Origin: Agroathelia rolfsii
Taxonomy: Eukaryota > Basidiomycota > Agaricomycetes > Amylocorticiales > Amylocorticiaceae
DNA length: 64,000 nt
Assembly (NCBI GenBank): GCA_018343915.1
Contig: JABRWF010000001.1
Coordinates: 4,216,001-4,280,000 of the forward strand
Reading direction: 5' to 3'
In this document: piece by piece, positions 1 through 64,000 of the stretch
How the letters are laid out: every line of letters begins with the position of its first letter
Position numbering within the stretch: position 1 is the stretch's first letter
Translations under genes and position numbers: made by a program
Notes under the pieces: model-generated
Told to the model about the DNA's origin: nothing
Seen by the model: the letters and a program-made list of their open reading frames with translations, nothing else
Databases searched by the model: none

Positions 1-1031
1 GCGGAGGACTAGACACGCGGGAGTTCTGTTGCGCTTGTTTTAAGTATATGCGTGATCATAAGAAATATGCGATTCACCTGCTGAGATGCGGACGCTTTGC
101 TTCTCTGGCTTCGTCGGGCGGCTGGCGCTGGCTCATCAGCAAAACTATCCTGGTCCAGATCCGACGCGCCATCTTCCAATAGGCCATCTTCACGATTGCC
201 AAAGTCAAAGTCGCCGGGGTCGTTGCCGTTGGTTGAAGAACGGCTAGGCTGAGAGGGCTTGTTAAAAATCTCGAAATCCAGTTCGGAGTTGTCAGGCTGC
301 CCTGAAGGCGCAGCAGAGCCGGTCGGTGCAGATCCAAAATCTCCCAAACCCCAGTCATCATCGTCATTGACGGCTGTAGGGGAAGCGGTAGTCGTCGGTT
401 GGGAAGCCTTCAATGGCGGTGCAGCAGCTAGATCGTCAAATTCCCATGTACCCACGGCAGCGGCTTTGGCTTTTGGAGCAGTCGTGGGAGGGGAAGATGG
501 CTTCAGAAAATCATCAAATCCGAACGCATCATGGTTCATCTGAGGCTGAGAGTCGCCTAGGCTGGGGGATGCCGATGCAGATGAGCCTAGTGAATCGAGC
601 CCCGCCCATGCGGACGCCTGTTTCCTGGCGGCCTCTTGATTTCGAAGGATCTTCTCCCTCTGCTCCCTCTCGGCCTGGGCGGCACGCTGTGCCATGGTCA
701 TGTTAGCCGTCGATGTCGAAGAGCTACCTCCCGCGCTGGCGAACAGATCGCCAAAGGCATCACCGCCAGAGGACGACGACGGCGGTGCGACAGAAGGCTT
801 GGATGCAGCGGGGGGCGGCTTGTTAGTATACTGAGGAGTGCCAGTGCGAGATTGTGGGTTTGAGGTCGATGCTAGGATCGAGAAAGCGTCATATTGTGGC
901 CGACTGGGAGGGGTGCCAGCTGGGCGAGATGATGGAGTGAGTGTGTTGCCTAGAGGACGTGCGTTGGCCGAGGTCTTGGACGATGGCTGAGGTGCAGAAG
1001 AGTTCCAGAGATCCGCAAATGAATCAGACAT
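1..1031 (-). CDS. SWA2: Auxilin-like clathrin-uncoating factor, N-terminal part (runs off the window)
   Basis: The start codon is at 1031 and the first exon runs to 78. An intron with a GTGAAT donor and CAACAG acceptor occupies 77-26 (52 nt), and exon 2 (25-1) continues past the window edge. The visible ~325 residues are Ser/Pro/Ala-rich and disordered. They begin MSDSFADLW and carry scattered acidic-aromatic patches (DAFGDLF, DDWGLGDF, LDFEIF) of the kind that bind clathrin and adaptors, plus a short Ala/Arg/Glu helix (AQRAAQAEREQREK). Exon 2 opens NSRVSSPP, which in fungal homologues leads into the UBA domain, followed by TPR and J domains. The known role is to recruit Hsp70 to strip clathrin from vesicles. 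The UBA, TPR and J domains lie outside the window, so the assignment rests on the N-terminal pattern alone. It diverges from the O-methyltransferase across 515 bp. Confidence 0.62.
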
Positions 1032-1546
1032 TTTCTTTTTTTCCTGCTACAGGAAGCGCAGAGAAGATGCTAGTGATTTATTATGCACTACTAGCAGTAG
1101 GTCGTACTTGCAGGAGTCTAGTGTAGCAAGTAGTAGTATGACTGAGTATCATGTACACCGCCAAATGCGCGCTTGAGAGTTGCTTCCGGTCTTGTCTTGT
1201 CCATTTACCACTACTACTAGTACTACTACCAGTACCAGTAGCACATTGACGGGCAACTTCAAGTTGATACTGACCAACAAAATCATTTCATCCTCGATTG
1301 ACGTTACAGAAACTGAAATCCTGCTTGAGCTCCCGAATGAGGCCAGATCTCACCACCGGTGAAAAGACACTGATGCCAGTGTCTATTGCTAACCAGGAGC
1401 GCTGAGCCGTTCGCTCGGTAATATCAGCGATTATCTATGCGTTGTCATCCTCTGCTTTCTTTCCCATAAACAATCAAAAATGGAATAAACCGTTACAATC
1501 ATGTTCTGCAACTTTGATAATCAACACTCTAACCTGTCCGACCACC
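1032..1546. promoter_or_regulatory. Divergent intergenic region, auxilin-like gene / O-methyltransferase
   Basis: A 515-bp space between two genes read outward. It contains a low-complexity CTACTACTAGTACTACTACC-type stretch near 1207-1240 and no ORF with recognisable similarity. The 100 bp before 1547 (pyrimidine-rich, CATAAACAATCAAAA) is duplicated near 4145-4270, which suggests it belongs to the methyltransferase promoter. Confidence 0.45.
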
Positions 1547-3623
1547 ATGCCGCCCACATCCACTCATGCCAGCGGCACTCAACAAGTACTGGCTCTTCTC
1601 TCCGTTATAACAAATGCTGCCAACGCTGCCATGGCAGAGTACGCGGCCCACGGCCTTGATGTACCTAGCATCCATTCCCTCGAGAGTCATCCGATAGACT
1701 TGGATGAGAATGCACTTGAATTGAGAAAGGCTATTAAGACGCTTGAAGGCGCCTGTAATCAATTGTGTGCAACGCTCGCACCACCCTCTCATACTCTACT
1801 AAATGTGAAGTTTCTACTCATTTCCCAGCCATTTCTCACGCTGACTTGGAGATGGATTTACTTCAGAAAACAATTGATACCCTCCGCGACTGTCTCTTGT
1901 TTGCTCTGGAGACAAAAATAGCGGACGTAATTGCTGATCACCCGGGAGGCATACACATCTCCCAGATAGCAGACTCCATAGGCGTTGAGCAAGGAAGACT
2001 CGATGTCATTCTCCGCCGTTTGGCGATAGAAAGCTTCTTCTGCGAGGGTGTGTCAAATAAATCATCATAGCTGCAAGGAACGCAACCTCTCAGACAGTGT
2101 TTATCTTGAAGTTTCTCCTCATATATATGCACCCTCTCGTCTTACCAAGCCACTTTTGTCAACCGAATCGACCAGTGATGGAGCGTATATTCCTGCACTC
2201 ATGAATACTGAAGCAGCCCCGGCCCTATTTTCGACTTTGACCTCACCTAAACTTGGCATGTCGCTCGAAAGTCAAGACACTGCATTCGTACAATCCGTCA
2301 ATTCCAGACTAGACTCAACACAGGAGAAATACACTAGCTTTTATCACTGGGCAAGCTCTCAAGTACGTTGAATTAGATTAATATATATCATGAAACTAAT
2401 GAGCATATACAGCCTAAGCTACGTAATGTAAGACCATTCTAGCAATATGCATGCTTCTCTGGTCTAATATTTGCCTCCTTTGTTAACTCCCATAGAAATT
2501 TGATCGCGCAATGATTGGACAGGGAAAAATTGTTGGAAATATGACTGTTTTAAAGCGTGAGAATATTTTGCTTTTTTTGAATTTATAGCGCGTACTGAGA
2601 TACGAATTTCATGCAGGTTATCCCTGGGACGATGTTCGATCTCTTTGTGATGTTGGCTCTGGCATAGGTGCATTCTCGATGCCACTCGCCAAGGCTTATC
2701 CAAAAATAAATATCACGTTGCTTGACCAACCCGAAGTGATGGAACAAGCTAAGACGGTAATCATTTTCAATTTATTTCTTTTCCTTTGGTTCATGATTAC
2801 GTGACTTGGAGAACAGATCTGGAACCAACACTTCAATGTCACAGGCGCTCAACATGATGAAACTTCGGTTATCCCCTCACGCATTAGGTTCTTAGCAGGC
2901 AACTTCTTTGAAGACATCGGCGCATATGATCAAGACGTATACTATGTATGTCTCATGCATCAATACTCACACTGTGCATCGGCACATTCAACAAAGTATC
3001 CTGAACAACAGCTCCGCAATATTTTGCACAACTGGCCAGATCATCAATGTCGTATTATTCTAGAAAATATTCGACGGGCCATGGGCAAGAATCCTAAAAG
3101 CCGTATATTAATTCGTACGGGTTTTTTATTTTAAGTTTCTGTGTGCAGGTATCAATATATTTTTTTTACTCTAGATGGCTATATTATCCAACACGCGCTA
3201 CCCCCAAGTTTTGCCCGCAATGATGGAGGTAAATCTGCAAACGAAGAGGAAGAAGAGGTGACTGCGAGCACTCTATAAGCCCATGACCCTGTGTCCTACT
3301 TGATCACTTACTCGGTGAATTTAATTTGTACAGGCTCCTTATCCATTGCTATTGAATTATGGTGCGGGAAACGCAAGGATGTACAACATGGACATGTGCA
3401 TGCTTCTCTCCACCAACGGCAAGGAGCGAACACTTGAGAATGTCGTGGAAATTGCGTGAGCACTTCACTCGGATCCCTAAATAAAATCTTTGTTTTTTTT
3501 TTATCAACTGTTAATTTCTTGAAAAAATTTCTTGGATATTATAGGAAAGACGCCGACCTGGAATTGGTGCGCGTTTGGAAGGCAGGAGAGACGTCTCTTA
3601 TAGAGTTCAGGGCCAAATTTTGA
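1547..3623 (+). CDS. SAM-dependent O-methyltransferase, 11 exons
   Basis: Exons fitted by frame and splice sites: 1547-1804, 1867-2047, 2112-2362, 2413-2427 (a 15-nt micro-exon), 2496-2556, 2617-2756, 2817-2945, 3012-3114, 3175-3257, 3334-3455, 3545-3623. They join in frame to 473 residues. The order is that of plant/fungal caffeate-type O-methyltransferases: a helical N-terminus (PPSHTLLN), a winged-helix dimerisation domain (ADHPGGIHISQIADSIGV), the SAM-binding glycine loop CDVGSGIGAFSM with the acidic LLDQPEVM strand, the catalytic-His region YYLRNILHNWPDHQC, and the C-terminal signature WKAGETSLIEF. It would transfer a methyl group from SAM to a hydroxyl, probably phenolic, on a secondary metabolite; the substrate cannot be read. 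No biosynthetic cluster is visible. Splicing is inferred, and the exon 5/6 junction was chosen because GTGAGA...TGCAG restores the reading frame. Confidence 0.85.
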
Positions 3624-4139
3624 ACCTTTCCAAAACGAAAGCGCTGGTTGAATCATGTCTTGGCATTCCATAACTCAGATTTTAGGAACTATTTTCATAT
3701 AGTTATAATTAGAGTTTTGATGGATAAAGTGCCTTAACATCTGAGCGTGGAAGTCTAGTATTTGTGTTTGATTACAATGGTACGGGGGACCCTATTCGTA
3801 TTGGTCTATTCACGCAGAGTCACTCAATAGATACAGGCAACCAGCATTTCCAAAAAAAAAAAGAAGTTTGACGGTACGTCAGTAATTGAATCGTAGGAAT
3901 TGTGTAAAGGATCGCATGCACTTATCTGGTCCTTCGTACTCTACATGCAGTATATACGATAAATCGCGATCCTGTTCCAGTGCTCGACTGAGGCTAGATC
4001 TCATGATCATTGGCAGTAATGAGGAAGTTCTACTATTGCCAATATTTACGCATACTACTTCCGAGTGCCAAGTCCATTGACTAGGATGACCGATAGTATA
4101 TTGATATTATCAGCGTTATTCTATGGGTAGCATTGAAAA
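3624..4139. other. Intergenic, no feature seen
   Basis: This is AT-rich 3' flank of the methyltransferase. The only sizeable ORF (3886-4080) has no recognisable similarity and sits in random-looking sequence. Confidence 0.5.
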
Positions 4140-4500
4140 AGAGCCACATCCTTCTGCTTCCCTTTACATAAACAACTAAAATGGGATAACTCCTTGCCAA
4201 CAGAACTATATTCTGCAAGGTTGGTAACCAGTACTCTGACCTACCCGACTACCACGATGTTCTCACCCATACATACTGGCGGTACCATCAGATTAAAAAT
4301 GCCGTGCTGTTCTGGGAGATACCAAAAAAGCTATGGACCAAAACCCAGGATGCTGTATACTAATTCGTGAAGAGAGCTCTTGCTTCGATATGTATGTGTG
4401 CAATTACTAATTAATGACTTAAGATATACAATCTAAGATGACTACATTATTCCATACACGCATCTATTAAGTTCTACTCGCATTATCTCAAATGAAATAA
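4140..4500 (+). pseudogene. Decayed relic of a second O-methyltransferase copy
   Basis: 4145-4290 aligns by eye with the promoter and start of the neighbouring methyltransferase (about 1445-1580): CTTTACATAAACAACTAAAA against CTTTCCCATAAACAATCAAA, then CTCTGACCTACCCGACTACCAC against CTCTAACCTGTCCGACCACC. After about 50 bp it jumps to sequence resembling exons 8 and 9 of the same gene: CTATGGACCAAAACCCAGGATG against CCATGGGCAAGAATCCTAAA, then AGATGACTACATTATTCCATAC against AGATGGCTATATTATCCAAC. Exons 1-7 are therefore mostly deleted. No ORF survives. The arrangement points to an old tandem duplication in the same orientation. Confidence 0.65.
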
Positions 4501-4904
4501 AAATAAAAATAAGAAATGAGGATCCCAATCTTACTCTTCCGACAACAAAGGGATCAGTCAAATCATCTATTCAGATAAATGAGACATCGCCAAGGGACTA
4601 TTAAAACGGTGGTGAAATGAACGTTGAGTAGATTTCGATGATAAGTTCTGGAAGATGTCGATAGTTATTTGTGCATCTGTCATGCCCTAAATCGGCGCTA
4701 CAACATTAATTTGTGTATCTACGATAATAAGTACTCCATAATTTCACTCAAGTATTCAAGTCTTGTAAGCGAGGTTAGGTGCCAGTATCGGTAAAGCATG
4801 GGGTATATTGATTCTCCCTGCTAAGGAGAAACATCGCGATTGTGTCTCAGAGAAGATACTCGTCCTCAGCGGTCAAAAGGAGTAACAAGTCGAATCCTTG
4901 TATT
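4501..4904. other. Intergenic, no feature seen
   Basis: AT-rich sequence between the methyltransferase relic and the 3' end of the transporter. It may hold further unrecognisable remains of the duplicated methyltransferase. Confidence 0.4.
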
Positions 4905-7241
4905 TCAAGTCGAATACACAAACCATGCGCTGCGATCGCCAAGACCTTTTGGCTCATCTTGTTTACTCATCTGCTGCCTCAGAAGAGCTTTACGCGAGTT
5001 TTCTCGCACCACGTAGACAAGATTGGCCGCACAGAACACTACCGACAAGACACACATGATGATGAATGTCTTTGTCGCGCTTACGTAGTCTGGTGCCGGC
5101 GAGAGAGAGCCCAGAAGCCATGTTGCTAGGATGCCGCCCGAGTTGGTGCTAGATATGGGTATTTGATCAGAGGCCGTCCCGGACGAGTGGATGTCTAACA
5201 AAAAGAAACATACAGGATGAAGGCAATGGCAATACATGTTGCGCGACGAGTTGCCGGTGCCGAGTTGTTGGCAACCCAGGTCGTCAATGTAGCCGCGATT
5301 AGATATACACCCGTTATGCTGAAGAAGAGGGAGGCGTAGCGGCCCGCATGCGTTTTCGTTGCTGCACATGATAGTAATTTAATCATCACAAACGTTAAAA
5401 ATACAGAGGATCTCGTACCATAAAATATGCTAAAGCCGATAACTCCTAGAACCGAGGCGAAGATATTGATAACACCGCGGGCACGATAGCGGTCAGAGAT
5501 GAAGGCAAAGATCATCATGACTAGATTTGAGCCGAGAACATTCATAATCAGAACCCGAGAAGAGTTTCTTTTTTTCTTTTGACTCACCGGCCCATGCTAC
5601 GGCAAAAGGTGGAACACTCATAAGCTGTGCATGAGAACCAGAGTATCCTAAGCTCTGCACGATAGTGGGTTCGAAACTAGCCGGGGAAATTTATGGTGAG
5701 GGGCTATGTGAAAATCGAGAAGCTTCAAGAACTTACTATGCCAATCCGTATAATGTCGTTCCGAGGAAGAAGAGTGGTGGCGCCTAAAATACTCTTCAAA
5801 TTAGAATTAAAATGAGCAAAAACTAGCGGTGCCCATACAGTGAGCCAAGTCTGCACTGATTTGAATGCTTGAATGACTTCGATCCACGAGAACCTATCAT
5901 CAGGTTCGTTTTCAGAAAGAGCACCATCTTCTCTCAGAATCGATAGCACATAGTCCTTTTCGCGTTGAGAAAGGAAGCGTGCTCCTGTGACGGATCCCGG
6001 CATAAAGAAATAGGCACCAAGAGCGAACAAAAAGGTGAAAATACCCTCCTAACGATAGTATAAATAAGTTCAAGTCCGATTTTTAATAGCTAGCGATGAC
6101 ATTACGTACAAGAATAAACTATAAATAAAGCAGATGCAATCAGGGATGCGAAGATAAAAGAGGCAATATAATTCTTACAATCCATGCCCATCCAGGCCGT
6201 CCTTTCTTCCCATTCAGGTGTATGATTGCAGCAGCCAAGAGGCCTAGAATGATCATTATGACCAGCAAAAGACCGTCAAGACCATGATACATACCGGAAA
6301 AAGCCCCAGAGAGAGAAGAAGAAGCAAAAAAAGTTGCCACGCTATAGATATTCCTGAATGTTCTGGTTTTCAACTAATGGGAGTATGCCACTTACCGGCT
6401 ATTTAATCGCTCACGCGGATAAAACAGGGAAAGATACAACACAAGTCCGGGGAAAACGCCGCCTGTGTTTTATCTTTGTTAGGTAAGGTCTAATTGGCCA
6501 AGCCTCGACGAACCTTCGAGTAGACCAAGGAAGAATCGACAAACCAGCAGACCGTGATAGGTAGTAACTAGACCTTGCATCGTTGTTACGAGTCCCCAGA
6601 GCATGACCATTGTCGGAAGCATGAGATGAGGTCCCACGGTCTAATTTAGGCCGTTAGTTCCGAGGTATACAGTGACACAGACGCTCAGGGACGCCTACTT
6701 TGAGAAGGAGATTGCTAGGCATTTCTGCGGCAATATAGGGTCTAGAGATACAATTAATTGCAAAATTGCGGTGTATGAGTGGCTTAGTTTTCCTCACATG
6801 TATGTGACTGTAAGGGCCATGCTGTACTGAATTTTGCAATTAATCATTAGCAACCAATGATGCATTAGTTATAGAGGTGATAACAACCTGCGTATTCGAC
6901 ATCCCAAGATCTTTTTGAAGACCTGCAACTCGGGCATTGCCAATATTACTCCGATCCTGTTGTATTTCAAACGTCAGGTGCTTTTGCGGCCAAAAGTATG
7001 ATAGGATAGAGAAGAAAATTGAACACGAGCTTACCAGGAAAGACATCAAGTAAAACATAGTCGCGATGGGTAGAATATATATATCGAGTTTTCTCCACGC
7101 TGTTCTCTCCAGTTCAAGGCGGTCTTCCTTGAAACTGTCCATGTCCAATGCATCATTGGATTCTTCACGAAAGTCGACAATGTTCTTTTCTCTCAGTTCG
7201 GCGTCATGTCTTTCATGGCTTGCAGACTTGAGAGACGACAT
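4905..7241 (-). CDS. MFS transporter, anion:cation symporter (Dal5/allantoate-nicotinate) family
   Basis: The start is at 7241 and the stop at 4905-4907. Exons that I fitted are 7241-7035, 6956-6888, 6826-6798 and 6741-6699, with about six more downstream. The product has an acidic cytosolic N-terminus, then WRKLDIYILPIATMFYLMSF (TM1) and DRSNIGNARVAGLQKDLGMS, the family's TM1-TM2 loop signature. Later come YIAAEMPSNLLLK (TM3), a central loop with SQREKDYVLSILREDGA and DDRFSW, FISDRYRARG (second MFS motif A) and a C-terminus ending GLGDRSAWFVYST. Family members import organic anions or vitamins such as allantoate, nicotinate, pantothenate or small peptides with protons at the plasma membrane. 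The substrate is not predictable here. Frame breaks between ORFs coincide with splice sites, so I read the gene as intact. It faces away from the MetRS gene. Confidence 0.82.
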
Positions 7242-7993
7242 GGTGGTTGGTCAAAGAAAACAAACGGAGAGCTTCGATATTTGTACCTATGAAATCGAAC
7301 CGACGTTAGACCCATTAAGGAACAACAAGGGGCTGTCGACCGAATGAACCGAACAGTCTGAGCTAAGTCCGGAATCGATCAGTTTACCCAGCTCATGGGG
7401 GTCACTATAGCTTATGAATGAAGTGGCATAAACAGGGAGTAGCCGTGGGCTAATCTACTTCAAGGAACGAAGATGCTTGAAATCATTGACGCCACCAGGG
7501 ACTCGGAGGTGAGAGCAAAGAACATTAAGAAATCAAAGCATGCTAATTACAAAAGCTGAGTCACCTGAGTAATCGAGATATTTTAAGAGAATCAGCTACA
7601 GACTCGAAAACTCGCTTGATCCAGTCAGAAAGTGAGTAAACATATGTCATTCAACTTGGTAATAGTACTCTACTGTATCGAGCAGGTGCCAGTGCACAGA
7701 GGAGGCCCATGGCCCATGGGGCAAAAGGTGACTAAGTTGTTGACCAAAAACTGTGCTGACTCAGCACTATTATGCCATAGGCAATAACCGCCGTCTACTT
7801 GACTTCAAGTTCCGCGTCTTGGACTCGTAACAAGACCCTTGTCCCTGACTTGCAAGGTGATACTCATTCAAGCTATATTGCTCTCGACATACTTGGATAA
7901 AATAACCCTCATATCAAGTGTTCACTGCATAACAGCTCTGCTGCAGTTTCGGCCCCGTTTCTTATTACTCGCTCGCTGTAAACTTTGACTCGC
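7242..7993. promoter_or_regulatory. Divergent intergenic region, MFS transporter / mitochondrial MetRS
   Basis: A 752-bp shared upstream region for two genes read outward. It contains a short near-palindrome, GGCCCATGGCCCATGGGGC, at about 7706-7725. I see no clear TATA box for either gene and no ORF worth calling. Confidence 0.45.
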
Positions 7994-9790
7994 ATGTTTT
8001 TTCGACGCGTACTCTCCCGAGGCATCCAAATACATGGCCGTGGTCTCTCAACTCTTCCAATTAATGGGAACGGAGCTGGAAACAAGCCTTACTACCTGAC
8101 AACGCCAATTTTTTACCCTAACTCTGGTGCACTCTAGTATAGTCTTTCTTCTTCGAGTTCTATATTCATCCTGTCTTTCCAGTTCCTCACATTGGGCATC
8201 TTTATTCAATTGTCACCGGCGATACTTTTGTCAGGTATGCGCGCCTTGTTACCCCATCTCGCCCTGCCAATTTCTTGATTGGCACCGATGAGCATGGTCT
8301 CAAAATACAAAAGGCCGCTCAGGATAAGGGTCTGACACCTCAAGCCTTTGTCGATGAACTCAGCGTGAAGTTCCGCGAGCTCGCCACCCGTGCCAACATT
8401 AGCAATACTCAGTTCATGCGCACTTCTGGCTCAGCACACAAAGAGTCTGTCTCTTGCATATGGGAACATCTACAGTCCAAAGGGCTTATCTATCCATCTC
8501 ATTACAAAGGCTGGTATTCCGTTTCAGATGAAACATTCTATACACCTGCTCAGGTCCTTCCTCCTGCGGGCCCGGGTCTGCCACATACGTCAGCGGAAAC
8601 AGGCTCCGCTGTTGAGTGGGCTCAGGAGACAAACTATAAGTTCCGACTCTCCGCATTCCGTGACTCGCTACGTGAATACTATGCTACTCGTCCCGAAAGC
8701 ATCCGCCCTTCTCAGCACCACGCGCATATATTGCAGAGCTTAGATGAAGGGCTTGATGATCTTTCCATTTCGCGGCCAAAGGACCGTGTTCATTGGGCTA
8801 TCCCGGTTCCTGGTGATGAAAATCAAACTATGTACGTCTGGTTCGAGGCGTTGCTTGCCTATGTCTCTGGTGCCCAGGGAGCCTGGCCACCAGACATCCA
8901 AGTCATCGGCAAGGACATCTTACGGTACGTCATTCATGCTTTCCCCTGCATCTGAGTTACTTTCTCTCATTTGGTATTATCACCTAAAGCTTTCACGCAA
9001 TTTATCTCCCGGCTATTTTACAGGCCCTAGACAAACCACTTTCTAGCACCATCCTCGCTCATGCACACTGGACTATGAACCAGAAAAAGATGTCGAAATC
9101 CATCGGCAATGTGGCTGACCCCCTAGCGGCTATCGATGCACTCGGGATTGATGCCGTACGATACTATCTTCTTCGTGTTGGTGGCAAGTTTCGCGACGAC
9201 GTGGATTGGTCTCAGGAGCAGCTGGAGAAACACGCAGCAGAGATCAAGTCCTTGCTGGGTAACTTCTTCCTTCGCGTCGCGTCGCCTTCTATTGGTAGCA
9301 TAGCTGCTAAAGCTCCTCAGATCTCCTTGAATGACGCTGTGGCTGCAAATGCGCCTGATGAGCCTAGTCGTTTGATGCTAGAAGCTGCGCGTTCTTTGCC
9401 ATCTTTGGTTGCAGATGGATTTGCACGGCGTGATCTCTCTGATGCATTGGGTGCTATTGTCACTTCTCTCAAAACGGCAAGAATTGTATGCTTCACCCGT
9501 ATGATCTAAAGCTAACTTCTTCTCAGGCAAACGTATCTTTTACGCAAGTTGCGCCTTGGTCTCGCGCAAACGAACCCGCATTGGCTTACGCAGCCCGGCT
9601 GTCTGCTCTCGAATCGCTCCGTATAACCGCGATTTGTCTCTTACCATTCGTGCCCGGTACTGCAGGCCGCTTGCTGGAATCTCTCGGTGTACCGAAAGAC
9701 CAATGGACGTGGTCGCATGCCGATAAAGTGTTCTTAGACGGAAATGGGTCGACATGGAGTGATGTTTGCCCCGTGAAATTATTTTCGTAA
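7994..9790 (+). CDS. MSM1: Methionyl-tRNA synthetase, mitochondrial
   Basis: Four exons: 7994-8126, 8183-8924, 8990-9485, 9527-9790. They join in frame to 544 residues. The N-terminus (MFFRRVLSRGIQIHGRG) is basic and amphipathic, as expected for a mitochondrial presequence. The class I catalytic fold is clear: PYYLTTPIFYPN and VPHIGHLYS (HIGH-type motif, split by intron 1), FLIGTDEHGLK, the methionine-pocket region TMYVWFEALLAYVSG, HAHWTMNQKKMSKSIGN (KMSKS loop), then an alpha-helical anticodon domain to the end. It lacks the zinc-knuckle insertion and C-terminal tRNA-binding extensions of cytosolic MetRS, and the length matches bacterial-type mitochondrial enzymes. It charges mitochondrial tRNA-Met. 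All key motifs look intact. Confidence 0.93.
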
Positions 9791-10117
9791 ATATTTAGTA
9801 TTCTTTTATTTGCTCTAGATGAATTGTCTTACAAGGCTTGTCAATGGCCGATGAAGGGAATGTAGCTCTTAAAGTTACGAAATGTCTGGTCCACTGGGAA
9901 ACTGCGCAATTGATACACGAGGGCTGCGCCCTAAGCAAGTCCCGCGCATTATGCACATCTCATCTTGCAGCATCTATTATCGGCCTACGAGCGGTTAGGT
10001 GTTTTGTCAGTGAGACTGACAGGTACTGCTCGGTGAAAAGTAAAGTTATATTAACTGTACCTGGCCTTTACTGACCCGATTATTGTCGCGATACCGCGGG
10101 GTTTGAAATTTCTGCAT
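9791..10117. other. MetRS 3' flank, left of the long-TIR element
   Basis: 327 bp with a short ORF of no recognisable similarity (9838-10074). It ends at the left target-site duplication of the inserted element. Confidence 0.5.
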
Positions 10118-10125
10118 GTTATCAC
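10118..10125. repeat. Left 8-bp target-site duplication TTATCACA
   Basis: TTATCACA directly precedes the element; the identical octamer follows the right end at 20895-20902. Removing element plus one copy leaves a continuous host sequence reading CTGCATG-TTATCACA-CGTGTGG. Confidence 0.85.
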
Positions 10126-10159
10126 AATTCACTCTGGTTATTTATAAGTAACAACCAAA

Positions 10160-10510
10160 AATATATATATAGTTTTACAATAATATTTACTTTGGGTATA
10201 ATCTTATGTAATACTAGTGTTTTTACATTAAGTAAAAACCTAGGATTTACATTGGTTTTTATATTAAGTAAACCAATAAGTAAATATAGCAACTTGAGCT
10301 AAAGTAAAATCAGTAGTTTTACCTAAAGTAGAATTTCTGACATTTTTACTCAGGGTAAAGCTATTGTATTTACCAGAAAATTTACTCTAGGTAAAACCAT
10401 TCAGGGTAAAACTGTTGTATTTACTATAAAATTTACTCTAGGTAAAACCATTAGTAAAACTATAAGTAAAAACCATCCGTGGTTTTACTCCGAGTAAAAC
10501 CGAAAGTTTT
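10160..10510. repeat. Subterminal palindrome array, left arm
   Basis: About ten short units built on TTTTAC(4-6 nt)GTAAAA. Examples are GTTTTTACATTAAGTAAAAA (from 10219), two copies of TTTACTCTAGGTAAAACC and a near-perfect palindrome GGTTTTACTC...GAGTAAAACC at 10481-10501. Dense subterminal repeats of this type are where transposases bind in several DNA transposon families; that role here is inference. Confidence 0.75.
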
Positions 10511-10527
10511 ACATAATCGCCCCGATT

Positions 10528-10640
10528 AGGTCGCCTAGGTGCCTACATCGCCTAGTAGTGGTCGCCTGGGTGCCTACATCACCTAGTATACATCACCTAG
10601 TAGTGGTTGCCAGGGTGCCTACATTGCCCAGTAGTGAGTG
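10528..10640. repeat. Short tandem repeat, about three degenerate ~37-bp units (left arm)
   Basis: The phrase GTGCCTACATCGCCTAGTAG recurs with minor changes and is separated by TGGTCGCC. A mirrored copy lies at 20383-20495. No coding content. Confidence 0.7.
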
Positions 10641-11566
10641 CCCTACTTACATCTCCAAAGGTGCTCAGAGAAAAATTCACATTGCCCAAGCAATCTAGTC
10701 TATTTACTAATCACCAGTCAGGCGATCCAATCCATTCACTAATCACCAGCCAGATGCTTAGTCAGGCAACTCAGTTTAGTAACAAGTTGCTATTTGCATA
10801 TTGAATGAGGCAATCCATCCTGGTTCCCTTACCGTTTAGATGCCTAATCATTAATTTAATCTCTTTTATTATATAGAGGGCCAGTGCACCTAACACTATC
10901 TACAAGGCTATATAGCTAAACTAAACCACCACCTCCTTCCGCCTGATGAACTTCAAATTGTTTGAAGGTTCTTATCTAGTGCACAAATCATAGGCGATGT
11001 ACTACTACTTAAGACAATACATGAGAGCAACCATTGATCTGAGGAATGTTAGCGCAGAATCCAGCTGTTGGAAGAGGTCCTTGGGGCCTTCCAAAGGGGT
11101 CTAAGAGGAGCTGACACAAGTAATTGTTGTGGTACATGCGGCGACGTAATCGTCTTGGTCGAATTTTGCATCCAACTAATCACATACCTGAGTTTGGGGC
11201 ATGGCATTTACATAATTGTAAGGGGATTAGGGCTTTATGGAAGTACAGCAAAAATGACGTATTATGGAACAAGAGTCATTGGCTATTTGAGCCATTGCAA
11301 TATTACAAATGTGTAAATAAATAAATAAAATGATATAGTTTGCTAGGTATCCCAATGAAAACTGCAGAAAATAGCATAACATACGCATTAATAAAAGACC
11401 AAGGTTGCAAAAGGGTTAGTTTATACCTTGGCAGGTTGGTTTCTACCGCGTCCAACTCCTTAAGCATCTGAATGGCCTGTGCAAGCCAATTTTAATTTAT
11501 TTTAATGCTGTCGGTTGCATCTTCAAGGGTATTGATTAAAAAATGGTGCAAGGCCTCTTTGTGCCT

Positions 11567-11818
11567 TTATTTTTTGTGTGAGTAGATAGTATGATAAGAA
11601 CACTGAGTAGAATACTCAGGATCATTCTCGTCAATTGGATCCTTTGGTAGAAATGAGTCTCTGGCCCTCAGTTTGTCGCGTAGTTCCTTTCTGTTCTTGA
11701 TCTCGGCGGTATACTCCTCTACGCAATTAAAAATGAACACGAGAAGATAATCTCGCATAGTCATGTCTTGTTCAGTCATAGATGAAGACGACGAAGACAA
11801 CCCGGATGATATAGACAT
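11567..11818 (-). CDS. Hypothetical 83-codon ORF in the left arm (possible exon of a lost gene)
   Basis: Begins MSISSGLSSSSSSMTEQDM, followed by MTMRDYLLVFIFNCVEEY and a charged KELRDKLRARDSFLP stretch. I do not recognise it. A diverged copy sits on the same strand at the left edge of the core (14164-14361), aligning as SSGPSSSS...MTMQDRLFMSISNREKE, and a short downstream block also matches (KEALHHFL against KEALRKYLLF). Retained protein-level similarity suggests this was once an exon of a gene carried by the element. A second identical copy is at 19205-19456. It may no longer be expressed. Confidence 0.4.
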   Translation of the reverse strand: MSISSGLSSSSSSMTEQDMTMRDYLLVFIFNCVEEYTAEIKNRKELRDKLRARDSFLPKDPIDENDPEYSTQCSYHTIYSHKK

Positions 11819-13383
11819 GGTTGATATGAGTGAAGAAGGGAGTCAGGGTTAGAAAGCCAAGATAACTCGGATGAATTGACAACGATCGAGTGAATGCTTT
11901 ATGGTGTGATTACCCTGCATGGTTTAGATAGGAGAGAGACCATGGCACATATATGGAATAGTTATAGTTACCGCCACCTAATATTCTAATTACTACTTCG
12001 AACCAGTGTAACGTGGCTCAAATCATAAGTAATTACCTACAAGTAGTACAAATAATGTGCTTCACCTAACGAAGCTAGAACTAGCTTTTGAGCAGCTCTA
12101 TCCTGGTAGGGCTATTACGCCATTCCTAATTGCGTGGCCACCAGGATACAATCATGTACTTGGTCAAAGGGAATATATTGACCTGAGAAATAAAACAATA
12201 CTGGGTAAAAGGGGGTATGGAAAGTGCTTTCAGGTGTAGGAGTAGATCTATGCCGGGTCGCAACATCATCGCCAGAGGCACAGGGGTATGGTAGGAGCCA
12301 TAAGGAATTTGCAAAATAAACGGTGAGGGGAAATATGAAAGGGGGTATGATGCAAAATGAGAAAAGAAGATGGAAAGGAGGAAAAGAAAAACAGACAAGG
12401 AAACTATGTACAAACATCTAGTGTCATGGAAAGTTGTGAAAGGATGAGTGACCACAAAATGAGGTTATTGCACATACTGCAGAGCAAGCAGCCTGGTAAG
12501 GGAGATGAGAGTAAGTTAAGTAATGCCCTAGGATAGTGTATCAACATTTATTCATCTTACATATTGGATGGAATGGATAACTCACCACATGAACACCACT
12601 CGGAGTGTCTTCGAATGGAAACAAAGCATATCTCCAATTAAAATACTGGAATAGACGTCAGAAGGGAGGAAGATGCGATGCGCAAGCCATTGAGCAGAAA
12701 TCTGCTGCTCACAATGGCATCCGGAGCTTGAGATCTTAAGAGAACGTCATGATCCAGTTGTCGATACTGTTGATAGGTAACTAGCAAAGGGGTGACAAAG
12801 TAAGAACCAGAAATCATGGAGTGAAAGCCATCAAGCAGCAATCCGCCGCTCGACATGGCCTCAGATTTCTAGGAGGGCACCATCCAGTTGTGGATGCACA
12901 ACTGGGAATGGCACCCATGCGTACCAGTGGTCGTCGTCAAAGAGCAACTCAAAGCAGCAAGGCCGAGTGATCATGATCACGCTGTCACGATTACTGTGAC
13001 ATATCACGGCGCAGTGATCGCCCCTATAGCGATAAAGATCATGTGAGTTTTACTGAATCGGTAATATCTGACTCTTCTGCATCAGATCCATACTTTTCTT
13101 TCACTTCGGATCTAGAAAATTAGTGCATGAACAGGAATGTTCAATAAAGACATAGGCCAACATTTAGTAAGTTCTTCTCGCTCTTTCTTATATTGAAAAG
13201 CCTTGGCGTAGTGCTCGTTAATCGTCAATTGATGGATTTCGGAGACTTCATCAGACTCAGCGTCAGAGAGCATGCTGAACAAGATACCGGGGACGCGGGT
13301 GCCCAACGCTAAGCGCCCGAGCCTATATTTATTCGAGTCAGCCCTACACACAACAGCTTCGTAGCCAACTATCACCATTGCGG

Positions 13384-13840
13384 GGTCGTTCCCGGTTGTG
13401 CATCCACAGCCGGACGATCTTCCGCCCTCTTGTCAACACGATGGTCCTCTGGTCTTAGCCAGGTTATCTTGTCGTCCCGGTCACGGATCGTGGCCGACCG
13501 GCGTTGATGACTTGGTGGTGGTTGTTTTTAGCGGCGGATCGCTGCTCTAACAACTATTCGTCAAGACTGTTGTTGTCTTCCCATCTCTTGCTTTTTACTA
13601 TTAATATTCTCCGCTCCCGGCTGTGCATTCACAGCTGGACAACCTTCTGCTCCATTGTCATCAACACAATGATTCTCTGGCCTTAGCTAGGTCATCTCGT
13701 CGTCCACGGCCATGGATCTCTTGCTTTCTATATCAATCTCCTCTGCTCTTAGCTGACCTGAATTCAACTGCTGGTTGACTACTCATCAGGGTTGTTTTTG
13801 TTTTTGTTTTTGTTTATTTCCGTTACTCGTTCTCCGACGA
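13384..13840. repeat. Diverged ~230-bp tandem duplication with hairpin motifs (left arm)
   Basis: CCCGGTTGTGCATCCACAGC (from about 13389) and CCCGGCTGTGCATTCACAGC (from about 13616) each start a unit that continues with a similar CTGGTCTTAGCCAGGTTATC / CTGGCCTTAGCTAGGTCATC block. Each start folds as CCRGYTGTG-4 nt-CACARCYGG. A third, better hairpin (CCAGTTGTG, GATG, CACAACTGG) is at about 12883-12904. The whole set is mirrored in the right arm at about 17183-17639 and 18119-18140. Confidence 0.65.
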
Positions 13841-13984
13841 CACACGATCCTAGCCGTGTGGTTGGGCTCAGCAGCCTCCAGCCAGGACATCTTTTAGAAA
13901 CCTAACGTCTCATTATTCTCAGCCGTGGACCATAGTTGACCAGGCAGTACCAGGTTCAGGGCGCATATTACAGACTGGGTTATT

Positions 13985-14361
13985 GCATCTTTAAGGATGA
14001 AGAGGAGATATTTGCGCAGGGCCTCCTTGTATCTTAATTTTCATGAGTAGATGATACAACAAGAATGGAGAATTAAATACTTATGATCATCACCGCCGTC
14101 TGCATTGTTGTCATCCACCTCGTCGTCATTGGAAAAAAATGAATCTTTGCCCGTCAACATTTTTCATATTTCAGTCATGTAATTGATTTGGGCGGAGCAC
14201 TCTTTCTCGCGATTTGAAATAGACATAAAAAGACGATCTTGCATGGTCATGGGCATAGACAAAGACCCAAATTGTTCAGCCGTATATATAGACGACGAAG
14301 ATGGCCCAGATGACGTAGATATGGTTGTTATAAGTGAAGAAGTAAAGGAGTCAGGGAGTAT
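13985..14361 (-). pseudogene. Diverged, broken core copy of the arm gene fragment
   Basis: The nucleotide sequence parallels 11517-11870: GACGACGAAGATGGCCCAGATGACG against GACGACGAAGACAACCCGGATGATA, both followed by TATGGTTGTTATAAGTGAAGAAG-type sequence and AGTCAGGG. On the minus strand it reads SSGPSSSS, MTMQDRLFM, a stop, then KDSFFSND and KEALRKYLLFILKDA. It lies antisense to the 5' region of the core gene and starts exactly where TIR identity ends. Confidence 0.6.
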
Positions 14362-14383
14362 AGAAGCATGTTTTTTTGGCCTT

Positions 14384-16911
14384 ATGAGTGAGATCTCGTG
14401 GCTTGTTGCGTGTGGCTTCGAGCCCACCTCCAATTATGACTTAGACATTGCCAACTTCGATGCAAAGTTAGTTGCATATCTGGCAGAGCACGATATTCCT
14501 CCCTCTTTCACCCGCCACCTGATTCAAGCAGGCGTCATCTTTGGCTCGGAGATCGTCCATCGAGCAGGTGCTATTTGGGACTTCACTGGCCAAGATGAAT
14601 ATCTAACGGCAACATGTACGTCCGGCCTGGCTGTGTTAACGGCACAAAAAATGCTGTATTTTGGAGTTCCCATGTGGGTTAACTGGGGTCCAGTCCCTTT
14701 ACCCTCACATCCTCGGTCACTTGGCCTCCTCGACCTGCTCTATCCAACCACGGACGAAATCCAGACGACACTCAGTGTCGCGGGACATCAGCCGCCTGTC
14801 ATCGAGATTCGCCAATCTTCCAACCCTCCTCGTCCAGTTGCCCAGAGTGGACAAAAACCGGGAGAGTCTTGGCGAAACTTTTTTGCTCGCCGAGACGTTG
14901 AAAATGCCTGCAAAGCGGAAAAGCAAACACCTCAGCAGGCAAGCCTTCGTCTCTGTCGCCTTGAGGAGTCCAAGAAGTATCTCGCGCCCCAAAGAAAGGT
15001 TTTTCATGTTTGGCTGTGGTCGCAAGACGGAAATGGTTTTTGGGAGCGAGAGCAAGTTGCGAAAGACGATATCACTGATGTATGGAAGAATTATTCGAAG
15101 TCACAACGACATTACGATAGCTTCTGCGATGAGTGGGACCTATGTGATGATTTTTCATTTCCTGTTCCTTTGGTTGCCGGGAGGCCGGATACCTGGAAAA
15201 CCAGTCAGTATGAGATTTCTGATCTTTCGGGAGATGATCAAATAGACTCTTTCAACGAATTTCGGTCCAAATCCCCGGACAGTAATCATGCAGGCAACAT
15301 AGAGCGGTCCCCTGGCAGTAATCACGCAGATGAGATACAACAAGACGTCCTCACTGCTTCATCCTTACCTGAGTTTTGCTATTCTCCTCGTCCTCTTATC
15401 ACAGCCCTCGTCAGTTCTACCCCACCTGTAAGTAGCCATTGCTGTTTCTTCCGTAAATGATCTCATTTTAGGGTTAACTTATTATACAGGATATCTCGCC
15501 TTTAGTACATACTGCGCATTTACCCTCTGATACGTCTAATACCCGCGTTATTCCTTCCTCTTCTTCTGACCTTGTCTCCTCTACCATATCTCCCATTCCT
15601 ATTCATAGTTCCCATTACTCGGTTCCAACTGCAGATGATGTCGCTCCGGTACCACTCCCTATCGCTCTCCCTGCAGCCCCGCACAGCTTACTCGTAGATT
15701 GCTCCGCCCAGCCCGAAGGCAGTGCTTCGCCGACTACTTCATCCACCTCACCTGCTATGGCATTTGAGCAATCGCTTCAGCTGTTCTATGGTTTGAATCT
15801 GCAGGGTGCTCCTCCAGAAGTTCCGTCTAACTTCAACCTTACGGACCAAAAAGTCAATAGCATCTTTGGGGACGGCAATGCCATTCTCCAGACACAAGAG
15901 CAGAATTGGTTAAGGGTCTGCGCGAAATCCATCTCAGAGAAAGAGAGCCTACCTAATGGACTCTGGGACGGTAACTTACTTATCAAACCGTCTTCAACCG
16001 TAGTTCTGCGACTGCGCGTGTCAGGAGACCACACATGGTACCAAGTTGATACCCGGCGGCCTATGGTTTCACAATGGCTGCTACTACTTAACTCAGCTAC
16101 AACGGCCTTCTTTTGCGTAAGGCTTGGCGACCTTGTTCCCGGTGAAGTAACCATCCAAAAACTGGTGGAAGAACTTCTTCGGAATGGTTTGCCGTTTACG
16201 ACTGCATCTCACAGGCCTTTGCCTGATGTAAAACAAGCAGCGGGCAATTGCAGACCTACAGTATTTCCAAAATTCAGGCGTTCTCAAGACTGGCAGCCTA
16301 CTCGTGATGATCACATCTCATATGAACTGCAGCGAAAAGAGCTTCTTTCGAAATCACATGTTCGTCGTGCGGCGCTAATGCATGGAGGTATCGTATGGCG
16401 GATCGCTCTAGAAGTGGGTGGACTTTCGTCTGCTATTGACCAGGTAATTTCTGGACCTACCCATATTGCTGAGCGACAGGAGTTTTGTGTCCTTATTCCA
16501 GACACATACTCATCGGAGCCACTTGCTGATGACGGTCTCTCCCCTGAGGAAATGAGTCTCATTGTCGGCACATATCTCGTGGAAACACCTGGCCCCGCTG
16601 GTACAGTCCGCCATACAGCTTTGTCATGGTGGCCACGTCCAAATGAATGGCGAATAAGTAGCTCCAATCATGCTCTCTGGACTGCTGAAAACGAGCGATG
16701 GTTTCAACATGAGCTTAATCAGATGAGGGATGGTAGAGCCTGGCCGAAGAAATGGGACAATCTCCCCGGCCTCCGCTTAACGAAAAGACTGAGGAACACG
16801 ATTGAAGCTTCATCTTCTGCGGTGATTATGGTAGGTTGTAAATTTCTAAGGATCGCAATATGCTTATTCCTTGATTTATTAATATAGGCCAACTATGGAC
16901 CAATATCTTAG
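14384..16911 (+). CDS. Core gene of the long-TIR element, large protein of unknown function
   Basis: Exons 14384-15427, 15490-16830 and 16888-16911 (GTAAGT...ACAG and GTAGGT...ATAG introns) give about 802 residues. Upstream in-frame ATGs exist from 14183, but I chose 14384 because 14183-14350 overlaps the antisense relic and FEPTSNYDLDIANFDAKL looks like the natural N-terminus. The N-terminal third includes FTRHLIQAGVIFGSEI and a Trp-rich WVNWGPVPLP. The middle carries FHVWLWSQDGNGFWEREQV, then WKNYSKSQRHYDSFCDEWDL. A Ser/Pro-rich linker follows (about residues 300-450). The C-terminal part ends with SWWPRPNEW and ENERWFQHELNQM. From memory, repetitive agaricomycete hypothetical proteins share the YDSF.NEWDLC and WWP...W...WF patterns; no function is established. 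I see no DDE triad, zinc fingers or helicase motif. It is the only intact long gene in the element. Confidence 0.75.
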
Positions 16912-17038
16912 TATTTGTATATGTATTACTCATGTATTTTGATTTTTTATTTGTGAAATAATCCTCATTTGACACTATTAAATATCCAGTAAAAATAACC
17001 TGCATAAATTCAGTGGCACGACGTCGCTTTTTATCTAA
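16912..17038. other. Core right edge, 3' flank of core gene
   Basis: AT-rich 3' flank with TTTTTATTTGTGAAATAATCC and no ORF. Ends where the right TIR starts. Confidence 0.5.
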
Positions 17039-19204
17039 AATAACCCAGTCTGTAATATGCGCCCTGAACCTGGTACTGCCTGGTCAACTATGGTCCACGG
17101 CTGAGAATAATGAGACGTTAGGTTTCTAAAAGATGTCCTGGCTGGAGGCTGCTGAGCCCAACCACACGGCTAGGATCGTGTGTCGTCGGAGAACGAGTAA
17201 CGGAAATAAACAAAAACAAAAACAAAAACAACCCTGATGAGTAGTCAACCAGCAGTTGAATTCAGGTCAGCTAAGAGCAGAGGAGATTGATATAGAAAGC
17301 AAGAGATCCATGGCCGTGGACGACGAGATGACCTAGCTAAGGCCAGAGAATCATTGTGTTGATGACAATGGAGCAGAAGGTTGTCCAGCTGTGAATGCAC
17401 AGCCGGGAGCGGAGAATATTAATAGTAAAAAGCAAGAGATGGGAAGACAACAACAGTCTTGACGAATAGTTGTTAGAGCAGCGATCCGCCGCTAAAAACA
17501 ACCACCACCAAGTCATCAACGCCGGTCGGCCACGATCCGTGACCGGGACGACAAGATAACCTGGCTAAGACCAGAGGACCATCGTGTTGACAAGAGGGCG
17601 GAAGATCGTCCGGCTGTGGATGCACAACCGGGAACGACCCCGCAATGGTGATAGTTGGCTACGAAGCTGTTGTGTGTAGGGCTGACTCGAATAAATATAG
17701 GCTCGGGCGCTTAGCGTTGGGCACCCGCGTCCCCGGTATCTTGTTCAGCATGCTCTCTGACGCTGAGTCTGATGAAGTCTCCGAAATCCATCAATTGACG
17801 ATTAACGAGCACTACGCCAAGGCTTTTCAATATAAGAAAGAGCGAGAAGAACTTACTAAATGTTGGCCTATGTCTTTATTGAACATTCCTGTTCATGCAC
17901 TAATTTTCTAGATCCGAAGTGAAAGAAAAGTATGGATCTGATGCAGAAGAGTCAGATATTACCGATTCAGTAAAACTCACATGATCTTTATCGCTATAGG
18001 GGCGATCACTGCGCCGTGATATGTCACAGTAATCGTGACAGCGTGATCATGATCACTCGGCCTTGCTGCTTTGAGTTGCTCTTTGACGACGACCACTGGT
18101 ACGCATGGGTGCCATTCCCAGTTGTGCATCCACAACTGGATGGTGCCCTCCTAGAAATCTGAGGCCATGTCGAGCGGCGGATTGCTGCTTGATGGCTTTC
18201 ACTCCATGATTTCTGGTTCTTACTTTGTCACCCCTTTGCTAGTTACCTATCAACAGTATCGACAACTGGATCATGACGTTCTCTTAAGATCTCAAGCTCC
18301 GGATGCCATTGTGAGCAGCAGATTTCTGCTCAATGGCTTGCGCATCGCATCTTCCTCCCTTCTGACGTCTATTCCAGTATTTTAATTGGAGATATGCTTT
18401 GTTTCCATTCGAAGACACTCCGAGTGGTGTTCATGTGGTGAGTTATCCATTCCATCCAATATGTAAGATGAATAAATGTTGATACACTATCCTAGGGCAT
18501 TACTTAACTTACTCTCATCTCCCTTACCAGGCTGCTTGCTCTGCAGTATGTGCAATAACCTCATTTTGTGGTCACTCATCCTTTCACAACTTTCCATGAC
18601 ACTAGATGTTTGTACATAGTTTCCTTGTCTGTTTTTCTTTTCCTCCTTTCCATCTTCTTTTCTCATTTTGCATCATACCCCCTTTCATATTTCCCCTCAC
18701 CGTTTATTTTGCAAATTCCTTATGGCTCCTACCATACCCCTGTGCCTCTGGCGATGATGTTGCGACCCGGCATAGATCTACTCCTACACCTGAAAGCACT
18801 TTCCATACCCCCTTTTACCCAGTATTGTTTTATTTCTCAGGTCAATATATTCCCTTTGACCAAGTACATGATTGTATCCTGGTGGCCACGCAATTAGGAA
18901 TGGCGTAATAGCCCTACCAGGATAGAGCTGCTCAAAAGCTAGTTCTAGCTTCGTTAGGTGAAGCACATTATTTGTACTACTTGTAGGTAATTACTTATGA
19001 TTTGAGCCACGTTACACTGGTTCGAAGTAGTAATTAGAATATTAGGTGGCGGTAACTATAACTATTCCATATATGTGCCATGGTCTCTCTCCTATCTAAA
19101 CCATGCAGGGTAATCACACCATAAAGCATTCACTCGATCGTTGTCAATTCATCCGAGTTATCTTGGCTTTCTAACCCTGACTCCCTTCTTCACTCATATC
19201 AACC

Positions 19205-19456
19205 ATGTCTATATCATCCGGGTTGTCTTCGTCGTCTTCATCTATGACTGAACAAGACATGACTATGCGAGATTATCTTCTCGTGTTCATTTTTAATTGC
19301 GTAGAGGAGTATACCGCCGAGATCAAGAACAGAAAGGAACTACGCGACAAACTGAGGGCCAGAGACTCATTTCTACCAAAGGATCCAATTGACGAGAATG
19401 ATCCTGAGTATTCTACTCAGTGTTCTTATCATACTATCTACTCACACAAAAAATAA
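19205..19456 (+). CDS. Hypothetical 83-codon ORF in the right arm
   Basis: Identical to the left-arm ORF in mirror position. The start ATG follows CATATCAACC. Downstream, KEALHHFL and LAQAIQMLKELDAVETNLP lie in frames broken by stops, consistent with unspliced introns or decay. Confidence 0.4.
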   Translation: MSISSGLSSSSSSMTEQDMTMRDYLLVFIFNCVEEYTAEIKNRKELRDKLRARDSFLPKDPIDENDPEYSTQCSYHTIYSHKK

Positions 19457-20382
19457 AGGCACAAAGAGGCCTTGCACCATTTTTTAATCAATACCCTTGA
19501 AGATGCAACCGACAGCATTAAAATAAATTAAAATTGGCTTGCACAGGCCATTCAGATGCTTAAGGAGTTGGACGCGGTAGAAACCAACCTGCCAAGGTAT
19601 AAACTAACCCTTTTGCAACCTTGGTCTTTTATTAATGCGTATGTTATGCTATTTTCTGCAGTTTTCATTGGGATACCTAGCAAACTATATCATTTTATTT
19701 ATTTATTTACACATTTGTAATATTGCAATGGCTCAAATAGCCAATGACTCTTGTTCCATAATACGTCATTTTTGCTGTACTTCCATAAAGCCCTAATCCC
19801 CTTACAATTATGTAAATGCCATGCCCCAAACTCAGGTATGTGATTAGTTGGATGCAAAATTCGACCAAGACGATTACGTCGCCGCATGTACCACAACAAT
19901 TACTTGTGTCAGCTCCTCTTAGACCCCTTTGGAAGGCCCCAAGGACCTCTTCCAACAGCTGGATTCTGCGCTAACATTCCTCAGATCAATGGTTGCTCTC
20001 ATGTATTGTCTTAAGTAGTAGTACATCGCCTATGATTTGTGCACTAGATAAGAACCTTCAAACAATTTGAAGTTCATCAGGCGGAAGGAGGTGGTGGTTT
20101 AGTTTAGCTATATAGCCTTGTAGATAGTGTTAGGTGCACTGGCCCTCTATATAATAAAAGAGATTAAATTAATGATTAGGCATCTAAACGGTAAGGGAAC
20201 CAGGATGGATTGCCTCATTCAATATGCAAATAGCAACTTGTTACTAAACTGAGTTGCCTGACTAAGCATCTGGCTGGTGATTAGTGAATGGATTGGATCG
20301 CCTGACTGGTGATTAGTAAATAGACTAGATTGCTTGGGCAATGTGAATTTTTCTCTGAGCACCTTTGGAGATGTAAGTAGGG

Positions 20383-20495
20383 CACTCACTACTGGGCAAT
20401 GTAGGCACCCTGGCGACCACTACTAGGTGATGTATACTAGGTGATGTAGGCACCCAGGCGACCACTACTAGGCGATGTAGGCACCTAGGCGACCT
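20383..20495. repeat. Short tandem repeat, right-arm mirror copy
   Basis: Reverse complement of 10528-10640, internal to the subterminal palindrome array. Confidence 0.7.
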
Positions 20496-20512
20496 AATCG
20501 GGGCGATTATGT

Positions 20513-20863
20513 AAAACTTTCGGTTTTACTCGGAGTAAAACCACGGATGGTTTTTACTTATAGTTTTACTAATGGTTTTACCTAGAGTAAATTTTATAGT
20601 AAATACAACAGTTTTACCCTGAATGGTTTTACCTAGAGTAAATTTTCTGGTAAATACAATAGCTTTACCCTGAGTAAAAATGTCAGAAATTCTACTTTAG
20701 GTAAAACTACTGATTTTACTTTAGCTCAAGTTGCTATATTTACTTATTGGTTTACTTAATATAAAAACCAATGTAAATCCTAGGTTTTTACTTAATGTAA
20801 AAACACTAGTATTACATAAGATTATACCCAAAGTAAATATTATTGTAAAACTATATATATATT
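20513..20863. repeat. Subterminal palindrome array, right arm
   Basis: Mirror copy of the left-arm array, beginning near CTTTCGGTTTTACTCGGAG and ending close to the right terminus. Confidence 0.75.
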
Positions 20864-20894
20864 TTTGGTTGTTACTTATAAATAACCAGAGTGA

Positions 20895-20902
20895 TTATCA
20901 CA
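20895..20902. repeat. Right 8-bp target-site duplication TTATCACA
   Basis: Follows the right TIR end (CCAGAGTGA) without a spacer base. Matches 10118-10125 exactly. Confidence 0.85.
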
Positions 20903-21234
20903 CGTGTGGTTTGAGGTGATTGAATTTTATGACTTTCAACGCCAACCTCAACGACCCGAAACTGCATCCTGGCTGACTAGTATTTCTACTCAACTGGAAC
21001 TTTTTGGTCTTCTCTCGAGAAATACCTGACTTTTCATCTCTGCTGTACTTGCAATTATCGCTCCAAGACACTCTAGGATCACTGTCAACCTCTTCTCTGT
21101 TCTCGATGCTTGTGGCTGGCACTTTTGCTTGAGACCTTGGATCCACTCTGTTGCCAGCCACACCATGAAGACATATCTTTGCCTTCTTGGAGGCTCGTTC
21201 TCTCCATCTTTCAATCCATCCTGGATCCACGATC
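20903..21234. other. Right flank of element, 5' region of small membrane protein gene
   Basis: 332 bp with no supported gene. The opposing minus-strand ORF here is antisense to the next gene and shows no recognisable features. Confidence 0.4.
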
Positions 21235-21585
21235 ATGGCTCTCCAGCAAGTCACAACTACCACCTTCTATACATTTGTGCCCGGTCCCACTCCTTCTTTG
21301 TCACCTCTTCCCATGGTTGCTTCCTCTGCCGTTCCCTACGCTCAAACAGGATCCAAGGCACTTCCAGCTGCCGCATCTATCCCACTCTATCTTTGGTTCA
21401 TCCTTGTTCTCGTTCTTTTGTTCTTCCTTGCCGCCATGGTCTATTTTGTTCAAGACTTCATTGAGATTCGTCGTGCTTCCTCCCGCCAGCGCTCAATGCA
21501 AACCCTTCTGTTGTCCAACTCTCGCATAAGAATGAGCCGTTTTCACAGATTCCAGTGTCCTATGCGTGTCAATTCAGCTTATTGA
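21235..21585 (+). CDS. Hypothetical single-pass membrane protein (116 codons)
   Basis: Starting at the ATG in CGATCATGGCTCTCC, the product has a Thr/Pro/Ser-rich N-terminus (~45 residues), one strong transmembrane helix LYLWFILVLVLLFFLAAMVY at about residues 44-65, then a basic cytosolic-type tail with RRASSRQRS. The layout suggests an N-out type I-like or signal-anchor protein. C-rich third positions and a clean helix favour real coding over chance. An upstream in-frame ATG at 21187 would add 16 residues lacking hydrophobicity. I do not recognise the family. The gene lies between the long-TIR element and a transporter relic. Confidence 0.45.
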   Translation: MALQQVTTTTFYTFVPGPTPSLSPLPMVASSAVPYAQTGSKALPAAASIPLYLWFILVLVLLFFLAAMVYFVQDFIEIRRASSRQRSMQTLLLSNSRIRMSRFHRFQCPMRVNSAY

Positions 21586-21644
21586 TGCGACAAGGTAATG
21601 AGAGTGAAGTTGCTTTCGTTACCAATCCTACCCCCATCTAAGAC

Positions 21645-21962
21645 ATGGCCAGACGATATTCTGATTACCCCAACCATTCAAACGCCTCCTTGCGCTCACA
21701 AGACGGATGGTTTCTTGGTTCTCTTTCTTCAGCACTCGGTTATGTAAGCCCAACAAAATCATTCATTATCCTGTGTGTCCTGTCGGCTGCATCCTGCGCT
21801 ACCCACCTCGCCTACGTGATGAGGGAGACTAAACGCAAGACTTTGATAAGGCAACACATGAACAGAGAGTATGCGGTCAAAGGCTCGGTGATCGTAGTTC
21901 ATGACTCATATGCTCACCTTGACGATATGGCTGACCAAGTAGGACCTCGCCGGGCTGTATAG
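21645..21962 (+). pseudogene. Orphan C-terminal fragment of a second MFS (Dal5-type) transporter
   Basis: WFLGSLSSALGYVSPTKSFI, then ILCVLSAASC and YVMRETKRKTLIRQHMNRE, parallel the last exon of the transporter at 4905-7241 (WLLGSLSPAPDYVSATKTFI, VVRENSRKALLRQQMSK). The 5' three quarters of such a gene are absent upstream, where a different gene sits. The final family signature GLGDRSAWF is replaced by an unrelated acidic tail. The strand is opposite to the intact copy. Best read as a truncated paralogue. Confidence 0.7.
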
Positions 21963-23085
21963 AGAATCGAAACCCCAATCATCTATCAACAATAACTATG
22001 TCTATCACCCTATCCGATGTTCCGCTGCTTGATTTATGTAGATATTTCGAGCTAACATAATGATAGCATATATAACCAGCACGTTTTCTTGTGATGTTTG
22101 AGGCAGAGTCGAAGGAATTTCTGTGATAGTCTCTAATCATAGCTTTCTGGGTTGTTGAGCCAAATGTCAGACATGAGCCTACGTAGGAACTGCTTTTATC
22201 TGAGATTCTGTAATTTTTGTTTGCTCCGTGTGCCTTGTAAGGGAGTTTCTGGTATTCAACAACGTGGCATCTTCGTGTGGGATACATGTAAGTGTAGATA
22301 TATGCATTTGGATATTAATCAAGGCGCAAGCAGTCCGGGCAATACACATGTACCAGGGAGGTGTGCACATCAAATAAACGTCACAGCACATATACAAGTA
22401 CTAACTGCGACCCGTGCTTCGCACAGCAAGAAAATCCTTCTAGACGTACAGTGGAAATAAACAAATTAGGGGTGGAAATTTTTTTGGCACGCCACTGTAG
22501 TACTAAATTGTGTAATTTTATGGTCCTTAATTTTTGTAAATGATAGCGGCTTATTGTTATATAAACGAGCTGTGACCCGTGCTTCGCACGGCACCAACCT
22601 GGAGACATGGTCTGGACGAGAAGGCCGGTGAGATAATGTATAAATACTTATTATAATAGATACTCATGCTCTTACTACTTAGTAAGGACAGGAGTACATG
22701 GTCATACACAATTGTACCAAAGGAGGTGCCTCTCAATATTAGCAATATAGTGATGAAGCACTGTCAGTAATCAAGACAAAGAAACCAGTTCCTAAGAAAC
22801 CCAGACGTATTTCTATGGCTGAGAATTCACCAACGTGTCGGTGATGCAACGGTTTGCTAGTAACAAAGCTACCGATGTCTAAGAAGGGAGATGAATGTCT
22901 AAGCAGACAGAGCATCAGGCCGCCCAGCTACTATTAATAGTTTTTTTAGGGTCACGGGATTGGCAGTGCCCAAGCCCACATGCATTAGTAGCCTATGGTA
23001 TCATTTTCTCCAGATACAGCAGGTCTCACAGACAGATGCTCTATGCATCTACTAAGTATTGTTTCTTGAACAGCTGCATAGCTGC
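21963..23085. other. Gene-poor stretch with two copies of a CCCGTGCTTCGCAC motif
   Basis: No supported gene. GCGACCCGTGCTTCGCACAG (within 22405-22430) and GTGACCCGTGCTTCGCACGG (within 22568-22593) are direct repeats 163 bp apart, each folding as CCGTGC-TTC-GCACGG. Everything else is AT-rich with small ORFs only. Confidence 0.5.
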
Positions 23086-24366
23086 TGTTAAGGCTTAAGC
23101 ACTTAATGTAACCAACAAATATAAACCCTCTATAAGGTACAAGGGATAGGCTGTAAGACCCCTTTTTGTCAAGAGCACACCTGTCTCTTGTCACCAAAAC
23201 TCAACTAGAGTCTACGTCAACCCCTGTAAAGTGTGGGGTAGCCAGTAAGGCTATTTTACAACTCCTAAGACCTAGGATACGTGGGTGTACACTTCCTTGC
23301 CCGGTCTCTGCTATCACTCAACTTCTAGCTCTCCAATCACCAGGTGTTACTCTAAGCTTTCTAAGCTTTCACACAAGGTCTATTGTCAAGACAAGAAATG
23401 TTGGAATAAATGTGATGAGAAAATGACTTGTATATTCGGTAGATAAAATGTATCGGTTTTATACATGTACGTTAATTGTGAGACATAAGACAAAAGACTA
23501 CAAAAGATACAAAAAGAATAATTGTTCTGACGCATACAAAAGTACATACTATATTCGTAGCTGTGTATTGTCCTTATTATCCAACAAGAAATATCTTGTG
23601 TATGCAGATATAGGTGCAATGTATCTTAACCACAACGTATGCAGGGCAACGCCTTTATATGCTTAAGTGCACTAAGCACTATGAATTTGTGTACAGAAGC
23701 GTAAATAGTCACCCAAAGGGCTGGACCTATCTTATACGCTCTAACGTAGAGGGGCATGAAGCAGCCTCTAGACAATTAGTAGCACTAAGCACACTGATTA
23801 TCTCCTAGCACAAAGCAGAGAGGATTTTTGGAGGGAGAGAGAGAGAGAGAGAGATTGGCTCTGAAGATGAAGTTTTATTATATTAGTGTTTACTTATTAT
23901 AAAGCACTACTGTCACGACCCACCAACGCACCCGGCCGCCGAATGTCCCGATCGCGCACATTGACACACGCGAACATCTACAACGGAGTCACCGGTGACG
24001 TCCTCCCTTCTGAGTCACCGCGTACCCCGTGCATCGGACGCATTTCCAATGTGTCCGCCGACGTTTCCCCGGAGCCATGTGCAAGGCCGCCTTTCATGCT
24101 TCCTTCCCATCATCGATACGCTTCTGTCAAGGGTATACTCCTTGACTATACGACGTTGGGCGTGGGGAGCCTACTTGTGCGTACAACCAAACAATACACA
24201 CTCTTAACACTAAGACAATGAAGTACCTATAGACAAGTGTTCCCACTGATACGCAAACCCTTTATCTATTGAGGGTGCGCCGGGTACTTTCTTATCTTAT
24301 CTGTATCAATGCTCTTATCACGCACACACACAAAGGGGGATTTGCACTGCCCGCAAGTAAGAGGAA

Positions 24367-24772
24367 TGTCAGGAGGTCCCCCTCCCAACACCACTCATGC
24401 TCTCACTAAGATGGCCTCAAGGCTGGACTCCTTGTCCACCTGGCCTAGCTACCTCTCTGGGCTAGCTACCTCTCTGGGCTAGCTACCTCTCTAGGTTAGC
24501 TTCACACTTCTTAGTGATGCTAAGAAAGGAACTGTAGACAAAGTTAAATTAAAGTAGAGTAGAAAATACATAGGTTACTCACCTGTAGACAAAGACAACA
24601 GTCTAAAGTCTACAGGTGTACATGATAAGGTTAATATAGTAATAATCATGTGATGTACAAATCACATGACCTAAACCCTAACCTAAGTAATACTAAACTA
24701 TCAATAAAAAGAAAGGATAAAATAAAGGAAAAATAAAAGAAAAATTGGGCTAAGGTTAGTGAACTCATAACA
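24367..24772. mobile_element. Family H short LTR-like element (406 bp); TSD AGGAA
   Basis: Begins TGTCAGGAGGTCCCC and ends GAACTCATAACA, with AGGAA on both sides (24362-24366, 24773-24777). It contains three tandem copies of a ~20-bp GGGCTAGCTACCTCTCT unit at about 24445-24500. No coding capacity. TG...CA ends and a 5-bp TSD indicate a solo LTR or a terminal-repeat element in miniature. Confidence 0.7.
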
Positions 24773-25215
24773 AGGAAAGGGGAGAGGGAGAGAAAGAGGA
24801 GGGGCTAGGACGTGTGGCCTAGGCCTAAGGAATTTACCCTGAAGGCGAAGATGTTATTAGTAATCAATTTCTATGGAATACAAACCGTTACTTGCCTGAA
24901 GGCGAAGAGGTCGAAGCTGAGCTCTTCAGGATAAGTTACATGCACTATTTATACTGCTACTGAAGGGTCCATGCGCAGCCTTAATGGTCTGTGCGCAGAG
25001 GGAGATAGAAGCATAAATGTGGCAATGCAGGGGAAGAGCTTTTACCCTAACTCCACCGGGCATCCGTGTGGAGATCCATTTCCGGACCGATACCGGTAAT
25101 CATTAGGAATTGCTCAGGGGAGGAAGGCTGTGTTCCTGGGCTGTGCGTGATGGTGAAATAGAAGTACGCGCAGCCCCGAGATTACTCCTGTGACGTGCGG
25201 CTTGGAACACGTGAG

Positions 25216-26121
25216 TGTTACGAGTCGCTCGTTGTACTATAATTTTATCTCGAATTTTTCATTATTTTTCCAAATTTTTCCTGATTTTTCTCGATTTTTC
25301 GGTATATATATTGTATATTACGTAAGCATATATTCTGATGACTAAGCAAAGTCATGTGACCAGTCGACCATGTGACTGGCCATCATGTGACCACTAGTCA
25401 TGTGACATATTATGTAGACAGAGTCTAGAGCATGGGTCCGGATCATGACACCACTCCAACTCACCATAACTAATAATGGTGCGATATCACGCCATACTTA
25501 GCATTACTGCGCACAGACCATGTAGCTGCGCACAGACCAGGTAGAATTAAGTATATAACCCTGTAGTGCCTCTACCTGAAGACCTCAGATTCGTTCTCTT
25601 CGTCTTCAGGTAAGCACAGTAGTACTTTGTATTAAATAAATGCTAACATAATAAAACTTTGTCTTCAGAGCCTATCTCTCTCTCTCTTTCTCTCTCTTCC
25701 CCACAAATCCTCCCTGCTCCGTGCTCCTCTACGTTAGAGTGCATAAGACAGGTCCAGCCCATTGGGTGACCATTTGCGTTTCTGTAAACAAAATACATAG
25801 TGCTTAGTGCACTCAAGTAAGCAAAGGCATTGCCCTGCGCTTATCGCGGTTAAGATACATCGCACGCCTAGCGGCATACACAAGACAACTGGTGTTCTGC
25901 GTGTAGACCCTGCTTGAAAGTCTTGTAGACTTAGAGTAAAGCTCGGTGATACAAAGACTCTGGTTTGCGTGACAGCTGCAACAGCGCAAGGAAGTATACA
26001 CCTGCGCGTCCCTAGCCTTGGGAGTTGTAAAACAGCCGTTACTTGGCTACCCCGTACCTTTGAGGGGTTTACGTAGGCATAGGTTGAGTTTTGGTGGCAA
26101 GAGTCAGGTGTGCTCTTGACA
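25216..26121 (+). mobile_element. Family G solo LTR (906 bp); TSD GTGAG
   Basis: TGTTACGAGTCGCTCG to GTGTGCTCTTGACA, flanked by GTGAG at 25211-25215 and 26122-26126. It contains paired TGCGCACAGACC boxes (25508, 25527), TATATAA at 25552 and an intron-like segment at 25610-25668, followed by a (CT)n tract. Confidence 0.85.
25610..25668 (+). other. Intron-like segment in G LTR (59 nt)
   Basis: TCTTCGTCTTCAG precedes a GTAAGC donor, and CTTTGTCTTCAG ends the segment. A TGCTAACA branch-point-like sequence lies about 27 nt before the AG. The donor is 58 nt after the start of the TATA box. Confidence 0.55.
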
Positions 26122-27049
26122 GTGAGGGCCAATCACATGACCGCTACACTGCCCACAGTCCACGCCCTAAAGGGTAATTTTTATAAGAAAAATAAAAGAA
26201 AAGATAAGAAAATGCAATAACTAAATAAATAATGGTCCAAATAATACAGAAAAATGACCGAAAAATTGGCAAAAATTCCCTTCTCATGACAGCTTCTGTC
26301 CATCAGAGCGTTCCACATGCCGACTAGCCTTCTCGATGTCAATCCCCGAGTCGCCATGTGCCCGCACCAGCGGATCCTTCCTATCTGGGAAGATCGCGCT
26401 TGGACTTTCCCCATGATCGCGCTCTGATCAACGATCAGACCGCCAATGGTTCCGAAGGAAGGCACCCCCGCCTTTGTGCACAGCGTGGCACGACTACCAG
26501 AGCGCACGGCGCGCGCTATTTGTCAAGAGCACACCTGACTCTTGTCACCAAAACTCAACCTAAGCCTATGTTAACCCCTCAAAGGTACGGGGTAGCCAAG
26601 TAACGGCTATTTTACAACTCCCAAGGCTAGGGACGCGCGGGTGTACACTTCCTTGCACTGTCACAACTATCACGCAAGCTCGAGTCTTTGTATCACCAAG
26701 CTTTACTCTAAGTCTACAAGACTTTCAAGCGAGGTCTATATGCAGAACACAAACTATCTTGTGTATGCTGTTAGGCGTGCAATGTATCTTAACCGCGAGG
26801 AATGCAGGGCAATGCCTTTATTCCCTTAGGTGCACTGAGCACAATGTTTTTGTTTACAGAGACGCAAGTGGTCACCCAAAGGGCTGGACCTGTCTTATGC
26901 GTTCTAACGTAAAGGAGCACTAAGCTACCTTTAAACAACAAGCAGCACAGAGCACGCTTGCTACCTCCTAGCACACAGCAGAGAGGATTTGGGGAGGAGA
27001 GAGAGAGAGGGAGGAGACAGGCTCTAGTAGCCTATAGAGGTTATGGGCT

Positions 27050-27109
27050 CTAAAGACGAAGTTTTTATTATGTTAGTATTTACCTAATACATAGCACTAC
27101 TGTACTTAC
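27050..27109 (-). other. Intron-like segment in second G LTR (60 nt)
   Basis: On the minus strand CGTCTTCAG precedes a GTAAGT donor, ATACTAACA lies upstream of the acceptor, and CTTCGTCTTTAG ends the segment. Confidence 0.55.
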
Positions 27110-27989
27110 CTGAAGACGAAGAGAACGAATCTGAGGTCTTCAGGAAGAGGCACTACAGGGTTATATACTAATTCTACCTGGTCTGTGCGCAGCTACATGG
27201 TCTGTGCGCAGTACTGCTAAGTATGGCGTGATATTGCGCCATTATTAGTTATAGTGAGTTTACAGTGGTGTCATGATCCGGACCCATGCTCTAGACTCTG
27301 CTTACATAATATGTCACATGACCAGTGGTCACATGATGGCCAGTCACATAGTTGACTGGTCACATGACTTGCTTAATCATCAGAGTGTGCGCTTACATAA
27401 TATACAATATATACATCAAAAAATAGAGAAAAATCAGGAAAAATTCAGAAAAATAGTGAAAAATTCAAAATAAAATTATAATACAACGAGCAACTTATAA
27501 CACTTTTTACTACATGTTACTAGGTTGGTTTTAGAACAGACATGCATATGCTCCTATTGCTATCCTTTATAATTGTTGAAAGATTGAATATTTACAGTCT
27601 TCATATCTTTCCAATAATTCCAATGAATACTTCAAATAATCCTCTAACATCATATCATATATGGATATTTATTTCATGATTTTACAACTGTTCGTTGTTG
27701 AGATATTAACTATTTTTTAAATGCATATATTCATTGAAATAATATGCATATATTCATTTATATTCTTTTATTTAATATTTTCGATATTCCATTATATCTA
27801 ATCTTATCAGAGATAAGATTATCTTATCAGAAGTCACTTGACTTTATCAATTCTGAATATCTTTTCCATAAATATTAAACAATTCCATTTAAATATTCAT
27901 TTCTCAACATCCATCGTGAATATTACTAATTGATTTTTCACGCCCCAGATCCTTGCTTATAAATTACCAAAATATTTACTAAGCAAGCC

Positions 27990-28865
27990 TGTCAAGAGCT
28001 GCCTTCACAGCTAGCTCGGGCGGTGCGGCGATGCCCCTGGAGCGCTAACTGCTACAGCTGCTCACTGCCAGATGGCAGCCCTGTAGGTTTGTAGAGTTGC
28101 CTCTTCGATATCTCGGGGCCTGTGGCGATATGGGTGACGCAGCGAGCAGTCAAGCGTACGGCAGGTTAAATGGGAGGTCCGGCGAGATCAGGCGTAGAGC
28201 GGAGAGACCAAGCGGAGACGAGATAACTAGACGAGACACTCGAGGACGCTCGAGTCCACAGGTTGACCGCTGGCAATGCAGCGGGTGTAGGGCTTGTTTA
28301 GGGCCAAACACACTTAATTTTCCGACTACTGTATCTACTACATCAGGTACAGTACATATATACTAAGTACAGTAGTCGAGAAAATGATAAATAAAGAAGT
28401 AAAGGGAAAACAATAAGGACAATAAGATCCAGCGTGCGCCGCGCGCTCTGGTAGTCGTGCCATGCTGTGCACGAAGGCGGGGGTGCGTTCCTTCGGAACC
28501 ATCGGCGGTCTGATCATTGATCAGAGCGCGATCGTGAGGGAGAACCAAGCGCGATCTTCCAAGATAGGAAGGATCCGCTGGTAGGGACACATGGCGACTC
28601 GGGGATTGACATCGAGAAGGCCAGTCGGCATGTGGAACGCTCTGATGAACAGAAGCGCATCGATGATGGAGAAGAAGCGCAAAGGGTGGCCATGCACATG
28701 GCTCCGGGGAAACGTCGGCAGACACATCGGAAACGCTTCCGATGCATGGGATACACGGCGACGCAGAAGGGAGGATATCGCCGGTGGTTCCATCGTAGTT
28801 GTTCGCAAATGTTGATATGCGCGATCGGGACGTTTGGCGGCCAGGTGCGTTGGCAGGTCGTGACA
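27990..28865 (-). mobile_element. Family F LTR (876 bp); TSD AAGCC
   Basis: TGTCAAGAGCTGCCTTCACAG to CAGGTCGTGACA, flanked by AAGCC (27985-27989, 28866-28870). Contains an 11-bp-stem hairpin at 28323-28378 (CGACTACTGTA...TACAGTAGTCG) and a GC-only near-palindrome. Long ORFs on both strands reflect high GC; none has a recognisable domain. Confidence 0.85.
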
Positions 28866-28870
28866 AAGCC

Positions 28871-29712
28871 CATGATATTAGTAATGTTTATAAAATATTA
28901 CTAATACAGATCTAATAATAGGATATTGAGATAAATGGACATCTTTACTTACTAATACTATACAAATTACTGACTAAGCACACAGATTGCTTACCAAGTG
29001 CACAAACTGCTTACCAAGCATATTATTCAGCAAATAGGAATATTACTAAGCTGATTTGTAAGCAGATTTATAAGCAACTTTTTATACTAAGCGGATTAGA
29101 TAAGCACAGGAATGGCTTACTAATCTTGTAGAAATTAGAATATTTTGTATTATATAAGCACCAGTGAAATCGGCTGGAAATGATAAGTTATTTCATCAGA
29201 AATAAGTGAGTTAAATAGTCTAAGGACTAGCTCACATACTAACTTCACTTTACAGACTTACAAAGTCTACAACAAGATAAACACAAAGCCTTACTCTAAA
29301 GGAGTAATAAGTAAGTGTTCTTACGAGACACTGGCTAGAGTGTTATCTTAGGTGTAAACAGTTACTAACCGCTTTTACACATATAGGTTTCAACTTGCCT
29401 TTACCTATTACCAAACAGACCATACCTTTTCTAACAAGTAAGTGTATTGTCTTTTACATAGGTAACTAGTGGACTACAAGTAGTCTACATTACACCATTA
29501 CCACTAACGTTTATTAATAATAGTGTTAGCTAAATACCTACTTTATTAGGGTTGTGGTCGGTACTCTAGCGCTAGGTGTTGAAATGGCAATCCATTGCTA
29601 TGGTGGATAGGAGTGATGGAGTCATGGTCATACGCAGCATGATAAGGCCTTTAGAGTAGCCGCACATTGTAGTATGTAACTCATTTGTTTGTCCGCATAC
29701 CACATCCATGTA
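28871..29712. other. AT-rich filler between F LTR and mariner, no gene
   Basis: Repeated TTACTAAGC/TTACCAAGC phrases and AT-rich sequence. A short patch near 29546 (GTGGTCGGTACTCTAGC) resembles family B LTR. No ORF of note. Confidence 0.4.
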
Positions 29713-29925
29713 CACTGAGTGACAAAACCGTCTCAATGTTTGCATTTTTTACAATTTTCAATCTATATCTCCAGAAATAAAATACTTAAAATTATACTAA
29801 AAATACTCATATTAAGTATACCATATCTGCTTTAAATCAAGCCCTGGGTCATGTGATTTGGTCAATAAACCATAGAGTTATGTATTATTCTTTCAAGGGG
29901 TATCATTGAGACAGTTTTGTTGCTA
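29713..29925 (+). repeat. Mariner left TIR
   Basis: About 213 bp, the reverse complement of 31122-31333 with scattered substitutions, for example CAAGCCCTGGGTCATGTG against CGAGCCCTGGGTCATGTG on the mirrored strand. Confidence 0.85.
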
Positions 29926-29954
29926 ACATTTTCAAAATACAAATTTTGTTAAAT

Positions 29955-30971
29955 TTAGTATCTAGTATATCCTCCTTTTGCTTTTATCACCTCTGCCACC
30001 CTTCTAGGCATACTCTCAATCAACTTTTGACAAATAGATACTGGAATAGCATCCCACTCCTTCTCTATCCTCTCCCAAAGCCCAGTAAGTGATGATGTAG
30101 GCTTATCATAGTCTGCTAGCTTTCTTTTGAGGTGATCCTATAGATGCTCAATAGGATTGAGGTCTGTGGAGTTAGCAGGCCACTCCATAACTTCCAGTTC
30201 ATGGTTTTCAAACCATTTCATGGCTAGTTTGCTCTTATGTTTAAGGTCATTATCCTGCTGAAATATAGTATTGTTAGTATTTTTACCCCATAACTCTATA
30301 CTATCCTGGAGTTCATCCTCTAAAATAGACACATAGACTTCTGAGTCCATTTTCCCAATAATCCTGGTTGCATATCCAGCCCCATCCCATCCAAAACATC
30401 CCCACAACATAATGTTTCCACCACCAAACTTTTGTGTTCCCTAAACTAACCTATCACTAAGCCCTTCTCCCTTCTTTTTCCACACCCATTTCCTTCCATC
30501 AGACCCAATCCTATTGATCTTAGTCTCATCAGACCAGATCACCCTCTTCCAGTCCTCCAGAGTCCAGTACTGGTGCTCAAGAGCAAAGTTTAATCTAGCC
30601 CTTTTATGATGAGGCTTAAGATTAGAACTTTTTTTCTTGGTTATAGCCTTTAAACCCTGCTCCCTTAGTCTCCTACACATGGTTTGGGTAGACACAGACT
30701 CCCCAAGTGTGTTTTTAAGGGCTTTAGTCACATCCATAGCAGTATCAGCCTGACCAGAGCTAATAAGACAGATGGAATGACGTATAGCAGTAGAGGAAAG
30801 CTTAGAGGGATGGCCTCCTAAGCTTTTAGAAAGGTGGGGACAGTGTTTAGAACATATTCTGCTAACAGAAGAATGGGATACACCAGTAGCTTTAGCAATA
30901 TCCCTAGCAGAATGATGTTTATTAAGCAAGCAGATAATATCAAGGACTTATTGATTAGATAAAGGTTTCAT
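29955..30971 (-). pseudogene. Tc1-like transposase, three premature stops
   Basis: A 338-codon reading frame with an N-terminal helix-turn-helix (SARDIAKATGVSHSSVSRIC) and a second HTH-like region. The catalytic domain shows WSDETK (first Asp), FQQDND (second Asp) and NSTDLNPIEHL (Glu); the last two are separated by 34 residues, the DD34E spacing of Tc1 enzymes. Stops occur near the start (after MKPLSNQ), after GLSDRLV, and after IEHL where homologues have Trp (TAG for TGG). Length and catalytic residues are otherwise intact, so inactivation is recent. The element itself would move by cut-and-paste into TA. Confidence 0.9.
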
Positions 30972-31121
30972 AGTAGTATAGAGATGATGGTGGTAGCAGT
31001 TTAAGAGTTGTTTGTGTTTATTTGTACTAAATAGGGGGTATTTAAATGTGTGGTGGCACTGCTTACATAATTAGTATAGTATAACTTGTGTTTTACTATA
31101 AAAAGTATATTTCAATTAAGT

Positions 31122-31333
31122 GGCAACAAAACTGTCTCAATGATACCCCTTAAAAGAATAATACATAACTCTATGGTTTATTGACCAAATCACATGACCC
31201 AGGGCTCGATTTAAAGCAGATATGGTATACTTGATAGGAGTATTTTTAGTATAATTTTAAGTATTTTATTTCTGGAGATATAGATCAAAAATTGTAAAAA
31301 ATGCAAACATTGAGACAGTTTTGTCACTCAGTG
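31122..31333 (-). repeat. Mariner right TIR
   Basis: Mirror of the left TIR, ending GTTTTGTCACTCAGTG next to TA. Confidence 0.85.
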
Positions 31334-31626
31334 TATGTCTGAGAGGACTTCTTACTGCCTCTACCTGACTAAACAGGATTTTAATCACACACACTGCCTC
31401 TTTGTGTATTGAGGGCTTCCAAGACTTATGGCCTTCTTATAACAAGGCTTACATGTACTCTACTAAGTTGCCCTTAAGGTCTTACACTTAATAGGGGAGA
31501 GAAAGAGATAGGTGGGGTGGGCTAGGACGTGGATAAGCCTGAAGGCAAGATATATATTAGTTAGTATATATTGAGTACAAGGGGGGGATGCCCTTACCTG
31601 AAGGCAAGAAGGTTGAAGCTAAGGTT

Positions 31627-33352
31627 TGTCACAACCCACCAACACACCTGGCTGCCAAACATCCTGATTGTACACATCAACTATGCAAACACCTATGACG
31701 GAGTCACCGGTGACACCCTCCCTTCTGAGTCACCATATACCCTGTGCATTGGATGCATTTCCAATGTGTCCACTGACATTTCCCTGGAGCCATATGCACA
31801 GTGCCTTCCCGTGCTTCCTTCTCATCAATGGCATGCTTCTGTCCATCAGAGCGCCCCACATACCGACTAGCCTTCTCAATGTCAATCTCCAAGTTGCCAT
31901 GTGCCCACACCAGCAGATCCTTCCTATCTAGGAAGATCGTGCTTGGACTTCCCCCATAATTGCGCTCTGATCAACAATCAGACTGCTGATGGTTCCAAAG
32001 GAACGCATCCCGACTTCGTGCACAGCGTGGCACAACTACCAGAGCATGCGGCGCGCGCTATTACTTATTGTCTTTATTGTTTTCATGTATTCTTTATTTA
32101 TCATTTTCTCGACTACTGTACTTAGTATATAGTACTGTACTTGATGTAGTAGATACAGTAGTCGGAAAATTAAGTGTGTATCGCCCTAAACAAGCCCTAC
32201 ACCTGCTGCATAGCCAGCAGTCAACCTGTGGACTTGAGCATCCTCAAGTATCTCATCTAGCTTTTCTCTTCTTGCTTAATCTCTCTGCTCTACACTTGAT
32301 CTCACCAGAACACCCGCACCAACCTGCCATGCGCTTGTCAAGGGTACACTCCTTGACTATGTGACGTTGGGCGTGAAGAGCCTACTAGTGCGCACAATCA
32401 AACAATATACTCCTAACACTAAAACTGAAGTACCTAAGTAAGAGCTTTCCCACAGATACCAAAGCCCTTAATTCTATTGAAGGGACGGCCGGGTACTCGG
32501 TTATCTCTTACTTAATTGATGCTCTGACTAATGTTCACACACGCACACTTATGAGGGGATTTACACTGCCTCCTAGTAGAGAGAGAGAGAGAGAGAAAGG
32601 GGGGGGCTAGGATGTATGGCCTAGGCCTAAGGAATTTACCCTGAAGGCGAAGATTTGATTTAGTAATCTATTTAGTGGATACAAACTTTATTACTTGCCT
32701 GAAGGTGAAGAGGTCGAAGCTGAGCTCTTCAGGACAAGCTACATGCACTATTTATACTACTATGGAAGGGTCCGTGCGCAGCTTGGTTGGTCTATGTACA
32801 GAGGGAGATAGAAGCATAATTTGTGGCAATGCAGGGGAAGATCTTTTAACCTAACTCCACCGGGCATCCGTGTAGAGATCCGTTTCTGGACTGGTACTGG
32901 TAACCGTTAGGAATTGATCAGGGAAGGAAGTCTTGTGTTCCTAGGCTGTGCACGGTGATGAAAGGGAATGTGCGCAGCCCCGAGATTACTCCTGTGATGT
33001 GCGGCTTGGAACATGTGAGGGCTAATCACATGACCACAGCACTGCCCACAGTCCACGCCCTAAAGGGGTAATTTTATAAGAAAAATAGAAAAAGGAAAAA
33101 GAAAATGCAATAACTAATTAAATACTTGTCCAAATAATACAAGAAAATAACCAAAAAATCGGCGAAAATTCCCTACTCATAACAGCGCTTGTCTACTTGC
33201 CACAACACCCATATTGCCGCAGGCTCCGAGATATCAAAGAGGCGACTCCACAAACCCACAGAGCTGCTATCCAGCAGTGAGCAGCTTTAGTAGTTAGCAC
33301 TCCAGGGGCATTGCCACACTGCCCAAGCTAGCTGCAAAGGCAGCTCTTGACA
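31627..33352 (+). mobile_element. Family F LTR interrupted by family A LTR; TSD AGGTT
   Basis: TGTCACAACCCACCAACAC to GGCAGCTCTTGACA, flanked by AGGTT (31622-31626, 33353-33357). Net of the A insertion it is about 872 bp. Confidence 0.85.
32336..33184 (-). mobile_element. Family A solo LTR (849 bp); TSD GCGCT
   Basis: TGTCAAGGGTACACTCC to CCCTACTCATAACA inside an F LTR, flanked by GCGCT (32331-32335, 33185-33189). Confidence 0.88.
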
Positions 33353-33698
33353 AGGTTCAGGTAAGGGCTACAGGCTTGTATTTTGTCAAGGCTTACATGC
33401 TTGACTCAATCCAACTAACACAACCTGCTTCTAAGGAATGCAGGCGGGCTGTAAGGCCAGGTTTTATGTGTATCACTAGGTTGGATTTCTATCAGAGACC
33501 CACATGCTCCTATTGCTACTCTTTGTAATAGTATAGCCTAATAACTACTTTGCTATGCTTGTGTTTGGTACTCTAGACATAATGTCTTCCCGTGTACTCA
33601 CTTTGCGTCAAATAGTTCTTAGGTTATTTCTTACTTGAGATAGACGGCTTAGCCTACCATGGTCTACTAATCTCTGCAAGGACTTGTTACTGCCTTGA

Positions 33699-34551
33699 TG
33701 TCATGAGATGGAATTTTTGCGGATTTTTCGGTCTATTTCTTGTATTATTTGGACAATTATTTAATTAGTTATCGTATTTTCTTTCACCCTTTTTTCATTT
33801 TTCTTATAAAATTACCCTTTAAAGGGCGTGGACTGTGGGCAGTGCAGTGGTCATGTGATTGGCCCTCACGTGTTCCAAGCCGCACGTCACAGGAGTAATC
33901 TCGGAGCTGCGCGAACTTTATCTTCACCATTGCGCACAGCTTAGGAACACAGCCTTCCTTCCCTGAACAATTCCTAACAGTTACCGGTACTGGTCTGGAA
34001 ACGGATCTCCACACGGATGCCCGGTGGAGTTAGGTTAAAAGTTCTTCCCCTGCATTGCCACCTTTACACTTCTATTTCCCTCTGCGCACAGACCATCTAA
34101 GCTGCGCACGGACCCTTCAATAGTAGTATAAATAGAGCATGTAACTTGTCCTGAAGAGCTCAGCTTCGACCTCTTCGCCTTCAGGCAAGTAAAAGGGTTT
34201 GTATTCCATAGTTCGATTACTAATAAACATCTTCGCCTTCAGGGTATTTTCTTGTTGGCCTAGGCCATTACGTCCTAGCCCCCCCCCTCTCTCCCTCTCT
34301 CTCTCTCCTCTACTTGAAGGTGGTGCAAATCCCCTTACACGTGTGTGTGTGAACTTGAGTATAAAACGATTACGTGAGAGTTAATAAAGTACCCGGCGCA
34401 CCCTCAATAGATAAAGGGACTTGCGTATCTGTGGGAACCCTCTTACGTAGGTACTTTAGTACTTAATTGTTTAAAGAGTATATTATTTGATTGTGTGTAC
34501 AAGTAGGCTCTCCAAGCCCAACGTCATATAGTCAAGAGTGTACCCTTGACA
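33699..34551 (+). mobile_element. Family A solo LTR (853 bp); TSD CTTGA
   Basis: TGTCATGAGATGGAATTTT to GTGTACCCTTGACA, flanked by CTTGA on both sides. It contains TGCGCACRGACC boxes at 34083 and 34103, TATAAATA at 34127, an intron-like segment at 34185-34242 and a CT-rich tract at about 34278-34310. Confidence 0.9.
34185..34242 (+). other. Intron-like segment in A LTR (58 nt, GC-AG)
   Basis: CTCTTCGCCTTCAG precedes a GCAAGTAA donor, and ATCTTCGCCTTCAG ends the segment, so the borders are a 13-nt direct repeat. ATTACTAATAAA resembles a branch site about 20 nt before the AG. The donor is 58 nt from the TATA start. All other A copies keep the same pattern. Confidence 0.55.
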
Positions 34552-34900
34552 CTTGACCTAAATGAATAGGGTTTTGTCATGCACAAATGCCTCCTGTGTA
34601 TTGAGGACTTTTATTGACCTTACTACCCTCTTGTATTAGGGCCTACGTATGTGCTTACTAAGCTGCCCTAGAGGCCTTATGCTTAATAAGAAAAGAGAGA
34701 GAAGTAGGGGGAAGTGGGCTAGGATAGATGTAAGCCTGAAGGCAAAAATATATTAGTTTAGTATGTAGGGGATACAAGTGGGGGGAGTGCCCTTACCTGA
34801 AGGTGAAAAGGTCAAAGCTAAGGTTCAGGTAAGGGCTACATGCTTGTATTTATACATAAATGAAAGGGCCTGTGCGCAGCCTTGATGGTCAGTGCACAGC

Positions 34901-35755
34901 TGTCATGAGTTGATCTTATGGCTTATCTTGTTCTCCTAATTTTTCTGTATTTTCTACTATTTTTCTTGAATTTTTATCTTTTGATTTGAGTGCATAGGCT
35001 TTACTTCTTTATTTTGGGTTTATTGCTACATTGTCTATATGGTACTGTACTTCATTTGGGTTTGCTTCCTAATCTTCTGATGTACATCATTGATTTACTT
35101 CTCCCATCTTTGATGCTTCTTCTATCATTGATCTTTCCCACACTGTACTTCTGTTCTAACTCCTCTGATCTTTTCTCTTTCCTTTCTTCTATTTCCCTTG
35201 ATGTGGAGTTAAGGACTATTCTTAGAGTACTTATAAACAGTATATAGAGGCCTGCCCTTAAGGCCTTTGCAATCCAGCTTGACCATCTTTTGCCCTCTGA
35301 GTCATTCTCACTCACACCTGAAAGTTCTCATCCCCCACTCTCTCTCTTGTGTGTTTTACCCCCCCCCCCTATCATCATCTTTGAATTGTTATACCTGGAC
35401 CCCAAGGTTAAGGGGATATGCTGTGACTCCATGCTCTAAGGGAGTATAATACTGAGTGAAAGCATATGTCACCATGATGTGTGAACATGGACTCCTAGGA
35501 TCAGGGAGTATAAAGAATTGTGTCTAGTCCAAGACAGCATGTCCCATCTGGCAAAGGGACTTTAAAGAATACCAGTGATTATATGTTGCATGGAAGCCTT
35601 CATGAAACAGTGGGAGACCTTGCCTCTAGGTCTTTAAACATGAGTTGCACCTCCCTACTGGGGGAGATTAAAGATATCAGTAGTACCCCCCCCTATGCCT
35701 AGCCTTTCCAGGCTAGATGTGTTTGGTTGGTTTGAGTCATGAGTGACCCATGACA
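34901..35755 (+). mobile_element. Family D solo LTR (855 bp); TSD ACAGC
   Basis: TGTCATGAGTTGATCTTATG to AGTGACCCATGACA, flanked by ACAGC. The 3' half contains four degenerate ~65-bp repeats, each ending in GGGAGTATAAAG or GGGAGATTAAAG-like sequence. It is inserted in a B LTR. Confidence 0.88.
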
Positions 35756-36042
35756 ACAGCCGGGGTTCGTAAGCACAATTGTGTCAAATGCAGGGGTAGT
35801 GCTTTATAACTAAGTCCAATGAGCAACCAATCAGAGTGATGAGTCTAGTACTTCTTAGTAATCACACAGTGATCGGAATGACCCCGGTTCCTAAGTCTAG
35901 ACCTTTTAATGAAAAAGGAATGATCTAGACTCCACCTTCCTAATATACTCTTGTCACGAGCACTCCTGTCATATGGGGCTAACATGGCCAGTCACACATG
36001 CATCAAGATGTTGCCTGCAAGGTATTTCTTCCATAACTCAGT

Positions 36043-36896
36043 TGTCATGAGTAGGAAATTTTCGGCGATTTTTCGGTTATATTCTTGTATTATTTGGACA
36101 AATACTTAATTAGTTATTGCATTTTCCTTTTTCTTTTTCCATTTTTCTTATAAAATTATCCCCTTTAGGGCGTGGACTGTGGGCAGTGCTGTGGTCATGT
36201 GATTGGCCCTCACGTGTTCCAAGCCGCACGTCACAGGAGTAATCTCGGGGCTGTGCGCACTTCCATTTCATCACCACGCACAGCCTAGGAATACAAACTT
36301 CCTTCACTGATCGATTTCTAACGGTTACTGGTACCAGTCCGGAAACGGATCTCCACACGGATGCCTGGTGGAGTTAGGGTCAAAGATCTTCCCCTGCATT
36401 GCCACCAATTATACTTCTATCTCCCTCTGCGCACAGACCATCAAGGCTGCGCACGGACCCTTATAGAACAGTATAAATAGTGCATGTAACTTGTCCTGAA
36501 GAGCTCAGCTTCGACCTCTTTGCCTTCAGGCAAGTAACCCCAGGATTGTATTCACTTTAAATAGATTACTAATGAAATCTTCGCCTTCAGGGTATACATC
36601 TCTCAGGCCTAGGCCATAGTCCTAGCCCCTTTCTCTCTCTCTCTTTCTCTTATTCCTTACTAGGAGGCGGTGTAAATCCCCTCACGTGTGCGTGTGAACT
36701 TAGGAGCATCGAACGTAAGCAAGCTAAGAAAGTACCCGGCTACGCCCTCAATAGAATAAGGGTCGTAGTATCTGTGGGAACACTTGCTTATAGGTACTTC
36801 ATTAGATTTAGTGTTAAGAGGAGCATTCATTGTATTTGAAGTCATTTGTGGGTGTTGACCTACGATTGCATCAAGTCAAGGAGTGTACCCTTGATA
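36043..36896 (+). mobile_element. Family A solo LTR (854 bp); TSD TCAGT
   Basis: TGTCATGAGTAGGAAATTTT to GTACCCTTGATA (terminal CA mutated to TA), flanked by TCAGT. It is inserted in the B LTR of element E copy 1. Confidence 0.88.
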
Positions 36897-36978
36897 TCAG
36901 TCAATAAAAATCGTAAAAATACAGTAAAAATATGTACATGATCGTAAAAAAAGCGCGAAAATTATTTAACTCATGACA

Positions 36979-38779
36979 TTACCCTCTTCTCAAGGGAGTT
37001 ACTCCGGAACTTCCCTAGTTCCCATCCTGCAGTTTCCTTTGTAATTATCTCTGTAAAGTTTTCTATTGGTCTAAAAGGTAATTCCCCAAAGACTGCAGCA
37101 TTTAAGAATTTAGGTGCGTTGGGGTGTGTCATGAGAAGGGAAATTTTGCGGATTTTTTGAGTATTTTCTTGTAATATTTGGACTAGTATTTACAGAGTTA
37201 TGATATTTTCTCTCTATCTTTCCATTTCATTTCCTTATTTTTCTTATAAAAATTACCCTTTAGGGCATGGACTGTGGGCAGTGCAGTGGTCATGTGATTG
37301 GCCCTCACATGTTCCAAGCCGCACATCACAGGAGTAATTTTAGGGCTGCGCAAACTTCTATTTCACCATCACGCACAGCCTAGGAACACAGCCTTCCTTC
37401 CCTGAGCAATTCCTAACGATTACCAGTATCGGTCTGGAAACGGATCTCCACATGGATGCCCGGTGGAGTTAGGGTAAAAGCTCTTTCCCTGCATTGCCAC
37501 ATTTACGCTTCTATTTCCCTCTGCGTACAGACCATTAAGGCTGCGCACGGACCCTTCAATAGTAGTATAAATAACGCATGTAACTTGTCCTGAAGAGCTT
37601 AGCTTTGACCTCTTCGCCTTCAGGCAAGTAATCCAAGGTTTGTATTCATAAAGTAGATTGCTAATACACTTTGCCTTCAGGGTATACTCTTTAGGCCTAG
37701 GCCTCAAGTCTTAGCCTTCCTCTCTCTCTCTCTCTCTTTCTCCTTTACTTGTGGGTGGTGCAAATCCCCCTTTTGCGTGTGCGTGTGAATAAGAAGCTTC
37801 GAATACGTAAGAGCTAAGAAAGTACCCAGTCCACCTTCAATATAATAAAGGTTGGATATCTGTGGGAAAACTCTTGCATAGGTACTAGACATAAGGTCAA
37901 GAAAGTGTATTATTTGATTTAAGTGCACAAGTAGGCCCCTCATGCCCAATGTCCTTTAGTCAAGGAGTACACCCTTGACAGGGTGCCTCTTGTGGAAGTC
38001 TTGAATTTGGGCCTTGGCATATACTAGGTTGTCTATAGGTTTCTAGTTGTCTTCTCTAGGTGCATCTTTCCAGCTAATGAGGTACTCAAGCCACTTAGGT
38101 CTTCCTAAGATTCTGGAATCTTTGATCTTGGCAACCTCCCATTCTTCTTCTTCTTCGACTTCTATGGGTTCTGGTGGAGGTTGGTCTTGGTCGGAAGGCT
38201 TATAAGCTGATAGAAGGGAGATGTGGAAAACATCATGAATAGACCATATATGAGGAATCTTGAGTTGATAGGCAAGAGGACCAATCCTTTCTAGAATTTC
38301 ATAGGGTCCCACAAACTTGGCAGCAAGCTTTTTGGTTGGTTGGGAGGTTTTTAGGTTTTCCGTGGATAATTAGACCTTGTCGCCCTTCTGCCATTGAGGG
38401 GATTCTTGTACATGTTTGTCAAATGACTCCTTCATTTTTTCAGCCACCAGGTTAAGAGCGGATAAAGCATCCGATTGAGCATCAGCAATTATGTGTAACT
38501 AGTCTTCTACAGCTGGGGTTTCAAAGATTCCAGATAGCAAGAAGTCCATTCATGGGTCAAATCCATAGTTCATCCTGAAGGAAGACATTTTGGTAGCAGA
38601 ATGTTGTTGGTTGTTTAGTGCAAATTCCGCGGAAGGAAGGAATCGAGCCTAGTCATCCTAGCAATGTGAGACGAAGAACCTAAGATAAGCTTCCAGTTCC
38701 TGATTAACTCATTCTGACTGTCCATCTGTCTATAGGTGATAAGCGGTGGACATAGCTGTGGTAATCCCTAGACACTTAT
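36979..38779 (-). pseudogene. Element E copy 1, integrase C-terminus and chromodomain remnant
   Basis: On the minus strand, [20 protein letters not shown] and [19 protein letters not shown] form the integrase GPY/F region. [14 protein letters not shown] then [16 protein letters not shown] form the start of the chromodomain. Stops interrupt it in several places. It matches element E copy 2 (59100-59930) closely. The upstream integrase core is lost at the D LTR junction. Confidence 0.8.
37127..37980 (+). mobile_element. Family A solo LTR (854 bp); TSD GGGTG
   Basis: TGTCATGAGAAGGGAAATTT to ACACCCTTGACA, flanked by GGGTG. The uninterrupted target sequence can be seen in element E copy 2 near 59130. 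Confidence 0.9.
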
Positions 38780-40504
38780 TGTCATGAGTTGATCTTATGG
38801 CTTATCTTGTTCTCCTGATTTTTCTGTATTTTCTACTATTTTTCTTGAATTTTTATCTTTTGATTTGAGTGCATAGGCTTTACTTCTTTATTTTGGGTTT
38901 ATTGCTGCATTATTTATATGGTACTGTACTTCATTTGGGTATGCTTCCTGATCTTCTGATGTACATCATTGATCTGCTTCTTCTATCTTTGATGCTTCTT
39001 CCATCTTTGATCTTTTCCCATACTGTACTTCTGTTCTAACTCCTCTGATCCTTTCTCTTTCCTTTCTTCTATTTCCCTTGATGTGGAGTTAAGGACTATT
39101 CTTAGAGTACTTGTAAACAGTATATAGAGGCCTGCCCTTGGGGCCTTTGCAATCCAGCTTGACCACCTTTTGCCTTCTGAGTCATTCTCACTCACACCTG
39201 AAAGTTCTCATCTCCCACTCTCTCTCTTGTGTATTTTACCCCCCCCCCCATCATCATCTTTGACTTGTTATACCTGGACCCCAAGGTTAAGGGGATATGC
39301 TGTGACTCCATGCTCTAAGGGAGTATAATACTGAGTGAAAGCATGTGTCACCATGATGTGTGAACATAGACTCCTAGGATCAGGGAGTATAAAGAATTGT
39401 GTCTAGTCCAAGACAGCATGTCCCATCTGGCAAAGGGACTTTAAAGAATACCAGTGATTATATGTTGCATGGAAGCCTTCATGAAACAGTGGGAGACCTT
39501 GCCTCTAGGTCTTTAAACATGAGTTGCACCTCCCTACTGGGGGAGATTAAAGATATCAGTAGTACCCCCCCTGTCATGAGAAGGGAATTTTCGCTGATTT
39601 TTTGGTTATTTTCTTGTATTATTTGGACCATTATTTAATTAGTTATTGTATTTTCTTCTCTTTCCCTTTATTTTCTCTTATAAGAATTACCCTTTAGGGC
39701 GTGGACTATGAGCAGTGCAGTAGTCATGTGATTAGCCCTCACGTGTTCCAAGCCGCATGTCACAGGAGTAATCTCGGGGCTGCGCGTACTTCTATTTCAC
39801 CATTACGTGCAGCCCAGGAACACAGCCTTCCTTCCCTGAGCAATTCCTAACGATTACCGGTATTGGTCCGGAAACGGATCTCCACACGGATGCCCGGTGG
39901 AGTTAGGGTAAACGCTCTCCCCCTGCATTGCCACTTTCATACTTCTATCTCCCTCTGCGCACAGACCATCCATGCTGTGTACGGACCATTATAGAATAGT
40001 ATAAATAGTGCATGTAACTTGTCCTGAAGAGCTCAGCTTCGACCTCTTCGCCTTCAGGCAAGTAAACCCCAGGTTGTATCCTTTTATATAGATTACTAAT
40101 AAAATCTTTGCCTTCAGGGTACATACTCGCAGGCCTAGGCCCCTCCATCCTAGCACTCCCACACACACACTCTCTCCCTCTCTCTCTCTACTTGAAGGCG
40201 GTGCAAATCCCCTTACGTGTGACTTAAGAAATCAGAGCATCGAATAAGTGCAAGTTAATAAAGTACCCGGTCCCTCCTTCAATAAGACATAAGGTTGGGA
40301 TATCTATGGGAACCCTTGCATTTAGGTACTTCATAAGAAAACTTAGTGTTAAGAAGGGCAGTCTTAGACTTAAAAGACATTTGAGGGAGTTGTCCCACGA
40401 ATTCTCAAGAGTCAAGGAGTGTACCCTTGACACCCCCCCCCTTTTGCCTAGCCTTCCCAGGCTAGATGTGTTTGGTTGGTTTGAGTCATGAGTGACCCAT
40501 GACA
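38780..40504 (+). mobile_element. Family D LTR interrupted by family A LTR
   Basis: TGTCATGAGTTGATCTTATG to GACCCATGACA. About 860 bp remain once the A LTR at 39572-40432 and its TSD are removed. It is nearly identical to the D copy at 34901-35755. Confidence 0.85.
39572..40432 (+). mobile_element. Family A solo LTR (861 bp) in D; TSD CCCCC
   Basis: TGTCATGAGAAGGGAATTTTC to GTACCCTTGACA, inserted within a C-run of the D LTR. The empty site is visible at about 35688 in the other D copy. Confidence 0.88.
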
Positions 40505-42250
40505 CCAACCCTCTCGATTCGTTGCCTATCCTTAGCCTTATGCGTCCGCATCACGCTGTTGTGTCCACAAGTGCCCTTTGCCATAATCGTCTATCGCCGC
40601 ATCGCCCGTCCATGTTCTTGTTGCGCTAAACCTTCCATCGGGGTCTCCGGTGAGTTTGGTTTGTGACAGTATTTCCGAACTTCCATCTTGTTTCACTGCA
40701 CATTCATAATCATGTCTTCTCCTTGTGTTCGCCTTAACGCTACATCATTTTCCTTACCTAATGCTCTCTCATTAACACTTTACGCTCCTGAAATACCCAC
40801 GATCATTCCAACACTTCTAGACTCAGGCTCTATGCACTGCTTCATTGATTTGGCATTTGTATCCCGTCATAACCTCTTGTGTACTCCCTTGGAACCCATT
40901 GCGCTTCGACTCTTTGATGGGTCAAGCAATCATGTCATTACCCAATCTGTTGATTTAGATGTCCGTTTTCCCTCTGGTGACTGCATGTTGGTACCATTCT
41001 TTGTCACACCTCTCGATTCTTCCTGTTCCGCTGTTTTGGGCCACAACTGGCTTATCCATTACAATCCGTTGATTGATTGATCGAGCAGCAGTATTACCTT
41101 CCAAGACAGCCAGTAGAAAGGTCGAAGGATTATGTCTGCAGACAGCAAGTCCTGCAATGATTCTGCCACCCGCCAAGCCACAGCGTCCAATCAGGCATCC
41201 AGCAGGATGGCACCTGTACCTGTTCCCTTCAGAAGCGCTTCCGCGCAACCCAAGGTATCGTTAATTGGCTGCTCAGCATTCCTCCGGGCATGCAGAGCGA
41301 GTGGTACCATGTACCAATTGTCCGCTGAATCAACAGACCTCATGGGACGTTCGTCATCTCAAGAGCCCGCCGACCTTTCCAACATTCCCCCCAAGTACCA
41401 CGAATTTGCCAACGTTTTTAGTGAGTCGAAGTCTGAGCTCCTCGCCCCCTACAGGTCCTATGACCTGAAAATTGATCTCGTAGACAGCGCTGCTCCACCG
41501 CACGGTCCGATCTACTTGCTGTCCGCTCTTGAGCTCAAAGCTCTCCGAGAATTCATTGACGAGAACCTCCGCACTGGATTCATTCACTCCGCTACTTCAG
41601 CACATGGAGCCCCGGTGCTCTTTGTCAAGAAGAAGGATGGTTCCCTTCGTCTTTGTGTTGACTTCAGAGGCCTGAACAAAATCACCAAGAAGGATTGATA
41701 CCCACTCCCACTCATTGCTGACCTCCTCGACACCCCGAGGAAGGCAAGAATTTACACCAAGATCGACCTTAGGCATGCTTACCATTTAGTTCGCATAGCC
41801 AAAGGAGACGAGTGGAAAACAGCGTTCCATACTCGTTATGGTTCGTTTGAGTGGCGTGTCATGCCCTTTGGCCTTACGAATGTGCCGGCAGCCTTCCAGC
41901 GCTTCATGAATGACATCTTTTTGGATCTTCTCGACATCTGCATCATATGCTATTTGGACGACATTCTGATCTACTCGGACTCCCCGGCGATGCATTCTGC
42001 TCACGTTTGGAAAGTTCTTCATAGATTGTGTAAGCATGGTCTTTATGCGCGCGCAGATAAATGTTCTTTTGGTGTTGACACAGTCGAGTACCTAGGCTAC
42101 ATCCTCTTACCGGACGGGCTGACAATGGATGTGGCCAAGGTTAAGGACATCACCAAGTGGCCCGAGCCCAGGAAGGTCAAGGATATACAATCTTTCCTTG
42201 GGTTTGCGAATTTTTATCATTGGTTTATACTCAACTATGCCGATATCATT

Positions 42251-43255
42251 TGTTATGAGTTGGACATTTTTCGCCGATTCTTTACGAACATGTACATATT
42301 TTTATTGTATTTTTACGATTTTTATTCATTGAGATAGGGATGAAATACCTTGCAGGCGACATCTTGACGCGCGTGTGACTGGCTGTGTTAGCCCCACGTG
42401 ACAGGAGTGCTCGTGACAAGAGTATATTAGGAAGGCGGAGTCTAGATCATTCCTTTTCATCAAAAGGTCTAGACTCAGGAACCAGGGTCGTTCCGATCAC
42501 TGTGCAATTACTAAGGAGTACTAGACTCATCACTCCGATCAGTTGCTTATCGGACTTAGTCATAAAGCACTGCCCCTGCATTTTTACATGTTCCTGTTTA
42601 CAAACCCCGGCTGTGCACAGACCAACGAGGCTATGCACGGGCCCTTTCATTTATGTATAAATACAAGCATGTAACCCTTACCTGAACCTTAGCTTTGACC
42701 TTCTTGCCTTTAGGTAAGGGCACCCCCCCTTGTACTTACCACATATTACTAATATATTTTCTCACCTTCAGGCTTGTTCTCCTAGCCCACATTCCCCTCC
42801 CTTTCTCCTGCCTATTTAGTGTAAGGCCTCTACGGCATCTAAGTAGAATACGTAAGCCCTAGTACCAGAGGGCAGCCTGAGTTATAAGTCCTCAATACAA
42901 GGAGGCAGTGTGTGTGAACCAAAATCCTGTTTATTCAGATAGAGGCAGTAACAAGTCCTCTCAGACATACGTAGAGCACGGTGGGCTAAGCTGCCTGTCT
43001 CGAGTAAGAACCAGTTAAAAGACTATTTGACGCAAAGCGAAGTACACGGGAAGACTTCTGTCTAGAGTACCGATCACTAGCCAAGCAAAGTAGTCGATTA
43101 AGTGGACTATTACAAAGAGCAGCAACAGGAGCACGTGCGTGTCTGCCAATAAACCAACCTAGTAACACATTATAAAAAGGGGTCTTACAGCCTATCCCTC
43201 ATACCTTCGAGAGGGTTGATGTTTGTTGGTTACGTCAAGCACGCAAGCCTTGACA
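42251..43255 (+). mobile_element. Family B solo LTR (1005 bp) in RT of element C; TSD TCATT
   Basis: TGTTATGAGTTGGACATTTTT to CGCAAGCCTTGACA, flanked by TCATT (42246-42250, 43256-43260). It contains TGTGCACAGACC/TATGCACGGGCC boxes, TATAAATA at 42656 and the intron-like segment 42714-42771. Confidence 0.92.
42714..42771 (+). other. Intron-like segment in B LTR (58 nt)
   Basis: TTCTTGCCTTTAG precedes a GTAAGG donor, and TTCTCACCTTCAG ends the segment, with TATTACTAATATA as a branch-like site. The donor is 58 nt from the TATA start, the same spacing as in families A and G. Confidence 0.55.
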
Positions 43256-43732
43256 TCATTATTCCCCTGACACGCCTTACTCATAAGGGTGTGACTTGGA
43301 ATTTCGATTAGAAGTACAAAGATTCGTTCAATGCACTGAAGGCGGCATTTACGTCGCCACCCATCCTCACTCATTGGGTGCCTAACAAGCAGCTGACGAT
43401 AGAGACTGATGCCTTTGACTACGCAATCGCGGGTATCTTGTCACTCACTAGAGATGACAGCAAAATTCGCCCTGTTGCTTTCCACTCTCACACGCTTGGC
43501 CCCGCTAAGCTCAACTACAATACCCACAACAAGGAGTTATTGGCCATCTATGAGGCTTTCCGCACTTGGCGGCACTACTTGGAGGGCGCCGCCTTTCCCA
43601 TGGATGTGGTGATGGACCACAAAAATCTTACGTATTTTTCCACCACGAAACTGCTAATGCACTGGCAGGCCCGATGGTCGGAATATTTGTCCCAATTCAA
43701 CATGGTTATTTGTTTCAGGCCTGGGCGCCTCG

Positions 43733-45418
43733 TGTCATGAGTAGGGAATTTTCGCCAATTTTTCGGTTATTTTCTTGTATTATTTGGATAAATACTTAAT
43801 TAGTTATTACTGTCAAGGGTACACTACTTGACTATGTGACGTTGGGCTTGGGGGGCCTACTTGTGCGCACAACCAAATAACACACCTCTTAACACTAACG
43901 TACTGAAGTACCTACACAAGAGTATTCCCATAGTTATGCAATCCCTTTATCTATTGAGGGTGCACCGGGTACTTTCTTAGCTCTTATGTAATCGTTAACT
44001 CTTATGTTCACACGCATACATTGAGGGGATTTGCACCGCCTCCTAGTAAGAAATGAAGAGAGAGAGAGAGAGAAAGCTAGGACTGAGGGGCCTAGGCCTA
44101 TGAGTTAATACCCTGAAGGCGAAGTTTTATTAGTAATCTATTTTATGGGATATAAACCGTTACTTGCCTGAAGGCGAAGAGGTCAAAGCTGAGCTCTTCA
44201 GGACAAGCTACATGCACTATTTATACTACTATGAAAGGGGCCGTGCACAGCCTTGTTGGTCTGTGCGCAGAGGGAAATAGAAGTATAGTTGTGGCAATGC
44301 AGGGGAAGATCTTTTAACCTAACTCCACCGGGCATCTGTGTGGAGATCCGTTTCCAAATCAGTACCGGTAACCGTTAGGAATTGATCAGGGAAGGAAGTC
44401 TGTGTTCCTAGGCTGTGCGTGATGGTGAAATGGAAGTACGCACAGCCCTGAGATTACTCCTGTGACGTGCGGCTTGGTACACGTGAGGGCCAATCATATG
44501 ACCACTGCACTGCCCACAGTCCACGCCCTAAAGGGTAATTTTATAAGAGAAATAGAGGAAAAGAAAAGAAAATGCAATAACTAATTAAATAATGGTCCAA
44601 ATAATACAAGAAAATAACCGAAAAATCGGCGAAAATTCCCTTCTCATGACAATTACATTTTCTTTTCCTTTTTCTATTTTTCTTATAAAAATTACCCCTT
44701 TAGGGCGTGGACTGTGGGTAGTGCTGTGGTCATGTGATTAGCCCTCACGTGTTTCAAGCCGCACATCACAGGAGTAATCTTGGGGCTGTGCGCACTTCCA
44801 TTTCATTATCACGCACAGCCTAGGAATGCAAACTTCCTTCACTGATCAATTCCTAATGGTTACCAGTACCGGTCCGGAAACGGATCTCCACATGGATGCC
44901 CAGTGGAGTTAGGGTTAAAGATCTTCCCCTGCATTGCCACAGTTATACTTCTATCTCCCTCTACGCACAGACCATCAAAGCTGCGCACAGACCTCTTACA
45001 AATAGTATAAATAGTGCATATAACTTGTCCTGAAGAGCTCAGCTTCAACCTCTTCGCCTTCAGGCAAGTAAAACGTTTGTATCCCCTTAAAATAGATTGC
45101 TAATAAAAACTTCGCCTTCAGGGTATAAACTCATAGGCCTAGGCCCTTAGTCCTAGCTTTCTCTCTCTCTCCCTATCCTTTACTAGGAGGCAGTGCAAAT
45201 CCCCTCAATATGTGCACGTGAACATAAGAGTGAACAATTACATAAGAGCTAAGAAAGTACCCGGTGCACCCTCAATAGATAAAGGGATTGCATAACTGTG
45301 GGAACACTCTTATGTAGGTACTTCAGTACATTAGTGTTAAGTGGTGTGTTATTTGGTTGTGCGCACAAGTAGGCCCCCCAAGCCCAACGTCACATAGTCA
45401 AGTAGTGTACCCTTGACA
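43733..45418 (+). repeat. 5' LTR of the full-length A element, with nested A LTR
   Basis: TGTCATGAGTAGGGAATTTTC to GTACCCTTGACA. About 840 bp remain after removing the nested copy. Confidence 0.88.
43811..44651 (-). mobile_element. Family A solo LTR (841 bp) inside an A LTR; TSD ATTAC
   Basis: Opposite orientation to its host LTR: TGTCAAGGGTACACTAC to CTTCTCATGACA, flanked by ATTAC (43806-43810, 44652-44656). Confidence 0.9.
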
Positions 45419-45896
45419 TTAGGTCAAAGCTACCAGGCCTCCCTTGGACTTCCACAGTCTGAGAAGAAGCAACTAGCGATCGCTTACAAAGAGCACCCCT
45501 TTCTTATTTTCTATACAAACATTCTTCTGAGCACGTAAGCAATAAACTACTTTGGAAAGCCATTGTGCAGCACCCTCCAAAGCCTATTTACAACTCCGTC
45601 TAGACAGAAATAGCGTATACGTCCTACGCGATTTTCTGGCTATATCCGAAGCACTATACAGACCTAACACGTCTGGTGTTCTAGGAGTTCCCATTGGGAA
45701 TCAAAGTTTATTATTGCTAAGTGTGAGTGGCACCTTTTACCACCCCCCCCTGCCATTCAAATTTTCGTGTGAATTTTGGTGTGATTACGGTACGGGCAAG
45801 CTCTAGCCCCGGTTGAAGAAGAAAAATCCCGCTACTTGCATAAGGAAACCAGCACGACCGCCGGTGACAAAGAAAACCGCATTACTTGCTCTGTGA
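45419..45896 (+). other. Untranslated leader of the A element
   Basis: 478 bp between the 5' LTR and the gag ATG. It includes a run of C near 45744. I could not assign a primer-binding site with confidence. Confidence 0.5.
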
Positions 45897-47366
45897 ATGA
45901 GCACACGCAAGGGCACCTCTTACAAGCCCAAGGAAGTTCTGGTCCCCTGGGCCACCAAGTCTACTACATCACTGCCTGAAGTAACCAGAGAAGTCGCGTC
46001 GAGCTCGGCTCCGCACTTATCAGAAGAAGAAGAGGAGGAAGAATCCGGCAAAGAAGCCACTTCAACAAGAGCCTCCCCACCTAAGACGCCAGAAGGAGAA
46101 GAAGAAGCACCATCTAAATACCCCTCTCCTTCTGATTTCCGCTGACAATACACCACCGAAGCCGAATATCCCTCTTCTCCTATTGTACCTCACCCCTCTC
46201 CATCAAAAAGTTGTCACAAACACCGCCACAAAAAGAAAAAGGAAACCAGCCCAGAAGAACTACCTGAAATGTCGCTTTCTCAGAAACTCGGTCAAATCTT
46301 GGCACTCCTCCAGGCTAACCAAGCCCGTATCCAAGTTTCCATGGGACAGATGCAAGAGACTCAAGCACACTTCACTGACCTCCTGGAACAGGAACAACCC
46401 GCACCTGCCACTGCCACGGCCGCTGCTACCTCCACGCCTAAAGAGATAGGACAAGCTCCGGAGAAATGGTCTGGTGATTGGTCAAAATACCAATCCTTCA
46501 TTTTTGGGTTTGAAAACTACATCAAACTCAACCCAAAAATATACGTATCAGACTACACCAAAGCAAGGTACTTTGTAGGGTTGTTAGAAGGAGCCCCAAA
46601 AGCTTGGAGCCAGAAGTTCGACGATGTCATTGACACCAAAAGCTTCAACTTTGAGAAAGACCTGTATGCCAAGTTTAAAGCTCTATACAGTGCAAGAGAC
46701 TTTGGGAGAATTGCCCTACAAAAATTGCAGGATCTAAAGCAAGGGACGTCTTCAGTAGCAGACTTTACGGCCACTTTTTCCATGCTCGCTAATTAGACCA
46801 AGCTGTCTAGTGAAGACCTCCAAGTCCGCTATTGGCAGGCTCTCTCTCCAAAGATCAAGGGTATCATTGGTGGCTACCCAAAAGAATGATGAAATTCTCT
46901 AGAAAACCTGATGGAAGCGGCTGTGGATGCAGAAGAAGGTCTACACGATGCTGGAGTTTGGACGGATGGCTGGAAACCCCGCCCTCAATTCCAAAATACA
47001 CAGGGGACCGCCGCAAATCCAATTACAATCAATGTGGCACAATCTTCACCCACTCCAACTACGGCCACACAAGGAAGCCGCCACCCGCCTAGAGATCTGA
47101 GCACTGTGCAGTGCTACAATTGCCAACAATGGGGGTACTTCGCCTCCAACTGCACAAATCCTTGAGTCTCAAGGTACCAGGGTTCTAGACCTAAGGTACA
47201 GGCTACAACAACACTGGCACCCCCTTCTGCTGACCAGCTGGGCACGTCAGCTGCTATGGACGATATCAACGAAGGTTCCACCACGATGACAATGGCAGAC
47301 CTACAGGCACTAGTCAAACAACAAGCTATGGCATTGGCCACCTTCAAAGACAAGGTGGGTTTTTAG
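45897..47366 (+). pseudogene. A element gag, four in-frame stops
   Basis: One frame from MSTRKGTSYKPKEV through 47366. It has an acidic, Ser/Thr-rich N-terminus (SEEEEEEESGKEA), a coiled stretch from MSLSQKLGQILALLQANQ, and the capsid-like core YQSFIFGFENYIKLNP and ARYFVGLLEGAPKAWSQK typical of fungal gypsy gag. A zinc knuckle CYNCQQWGYFASNC follows, in which the expected His is Tyr. Stops lie near 46143, 46794, 46887 and 47163. Pol begins in the -1 frame relative to gag, as in many gypsy elements. The product would form the virus-like particle. Confidence 0.85.
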
Positions 47367-47563
47367 AAGGGTTGACGGAAAGGGCCATTTTGGCCGACCC
47401 ATATCTCTCAAACCGCTTCTCTTCCTTCCTTTCTTGTAACTCTGTTTCCATTTCTAGTACACATGGACAGCACCTCCACATTCCTCTTATGTTCCATGGA
47501 CATTTTTCTTCTATTGTAACATTAGCAATGATAGATTCAGGCGCCTTGTCTTCCTTCATCCAT

Positions 47564-48417
47564 TGTCATGAGAAGGGAATTTTTGCCAATTTTTTGGTTA
47601 TTTTTCTGTATTATTTGGACTATTATTTATTTAGTTATTGCATTTTCTTATCTTTTCTTTTATTTTTCTTATGAAAATTACCCTTTAAGGGCGTGGACTG
47701 TGGGCAGTGCAGCGGTCATGTGATTGGCCCTCACGTGTTCCAAGCCGCATGTCACAGGAGTAATCTCAGGGCTGTGCAAACTTCTACTTCACTATCATGC
47801 ACAGCCTAGGAACATAGCCTTCCTTTCCCTGAACTATTCCTAACAGTTACCGGTACTGGTCCGGAAATGGATCTCCACACAGATGCCTGGTGGAGTTAGG
47901 GTAAACGTTCTCCCTCTACATTGCCACCCTTATGCTTCTATTTCCCTCTGCACATAGACCACCCATGCTACACACGGACCATTCTATAGTAGTATAAATA
48001 GTGCATGTAACTTGTCCTGAAGAGCTCAGTTTCGACCTCTTCGCCTTCAGGCAAGTAACCAAGGTTTGTATCCACTAAAATAGATTACTAATAAAATCTT
48101 CGCCTTCAGGGTATACACTCATAGGCCTAGGCCATCGTCCTAGCCTCTCTCTCTCTCTCTCTTCCCCTTTCTCTCCCCTTATATTAGGAGGCAGTGCAAA
48201 TCCCCTCAAAGTGTGCACATGAATTAAGAGCATCAAATACAAGTAAGATAACGGAGTACCCGGCACATCCCCAATAGATAAGGGAATTGCGTATCTGTGG
48301 GAAACCTTATTTGTAGGTACTTCAAAAGACTTAGTGAAGGGAGTGTATTGTTTGATTGTGCGCACAAGTAGGCTCTCCAAGCCCAACGTCACATAGTCAA
48401 GGAGTATACCCTTGACA
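47564..48417 (+). mobile_element. Family A solo LTR (854 bp) in protease of the A element
   Basis: TGTCATGAGAAGGGAATTTT to ATACCCTTGACA. The flanks TCCAT and TCTAT differ by one transition, indicating an aged TSD. Confidence 0.85.
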
Positions 48418-51400
48418 TCTATTCCCGCTTTGTAAAAGAAAAACATATAACTACAAAAAAATTACCTCACACTATCCCTGTATTTAATATAGACAATTCC
48501 CTAAATGCTCAAGGCAGAATTGAAGAAATTGCTGTACTCAAAACAAGCATTGGAGGAGTTCGAAAGAAGCTTTCCTTCTTAGTCACAGACATAGGTCCAG
48601 AAAACGTCATTCTTGGAATTGACTGGCTACGTTTAGAAAACCCAGTAATAGATTGGTCAGCAGGAAGGGTCAAGCATTCCGAACAGCTAAAAATTTCCTC
48701 TAGCCTTCTTCCAGAATGGGCCTCAGAATACACTTCTGTATTTTCTAAGGAAGCCTTTCAAAGAATGCCCCTTTGAAAGCCTTGGGATCACAAGATCGAA
48801 CTAAAAGATGGAGCGCAACTACAAAGAAGCAAAGCCTACCCTCTCTCAATAAAAGAAGAAGAAGCGCTAGTGGATTATCTCAAAGAAAACCTTGAGAAAG
48901 GCTATATCAGGAAGTCAGAAAGTCCCATCGCCGCCCCTATGTTCTTTGTCCCAAAGAAAAATGGGTCCTTACGACCAGTTCAGGACTACCAAAAGCTTAA
49001 TGCCGAGACAATCGAGAACGCTTACCCTCTCCCCCTTATCTCCGAACTACAGGACAAAATGACCAAATTTCAAACATTCTGTAAGATCGACCTATGTTGG
49101 GGCTTCAATAACATTCGAATCCGGGAAGGCAATGAACACAAGGCAGCCTTCATCACGAATAAAGGGCTGTTTGAACCAACTATTATGACCTTTGGGCTGT
49201 GCAATGCACCCGCAACGATGCAAACCATGATGGACGACCTCTTTTACAAATTCAACCAGTTGGGATGGCTAGTACATTACATTGATGACATCATCATTGG
49301 TGCACAAACAGAGGTCGAACTCCGAAAACAAGTCTTAGAAGTACTCAAACTCCTCAAGGAAAACGATCTGTTTGCAAACCTTGAGAAGTTTGAGTACGAT
49401 GTTCCCAAAGTAGACATTTTGGGCGCCTTGGTTTCCTTTGGTTTAATTTGTATGACCCTGGAAAAGGTCAAAGCAGTCCTGAATTGGCCGGTTCCCCAAA
49501 AGGTTTCTGATGTCCAATGTTTCTGAGGACTCGCCAACTATTACCGGCGCTTCATTCGAAATTTCGCCCAGATCTGTAAACCCCTGGACTGTTTAACCGG
49601 AAAAGTAGACTGGAAATGGGGATCAAAAGAGCAAGAAGCCTTTGATGCCCTAAAAGCGGCCTTTACTTTGGCACCCATACTCAGAGCATACTTGCAAACA
49701 GCAGAAACACAGTTAGAAACAGACGCTTCAAATTTTGCAACAGGGGCAGTCCTTCTCCAAAAATAATCTGACAACTCTTGGTGACCAATTGCTTTCCTTT
49801 CTCAAGCAATGAACAACGCCGAGTGAAATTACGATATTTAGGATAAGGAAATGCTGGGCATAATTAGGGCTTTGGATGTATGGCGGCATTATCTCATCGG
49901 TCTACCTCACCCTTTTGAAATCCAAACAGACCATAAAAATTTAGAATATTGGAAGACAGCTAGAAACCTCACACGGCAACAAGCAAGATAGTCCCTTTTC
50001 CTATCCGAATTCCGGTTTACAATTTCTTACCTCCGAGGATCTGAAAATGGACGTGCCGACCCGCTCTCTTGGCAACCGGACTTCCAACGTTCTGATGAAG
50101 AAGACAACCTAGACCAGGTGGTCCTAGACCCCAAACTCTTTCGAATCAATGCCACAAGAAGAGGACACGTCAAAATCCAAGGAGAAAAAGGAATTCTGGA
50201 CAGAATTAGAAGCAAAGCCAAGGATGCCGAAATAGCAAATGCCCTAGGACTAGTAAAAGAGCTTGGTCCGGTAAAATTACAGAAGGGTTTGGAAGAATGG
50301 AACAAAGAAAATAGCTTAATCTTACACTTAGGAAAGGTCTATGTACCCCGTGATACTACACTACGTAATGACATCATTTGTCTCCACCACGACATACTGG
50401 CAGCCGGTCACCCTGGCCAACACAAAACCCTCGAGCTTGTATCAAGGAACTATTGGTGGCCCGGGCTGACTAAAGCCATCAACGACTATGTAGCATCATG
50501 TCCTGTGTGCCTTGCCTCCAAAACAGCCCGTTCAATGCCAGTAGGACCATTGTCACCCCTACCCACTCCAGAACGTCCCTAGGAACATGTTACTTCAGAT
50601 ATGATCATAAAACTCCCGGAATCCCAGGGATATGACTCGATCCTAGTGGTGGTGGATAGATTAACCAAAATGTGTCATCTAATCCCCTGCGTTGAAGTGA
50701 TCATGGCATCAGAAATGGCAGACCTATACCTAACCAACGTTTTCCGACTACATGGGCTGCCATATCAATGGACTTCGGACAGAGGACCCCAATTTGCTGG
50801 AAAAGTCATGTGGGAAATCCACAAACGGCTAGACATCAAAACCTCCTTGTCCACCGCCTATCATCCACAATCCGATGGACAGACCAAACGACTTAACCAA
50901 GAAGTCGAAGTCTACTTGAGAAATTATGTGTCCCATAGACAAGACAACTGGGCAGGCCTCCTCCCCCTTGCAGAGTTCGCCCTCAATAATAGACAACAGG
51001 CATCGACAGGCACTTCTCCGTTTGAAATGAATTACGGCTTTTCCCCAAGAATGAACCTCACAACAATAGGAATTCCGAGTACCGAAGGGGCACAAGTGTG
51101 GACGGAAAAAGTCAAAGAACTCCAAGAAGATGCCAAGGCAGCACTAGATCACGCAGCTAGCCGAATGAAATACTTCTTTGATAAACATGCAGCGGAAGTC
51201 CCAATATACGCTGTTGGCAACAAAGTTTGGTTAAGCACCGAAAATATCAAATTGGCCCAGCTATTAAAGAAACTTTTGGCAAAATGGATTGGTCCATATA
51301 AAATTACAGAACTTATAGGAAACCAAGCCGTTCGACTTGCTATTCCTAAGAGATGGACCATTCATGATGTCTTCCACGTATCTTTGGTTAAACCACATGT

Positions 51401-51645
51401 TCAGGTTGAGTCTAGACCACTCGTCCCTATCCCCGAAGTTGTTGAGATAGAAGGAGAAGAAGAACACGAGGTACTATGCATTAAAGATAGCTATCTAAGC
51501 CCAAGGACCAAGAAGTTAGAATACCTGGTCGAATGGAAGGGATATCCAGGAGAAGATTCATGGGAAAAAGAAGCCAACATCACCAATGCCCCACGACTAA
51601 TCAAAGATTTCCACAAAAAGAACCCCAGAGCACCTAAACGCCTTT

Positions 51646-52522
51646 TGTCAAGAGCTGCCTTCACAGCTAGCTCGGGCGGTGCGGCGATGCCCCTGGGGCG
51701 CTAACTACTACAGCTGCTCACTGCCAGATGGCAGCCCTGTGGGTTCGTGGAGTCGCCTCTTCGATATCTCGGGGCTTGCGGGGATACGGGTGACGCGGCG
51801 AGCAGGCACGGCGTACGGCAAGTTGAGCGGGAAGTCCGGCGAGATTAGGCGTAGAGCAGAAGATGTCAAGCCAGAGAGAAGAAGCTAGACAAGACACTCG
51901 AGGACGCTTGAGTCCACAGGTTGACCGCTGGCAATGCAGCGGGTGTAGGGCTTGTTTAGGGCCAAACACACTTAATTTTCCGACTACTGTATCTACTACA
52001 TCAGGTACAGTACATATATACTAGAATACAGTAGTCGCAGAAAGATAAATAAAGAAGTAGGAGAAAACAATAAAGACAATAAGTAATAGCGCGCGCCGCG
52101 CGCTCTGGTAGTCGTGCCACGCTATGCACGAAGGCGGGGGTGCCTTCCTTCGGAAACATCGGCGGTCTGATCGTCAATCAGAGCGCGATTGTGAGGGAGA
52201 ACCAAGTGCGATCTTCCAAGATAGGAAGGATCCGCTGGTGGGGACACATGGCAACTCGGGGATTGACATCGAGAAGGCCAGTCGGCATGTGGAACGCTCT
52301 GATGAACAGAAGCGCATCGATGATGGAGAAGAAGCGTGATGGGCGGCCATGCACATGGCTCCGGGGAAACGTCGGCGGACACATCGGAAACGCTTCCGAT
52401 GCACAGGACACACGGCGACGCAGAAGGGAGGATGTCGCCGGTGGCTCCGTCGTAGTTGTTCGCGAATGTCAATGTGCGCGATCGGGACGTTCGGCGGCCG
52501 GGTGCGTTGGCAGGTCGTGACA
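51646..52522 (-). mobile_element. Family F LTR (877 bp) after the chromodomain; TSD CCTTT
   Basis: TGTCAAGAGCTGCCTTCACAG to GGCAGGTCGTGACA, flanked by CCTTT (51641-51645, 52523-52527). It separates the last pol codons from the polypurine tract. Confidence 0.9.
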
Positions 52523-52651
52523 CCTTTTGGCTGCAGTCTTTGCGGATCTTCCATTCCGACCAATTGAAAACTTCACAGAAACAACAGAAAAAGTTGGAGG
52601 AACATGGGAACTTGGGATGTTCCGGAGGAAATCCCCTTAGGAAGGGGGTAA

Positions 52652-54514
52652 TGTCATGAGTAGGGAATTTTCGCCGATTTTTCGGTTATTTTCTTGTATT
52701 ATTTGGATAAATACTTAATTAGTTATTACATTTTCTTTTCCTTTTTCTATTTTTCTTATAAAAATTACCCCTTTAGGGCGTGGACTGTGGGCAGTGCTGT
52801 GGTCATGTGATTGGCCCTCACGTGTTTCAAGCCGCACATCACAGGAGTAATCTCAGGGCTGTGCGCACTTCCATTTCATCATCACGCACAGCCTAGGAAT
52901 GCAAACTTCCTTTACTGATCAATTCCTAATGATTACCGGTACCGGTCCGGAAACGGATCTCCACACGGATGCCTAGTGGAGTTAGGGCTAAAGATCTTCC
53001 CCTGCATTGCCACAGTTATACTTCTATCTCCCTCTGCGCATAGACCATCAAAGCTGTGCACGGACCTCTTACAAATAGTATAAATAGTGCATTTAACTTG
53101 TCCTGAAGAACTCAGCTTTGACCTCTTCACCTTCAGGCAAGTAAAACGTTTGTATCCCCTTAAAATAGATTGCTAATAAAAACTTCGCCTTCAGGGTATA
53201 AACTCATAGGCCTAGGCCCTTAGTCCTAGCTTTCTCTCTCTCTCCCTATCCTTTACTAGGAGGCGGTGCAAATCCCCTCAACGTTGTCAAGGCTTACGCG
53301 CTTGACTCTACCAAAAGACACAACCCACTTGTAAGGTACGTGGGCGGGCTGTAAGGCCGGGTTTTACGTGTACTGCTAGTTTGGTAATTTTTATCAGACG
53401 CCCACGTGCTCCCGTTGCTGCCTTTTGTAATAGGACACTCTGATTTCTACTTTGCTAGGGTCGTGGTCGGTACTCTAGCCAATGGCTTCCCGTGTACTTC
53501 CTTTGTGTCAAATAGAATTCATAGTGTTTCTTACTGGGGACAGGCGGCTTAGCCCACCGTGGTCTACGTAACGTCTGCTAGGACTTTTTACTGCCTAGGC
53601 CTAACTGAATAGGGCTTCGTGTTCACGCGCAACTGCCTCTGTGTATTGAGGACTTTGTAGACTTATTGCCTTCTTATAACAAGGCCTACGTGTGCTCCTA
53701 CTAAGATGCCCTTGGGGCCTTATACTTAATAGGGGAGAGGAGTGAGAGTGGAAAGAGGGAGGGGGGCTAGGACATGTATAAGCCTGAAGGCGAAATATAT
53801 TAGTTATATGTAAAGGATACAAGTGGGGGGTGCCCTTACCTGAAGGCAAAAAGGTCGAAGCTAAGGTTCAGGTAAGAGGTACATGCTTGTATTTATACAT
53901 AAATGCAAGGGCCCGTGCGCAGCCTTGGTGGTCTGTGCGCAGCCGGGGTTCGTAAGCAAGATTGTGTCAAATGCAGGGGTAGTGCTTTGTGACTAAGTCC
54001 AATGAGCAACCGATCGGAATGATGAGTCTAGTACTCCTTAGTAATTGCACAGTGATCGGAACGACCCTGGTTCCTGAATCTAGACCTTTTGGTGAAAAAG
54101 GAATGATCTAGACTCCGCCTTCCTAATATACTCTTGTCACGAGCACTCCTGTCACGTGGGGCTAACACAGCCAGTCACACGCGCGTCAAGATGTCGCCTG
54201 CAAGGTATTTCGTCCGTATCTTAGTCAATAAAAATCGTAAAAATACAATAAAAATATGTACATGTCCGTAAGAAAAAGGCGAAAAATGTCCAACTCATAA
54301 CAAACGTGTGCACGTGAACATAAGAGTGAACGATTACATAAGAGCTAAGAAAGTACCCGGTGCACCCTCAATAGATAAAGGGATTGCATAACTGTGGGAA
54401 CACTCTTGTATAGGTACTTCAGTACATTAGTGTTAAGTGGTGTGTTATTTGGTTGTGCACACAAGTAGGCCCCCCAAGCCCAACGTCACATAGTCAAGTA
54501 GTGTACCCTTGACA
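52652..54514 (+). repeat. 3' LTR of the full-length A element, with nested B LTR
   Basis: TGTCATGAGTAGGGAATTTTC to GTGTACCCTTGACA, preceded by the purine tract. The nested B LTR lies at 53285-54302. Confidence 0.88.
53285..54302 (-). mobile_element. Family B solo LTR (1018 bp); TSD AACGT
   Basis: TGTCAAGGCTTACGCGC to TCCAACTCATAACA, flanked by AACGT (53280-53284, 54303-54307). Confidence 0.92.
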
Positions 54515-55673
54515 CAGGAGAGGCAAATCCGTTCGCCATAGGCCTTATGGTCTGCTCCAGCAGCTGCCGATTCCTGAGTGCCCATGGAATTCCATTTCAA
54601 TGGATTTCATCAAACATCTCCCCCCTTCCTTAGGATTCACCTCTGTTCTCATTGTCATCAATCGTCTGACCAAGCAGGCGGTGTTCATCCCCACGCATGA
54701 TGAGATCACATCAAAAGGTTTAGCTCAACTGTTCGTGATGCACATCTTTTCAAAGCACGGTGTTCCTTCACACATCACATCGGACAGAGGCCCGGAGTTT
54801 GTCTCCCATTTCTTCAGGTCTCTAAGTGCATTACTGAATATGTGACTTCATCATACGTCCGGGTACCATCCCGAAGGCGACGGCCAAACCGAGCGGGTTA
54901 ACCAAACCCTCGAGCAATACCTCCGGATGTACTGCAGTTACTAGCAGGACAACTGGGCGGACCTGCTCCCGCTTGCCGAGTTCGCTTATAACAACGCGCC
55001 ACATAACTTAACAGGTGTGTCGCCATTCTTCGCAAACAAAGGCTACCATCCCAACATTATTGCCATCAACCCCAAAAAGGATGTGACTTCTGCTCGCGCT
55101 CTCGAGTACGCTATCAATCTAGACGAATTATATAAGTTCCTGCGCGAGGAACTGGGTTGGGCTCAGCGATGTTACCAAGGTTCTGCAGACAAGCGTCGCC
55201 AAGTCCCTCCCCCCTTCAAAATCGGTGACAAGGCTTTCATCAAGGCAACCTTCTTCCAAACCACTCGCCTATCCAAGAAGCTCTCGGACAAGTTCCTTGG
55301 ACCCTTTGAGATTATCAACCAGGCTGGACCGCTCTCATTCACTCTGAAACTTCTGAGCAACATGCACGCCGTGCATCCCGTCTTCCACATATCACAGCTT
55401 GAACCTGCTCACAAGAACACAATCCCTAATTGTGTTGAACTGCCGCTAGTCCCGATAGAAATTGAGGGCAAACTGGAATACAAAATCACTGCGATACTGG
55501 ACTTGAAGATTAATAATCGACGTTGCTGCAAGCTACTCTACAAAGTACACTAGGCAGGCTATGAGGGCACATCCAAAGAAGAAGAGTGGTTACCTGCAAC
55601 TGAGCTCAACAATGCTCAGGAACTTCTGGCGGACTTCCACGCCGCATATCCCAACAAGCCTGGTCCTCTCTAG
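54515..55673 (+). pseudogene. Gypsy element C: integrase core and C-terminus
   Basis: Picks up inside the integrase (RGKSVRHRPYGLLQQLPIPE), then [62 protein letters not shown] and the C-terminal GPFEIINQAGPLSFTLKLL. A degenerate chromodomain-like tail follows (EYKITAILDLKIN, then EEEWLPATEL). Stops follow SALLNM, YCS and KVH. The N-terminal zinc-binding part of the integrase is absent, lost with the target region around the A insertion. Confidence 0.88.
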
Positions 55674-56236
55674 GATTATCACTGATTAACCCAAACAATT
55701 ACTGTACATTTCATTTTGTCTCTTTCTCTTAGGTATTCGTATTTTTTGGCTCATTTTTTCCTGTTTTCCCTTTCACTACAATACCTTGTAGTTTCTGTTT
55801 GCCATTTTTGCTTATGTTGTGTTTTTTTTATTCATTTTCTTCTATGTTCTACTTCTTTCATCTTCCTTTTCACTCCATAGGATGTTGATAATGGATGCAT
55901 TAGTGGCCGTTGGCCATGGTGACTACAAAGAATTATTAGGAGGGCGAGGACATGCCGGAGCCCTTAGTGACCTCCTCCTCCTTACCCCTCTCCTCCCCGT
56001 CCTCGTCCGCTGCCTCCTCCATTACTTTGTTGTCGACCCTTGTGACTACCACTTTGGCGTCTTCCTTTCTCGGGGCTCTGGAAGGACCAGCAACCAGATT
56101 TACGGCCATCTTGTCCAGTATGGGCGGCTCGACGGCTACAACACACTACACGCCGGAGCCCTCATTTGCCGCTTGACCTGTCACTCCATCTGCGATGACC
56201 TTGAGGACCTCGATGATCCTGTCCATGGCTCCTAGG
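55674..56236. other. Element C 3' tail, unresolved
   Basis: After a T-rich stretch there is a GC-rich block (about 55920-56235). On the minus strand it reads as charged low-complexity sequence (NLVAGPSRAPRKEDAKVV, EEAADEDGEERGKEEE), like an acidic or basic gag-type or linker region. It may be a fragment of another element. It is cut by the B LTR of element E copy 2. Confidence 0.35.
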
Positions 56237-56496
56237 TGTCAAGGCTTGCGCGCTTGACTAATCCAACAAGCACAACCTTCTGTAAGGTACAAAGGTGGGC
56301 CGTAAAGCCGGGTTTTATGTGCATTACTTAGTCAGATGTATTTCAGGGACCCATGTGCTCCCGTTGCTGCTCTTTGTAATAGTCCACCTAATTGACTACT
56401 TTGCTAGGCTAGTGATCGGTACTCTAGACAGAAGCCTTCCCATGTACTTTGCTTTGCGTCAAATAGTTTTTAAGTGGTTCTTACTCAAGACAGGCG

Positions 56497-58235
56497 TGTC
56501 AAGGGTATACTCCTTGACTATGTGACGTTGGGCTTAGAGAGCCTACTTGTGCGCACAATCAAACAATACACTCTTTTCACTAAGTCTTTGAAGTACCTAC
56601 AAATAAGGTTTCCCATAGATACGCAATTCCCTTATCTATTGGGGATGCGCCGGGTACTCCATTATCTTGCTTGTATTCGATGCTCTTAATTCACGCACAC
56701 ACCTTGAGGGGATTTGCACCGCCTCCTAATATAAGGGGAAAAGGGGAGAGAGAGAGAGAGAGAGAAAGGGGAGAGGCTAGGACGATGGCCTAGGCCTATG
56801 AGTGTATACCCTGAAGGCAAAGATTTGATTTAGTAATCTATTTAATGAATACAAACTTTATTACTTGCCTGAAGGCAAAGAGGTCGAAGCTGAGCTCTTC
56901 AGGACAAGTTATATGCACTATTTATACTACTATGGAAGGGTCCGTGTGCAGCCTTGTTGGTCTGTGCGCAGAGGGAAATAGAAGCATAGATATGGCAATG
57001 CAGGGGAAGATCTTTTAGCCTAATTCCACCAGGCATCCGTGTGGAGATCCATTTTCGGACCGGTACTGGTAACCATTAGGAATTGATCAGGGAAGGAAGT
57101 CTGTGTTCCTAGGCTGTGCGTGATGGTGAAGTAGAAGTACGCGCAGCCCCAAGATTACTCCTGTGACGTGCGGCTTGGAATACGTGAGGGCCAATCATGT
57201 CACAACCCGCCAACGCACCCGGCCGCCGAGCGTCCCAATCGCGCACATCGACACACGCAAACACCTACGACGGAATCACCAGCGACGTCCTCCCTTCTGA
57301 GTCGCCGCGTACCCCGTGCATCGGACGCGTTTCCGATGTGTCCGCCGACGTTTCCCCGGAGCCATGTGCAAGGCCGCCTTTCATGCTTCCTTCCTATCAT
57401 CAATACGCTTCTGTCCATCAGAGCGTTCCATATGCCGACTAGCCTTCTCGATGTCAATCCCCGAGTCGCCATGTGCCCGCACCAGCGGATCCTTCCTATC
57501 TGGGAAGATCGCGCTTGGACTTTCCCCATGATCGCGCTCTGATTGACGATCAGACCACCGATGGTTCCGAAGGAAGGCACCCCCGCCTTCGTGCACAGCG
57601 TGGCACAACTACCAGAGCGCGCGGCACGCGCTATTCCTTATTGTTCTTATTGTTTTCCCTCCATTGCTTTATTTATCATTTTCACGACTACTGTACTTCG
57701 TATATATGTACTGTACCTGATGTAGTAGTTACAGTAGTCGGAAAACTAAGTGTGTTTGGCCCTAAACAAGCCCTACACCCGCTGCATAGCCAGCGGTCAA
57801 CCTGTGGACTCGAGCATCCTCGAGCATCTTGTCTAGTTATCTCCCTCTGGCTTGACATCTTCTGCTCTACGCCTGATCTCGCCGGACCTCCCGCTCAACT
57901 TGCCGTACGCCGTGCCTGCTCGCCGCGTCACCCGTACCGCTGCAAGCCCCGAGATATCGAAGAGGTGACTCCATGAACCCACAGGGCTGCCATCTGGCAG
58001 TGAGCCGCTTAGTAGTTAGCGCTCCCGGGGCATCGCCGCACCGCCCGAGCTAGCTGCGAAGGCAGCTCTTGACAAATCACATGACTACTACACTGCCCAC
58101 AGTCCACGCCCTAAAGGGTAATTTTTATAAGAAAAATAAAGGAAAAGAAAGGGAAATGTAATAACTAATTAAATAATAGTCCAAATAATACAAGAAAATA
58201 ACCGAAAATTCGGCGAAAATTCCCTTCTCATGACA
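56497..58235 (-). mobile_element. Family A solo LTR in B LTR, with nested F
   Basis: TGTCAAGGGTATACTCC to CTTCTCATGACA. The flanks AGGCG and AGGCA differ by one transition. Net length is about 857 bp. Confidence 0.85.
57198..58074 (+). mobile_element. Family F LTR (877 bp) in A LTR; TSD AATCA
   Basis: TGTCACAACCCGCCAACGC to GGCAGCTCTTGACA, flanked by AATCA (57193-57197, 58075-58079). Hairpin CGACTACTGTA...TACAGTAGTCG at about 57684-57740. Confidence 0.92.
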
Positions 58236-58986
58236 AGGCAGCTTAGCCCACCATGGTCTACATAATCCCTGTAAGGACTTGTTACTGCCTTGACCAGAGC
58301 GAACTGGGTTTTATTACACGCAATGCCCCTTATGTATTGGGGACTTATGACTTATTTAGTCCTCTAGTACTAGGACTATATATACTTATCTAGATGCCCT
58401 GAAGGCCTTATACTAAATAAGGAGAGTGAAGAGAGAGAGGGGGTATGGGCTAGGGCGAACAAGCCTGAAGGCAAGATAATATATTAGTAATATGTAGTAA
58501 GTACAAGGGGGGGGTGCCCTTACCTGAAGGCGAGAAGGTTGAAGCTAAGGTTCAGGTAAGGGTTACATGCTTGTATTTATACATAAATGAAAGGGCCCGT
58601 GCGTAGCCTCGTTGGTCTGTGTACAGCCGGGGTTCGTAAGCAGGAACATGTAATAATGCAGGGGCAGTGCTTTGTGACTAAGTCTCATGAGCAACCGATT
58701 GGAGTGATGAGTCTAGTACTCCTTAGTAATTGCACAGTGATCAGAACGACCCTGGTTCCTGAGTTTAGACCTTTTGATGAAAAGGAATGATCTAGACTCC
58801 GCCTTTCTAATATACTCTTGTCACGAGCACTCCTGTTACATGGGGCTAACACAGCCAGTTACACGCACATCAAGATGTTGCCTGCAAGGTATTTTGTCCA
58901 TATCTCAATGAATAAAAATCGTAAAAATACAATAAAAATATGTACATATTCGTAAAGAAACGGCGAAAAATGTCCAACTCATAACA

Positions 58987-61900
58987 TTACCCCCTTCTCA
59001 AGGGAGTTACTCCGGAACTTCCCTAGTTCCCATCCAGCGTTTTCCTTAGTATTGGTTTCTGTGTAATTCTCAATAGGCCTAAAAGGTAATTCCCCAAAGA
59101 CTGCAGCATTTAAGCGTTTAGGTGCATTGGGGTGCCTTTTGTGGAAATCTCATATTCTAGCCTTGGCATGTGTCAGGTGATCCGTGGGCTCCCAATTGTC
59201 TTCCCCTGGGGCATCTTTCCAGCTAACAAGATATTCAAGACTTTTAGGTCTTCCCGAGATCCTGGAGTCCTTAATCTGAGCAACCTCCCATTCCTCTTCT
59301 CCTTCGACCTCGACTGGTTTGGGTAGTGGTTGGTCCCAGTCTGATGGCTTGTGACCCGATAATAGGGAAACATGAAAGACATCATGTATGGACCAAGTTC
59401 AAGGTATCTTGAGGTGATAAGCAAGAGGACCGATCTTTTCCAGGATTTTGTATGGACCTGCAAACTTGGCAGCAAGCTTCTTGGTTGGCTGAGAAGTCTT
59501 CAGGTTTTCCGTGGATAGCCAGACTTTGTCACCCTTCTGCCATTGAGGCATTTCTCAAATATGTTTATCAAATAACTCCTTCATCTTTTCCGCAGCTAGA
59601 TTGAGGGCAGCTTGGGCGTTGGCTTGGGCATTGGCTATTACGTATAACCAGTCTTCTACAGCAGGGGTTTCGAATAAGCCAGTGAGGGAGAAGTCCATTC
59701 TTGGGTTGAATCCGTAATTCATCCGGAAAGGAGAGGTTTTGGTGGCCGAGTGTTGACGGTTGTTTAGGGCAAACTCAGCAGAAGGGAGTAAACGAGCCCA
59801 GTCATCCTGGCGGTGTGAGACAAAGAACCTTAGATACGCTTCTAGCTCCTGGTTTACTCGTTCTGACTGTCCGTCTGTCTGCGGGTGATAAGCTGTGGAC
59901 ATAGCCATGGTGATCCCTAATCACTTATGTACCTCCTTCATAACCTTGCTAGCGAATTGGGGTCCTCAGTCAGAGATAATTCGGGATGGTAACCCATGGA
60001 GCTTAAAGACGTGTGACCATAATAGCTCCACTGTCCCAATGGCATTGATCCTTTCCATGGTGGGGATGATATGCGTCATTTTGGAGAATCGGTCGACTAC
60101 TACCAGAATACTATCATAGCCCTGAGAATCAGGAAGCTTGACTATCATGTCCATTGTAATGTGATCCCATGGTCTAGTGGGTGTTGGAAGCAGTTCTAGA
60201 GGGCCAAATGCAGGTAAACGTGATGACTTGTTCTAGATACAGGTTTGACAGGTTTCGATGTATTCATTTACGGCCTTAGTCATACCGGGCCACCAATAGT
60301 TACAGGATACTAATTCAAGGGTTTTATGTTGACCTGGGTGACCGCTAAGCAGGCTATCATGGTACATGGAGATAATTTGGGATTGTATTTCCTTATCGGC
60401 AGGTACATAAACTCTTCCTTGTCGTAGGATCACACCGTTCTCCTGGTTCCATTCCTCCAAACCTTTCTGAAGTTTAACCAGACCAAGATCCTTAACCAAA
60501 TGGAGTGCTTCTGCAACCTCTGCTTCAGGAGAAGCATTCCGGATTTTCTTGAGCAGTTCGGACTCTCCTTCCATTAGCATATGGCCTCGTTGAGCGGCAT
60601 TAATTCGGAATAGCTTGGGATCAAGTAGCACTACCTCTTGGTTGTCGTTGGCATCGGAAACTTGAAGGTCTGGGTGACGGGACAGAGCATTGGCCTTGCC
60701 ATTTTCAGCGCCTTTCTGGTAATGAATACAGAAATTAAAGTCTGCCAAGAAAAGGGACCAGTGAGCTTGACGATGGGTGAGATTGGGGGCAGTTGTCCAA
60801 TATTCCAGATTTTTGTGGTCTGTCCAGATTTCAAAAGGTTCGGGTAGGCCTTGGAGGAGATGACGCCAGTGATCCAGAGCGTGGATAACTCCCAGCATTT
60901 CCTTGTCCCAAATGTCATAATTCCTTTTGGCATCATTCATGGATTGGGACAGGAAAGCGATTGGATGCCAGGCACTGGATTCATCTCTTTGGCTAAGAAC
61001 TGCATCAGTAGCATACAAAGAAGCATCTGTCTCAACTCGGGTTGGGGCCTTTTGATCATAGGATTGTAGAACTGGGGCAGTGCTAAAGGCCTTCTTGAGG
61101 TTATCAAAGCTTCCCTGCTCTTCAGAACCCCAGGTCCAGTTGACCTTGCCAGTGAGGCGGTCCAGAGGTTTGCAAATTTTTCCAAAGTCATGGATGAATC
61201 ATCGATAATAATTAGCCAAACCTCAGAATTTGCGAACCTCTTTGATGTTCTTCAGGGTGGGCCAGTCTTGTCAAGAGCTGCCTTCGCAGCTAGCTTGGGC
61301 GGTGCGGCGATGCCCCTGGGGCACTAACTGCTAAGCTGCTCACTGCCGGATGGCAGCCCTGTGGGTTCGTGGAGTCGCCTCTTTGATATCTCGGGGCCTG
61401 CGGCGATACGGGTGTCACGGCGAGTAGACAAGCGTATGGCAGGTTGGTGCGGGTAGTTTGGCGAGATCAGGCGTAGAGCAGAGGATGACAAGCCAGAGGG
61501 AGAGAGCAGAACAAGATACTCGAGAACGCTCAAGTCCACAGGTTGACCGCTGGCTATGCAGCGGGTGTAGGGCTTGTTTAGGGCCAAACACACTTAATTT
61601 TCCGACTACTGTATCTACTACATCAGGTACAGTACATATATACTAAGTACAGTAGTCGAGAAAATGATAAATAAAGAAATGCATGAAAGACAATAAGAAC
61701 AATAGGTAATAGCGCGCGCCGTGTGCTCTGGTAGTCGTGCCACGCTGTGCACAAAGGCGGGGGTGCATTCCTTCGGAAACATCGGCGGTCTGATCGTTGA
61801 TCAGAGCGCAATCGTGAGGGAGAACCAAGCACGATCTTCTCAGATAGGAAGGATCCGCTGGTGCGGGCACATGGTGACTCGGGGATGGACATCGAGAAGT

Positions 61901-62285
61901 GTTGTCGTCATGTGAAACGCTCTGATGGACAGAAGCGTGCCATTGATGAGAAGGAAACGCGAGGGGCGGCCTTGCACATAACTCCGGGAAAACATCGGCA
62001 GACACATCGGAAATGCTTCCGATGCATGGGGTACGCGGCGACTCAGAAGGGAGGACGTCGCTGGTGACTCCGTCGTAGATGTTCACGTATGTCGATGTGT
62101 GCGATCGGGACGTTTGGCGGCCAGGTGCGTTGGCGGGTCGTGACAAGTCTAGGATTGGTTTAACCTTCTCTGGATCCATGTGAACTTGCCGGTGGGAAAC
62201 AATGAAACCTAAGATGTTGACCTTGGGCTTTTCTACCTCGAACTTATCCAGGTTACCATATAGGTTGTGCTCTCTTAGGATTATT
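58987..62285 (-). pseudogene. Element E copy 2 pol: partial RT, RNase H, integrase, chromodomain
   Basis: Reads right to left. RT tail HMDPEKVKPIL (split by the F LTR) and GLANYYR; RNase H VETDASLYATDAVLSQ and [15 protein letters not shown]; integrase zinc region GHPGQHKTLELVSCNYWWPG with CQTC; core MDMIVKLPDSQGYDSILVVV, MAMSTAYHPQTDGQSERVNQ and FALNNRQHSATKTSPFRMNY; GPY/F KFAGPYKILEKIG; chromodomain [15 protein letters not shown] and [18 protein letters not shown]. Stops follow CQTCI, IISD, EVHK, DKHI and LKIP, each explicable as CGA to TGA or CAG to TAG. It shares about half its residues by eye with the A element pol. Confidence 0.9.
61269..62145 (-). mobile_element. Family F LTR (877 bp) in RT of element E; TSD AGTCT
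   Basis: TGTCAAGAGCTGCCTTCGCAG to GCGGGTCGTGACA, flanked by AGTCT (61264-61268, 62146-62150). Confidence 0.92.
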
Positions 62286-63187
62286 GTTATGAGTTGGACA
62301 ATTTTCGCATTTTCTTTACGAACATGTACATATTTTTACTGTATTTTTACGATTTTTATTCAAGGAGATATGGACAAAATACCTTGCAGGCGACATCTTG
62401 ACGCGCGTGTGACTGGCTGTGTTAGCCCCACGTGACAGGAGTGCTCGTGACAAGGGTATATTAGGAAAGCGGAGTCTAGATCATTCCTTTTCATCAAAAG
62501 GTCTAGACTCAGGAACCAGGGTCGTTCCGATCACTGTGCGATTACTAAGGAGTACTAGACTCATCATTCCGATCGGTTGCTCATCGGACTTAGGCACAAA
62601 GCACTGCCCCTGCATTACTGTCATTTCCGCTTACGAACCCTGCTGCGCACAGACCACCAAGGCTGCGCACGGGCCCTTTGTTTTATGTATAAATACAAGC
62701 ATGTAGCCCTTACCTGAACCTTAGCTTCGACCTTTTCGCCTTCAGGTAAGGGCACCCCCTCTTGTACTTATCACACAAATACTAATATATCTTTCGCCTT
62801 CAGGCTTACACTCGTCCTAGCCCACTCTCTCTCTCTCTCCCCTCTTTCTTATTAAGTATAAGGCCTCAAGGGCAGCTTAGTAAGCAGATAGATAGGCCTT
62901 AGTACTAGAAGGCAGTAAGACTACGAAAGCCCTCAATACACAGAGGCAATTGTGCGTGAACAAAGTCCTATTCAGTTAGGCCTAGGCAGTAATAAGTCCT
63001 AGCGAGTGTTAGTTGATCACGGAGGGCTAAGCCGCCTATCCTGAGTAAGAAACAGTTTGAAGATTTATTAGACGCGAAGAGAGCACACGGGAAATCTTCG
63101 GATTGGAGTACCGACCGCAATCCTAGCATAGTAAATCCAAAACTGTCCTATTACGACTGGTAGCAACGGGAGCACGTGAGCACTCGA
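62286..63187 (+). mobile_element. Family B LTR in RT of element E, interrupted by F
   Basis: TGTTATGAGTTGGACAATTTTC through the TATAAATA box (about 62687), intron-like segment and CT tract to GAGCACGTGAGCACTCGA. The terminal part lies beyond the F insertion, outside the window. Orientation is opposite to element E copy 2's own LTR. Confidence 0.85.
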
Positions 63188-64000
63188 TGTCAAGAGCTGC
63201 CTTCGCAGCTAGCTCGGGCGGTACGGCGATGCCCCGGGGGCGCTAGCTACTAAGCTGCTCACTGCCAGATGGCAGCCCTGTGGGTTCGTGGAGTCGCCTC
63301 TTCAATATCTCGGGGCCTGCGGCGATACGGGTGGCGCGGCGAGCAGTCAGACGTACGGCAGGTTGAGCGGGAGGTCCGGCGAGATCAGGCGTAGAGCGAG
63401 AGATGTCAAGCCAGAGAGAAGAAGCTAGACGAGATGCTCGAGGACGCTCGAGTCCACAGGTTGACCGCTGACGATGCAGCGGGTGTAGAGCTTGTTTAGG
63501 GCTAAACACACTTAATTTTCCGACTACTGTAACTACTACATCAGGTACAGTACATATATACGAGGTACAGTAGTCGTGAAAATGATAAATAAAGAAATGA
63601 GTAAAGAACAATAGAAACAATAAAGAATAGCGCGCGCCGCGCGCTCTGGTAGTCGTGCCACGCTGTGCACGAAGGCGGGGATGCGTTCCTTCGGAAACAT
63701 CGGCGGTCTGATCGTCGATCAGAGCGCGATCATAGGAAAGTCCAAGCGCGATCTTCCCAGATAGGAAGGATCCGCTGGTGGGGACACATGGCAACTTGGG
63801 GATTGACATTGAGAAGTCCAGTCGGCATGTGGGACGCTCTGATGGACAGAAGCGCATCGATGATGGGAAGGAAGCGCGGGAAGGCGCTGTGCACATGGCT
63901 CCGGGGAAACGTCGGCGGACACATTGGAAACGCTTCCGATGCACGGGGTACGCGGCGACTCAGAAGGGAGGGCGTCGCCGGTGACTCCGTCGTAGATGTT
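63188..64000 (-). mobile_element. Family F LTR, cut by the window edge
   Basis: Starts TGTCAAGAGCTGCCTTCGCAG. The first 813 bp of the 877-bp unit are present, with its hairpin at about 63519-63576. Confidence 0.88.

Follow-up and report, generated by a model that had tools for sequence, protein, structure and literature searches.

Galileo of Drosophila is a transposon of the P superfamily, a group other than CACTA. Its terminal inverted repeats (TIRs) are reported to share over 99% identity inside one copy and to diverge by about 7% between copies, and its chimeric copies were attributed to ectopic recombination (PMC2775673). As for CACTA/EnSpm, the rule given for fungal EnSpm elements is CAC..GTG ends with a 3-bp target site duplication (TSD), and Plavaka elements are listed there with TGT..ACA ends and 2-bp TSDs, or with CATCA..TGATG ends and TSDs of 2-3 bp (PMC12730594). 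CNIRT6, an active CACTA element of the basidiomycete Cryptococcus, is described as having CACTG ends and variable 3-bp TSDs (PMC12810828). Other fungal transposons have already been reported to capture genes (PMC6710886, PMC3538342).

In the present study we analyzed a window (the whole stretch of DNA, 64,000 nucleotides) from the agaricomycete Agroathelia rolfsii together with the host assembly. We think it probable that the element described below is a non-autonomous cut-and-paste DNA transposon of the CACTA/EnSpm type, both Pack-TYPE and foldback-like, which would be mobilized in trans and whose arms would be homogenized by conversion.

Copies, arms and ends

The element in the window (copy A) and its main parts are as follows.

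10130..20893, unstranded: copy A from end to end, 10,764 bp, CACTCTGGTTAT...ATAACCAGAGTG, delimited by the ends common to six copies
10130..13984, plus strand: left arm, 3,855 bp (self-comparison and six copies)
17039..20893, minus strand: right arm, 3,855 bp, matching the reverse complement of the left arm except at one site (self-comparison and six copies)
10130..10529, unstranded: subterminal region with clustered GTAAA/TTTAC, mirrored at the right end (motif count)

Six full-length copies, A-F, of 10,674-10,764 bp are present at six loci of the host assembly, and no solo ends were found in it. The initial annotation had described two mirror-image arms around a single-copy core and had named a lack of other copies as grounds for giving up its reading. 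The opposite was found: the same build recurs in all six copies, which means that the mirror structure is not due to chance. With one flank base each, the arms come to 3,856 nt (window 10129-13984 and 17039-20894), with 3,054 bp between them. Within the element, the arms make up 2 x 3,855 of the 10,764 bp, and the element is foldback-like in its build, by which no kinship is claimed.

Comparison of the six copies gave CACTCTGG...CCAGAGTG as the element termini. CACTCTGGTTATTTATAAGT opens all 12 termini, in agreement with the 5'-CAC...GTG-3' ends of CACTA/EnSpm, and the terminal sequence characterizing the ends is CACTCTGGTTATTTATAAG. When the first 20 bp were searched for with up to 3 mismatches allowed, 12 places were found, all of them exact and all of them ends of copies A-F; the pattern read backwards, which served as background, gave 8 chance places. 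GTAAA/TTTAC motifs number 23 in the outer 400 bp and 0-2 per bin across the remaining arm (nine bins, each of 400 bp except the last, of 255 bp), so that the element also has subterminal repeats of the kind that lie up to a few hundred bp inside CACTA/EnSpm ends.

Each arm contains part of a host gene, together with a short open frame, here called X.

17738..17970, plus strand: fragment of the host KRI1 gene in the right arm, 92% identical to the host locus (G000:C3:4203533-4203765)
13053..13285, minus strand: left-arm counterpart of the KRI1 fragment, mirrored (match to query 2525-2757)
19181..19456, plus strand: frame X, 91 aa, right arm, no Pfam family above the cut-off
11567..11842, minus strand: left-arm counterpart of X, mirrored
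13985..14356, minus strand: third copy of X, diverged, on the left margin of the core (comparison with the arm)

The KRI1 fragment matches the host gene at 214 of 233 bases (92%). It begins 12 bp upstream of the presumed ATG, covers the first exon and the presumed intron, and ends in the first part of the following exon. In the parent KRI1 gene, a frame further on matches PF05178 (E 6.7e-7). Captured host coding DNA thus lies between the transposon ends, as in Pack-TYPE elements. Frame X scored 17.3 bits for TrbM in Pfam, against a cut-off of 21. The third copy of X resembles the arm at 79% over 85 bp and at 67% over 109 bp; its protein is 41% identical and has one stop. In principle, RNA of the two arms could fold back into a long double-stranded hairpin, which might trigger silencing.

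Target site

The following short sequences lie outside the ends of copy A.

10127..10129, unstranded: 3-bp TSD ATT, left (flank comparison)
20894..20896, unstranded: 3-bp TSD ATT, right (flank comparison)
10119..10126, plus strand: octamer TTATCACA, left, not the TSD of the element (flank pair absent from copies B-F)
20895..20902, plus strand: octamer TTATCACA, right, not the TSD of the element (flank comparison)

Counting from the ends common to the six copies, ATT/ATT directly flanks copy A. An exact 3-bp duplication, the TSD length of CACTA/EnSpm, flanks five of the six copies; the flanks of copy C are TAG/TAT, in which two of three bases are alike, and form no exact TSD. The chance that at least five of six copies would have an exact 3-bp duplication is 5.5e-9.

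The identical octamers which the initial annotation saw on both sides are present at 10119-10126 and 20895-20902, but they sit 3 bp off the left end and 1 bp off the right end of copy A, and their interpretation as an 8-bp TSD does not hold. The TTATCACA flank pair occurs in copy A only, and in copies B-F the longest word common to both 20-bp flanks is at most 5 bp. The alignment of flanks that had been proposed for confirming 8-bp TSDs gave 3-bp TSDs instead. The 8-bp TSD was thus dropped after the six-copy comparison, and copy A fits 3 bp as well.

The octamers would also suit a hAT or KDZ (Zisupton-like) element, families that the initial annotation named, but we consider this assignment extremely unlikely. 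TTATCACA does stand on both sides of copy A, and eight bases in common were seen in only 56 of 20,000 random 20-mer pairs drawn from the window. However, copies B-F, which have no comparable pair, contradict a duplication of about 8 bp, the reading needs uneven element ends at copy A only, and the KDZ profile was unmatched in the genome (the control was silent as well). The ends, the 3-bp TSDs and the subterminal clusters fit CACTA/EnSpm rather than hAT or KDZ. Given a 3-bp TSD and CACTA/EnSpm ends, the suggestion of a previously undescribed type of transposon is not supported. Under the 3-bp reading, the empty site of copy A would be TTATCACAATTATCACA, in which the octamer is already present twice, 9 bp apart. 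For copy A by itself, the octamer match is a rarer coincidence than the 3-mer match.

Core gene and source of the transposase

The core between the arms contains one long predicted gene.

14243..16911, plus strand: core gene, 849 aa (model from reading frame and GT-AG borders, no transcript)
14243-15427, 15490-16830, 16888-16911, plus strand: predicted exons of the core gene
15830..15840, plus strand: stretch missing from copies D, E and F (copy comparison)

The exon 1 frame is open in all six copies. The exon 2 frame is open in A, B and C and is broken in D, E and F because 15830..15840 is absent there; the whole frame is open in A. The frameshifted copies lie at three separate loci, each with an exact TSD. 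The substitutions among the copies, 19 nonsynonymous at about 2000 sites against 2 synonymous at about 613 sites, gave no sign of purifying selection on the core gene.

The core protein contains neither CxxC nor Hx(3-4)H, the motifs reported for CACTA-group transposases, and neither long exon frame matched Pfam at E<=1. In the protein database, none of 7,993 scored candidates matched the spliced core protein at E<=0.001, and the exon 1 frame alone had no match in a search whose length limits would hide full-length relatives. In the same database a MetRS query returned 7,800 relatives at E<=0.001, largely agaricomycete among the matches listed; they place the host in the Agaricomycetes, with 55% identity to the best named relative. 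Exon 2 had no match in PDB by sequence or in viral contigs, and two single-sequence AlphaFold models of the core protein were unusable (mean pLDDT 36 and 33). Placing the core gene in a known family was rejected, as the two long exon frames had no Pfam match and there was no protein-database match; the idea that many agaricomycetes have similar core proteins was borne out by no search. The earlier statement that the element has no recognizable transposase thus agrees with these results. Because the core protein has neither the two motifs nor a Pfam match, the element is filed only as CACTA-like and non-autonomous.

One may ask whether the element is autonomous, with the 849-aa core protein as an unrecognized transposase of a new superfamily that has CAC...GTG ends and 3-bp TSDs by chance. 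The core gene is the sole long gene, its exon 1 frame is intact throughout the six copies and that of exon 2 in A, B and C, and no known family contradicts this idea, as no Pfam or protein-database match appeared despite the MetRS relatives returned. Nevertheless we consider it unlikely, since CxxC and Hx(3-4)H are absent, three of six copies at separate loci with exact TSDs are frameshifted (although intact copies could have helped them), and purifying selection has left no sign. Taken together, the missing motifs, the frameshift in three copies and the lack of purifying selection make movement in trans most likely. Among the readings of the initial annotation, a giant non-autonomous foldback-like derivative moved in trans is the one best supported.

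No autonomous relative with the same ends was found in the assembly, where all 12 end matches belong to copies A-F. The Plavaka profile (PF18759) had 8 matches at three places in the genome, 7 of them with stops, and the Transposase_21, KDZ and DUF4218 profiles had none. The control genomes were silent in all four profile searches, and the absence of a partner is thus not proved. Because no autonomous partner was found, membership in CACTA is judged from the ends, the TSD and the subterminal repeats only. We infer that a CACTA-type transposase would be supplied in trans from an element now lost, unrecognized or absent from the assembly, and that it would bind the subterminal motifs, cut at CACT...AGTG and paste the element into 3-bp staggered sites.

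Likeness of the arms

Among copies A, B, C, E and F, 59 of 64 variants show up in mirrored form in the two arms of each copy. All five unmirrored variants lie within the outermost 667 bp, compared with 14 of the 59 mirrored ones (Fisher P 0.0015). A 45-bp deletion private to copy C is present in both its arms. The two arms of one copy differ at 0-2 sites in these five copies (1 in A, 2 in B, 1 in C, 1 in E and 0 in F), whereas arms compared between copies differ at up to 45 of 3,855 (~1.2%). Judged from the aligned copies, the arms of each copy are evolving in concert, and the pattern suggests that gene conversion keeps them alike. Copying of arm from arm during transposition would leave much the same pattern as gene conversion.

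Copy D has 37 differences between its own arms. Its left arm has 7 differences from the left arm of A and 37 from that of F, its right arm 44 from that of A and 2 from that of F, and its core 21 from A and 1 from F. That is, its arms are unlike, one mostly of each lineage, and the left arm switches lineage several times. That copy D, with its unlike arms, preserves the ancestral state is less likely, because its core is so close to that of F and because E and F would each need a separate later homogenization.

The inner arm borders are identical in all six copies, from which it is most likely that the palindrome arose once. After this origin, gene conversion from arm to arm within a copy would preserve their likeness, acting most weakly at the outermost few hundred bases, and occasional conversion between copies may have produced copy D.

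Three other explanations bear on this likeness. In the first, whenever the element transposes or a gap is repaired, a hairpin intermediate would allow one arm to be rebuilt on the model of the other, and identity would be reset at every jump. The 0-2 differences within copies against up to 45 between them, and the small number of unmirrored changes, agree with such a reset. On the other hand, resetting of the whole arm would not predict unmirrored changes only in the outer 667 bp, and the lineage switches in the left arm of D point to conversion patches; neither point is decisive, and we regard the reset as improbable. In the second, the arms are the working part of the element: fold-back copying tied to transposition or repair would renew their identity, this copying would begin close to the core and fade towards the outer ends, and the orphan core protein would help in it or would once have helped. 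This idea seems unlikely to us. We know of no such fold-back renewal of arms in cut-and-paste transposons, and none was among the papers that a literature search listed. In the third, reads of both arms were pooled in assembly or polishing and gave a false identity, as short-read polishing struggles with 3.9-kb arms. Such an artefact is very unlikely: misjoined flanks would not yield the matching TSDs that five of six copies have at ends separated by 10.7 kb, D retains its 37 arm differences and A, B, C and E their one or two, and the private deletion of C stands in both arms.

Conversion between the arms thus remains our preferred explanation. The base-level record of six copies, with its gradient and its mosaic copy, makes arm homogenization in long-TIR elements testable in a fungus.

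Comparison with known systems

Plavaka is CACTA-related and has degenerate remnants in the host genome, but the Plavaka ends given in PMC12730594 are unlike CACTCTGG..CCAGAGTG. Like the present element, CACTA/EnSpm elements including CNIRT6 end in CAC(T)...(A)GTG and have 3-bp TSDs whose sequence varies (PMC12730594, PMC12810828). CNIRT6 as described has 24-bp TIRs and a transposase within ~7.5 kb, in contrast to the 3,855-bp arms and lack of a recognizable transposase here (PMC12810828). No precedent for a CACTA element with kilobase arms was found in a literature search of titles and abstract starts, whose partial coverage makes this weak evidence.

Galileo resembles the present element in its long TIRs, alike within a copy, and in its chimeric copies. 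Its TSDs are 7 bp and its TIRs reach 1.2 kb in the account cited, so that the arms here are ~3 times longer; unlike the Galileo chimeras, copy D is a lone mosaic flanked by a matching TSD of its own, and no reciprocal partner was seen (PMC2775673). Pack-CACTA and Pack-TYPE elements share with ours the CACTA-like ends, the lack of a recognizable transposase and the captured fragment of a host gene. Pack-CACTA is described for plants (PMC8903248), whereas here the host is a fungus, the fragment is present twice, once per giant arm, and there is in addition a long core gene without host relatives. The present element is thus a further case, outside plants, of a CACTA-like element that contains captured host gene sequence.

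Copies of the element in the host genome

The initial annotation had proposed a search for other copies by the terminal sequence, and this search was productive. In the host genome (37.67 Mb in eight contigs, of which the window's contig, C1, has 5.79 Mb), 401 bp spanning the left end gave at least 12 matches and the core gave at least six, both counts being lower bounds, and all matches resolved into six full-length copies of 10,674 to 10,764 bp.

Full-length copies, with their direct 3-bp flanks and the arm positions of changes present in one arm only (C1, C7 and C8 are contigs of the assembly)
Copy A; window 10130-20893 (contig C1); two 3,855-bp inverted arms (left 10130-13984, +; right 17039-20893, -) and a 3,054-bp core; ATT; 479
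Copy B; C1:68735-79498; TAT; 24, 195
Copy C; C1:894899-905572; TAG/TAT, not identical; 667
Copy D; C1:2169290-2180042; AGT; excluded from the arm count
Copy E; C7:3380522-3391274; ATG; 373
Copy F; C8:2929959-2940711; CTC

The terminal 20 bases, with up to three mismatches allowed, occurred at 12 places in the genome, all of them exact and all of them termini of the element; the reversed pattern, used as a control, occurred at eight chance places, and these counts too are lower bounds. Pairwise divergence of whole copies ranged from 0.05% (A versus B, which differ at five sites and lie in opposite orientations) to 1.02%. Contig C1, which makes up 15% of the genome, carries four of the six copies (binomial P 0.006), spaced at least about 0.8 Mb apart.

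In the window, a methionyl-tRNA synthetase gene adjoins the element. Among the matches listed, its nearest relatives are agaricomycete, the best named match is from Hypsizygus marmoreus (55% identity), and one metagenome fragment matches at 91% over half of the query. The host is thus most probably an agaricomycete, with no near named relative in that list. Long repeats are densely nested at 24000-64000, with open frames judged by eye to be of Ty3/gypsy type (reverse transcriptase, integrase, gag), for example:
41699-42337
46146-46796
48777-49526
50583-51704
60233-61198

Ends, target site and class

The ends CACTCTGGTTAT...ATAACCAGAGTG are common to the copies, and the adjoining 3-bp flanks are identical on both sides in five of the six. 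The octamer TTATCACA had been read in the initial annotation as an 8-bp target-site duplication (TSD). Identical octamers are indeed present outside both ends of copy A. As a TSD, however, the octamer fails: it lies 3 bp off the left end and 1 bp off the right end, and in each of copies B to F the left and right flanks have no more than 5 consecutive bases in common. The target site of copy A (10119-10129 joined with 20894-20902) contains TTATCACA twice with a 1-bp spacer. A near-tandem TTATCACA that predates the insertion would be unusual but possible: random pairs of 20-mers from the window rarely had an 8-mer in common (56 of 20,000), and, with simple repeats counted, 121 of the roughly 64,000 window positions had their 8-mer repeated at a distance of 5-12 bp. 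We speculate that an earlier transposon, since excised, could have left such a pair as its footprint.

One account (PMC12730594) gives CAC..GTG ends and 3-bp TSDs for EnSpm, and TGT..ACA or CATCA..TGATG ends for Plavaka. Another (PMC12810828) describes CNIRT6, a CACTA element that is mobile in a basidiomycete yeast; its ends are CACTG and its 3-bp TSDs vary in sequence. The outer 400 bp of the arm contain 23 occurrences of the motif GTAAA/TTTAC, versus 0-2 in each of nine other arm bins. By sequence, the element agrees with CACTA/EnSpm in its ends, its TSD and this subterminal cluster. We keep the label at CACTA-like, because the element has no recognized transposase. Family profile searches of the genome found no transposase source, and the control genomes were silent. 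We infer the mode of movement and of arm exchange from the pattern. Degenerate remnants of Plavaka transposase, with stop codons in seven of eight matched stretches, lie at:
C6:4167054-4168227
C2:5073217-5074257
C2:2086686-2086808

Core gene and captured host sequence

The core is predicted, from open frames and GT-AG borders, to encode a protein of 849 aa with two introns in its gene. Neither long exon frame matched Pfam at E<=1, no homologue of the protein was found at E<=0.001 among 7,993 scored candidates of a database rich in agaricomycete proteins, and the first-exon protein matched nothing in the genome beyond the six elements at E<=0.01. The protein has neither CxxC nor Hx(3-4)H, motifs reported for CACTA-group transposases in PMC12730594. 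Copies D, E and F have a common frameshifting 11-bp deletion in exon 2. The 21 coding differences, counted partly from copies whose frame is already broken, comprise 19 nonsynonymous (about 2000 sites) and two synonymous (613 sites) changes; the chance of two or fewer synonymous changes without selection is 0.10, or 0.014 when transitions alone are considered. These counts thus give no indication of purifying selection. It is unlikely that the core protein is needed in cis, and our guess is that the gene either is a passenger or once had an accessory role.

Each arm carries a fragment of a host gene:
17738-17970, mirrored at 13053-13285; 214/233 bases, ungapped, against C3:4203533-4203765 of the host assembly

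On the matched strand, a later frame of the parent gene has a match to KRI1 (PF05178, E 6.7e-7). The match starts 12 bp upstream of the presumed start ATG and spans a switch between two open frames, presumably an intron with approximate borders; the fragment was therefore captured at the DNA level. The fragment is bracketed at 17609-17634 and 18115-18140 by a 26-bp motif in opposite orientations (88%), possibly a nested small element or a capture scar. A short open frame of 91 aa occurs once per arm and again, in diverged form, where the core begins on the left. The element was therefore composite before the copies spread.

Concerted change of the arms

We counted variants in the 10 arms of copies A, B, C, E and F, with copy D excluded, as its arms differ at 37 sites. 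Fifty-nine of 64 variable events, including a 45-bp deletion in copy C, were identical in both arms of every copy. The outermost 667 bp of the arm contain all five unmirrored changes, versus 14 of the 59 mirrored ones (Fisher P 0.0015, with a cut-off derived from the data). A separate origin of the palindrome in each copy is unlikely, because the inner arm borders are identical in all six. Mirrored variants and a probable common origin of the palindrome therefore imply that the arms exchanged sequence after the copies had diverged.

Across all 12 arms, transitions account for 57 of the 63 two-state sites, 28 of them in CpG context, and CpG makes up 14% of arm C and G. The core has 23 transitions at 27 two-state sites, six at CpG. 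This pattern hints at cytosine methylation of the arms.

Copy D differs from copy F at one site in the core and two in the right arm. Its left arm is mostly A-like (seven differences from the left arm of A, 37 from that of F) but resembles F at positions 284, 2483-2669 and 3845; at site 284, the state of A and B may simply be newer. A matching AGT TSD flanks this copy. These features fit a conversion event in which an A-like copy was the donor for one arm. In Galileo (PMC2775673), the terminal inverted repeats are more than 99% identical within a copy but diverge by about 7% from one copy to another, and ectopic recombination is given as the source of chimeric copies. The present element resembles Galileo in both patterns, that is, in the likeness of arms within a copy and in having a chimeric copy.
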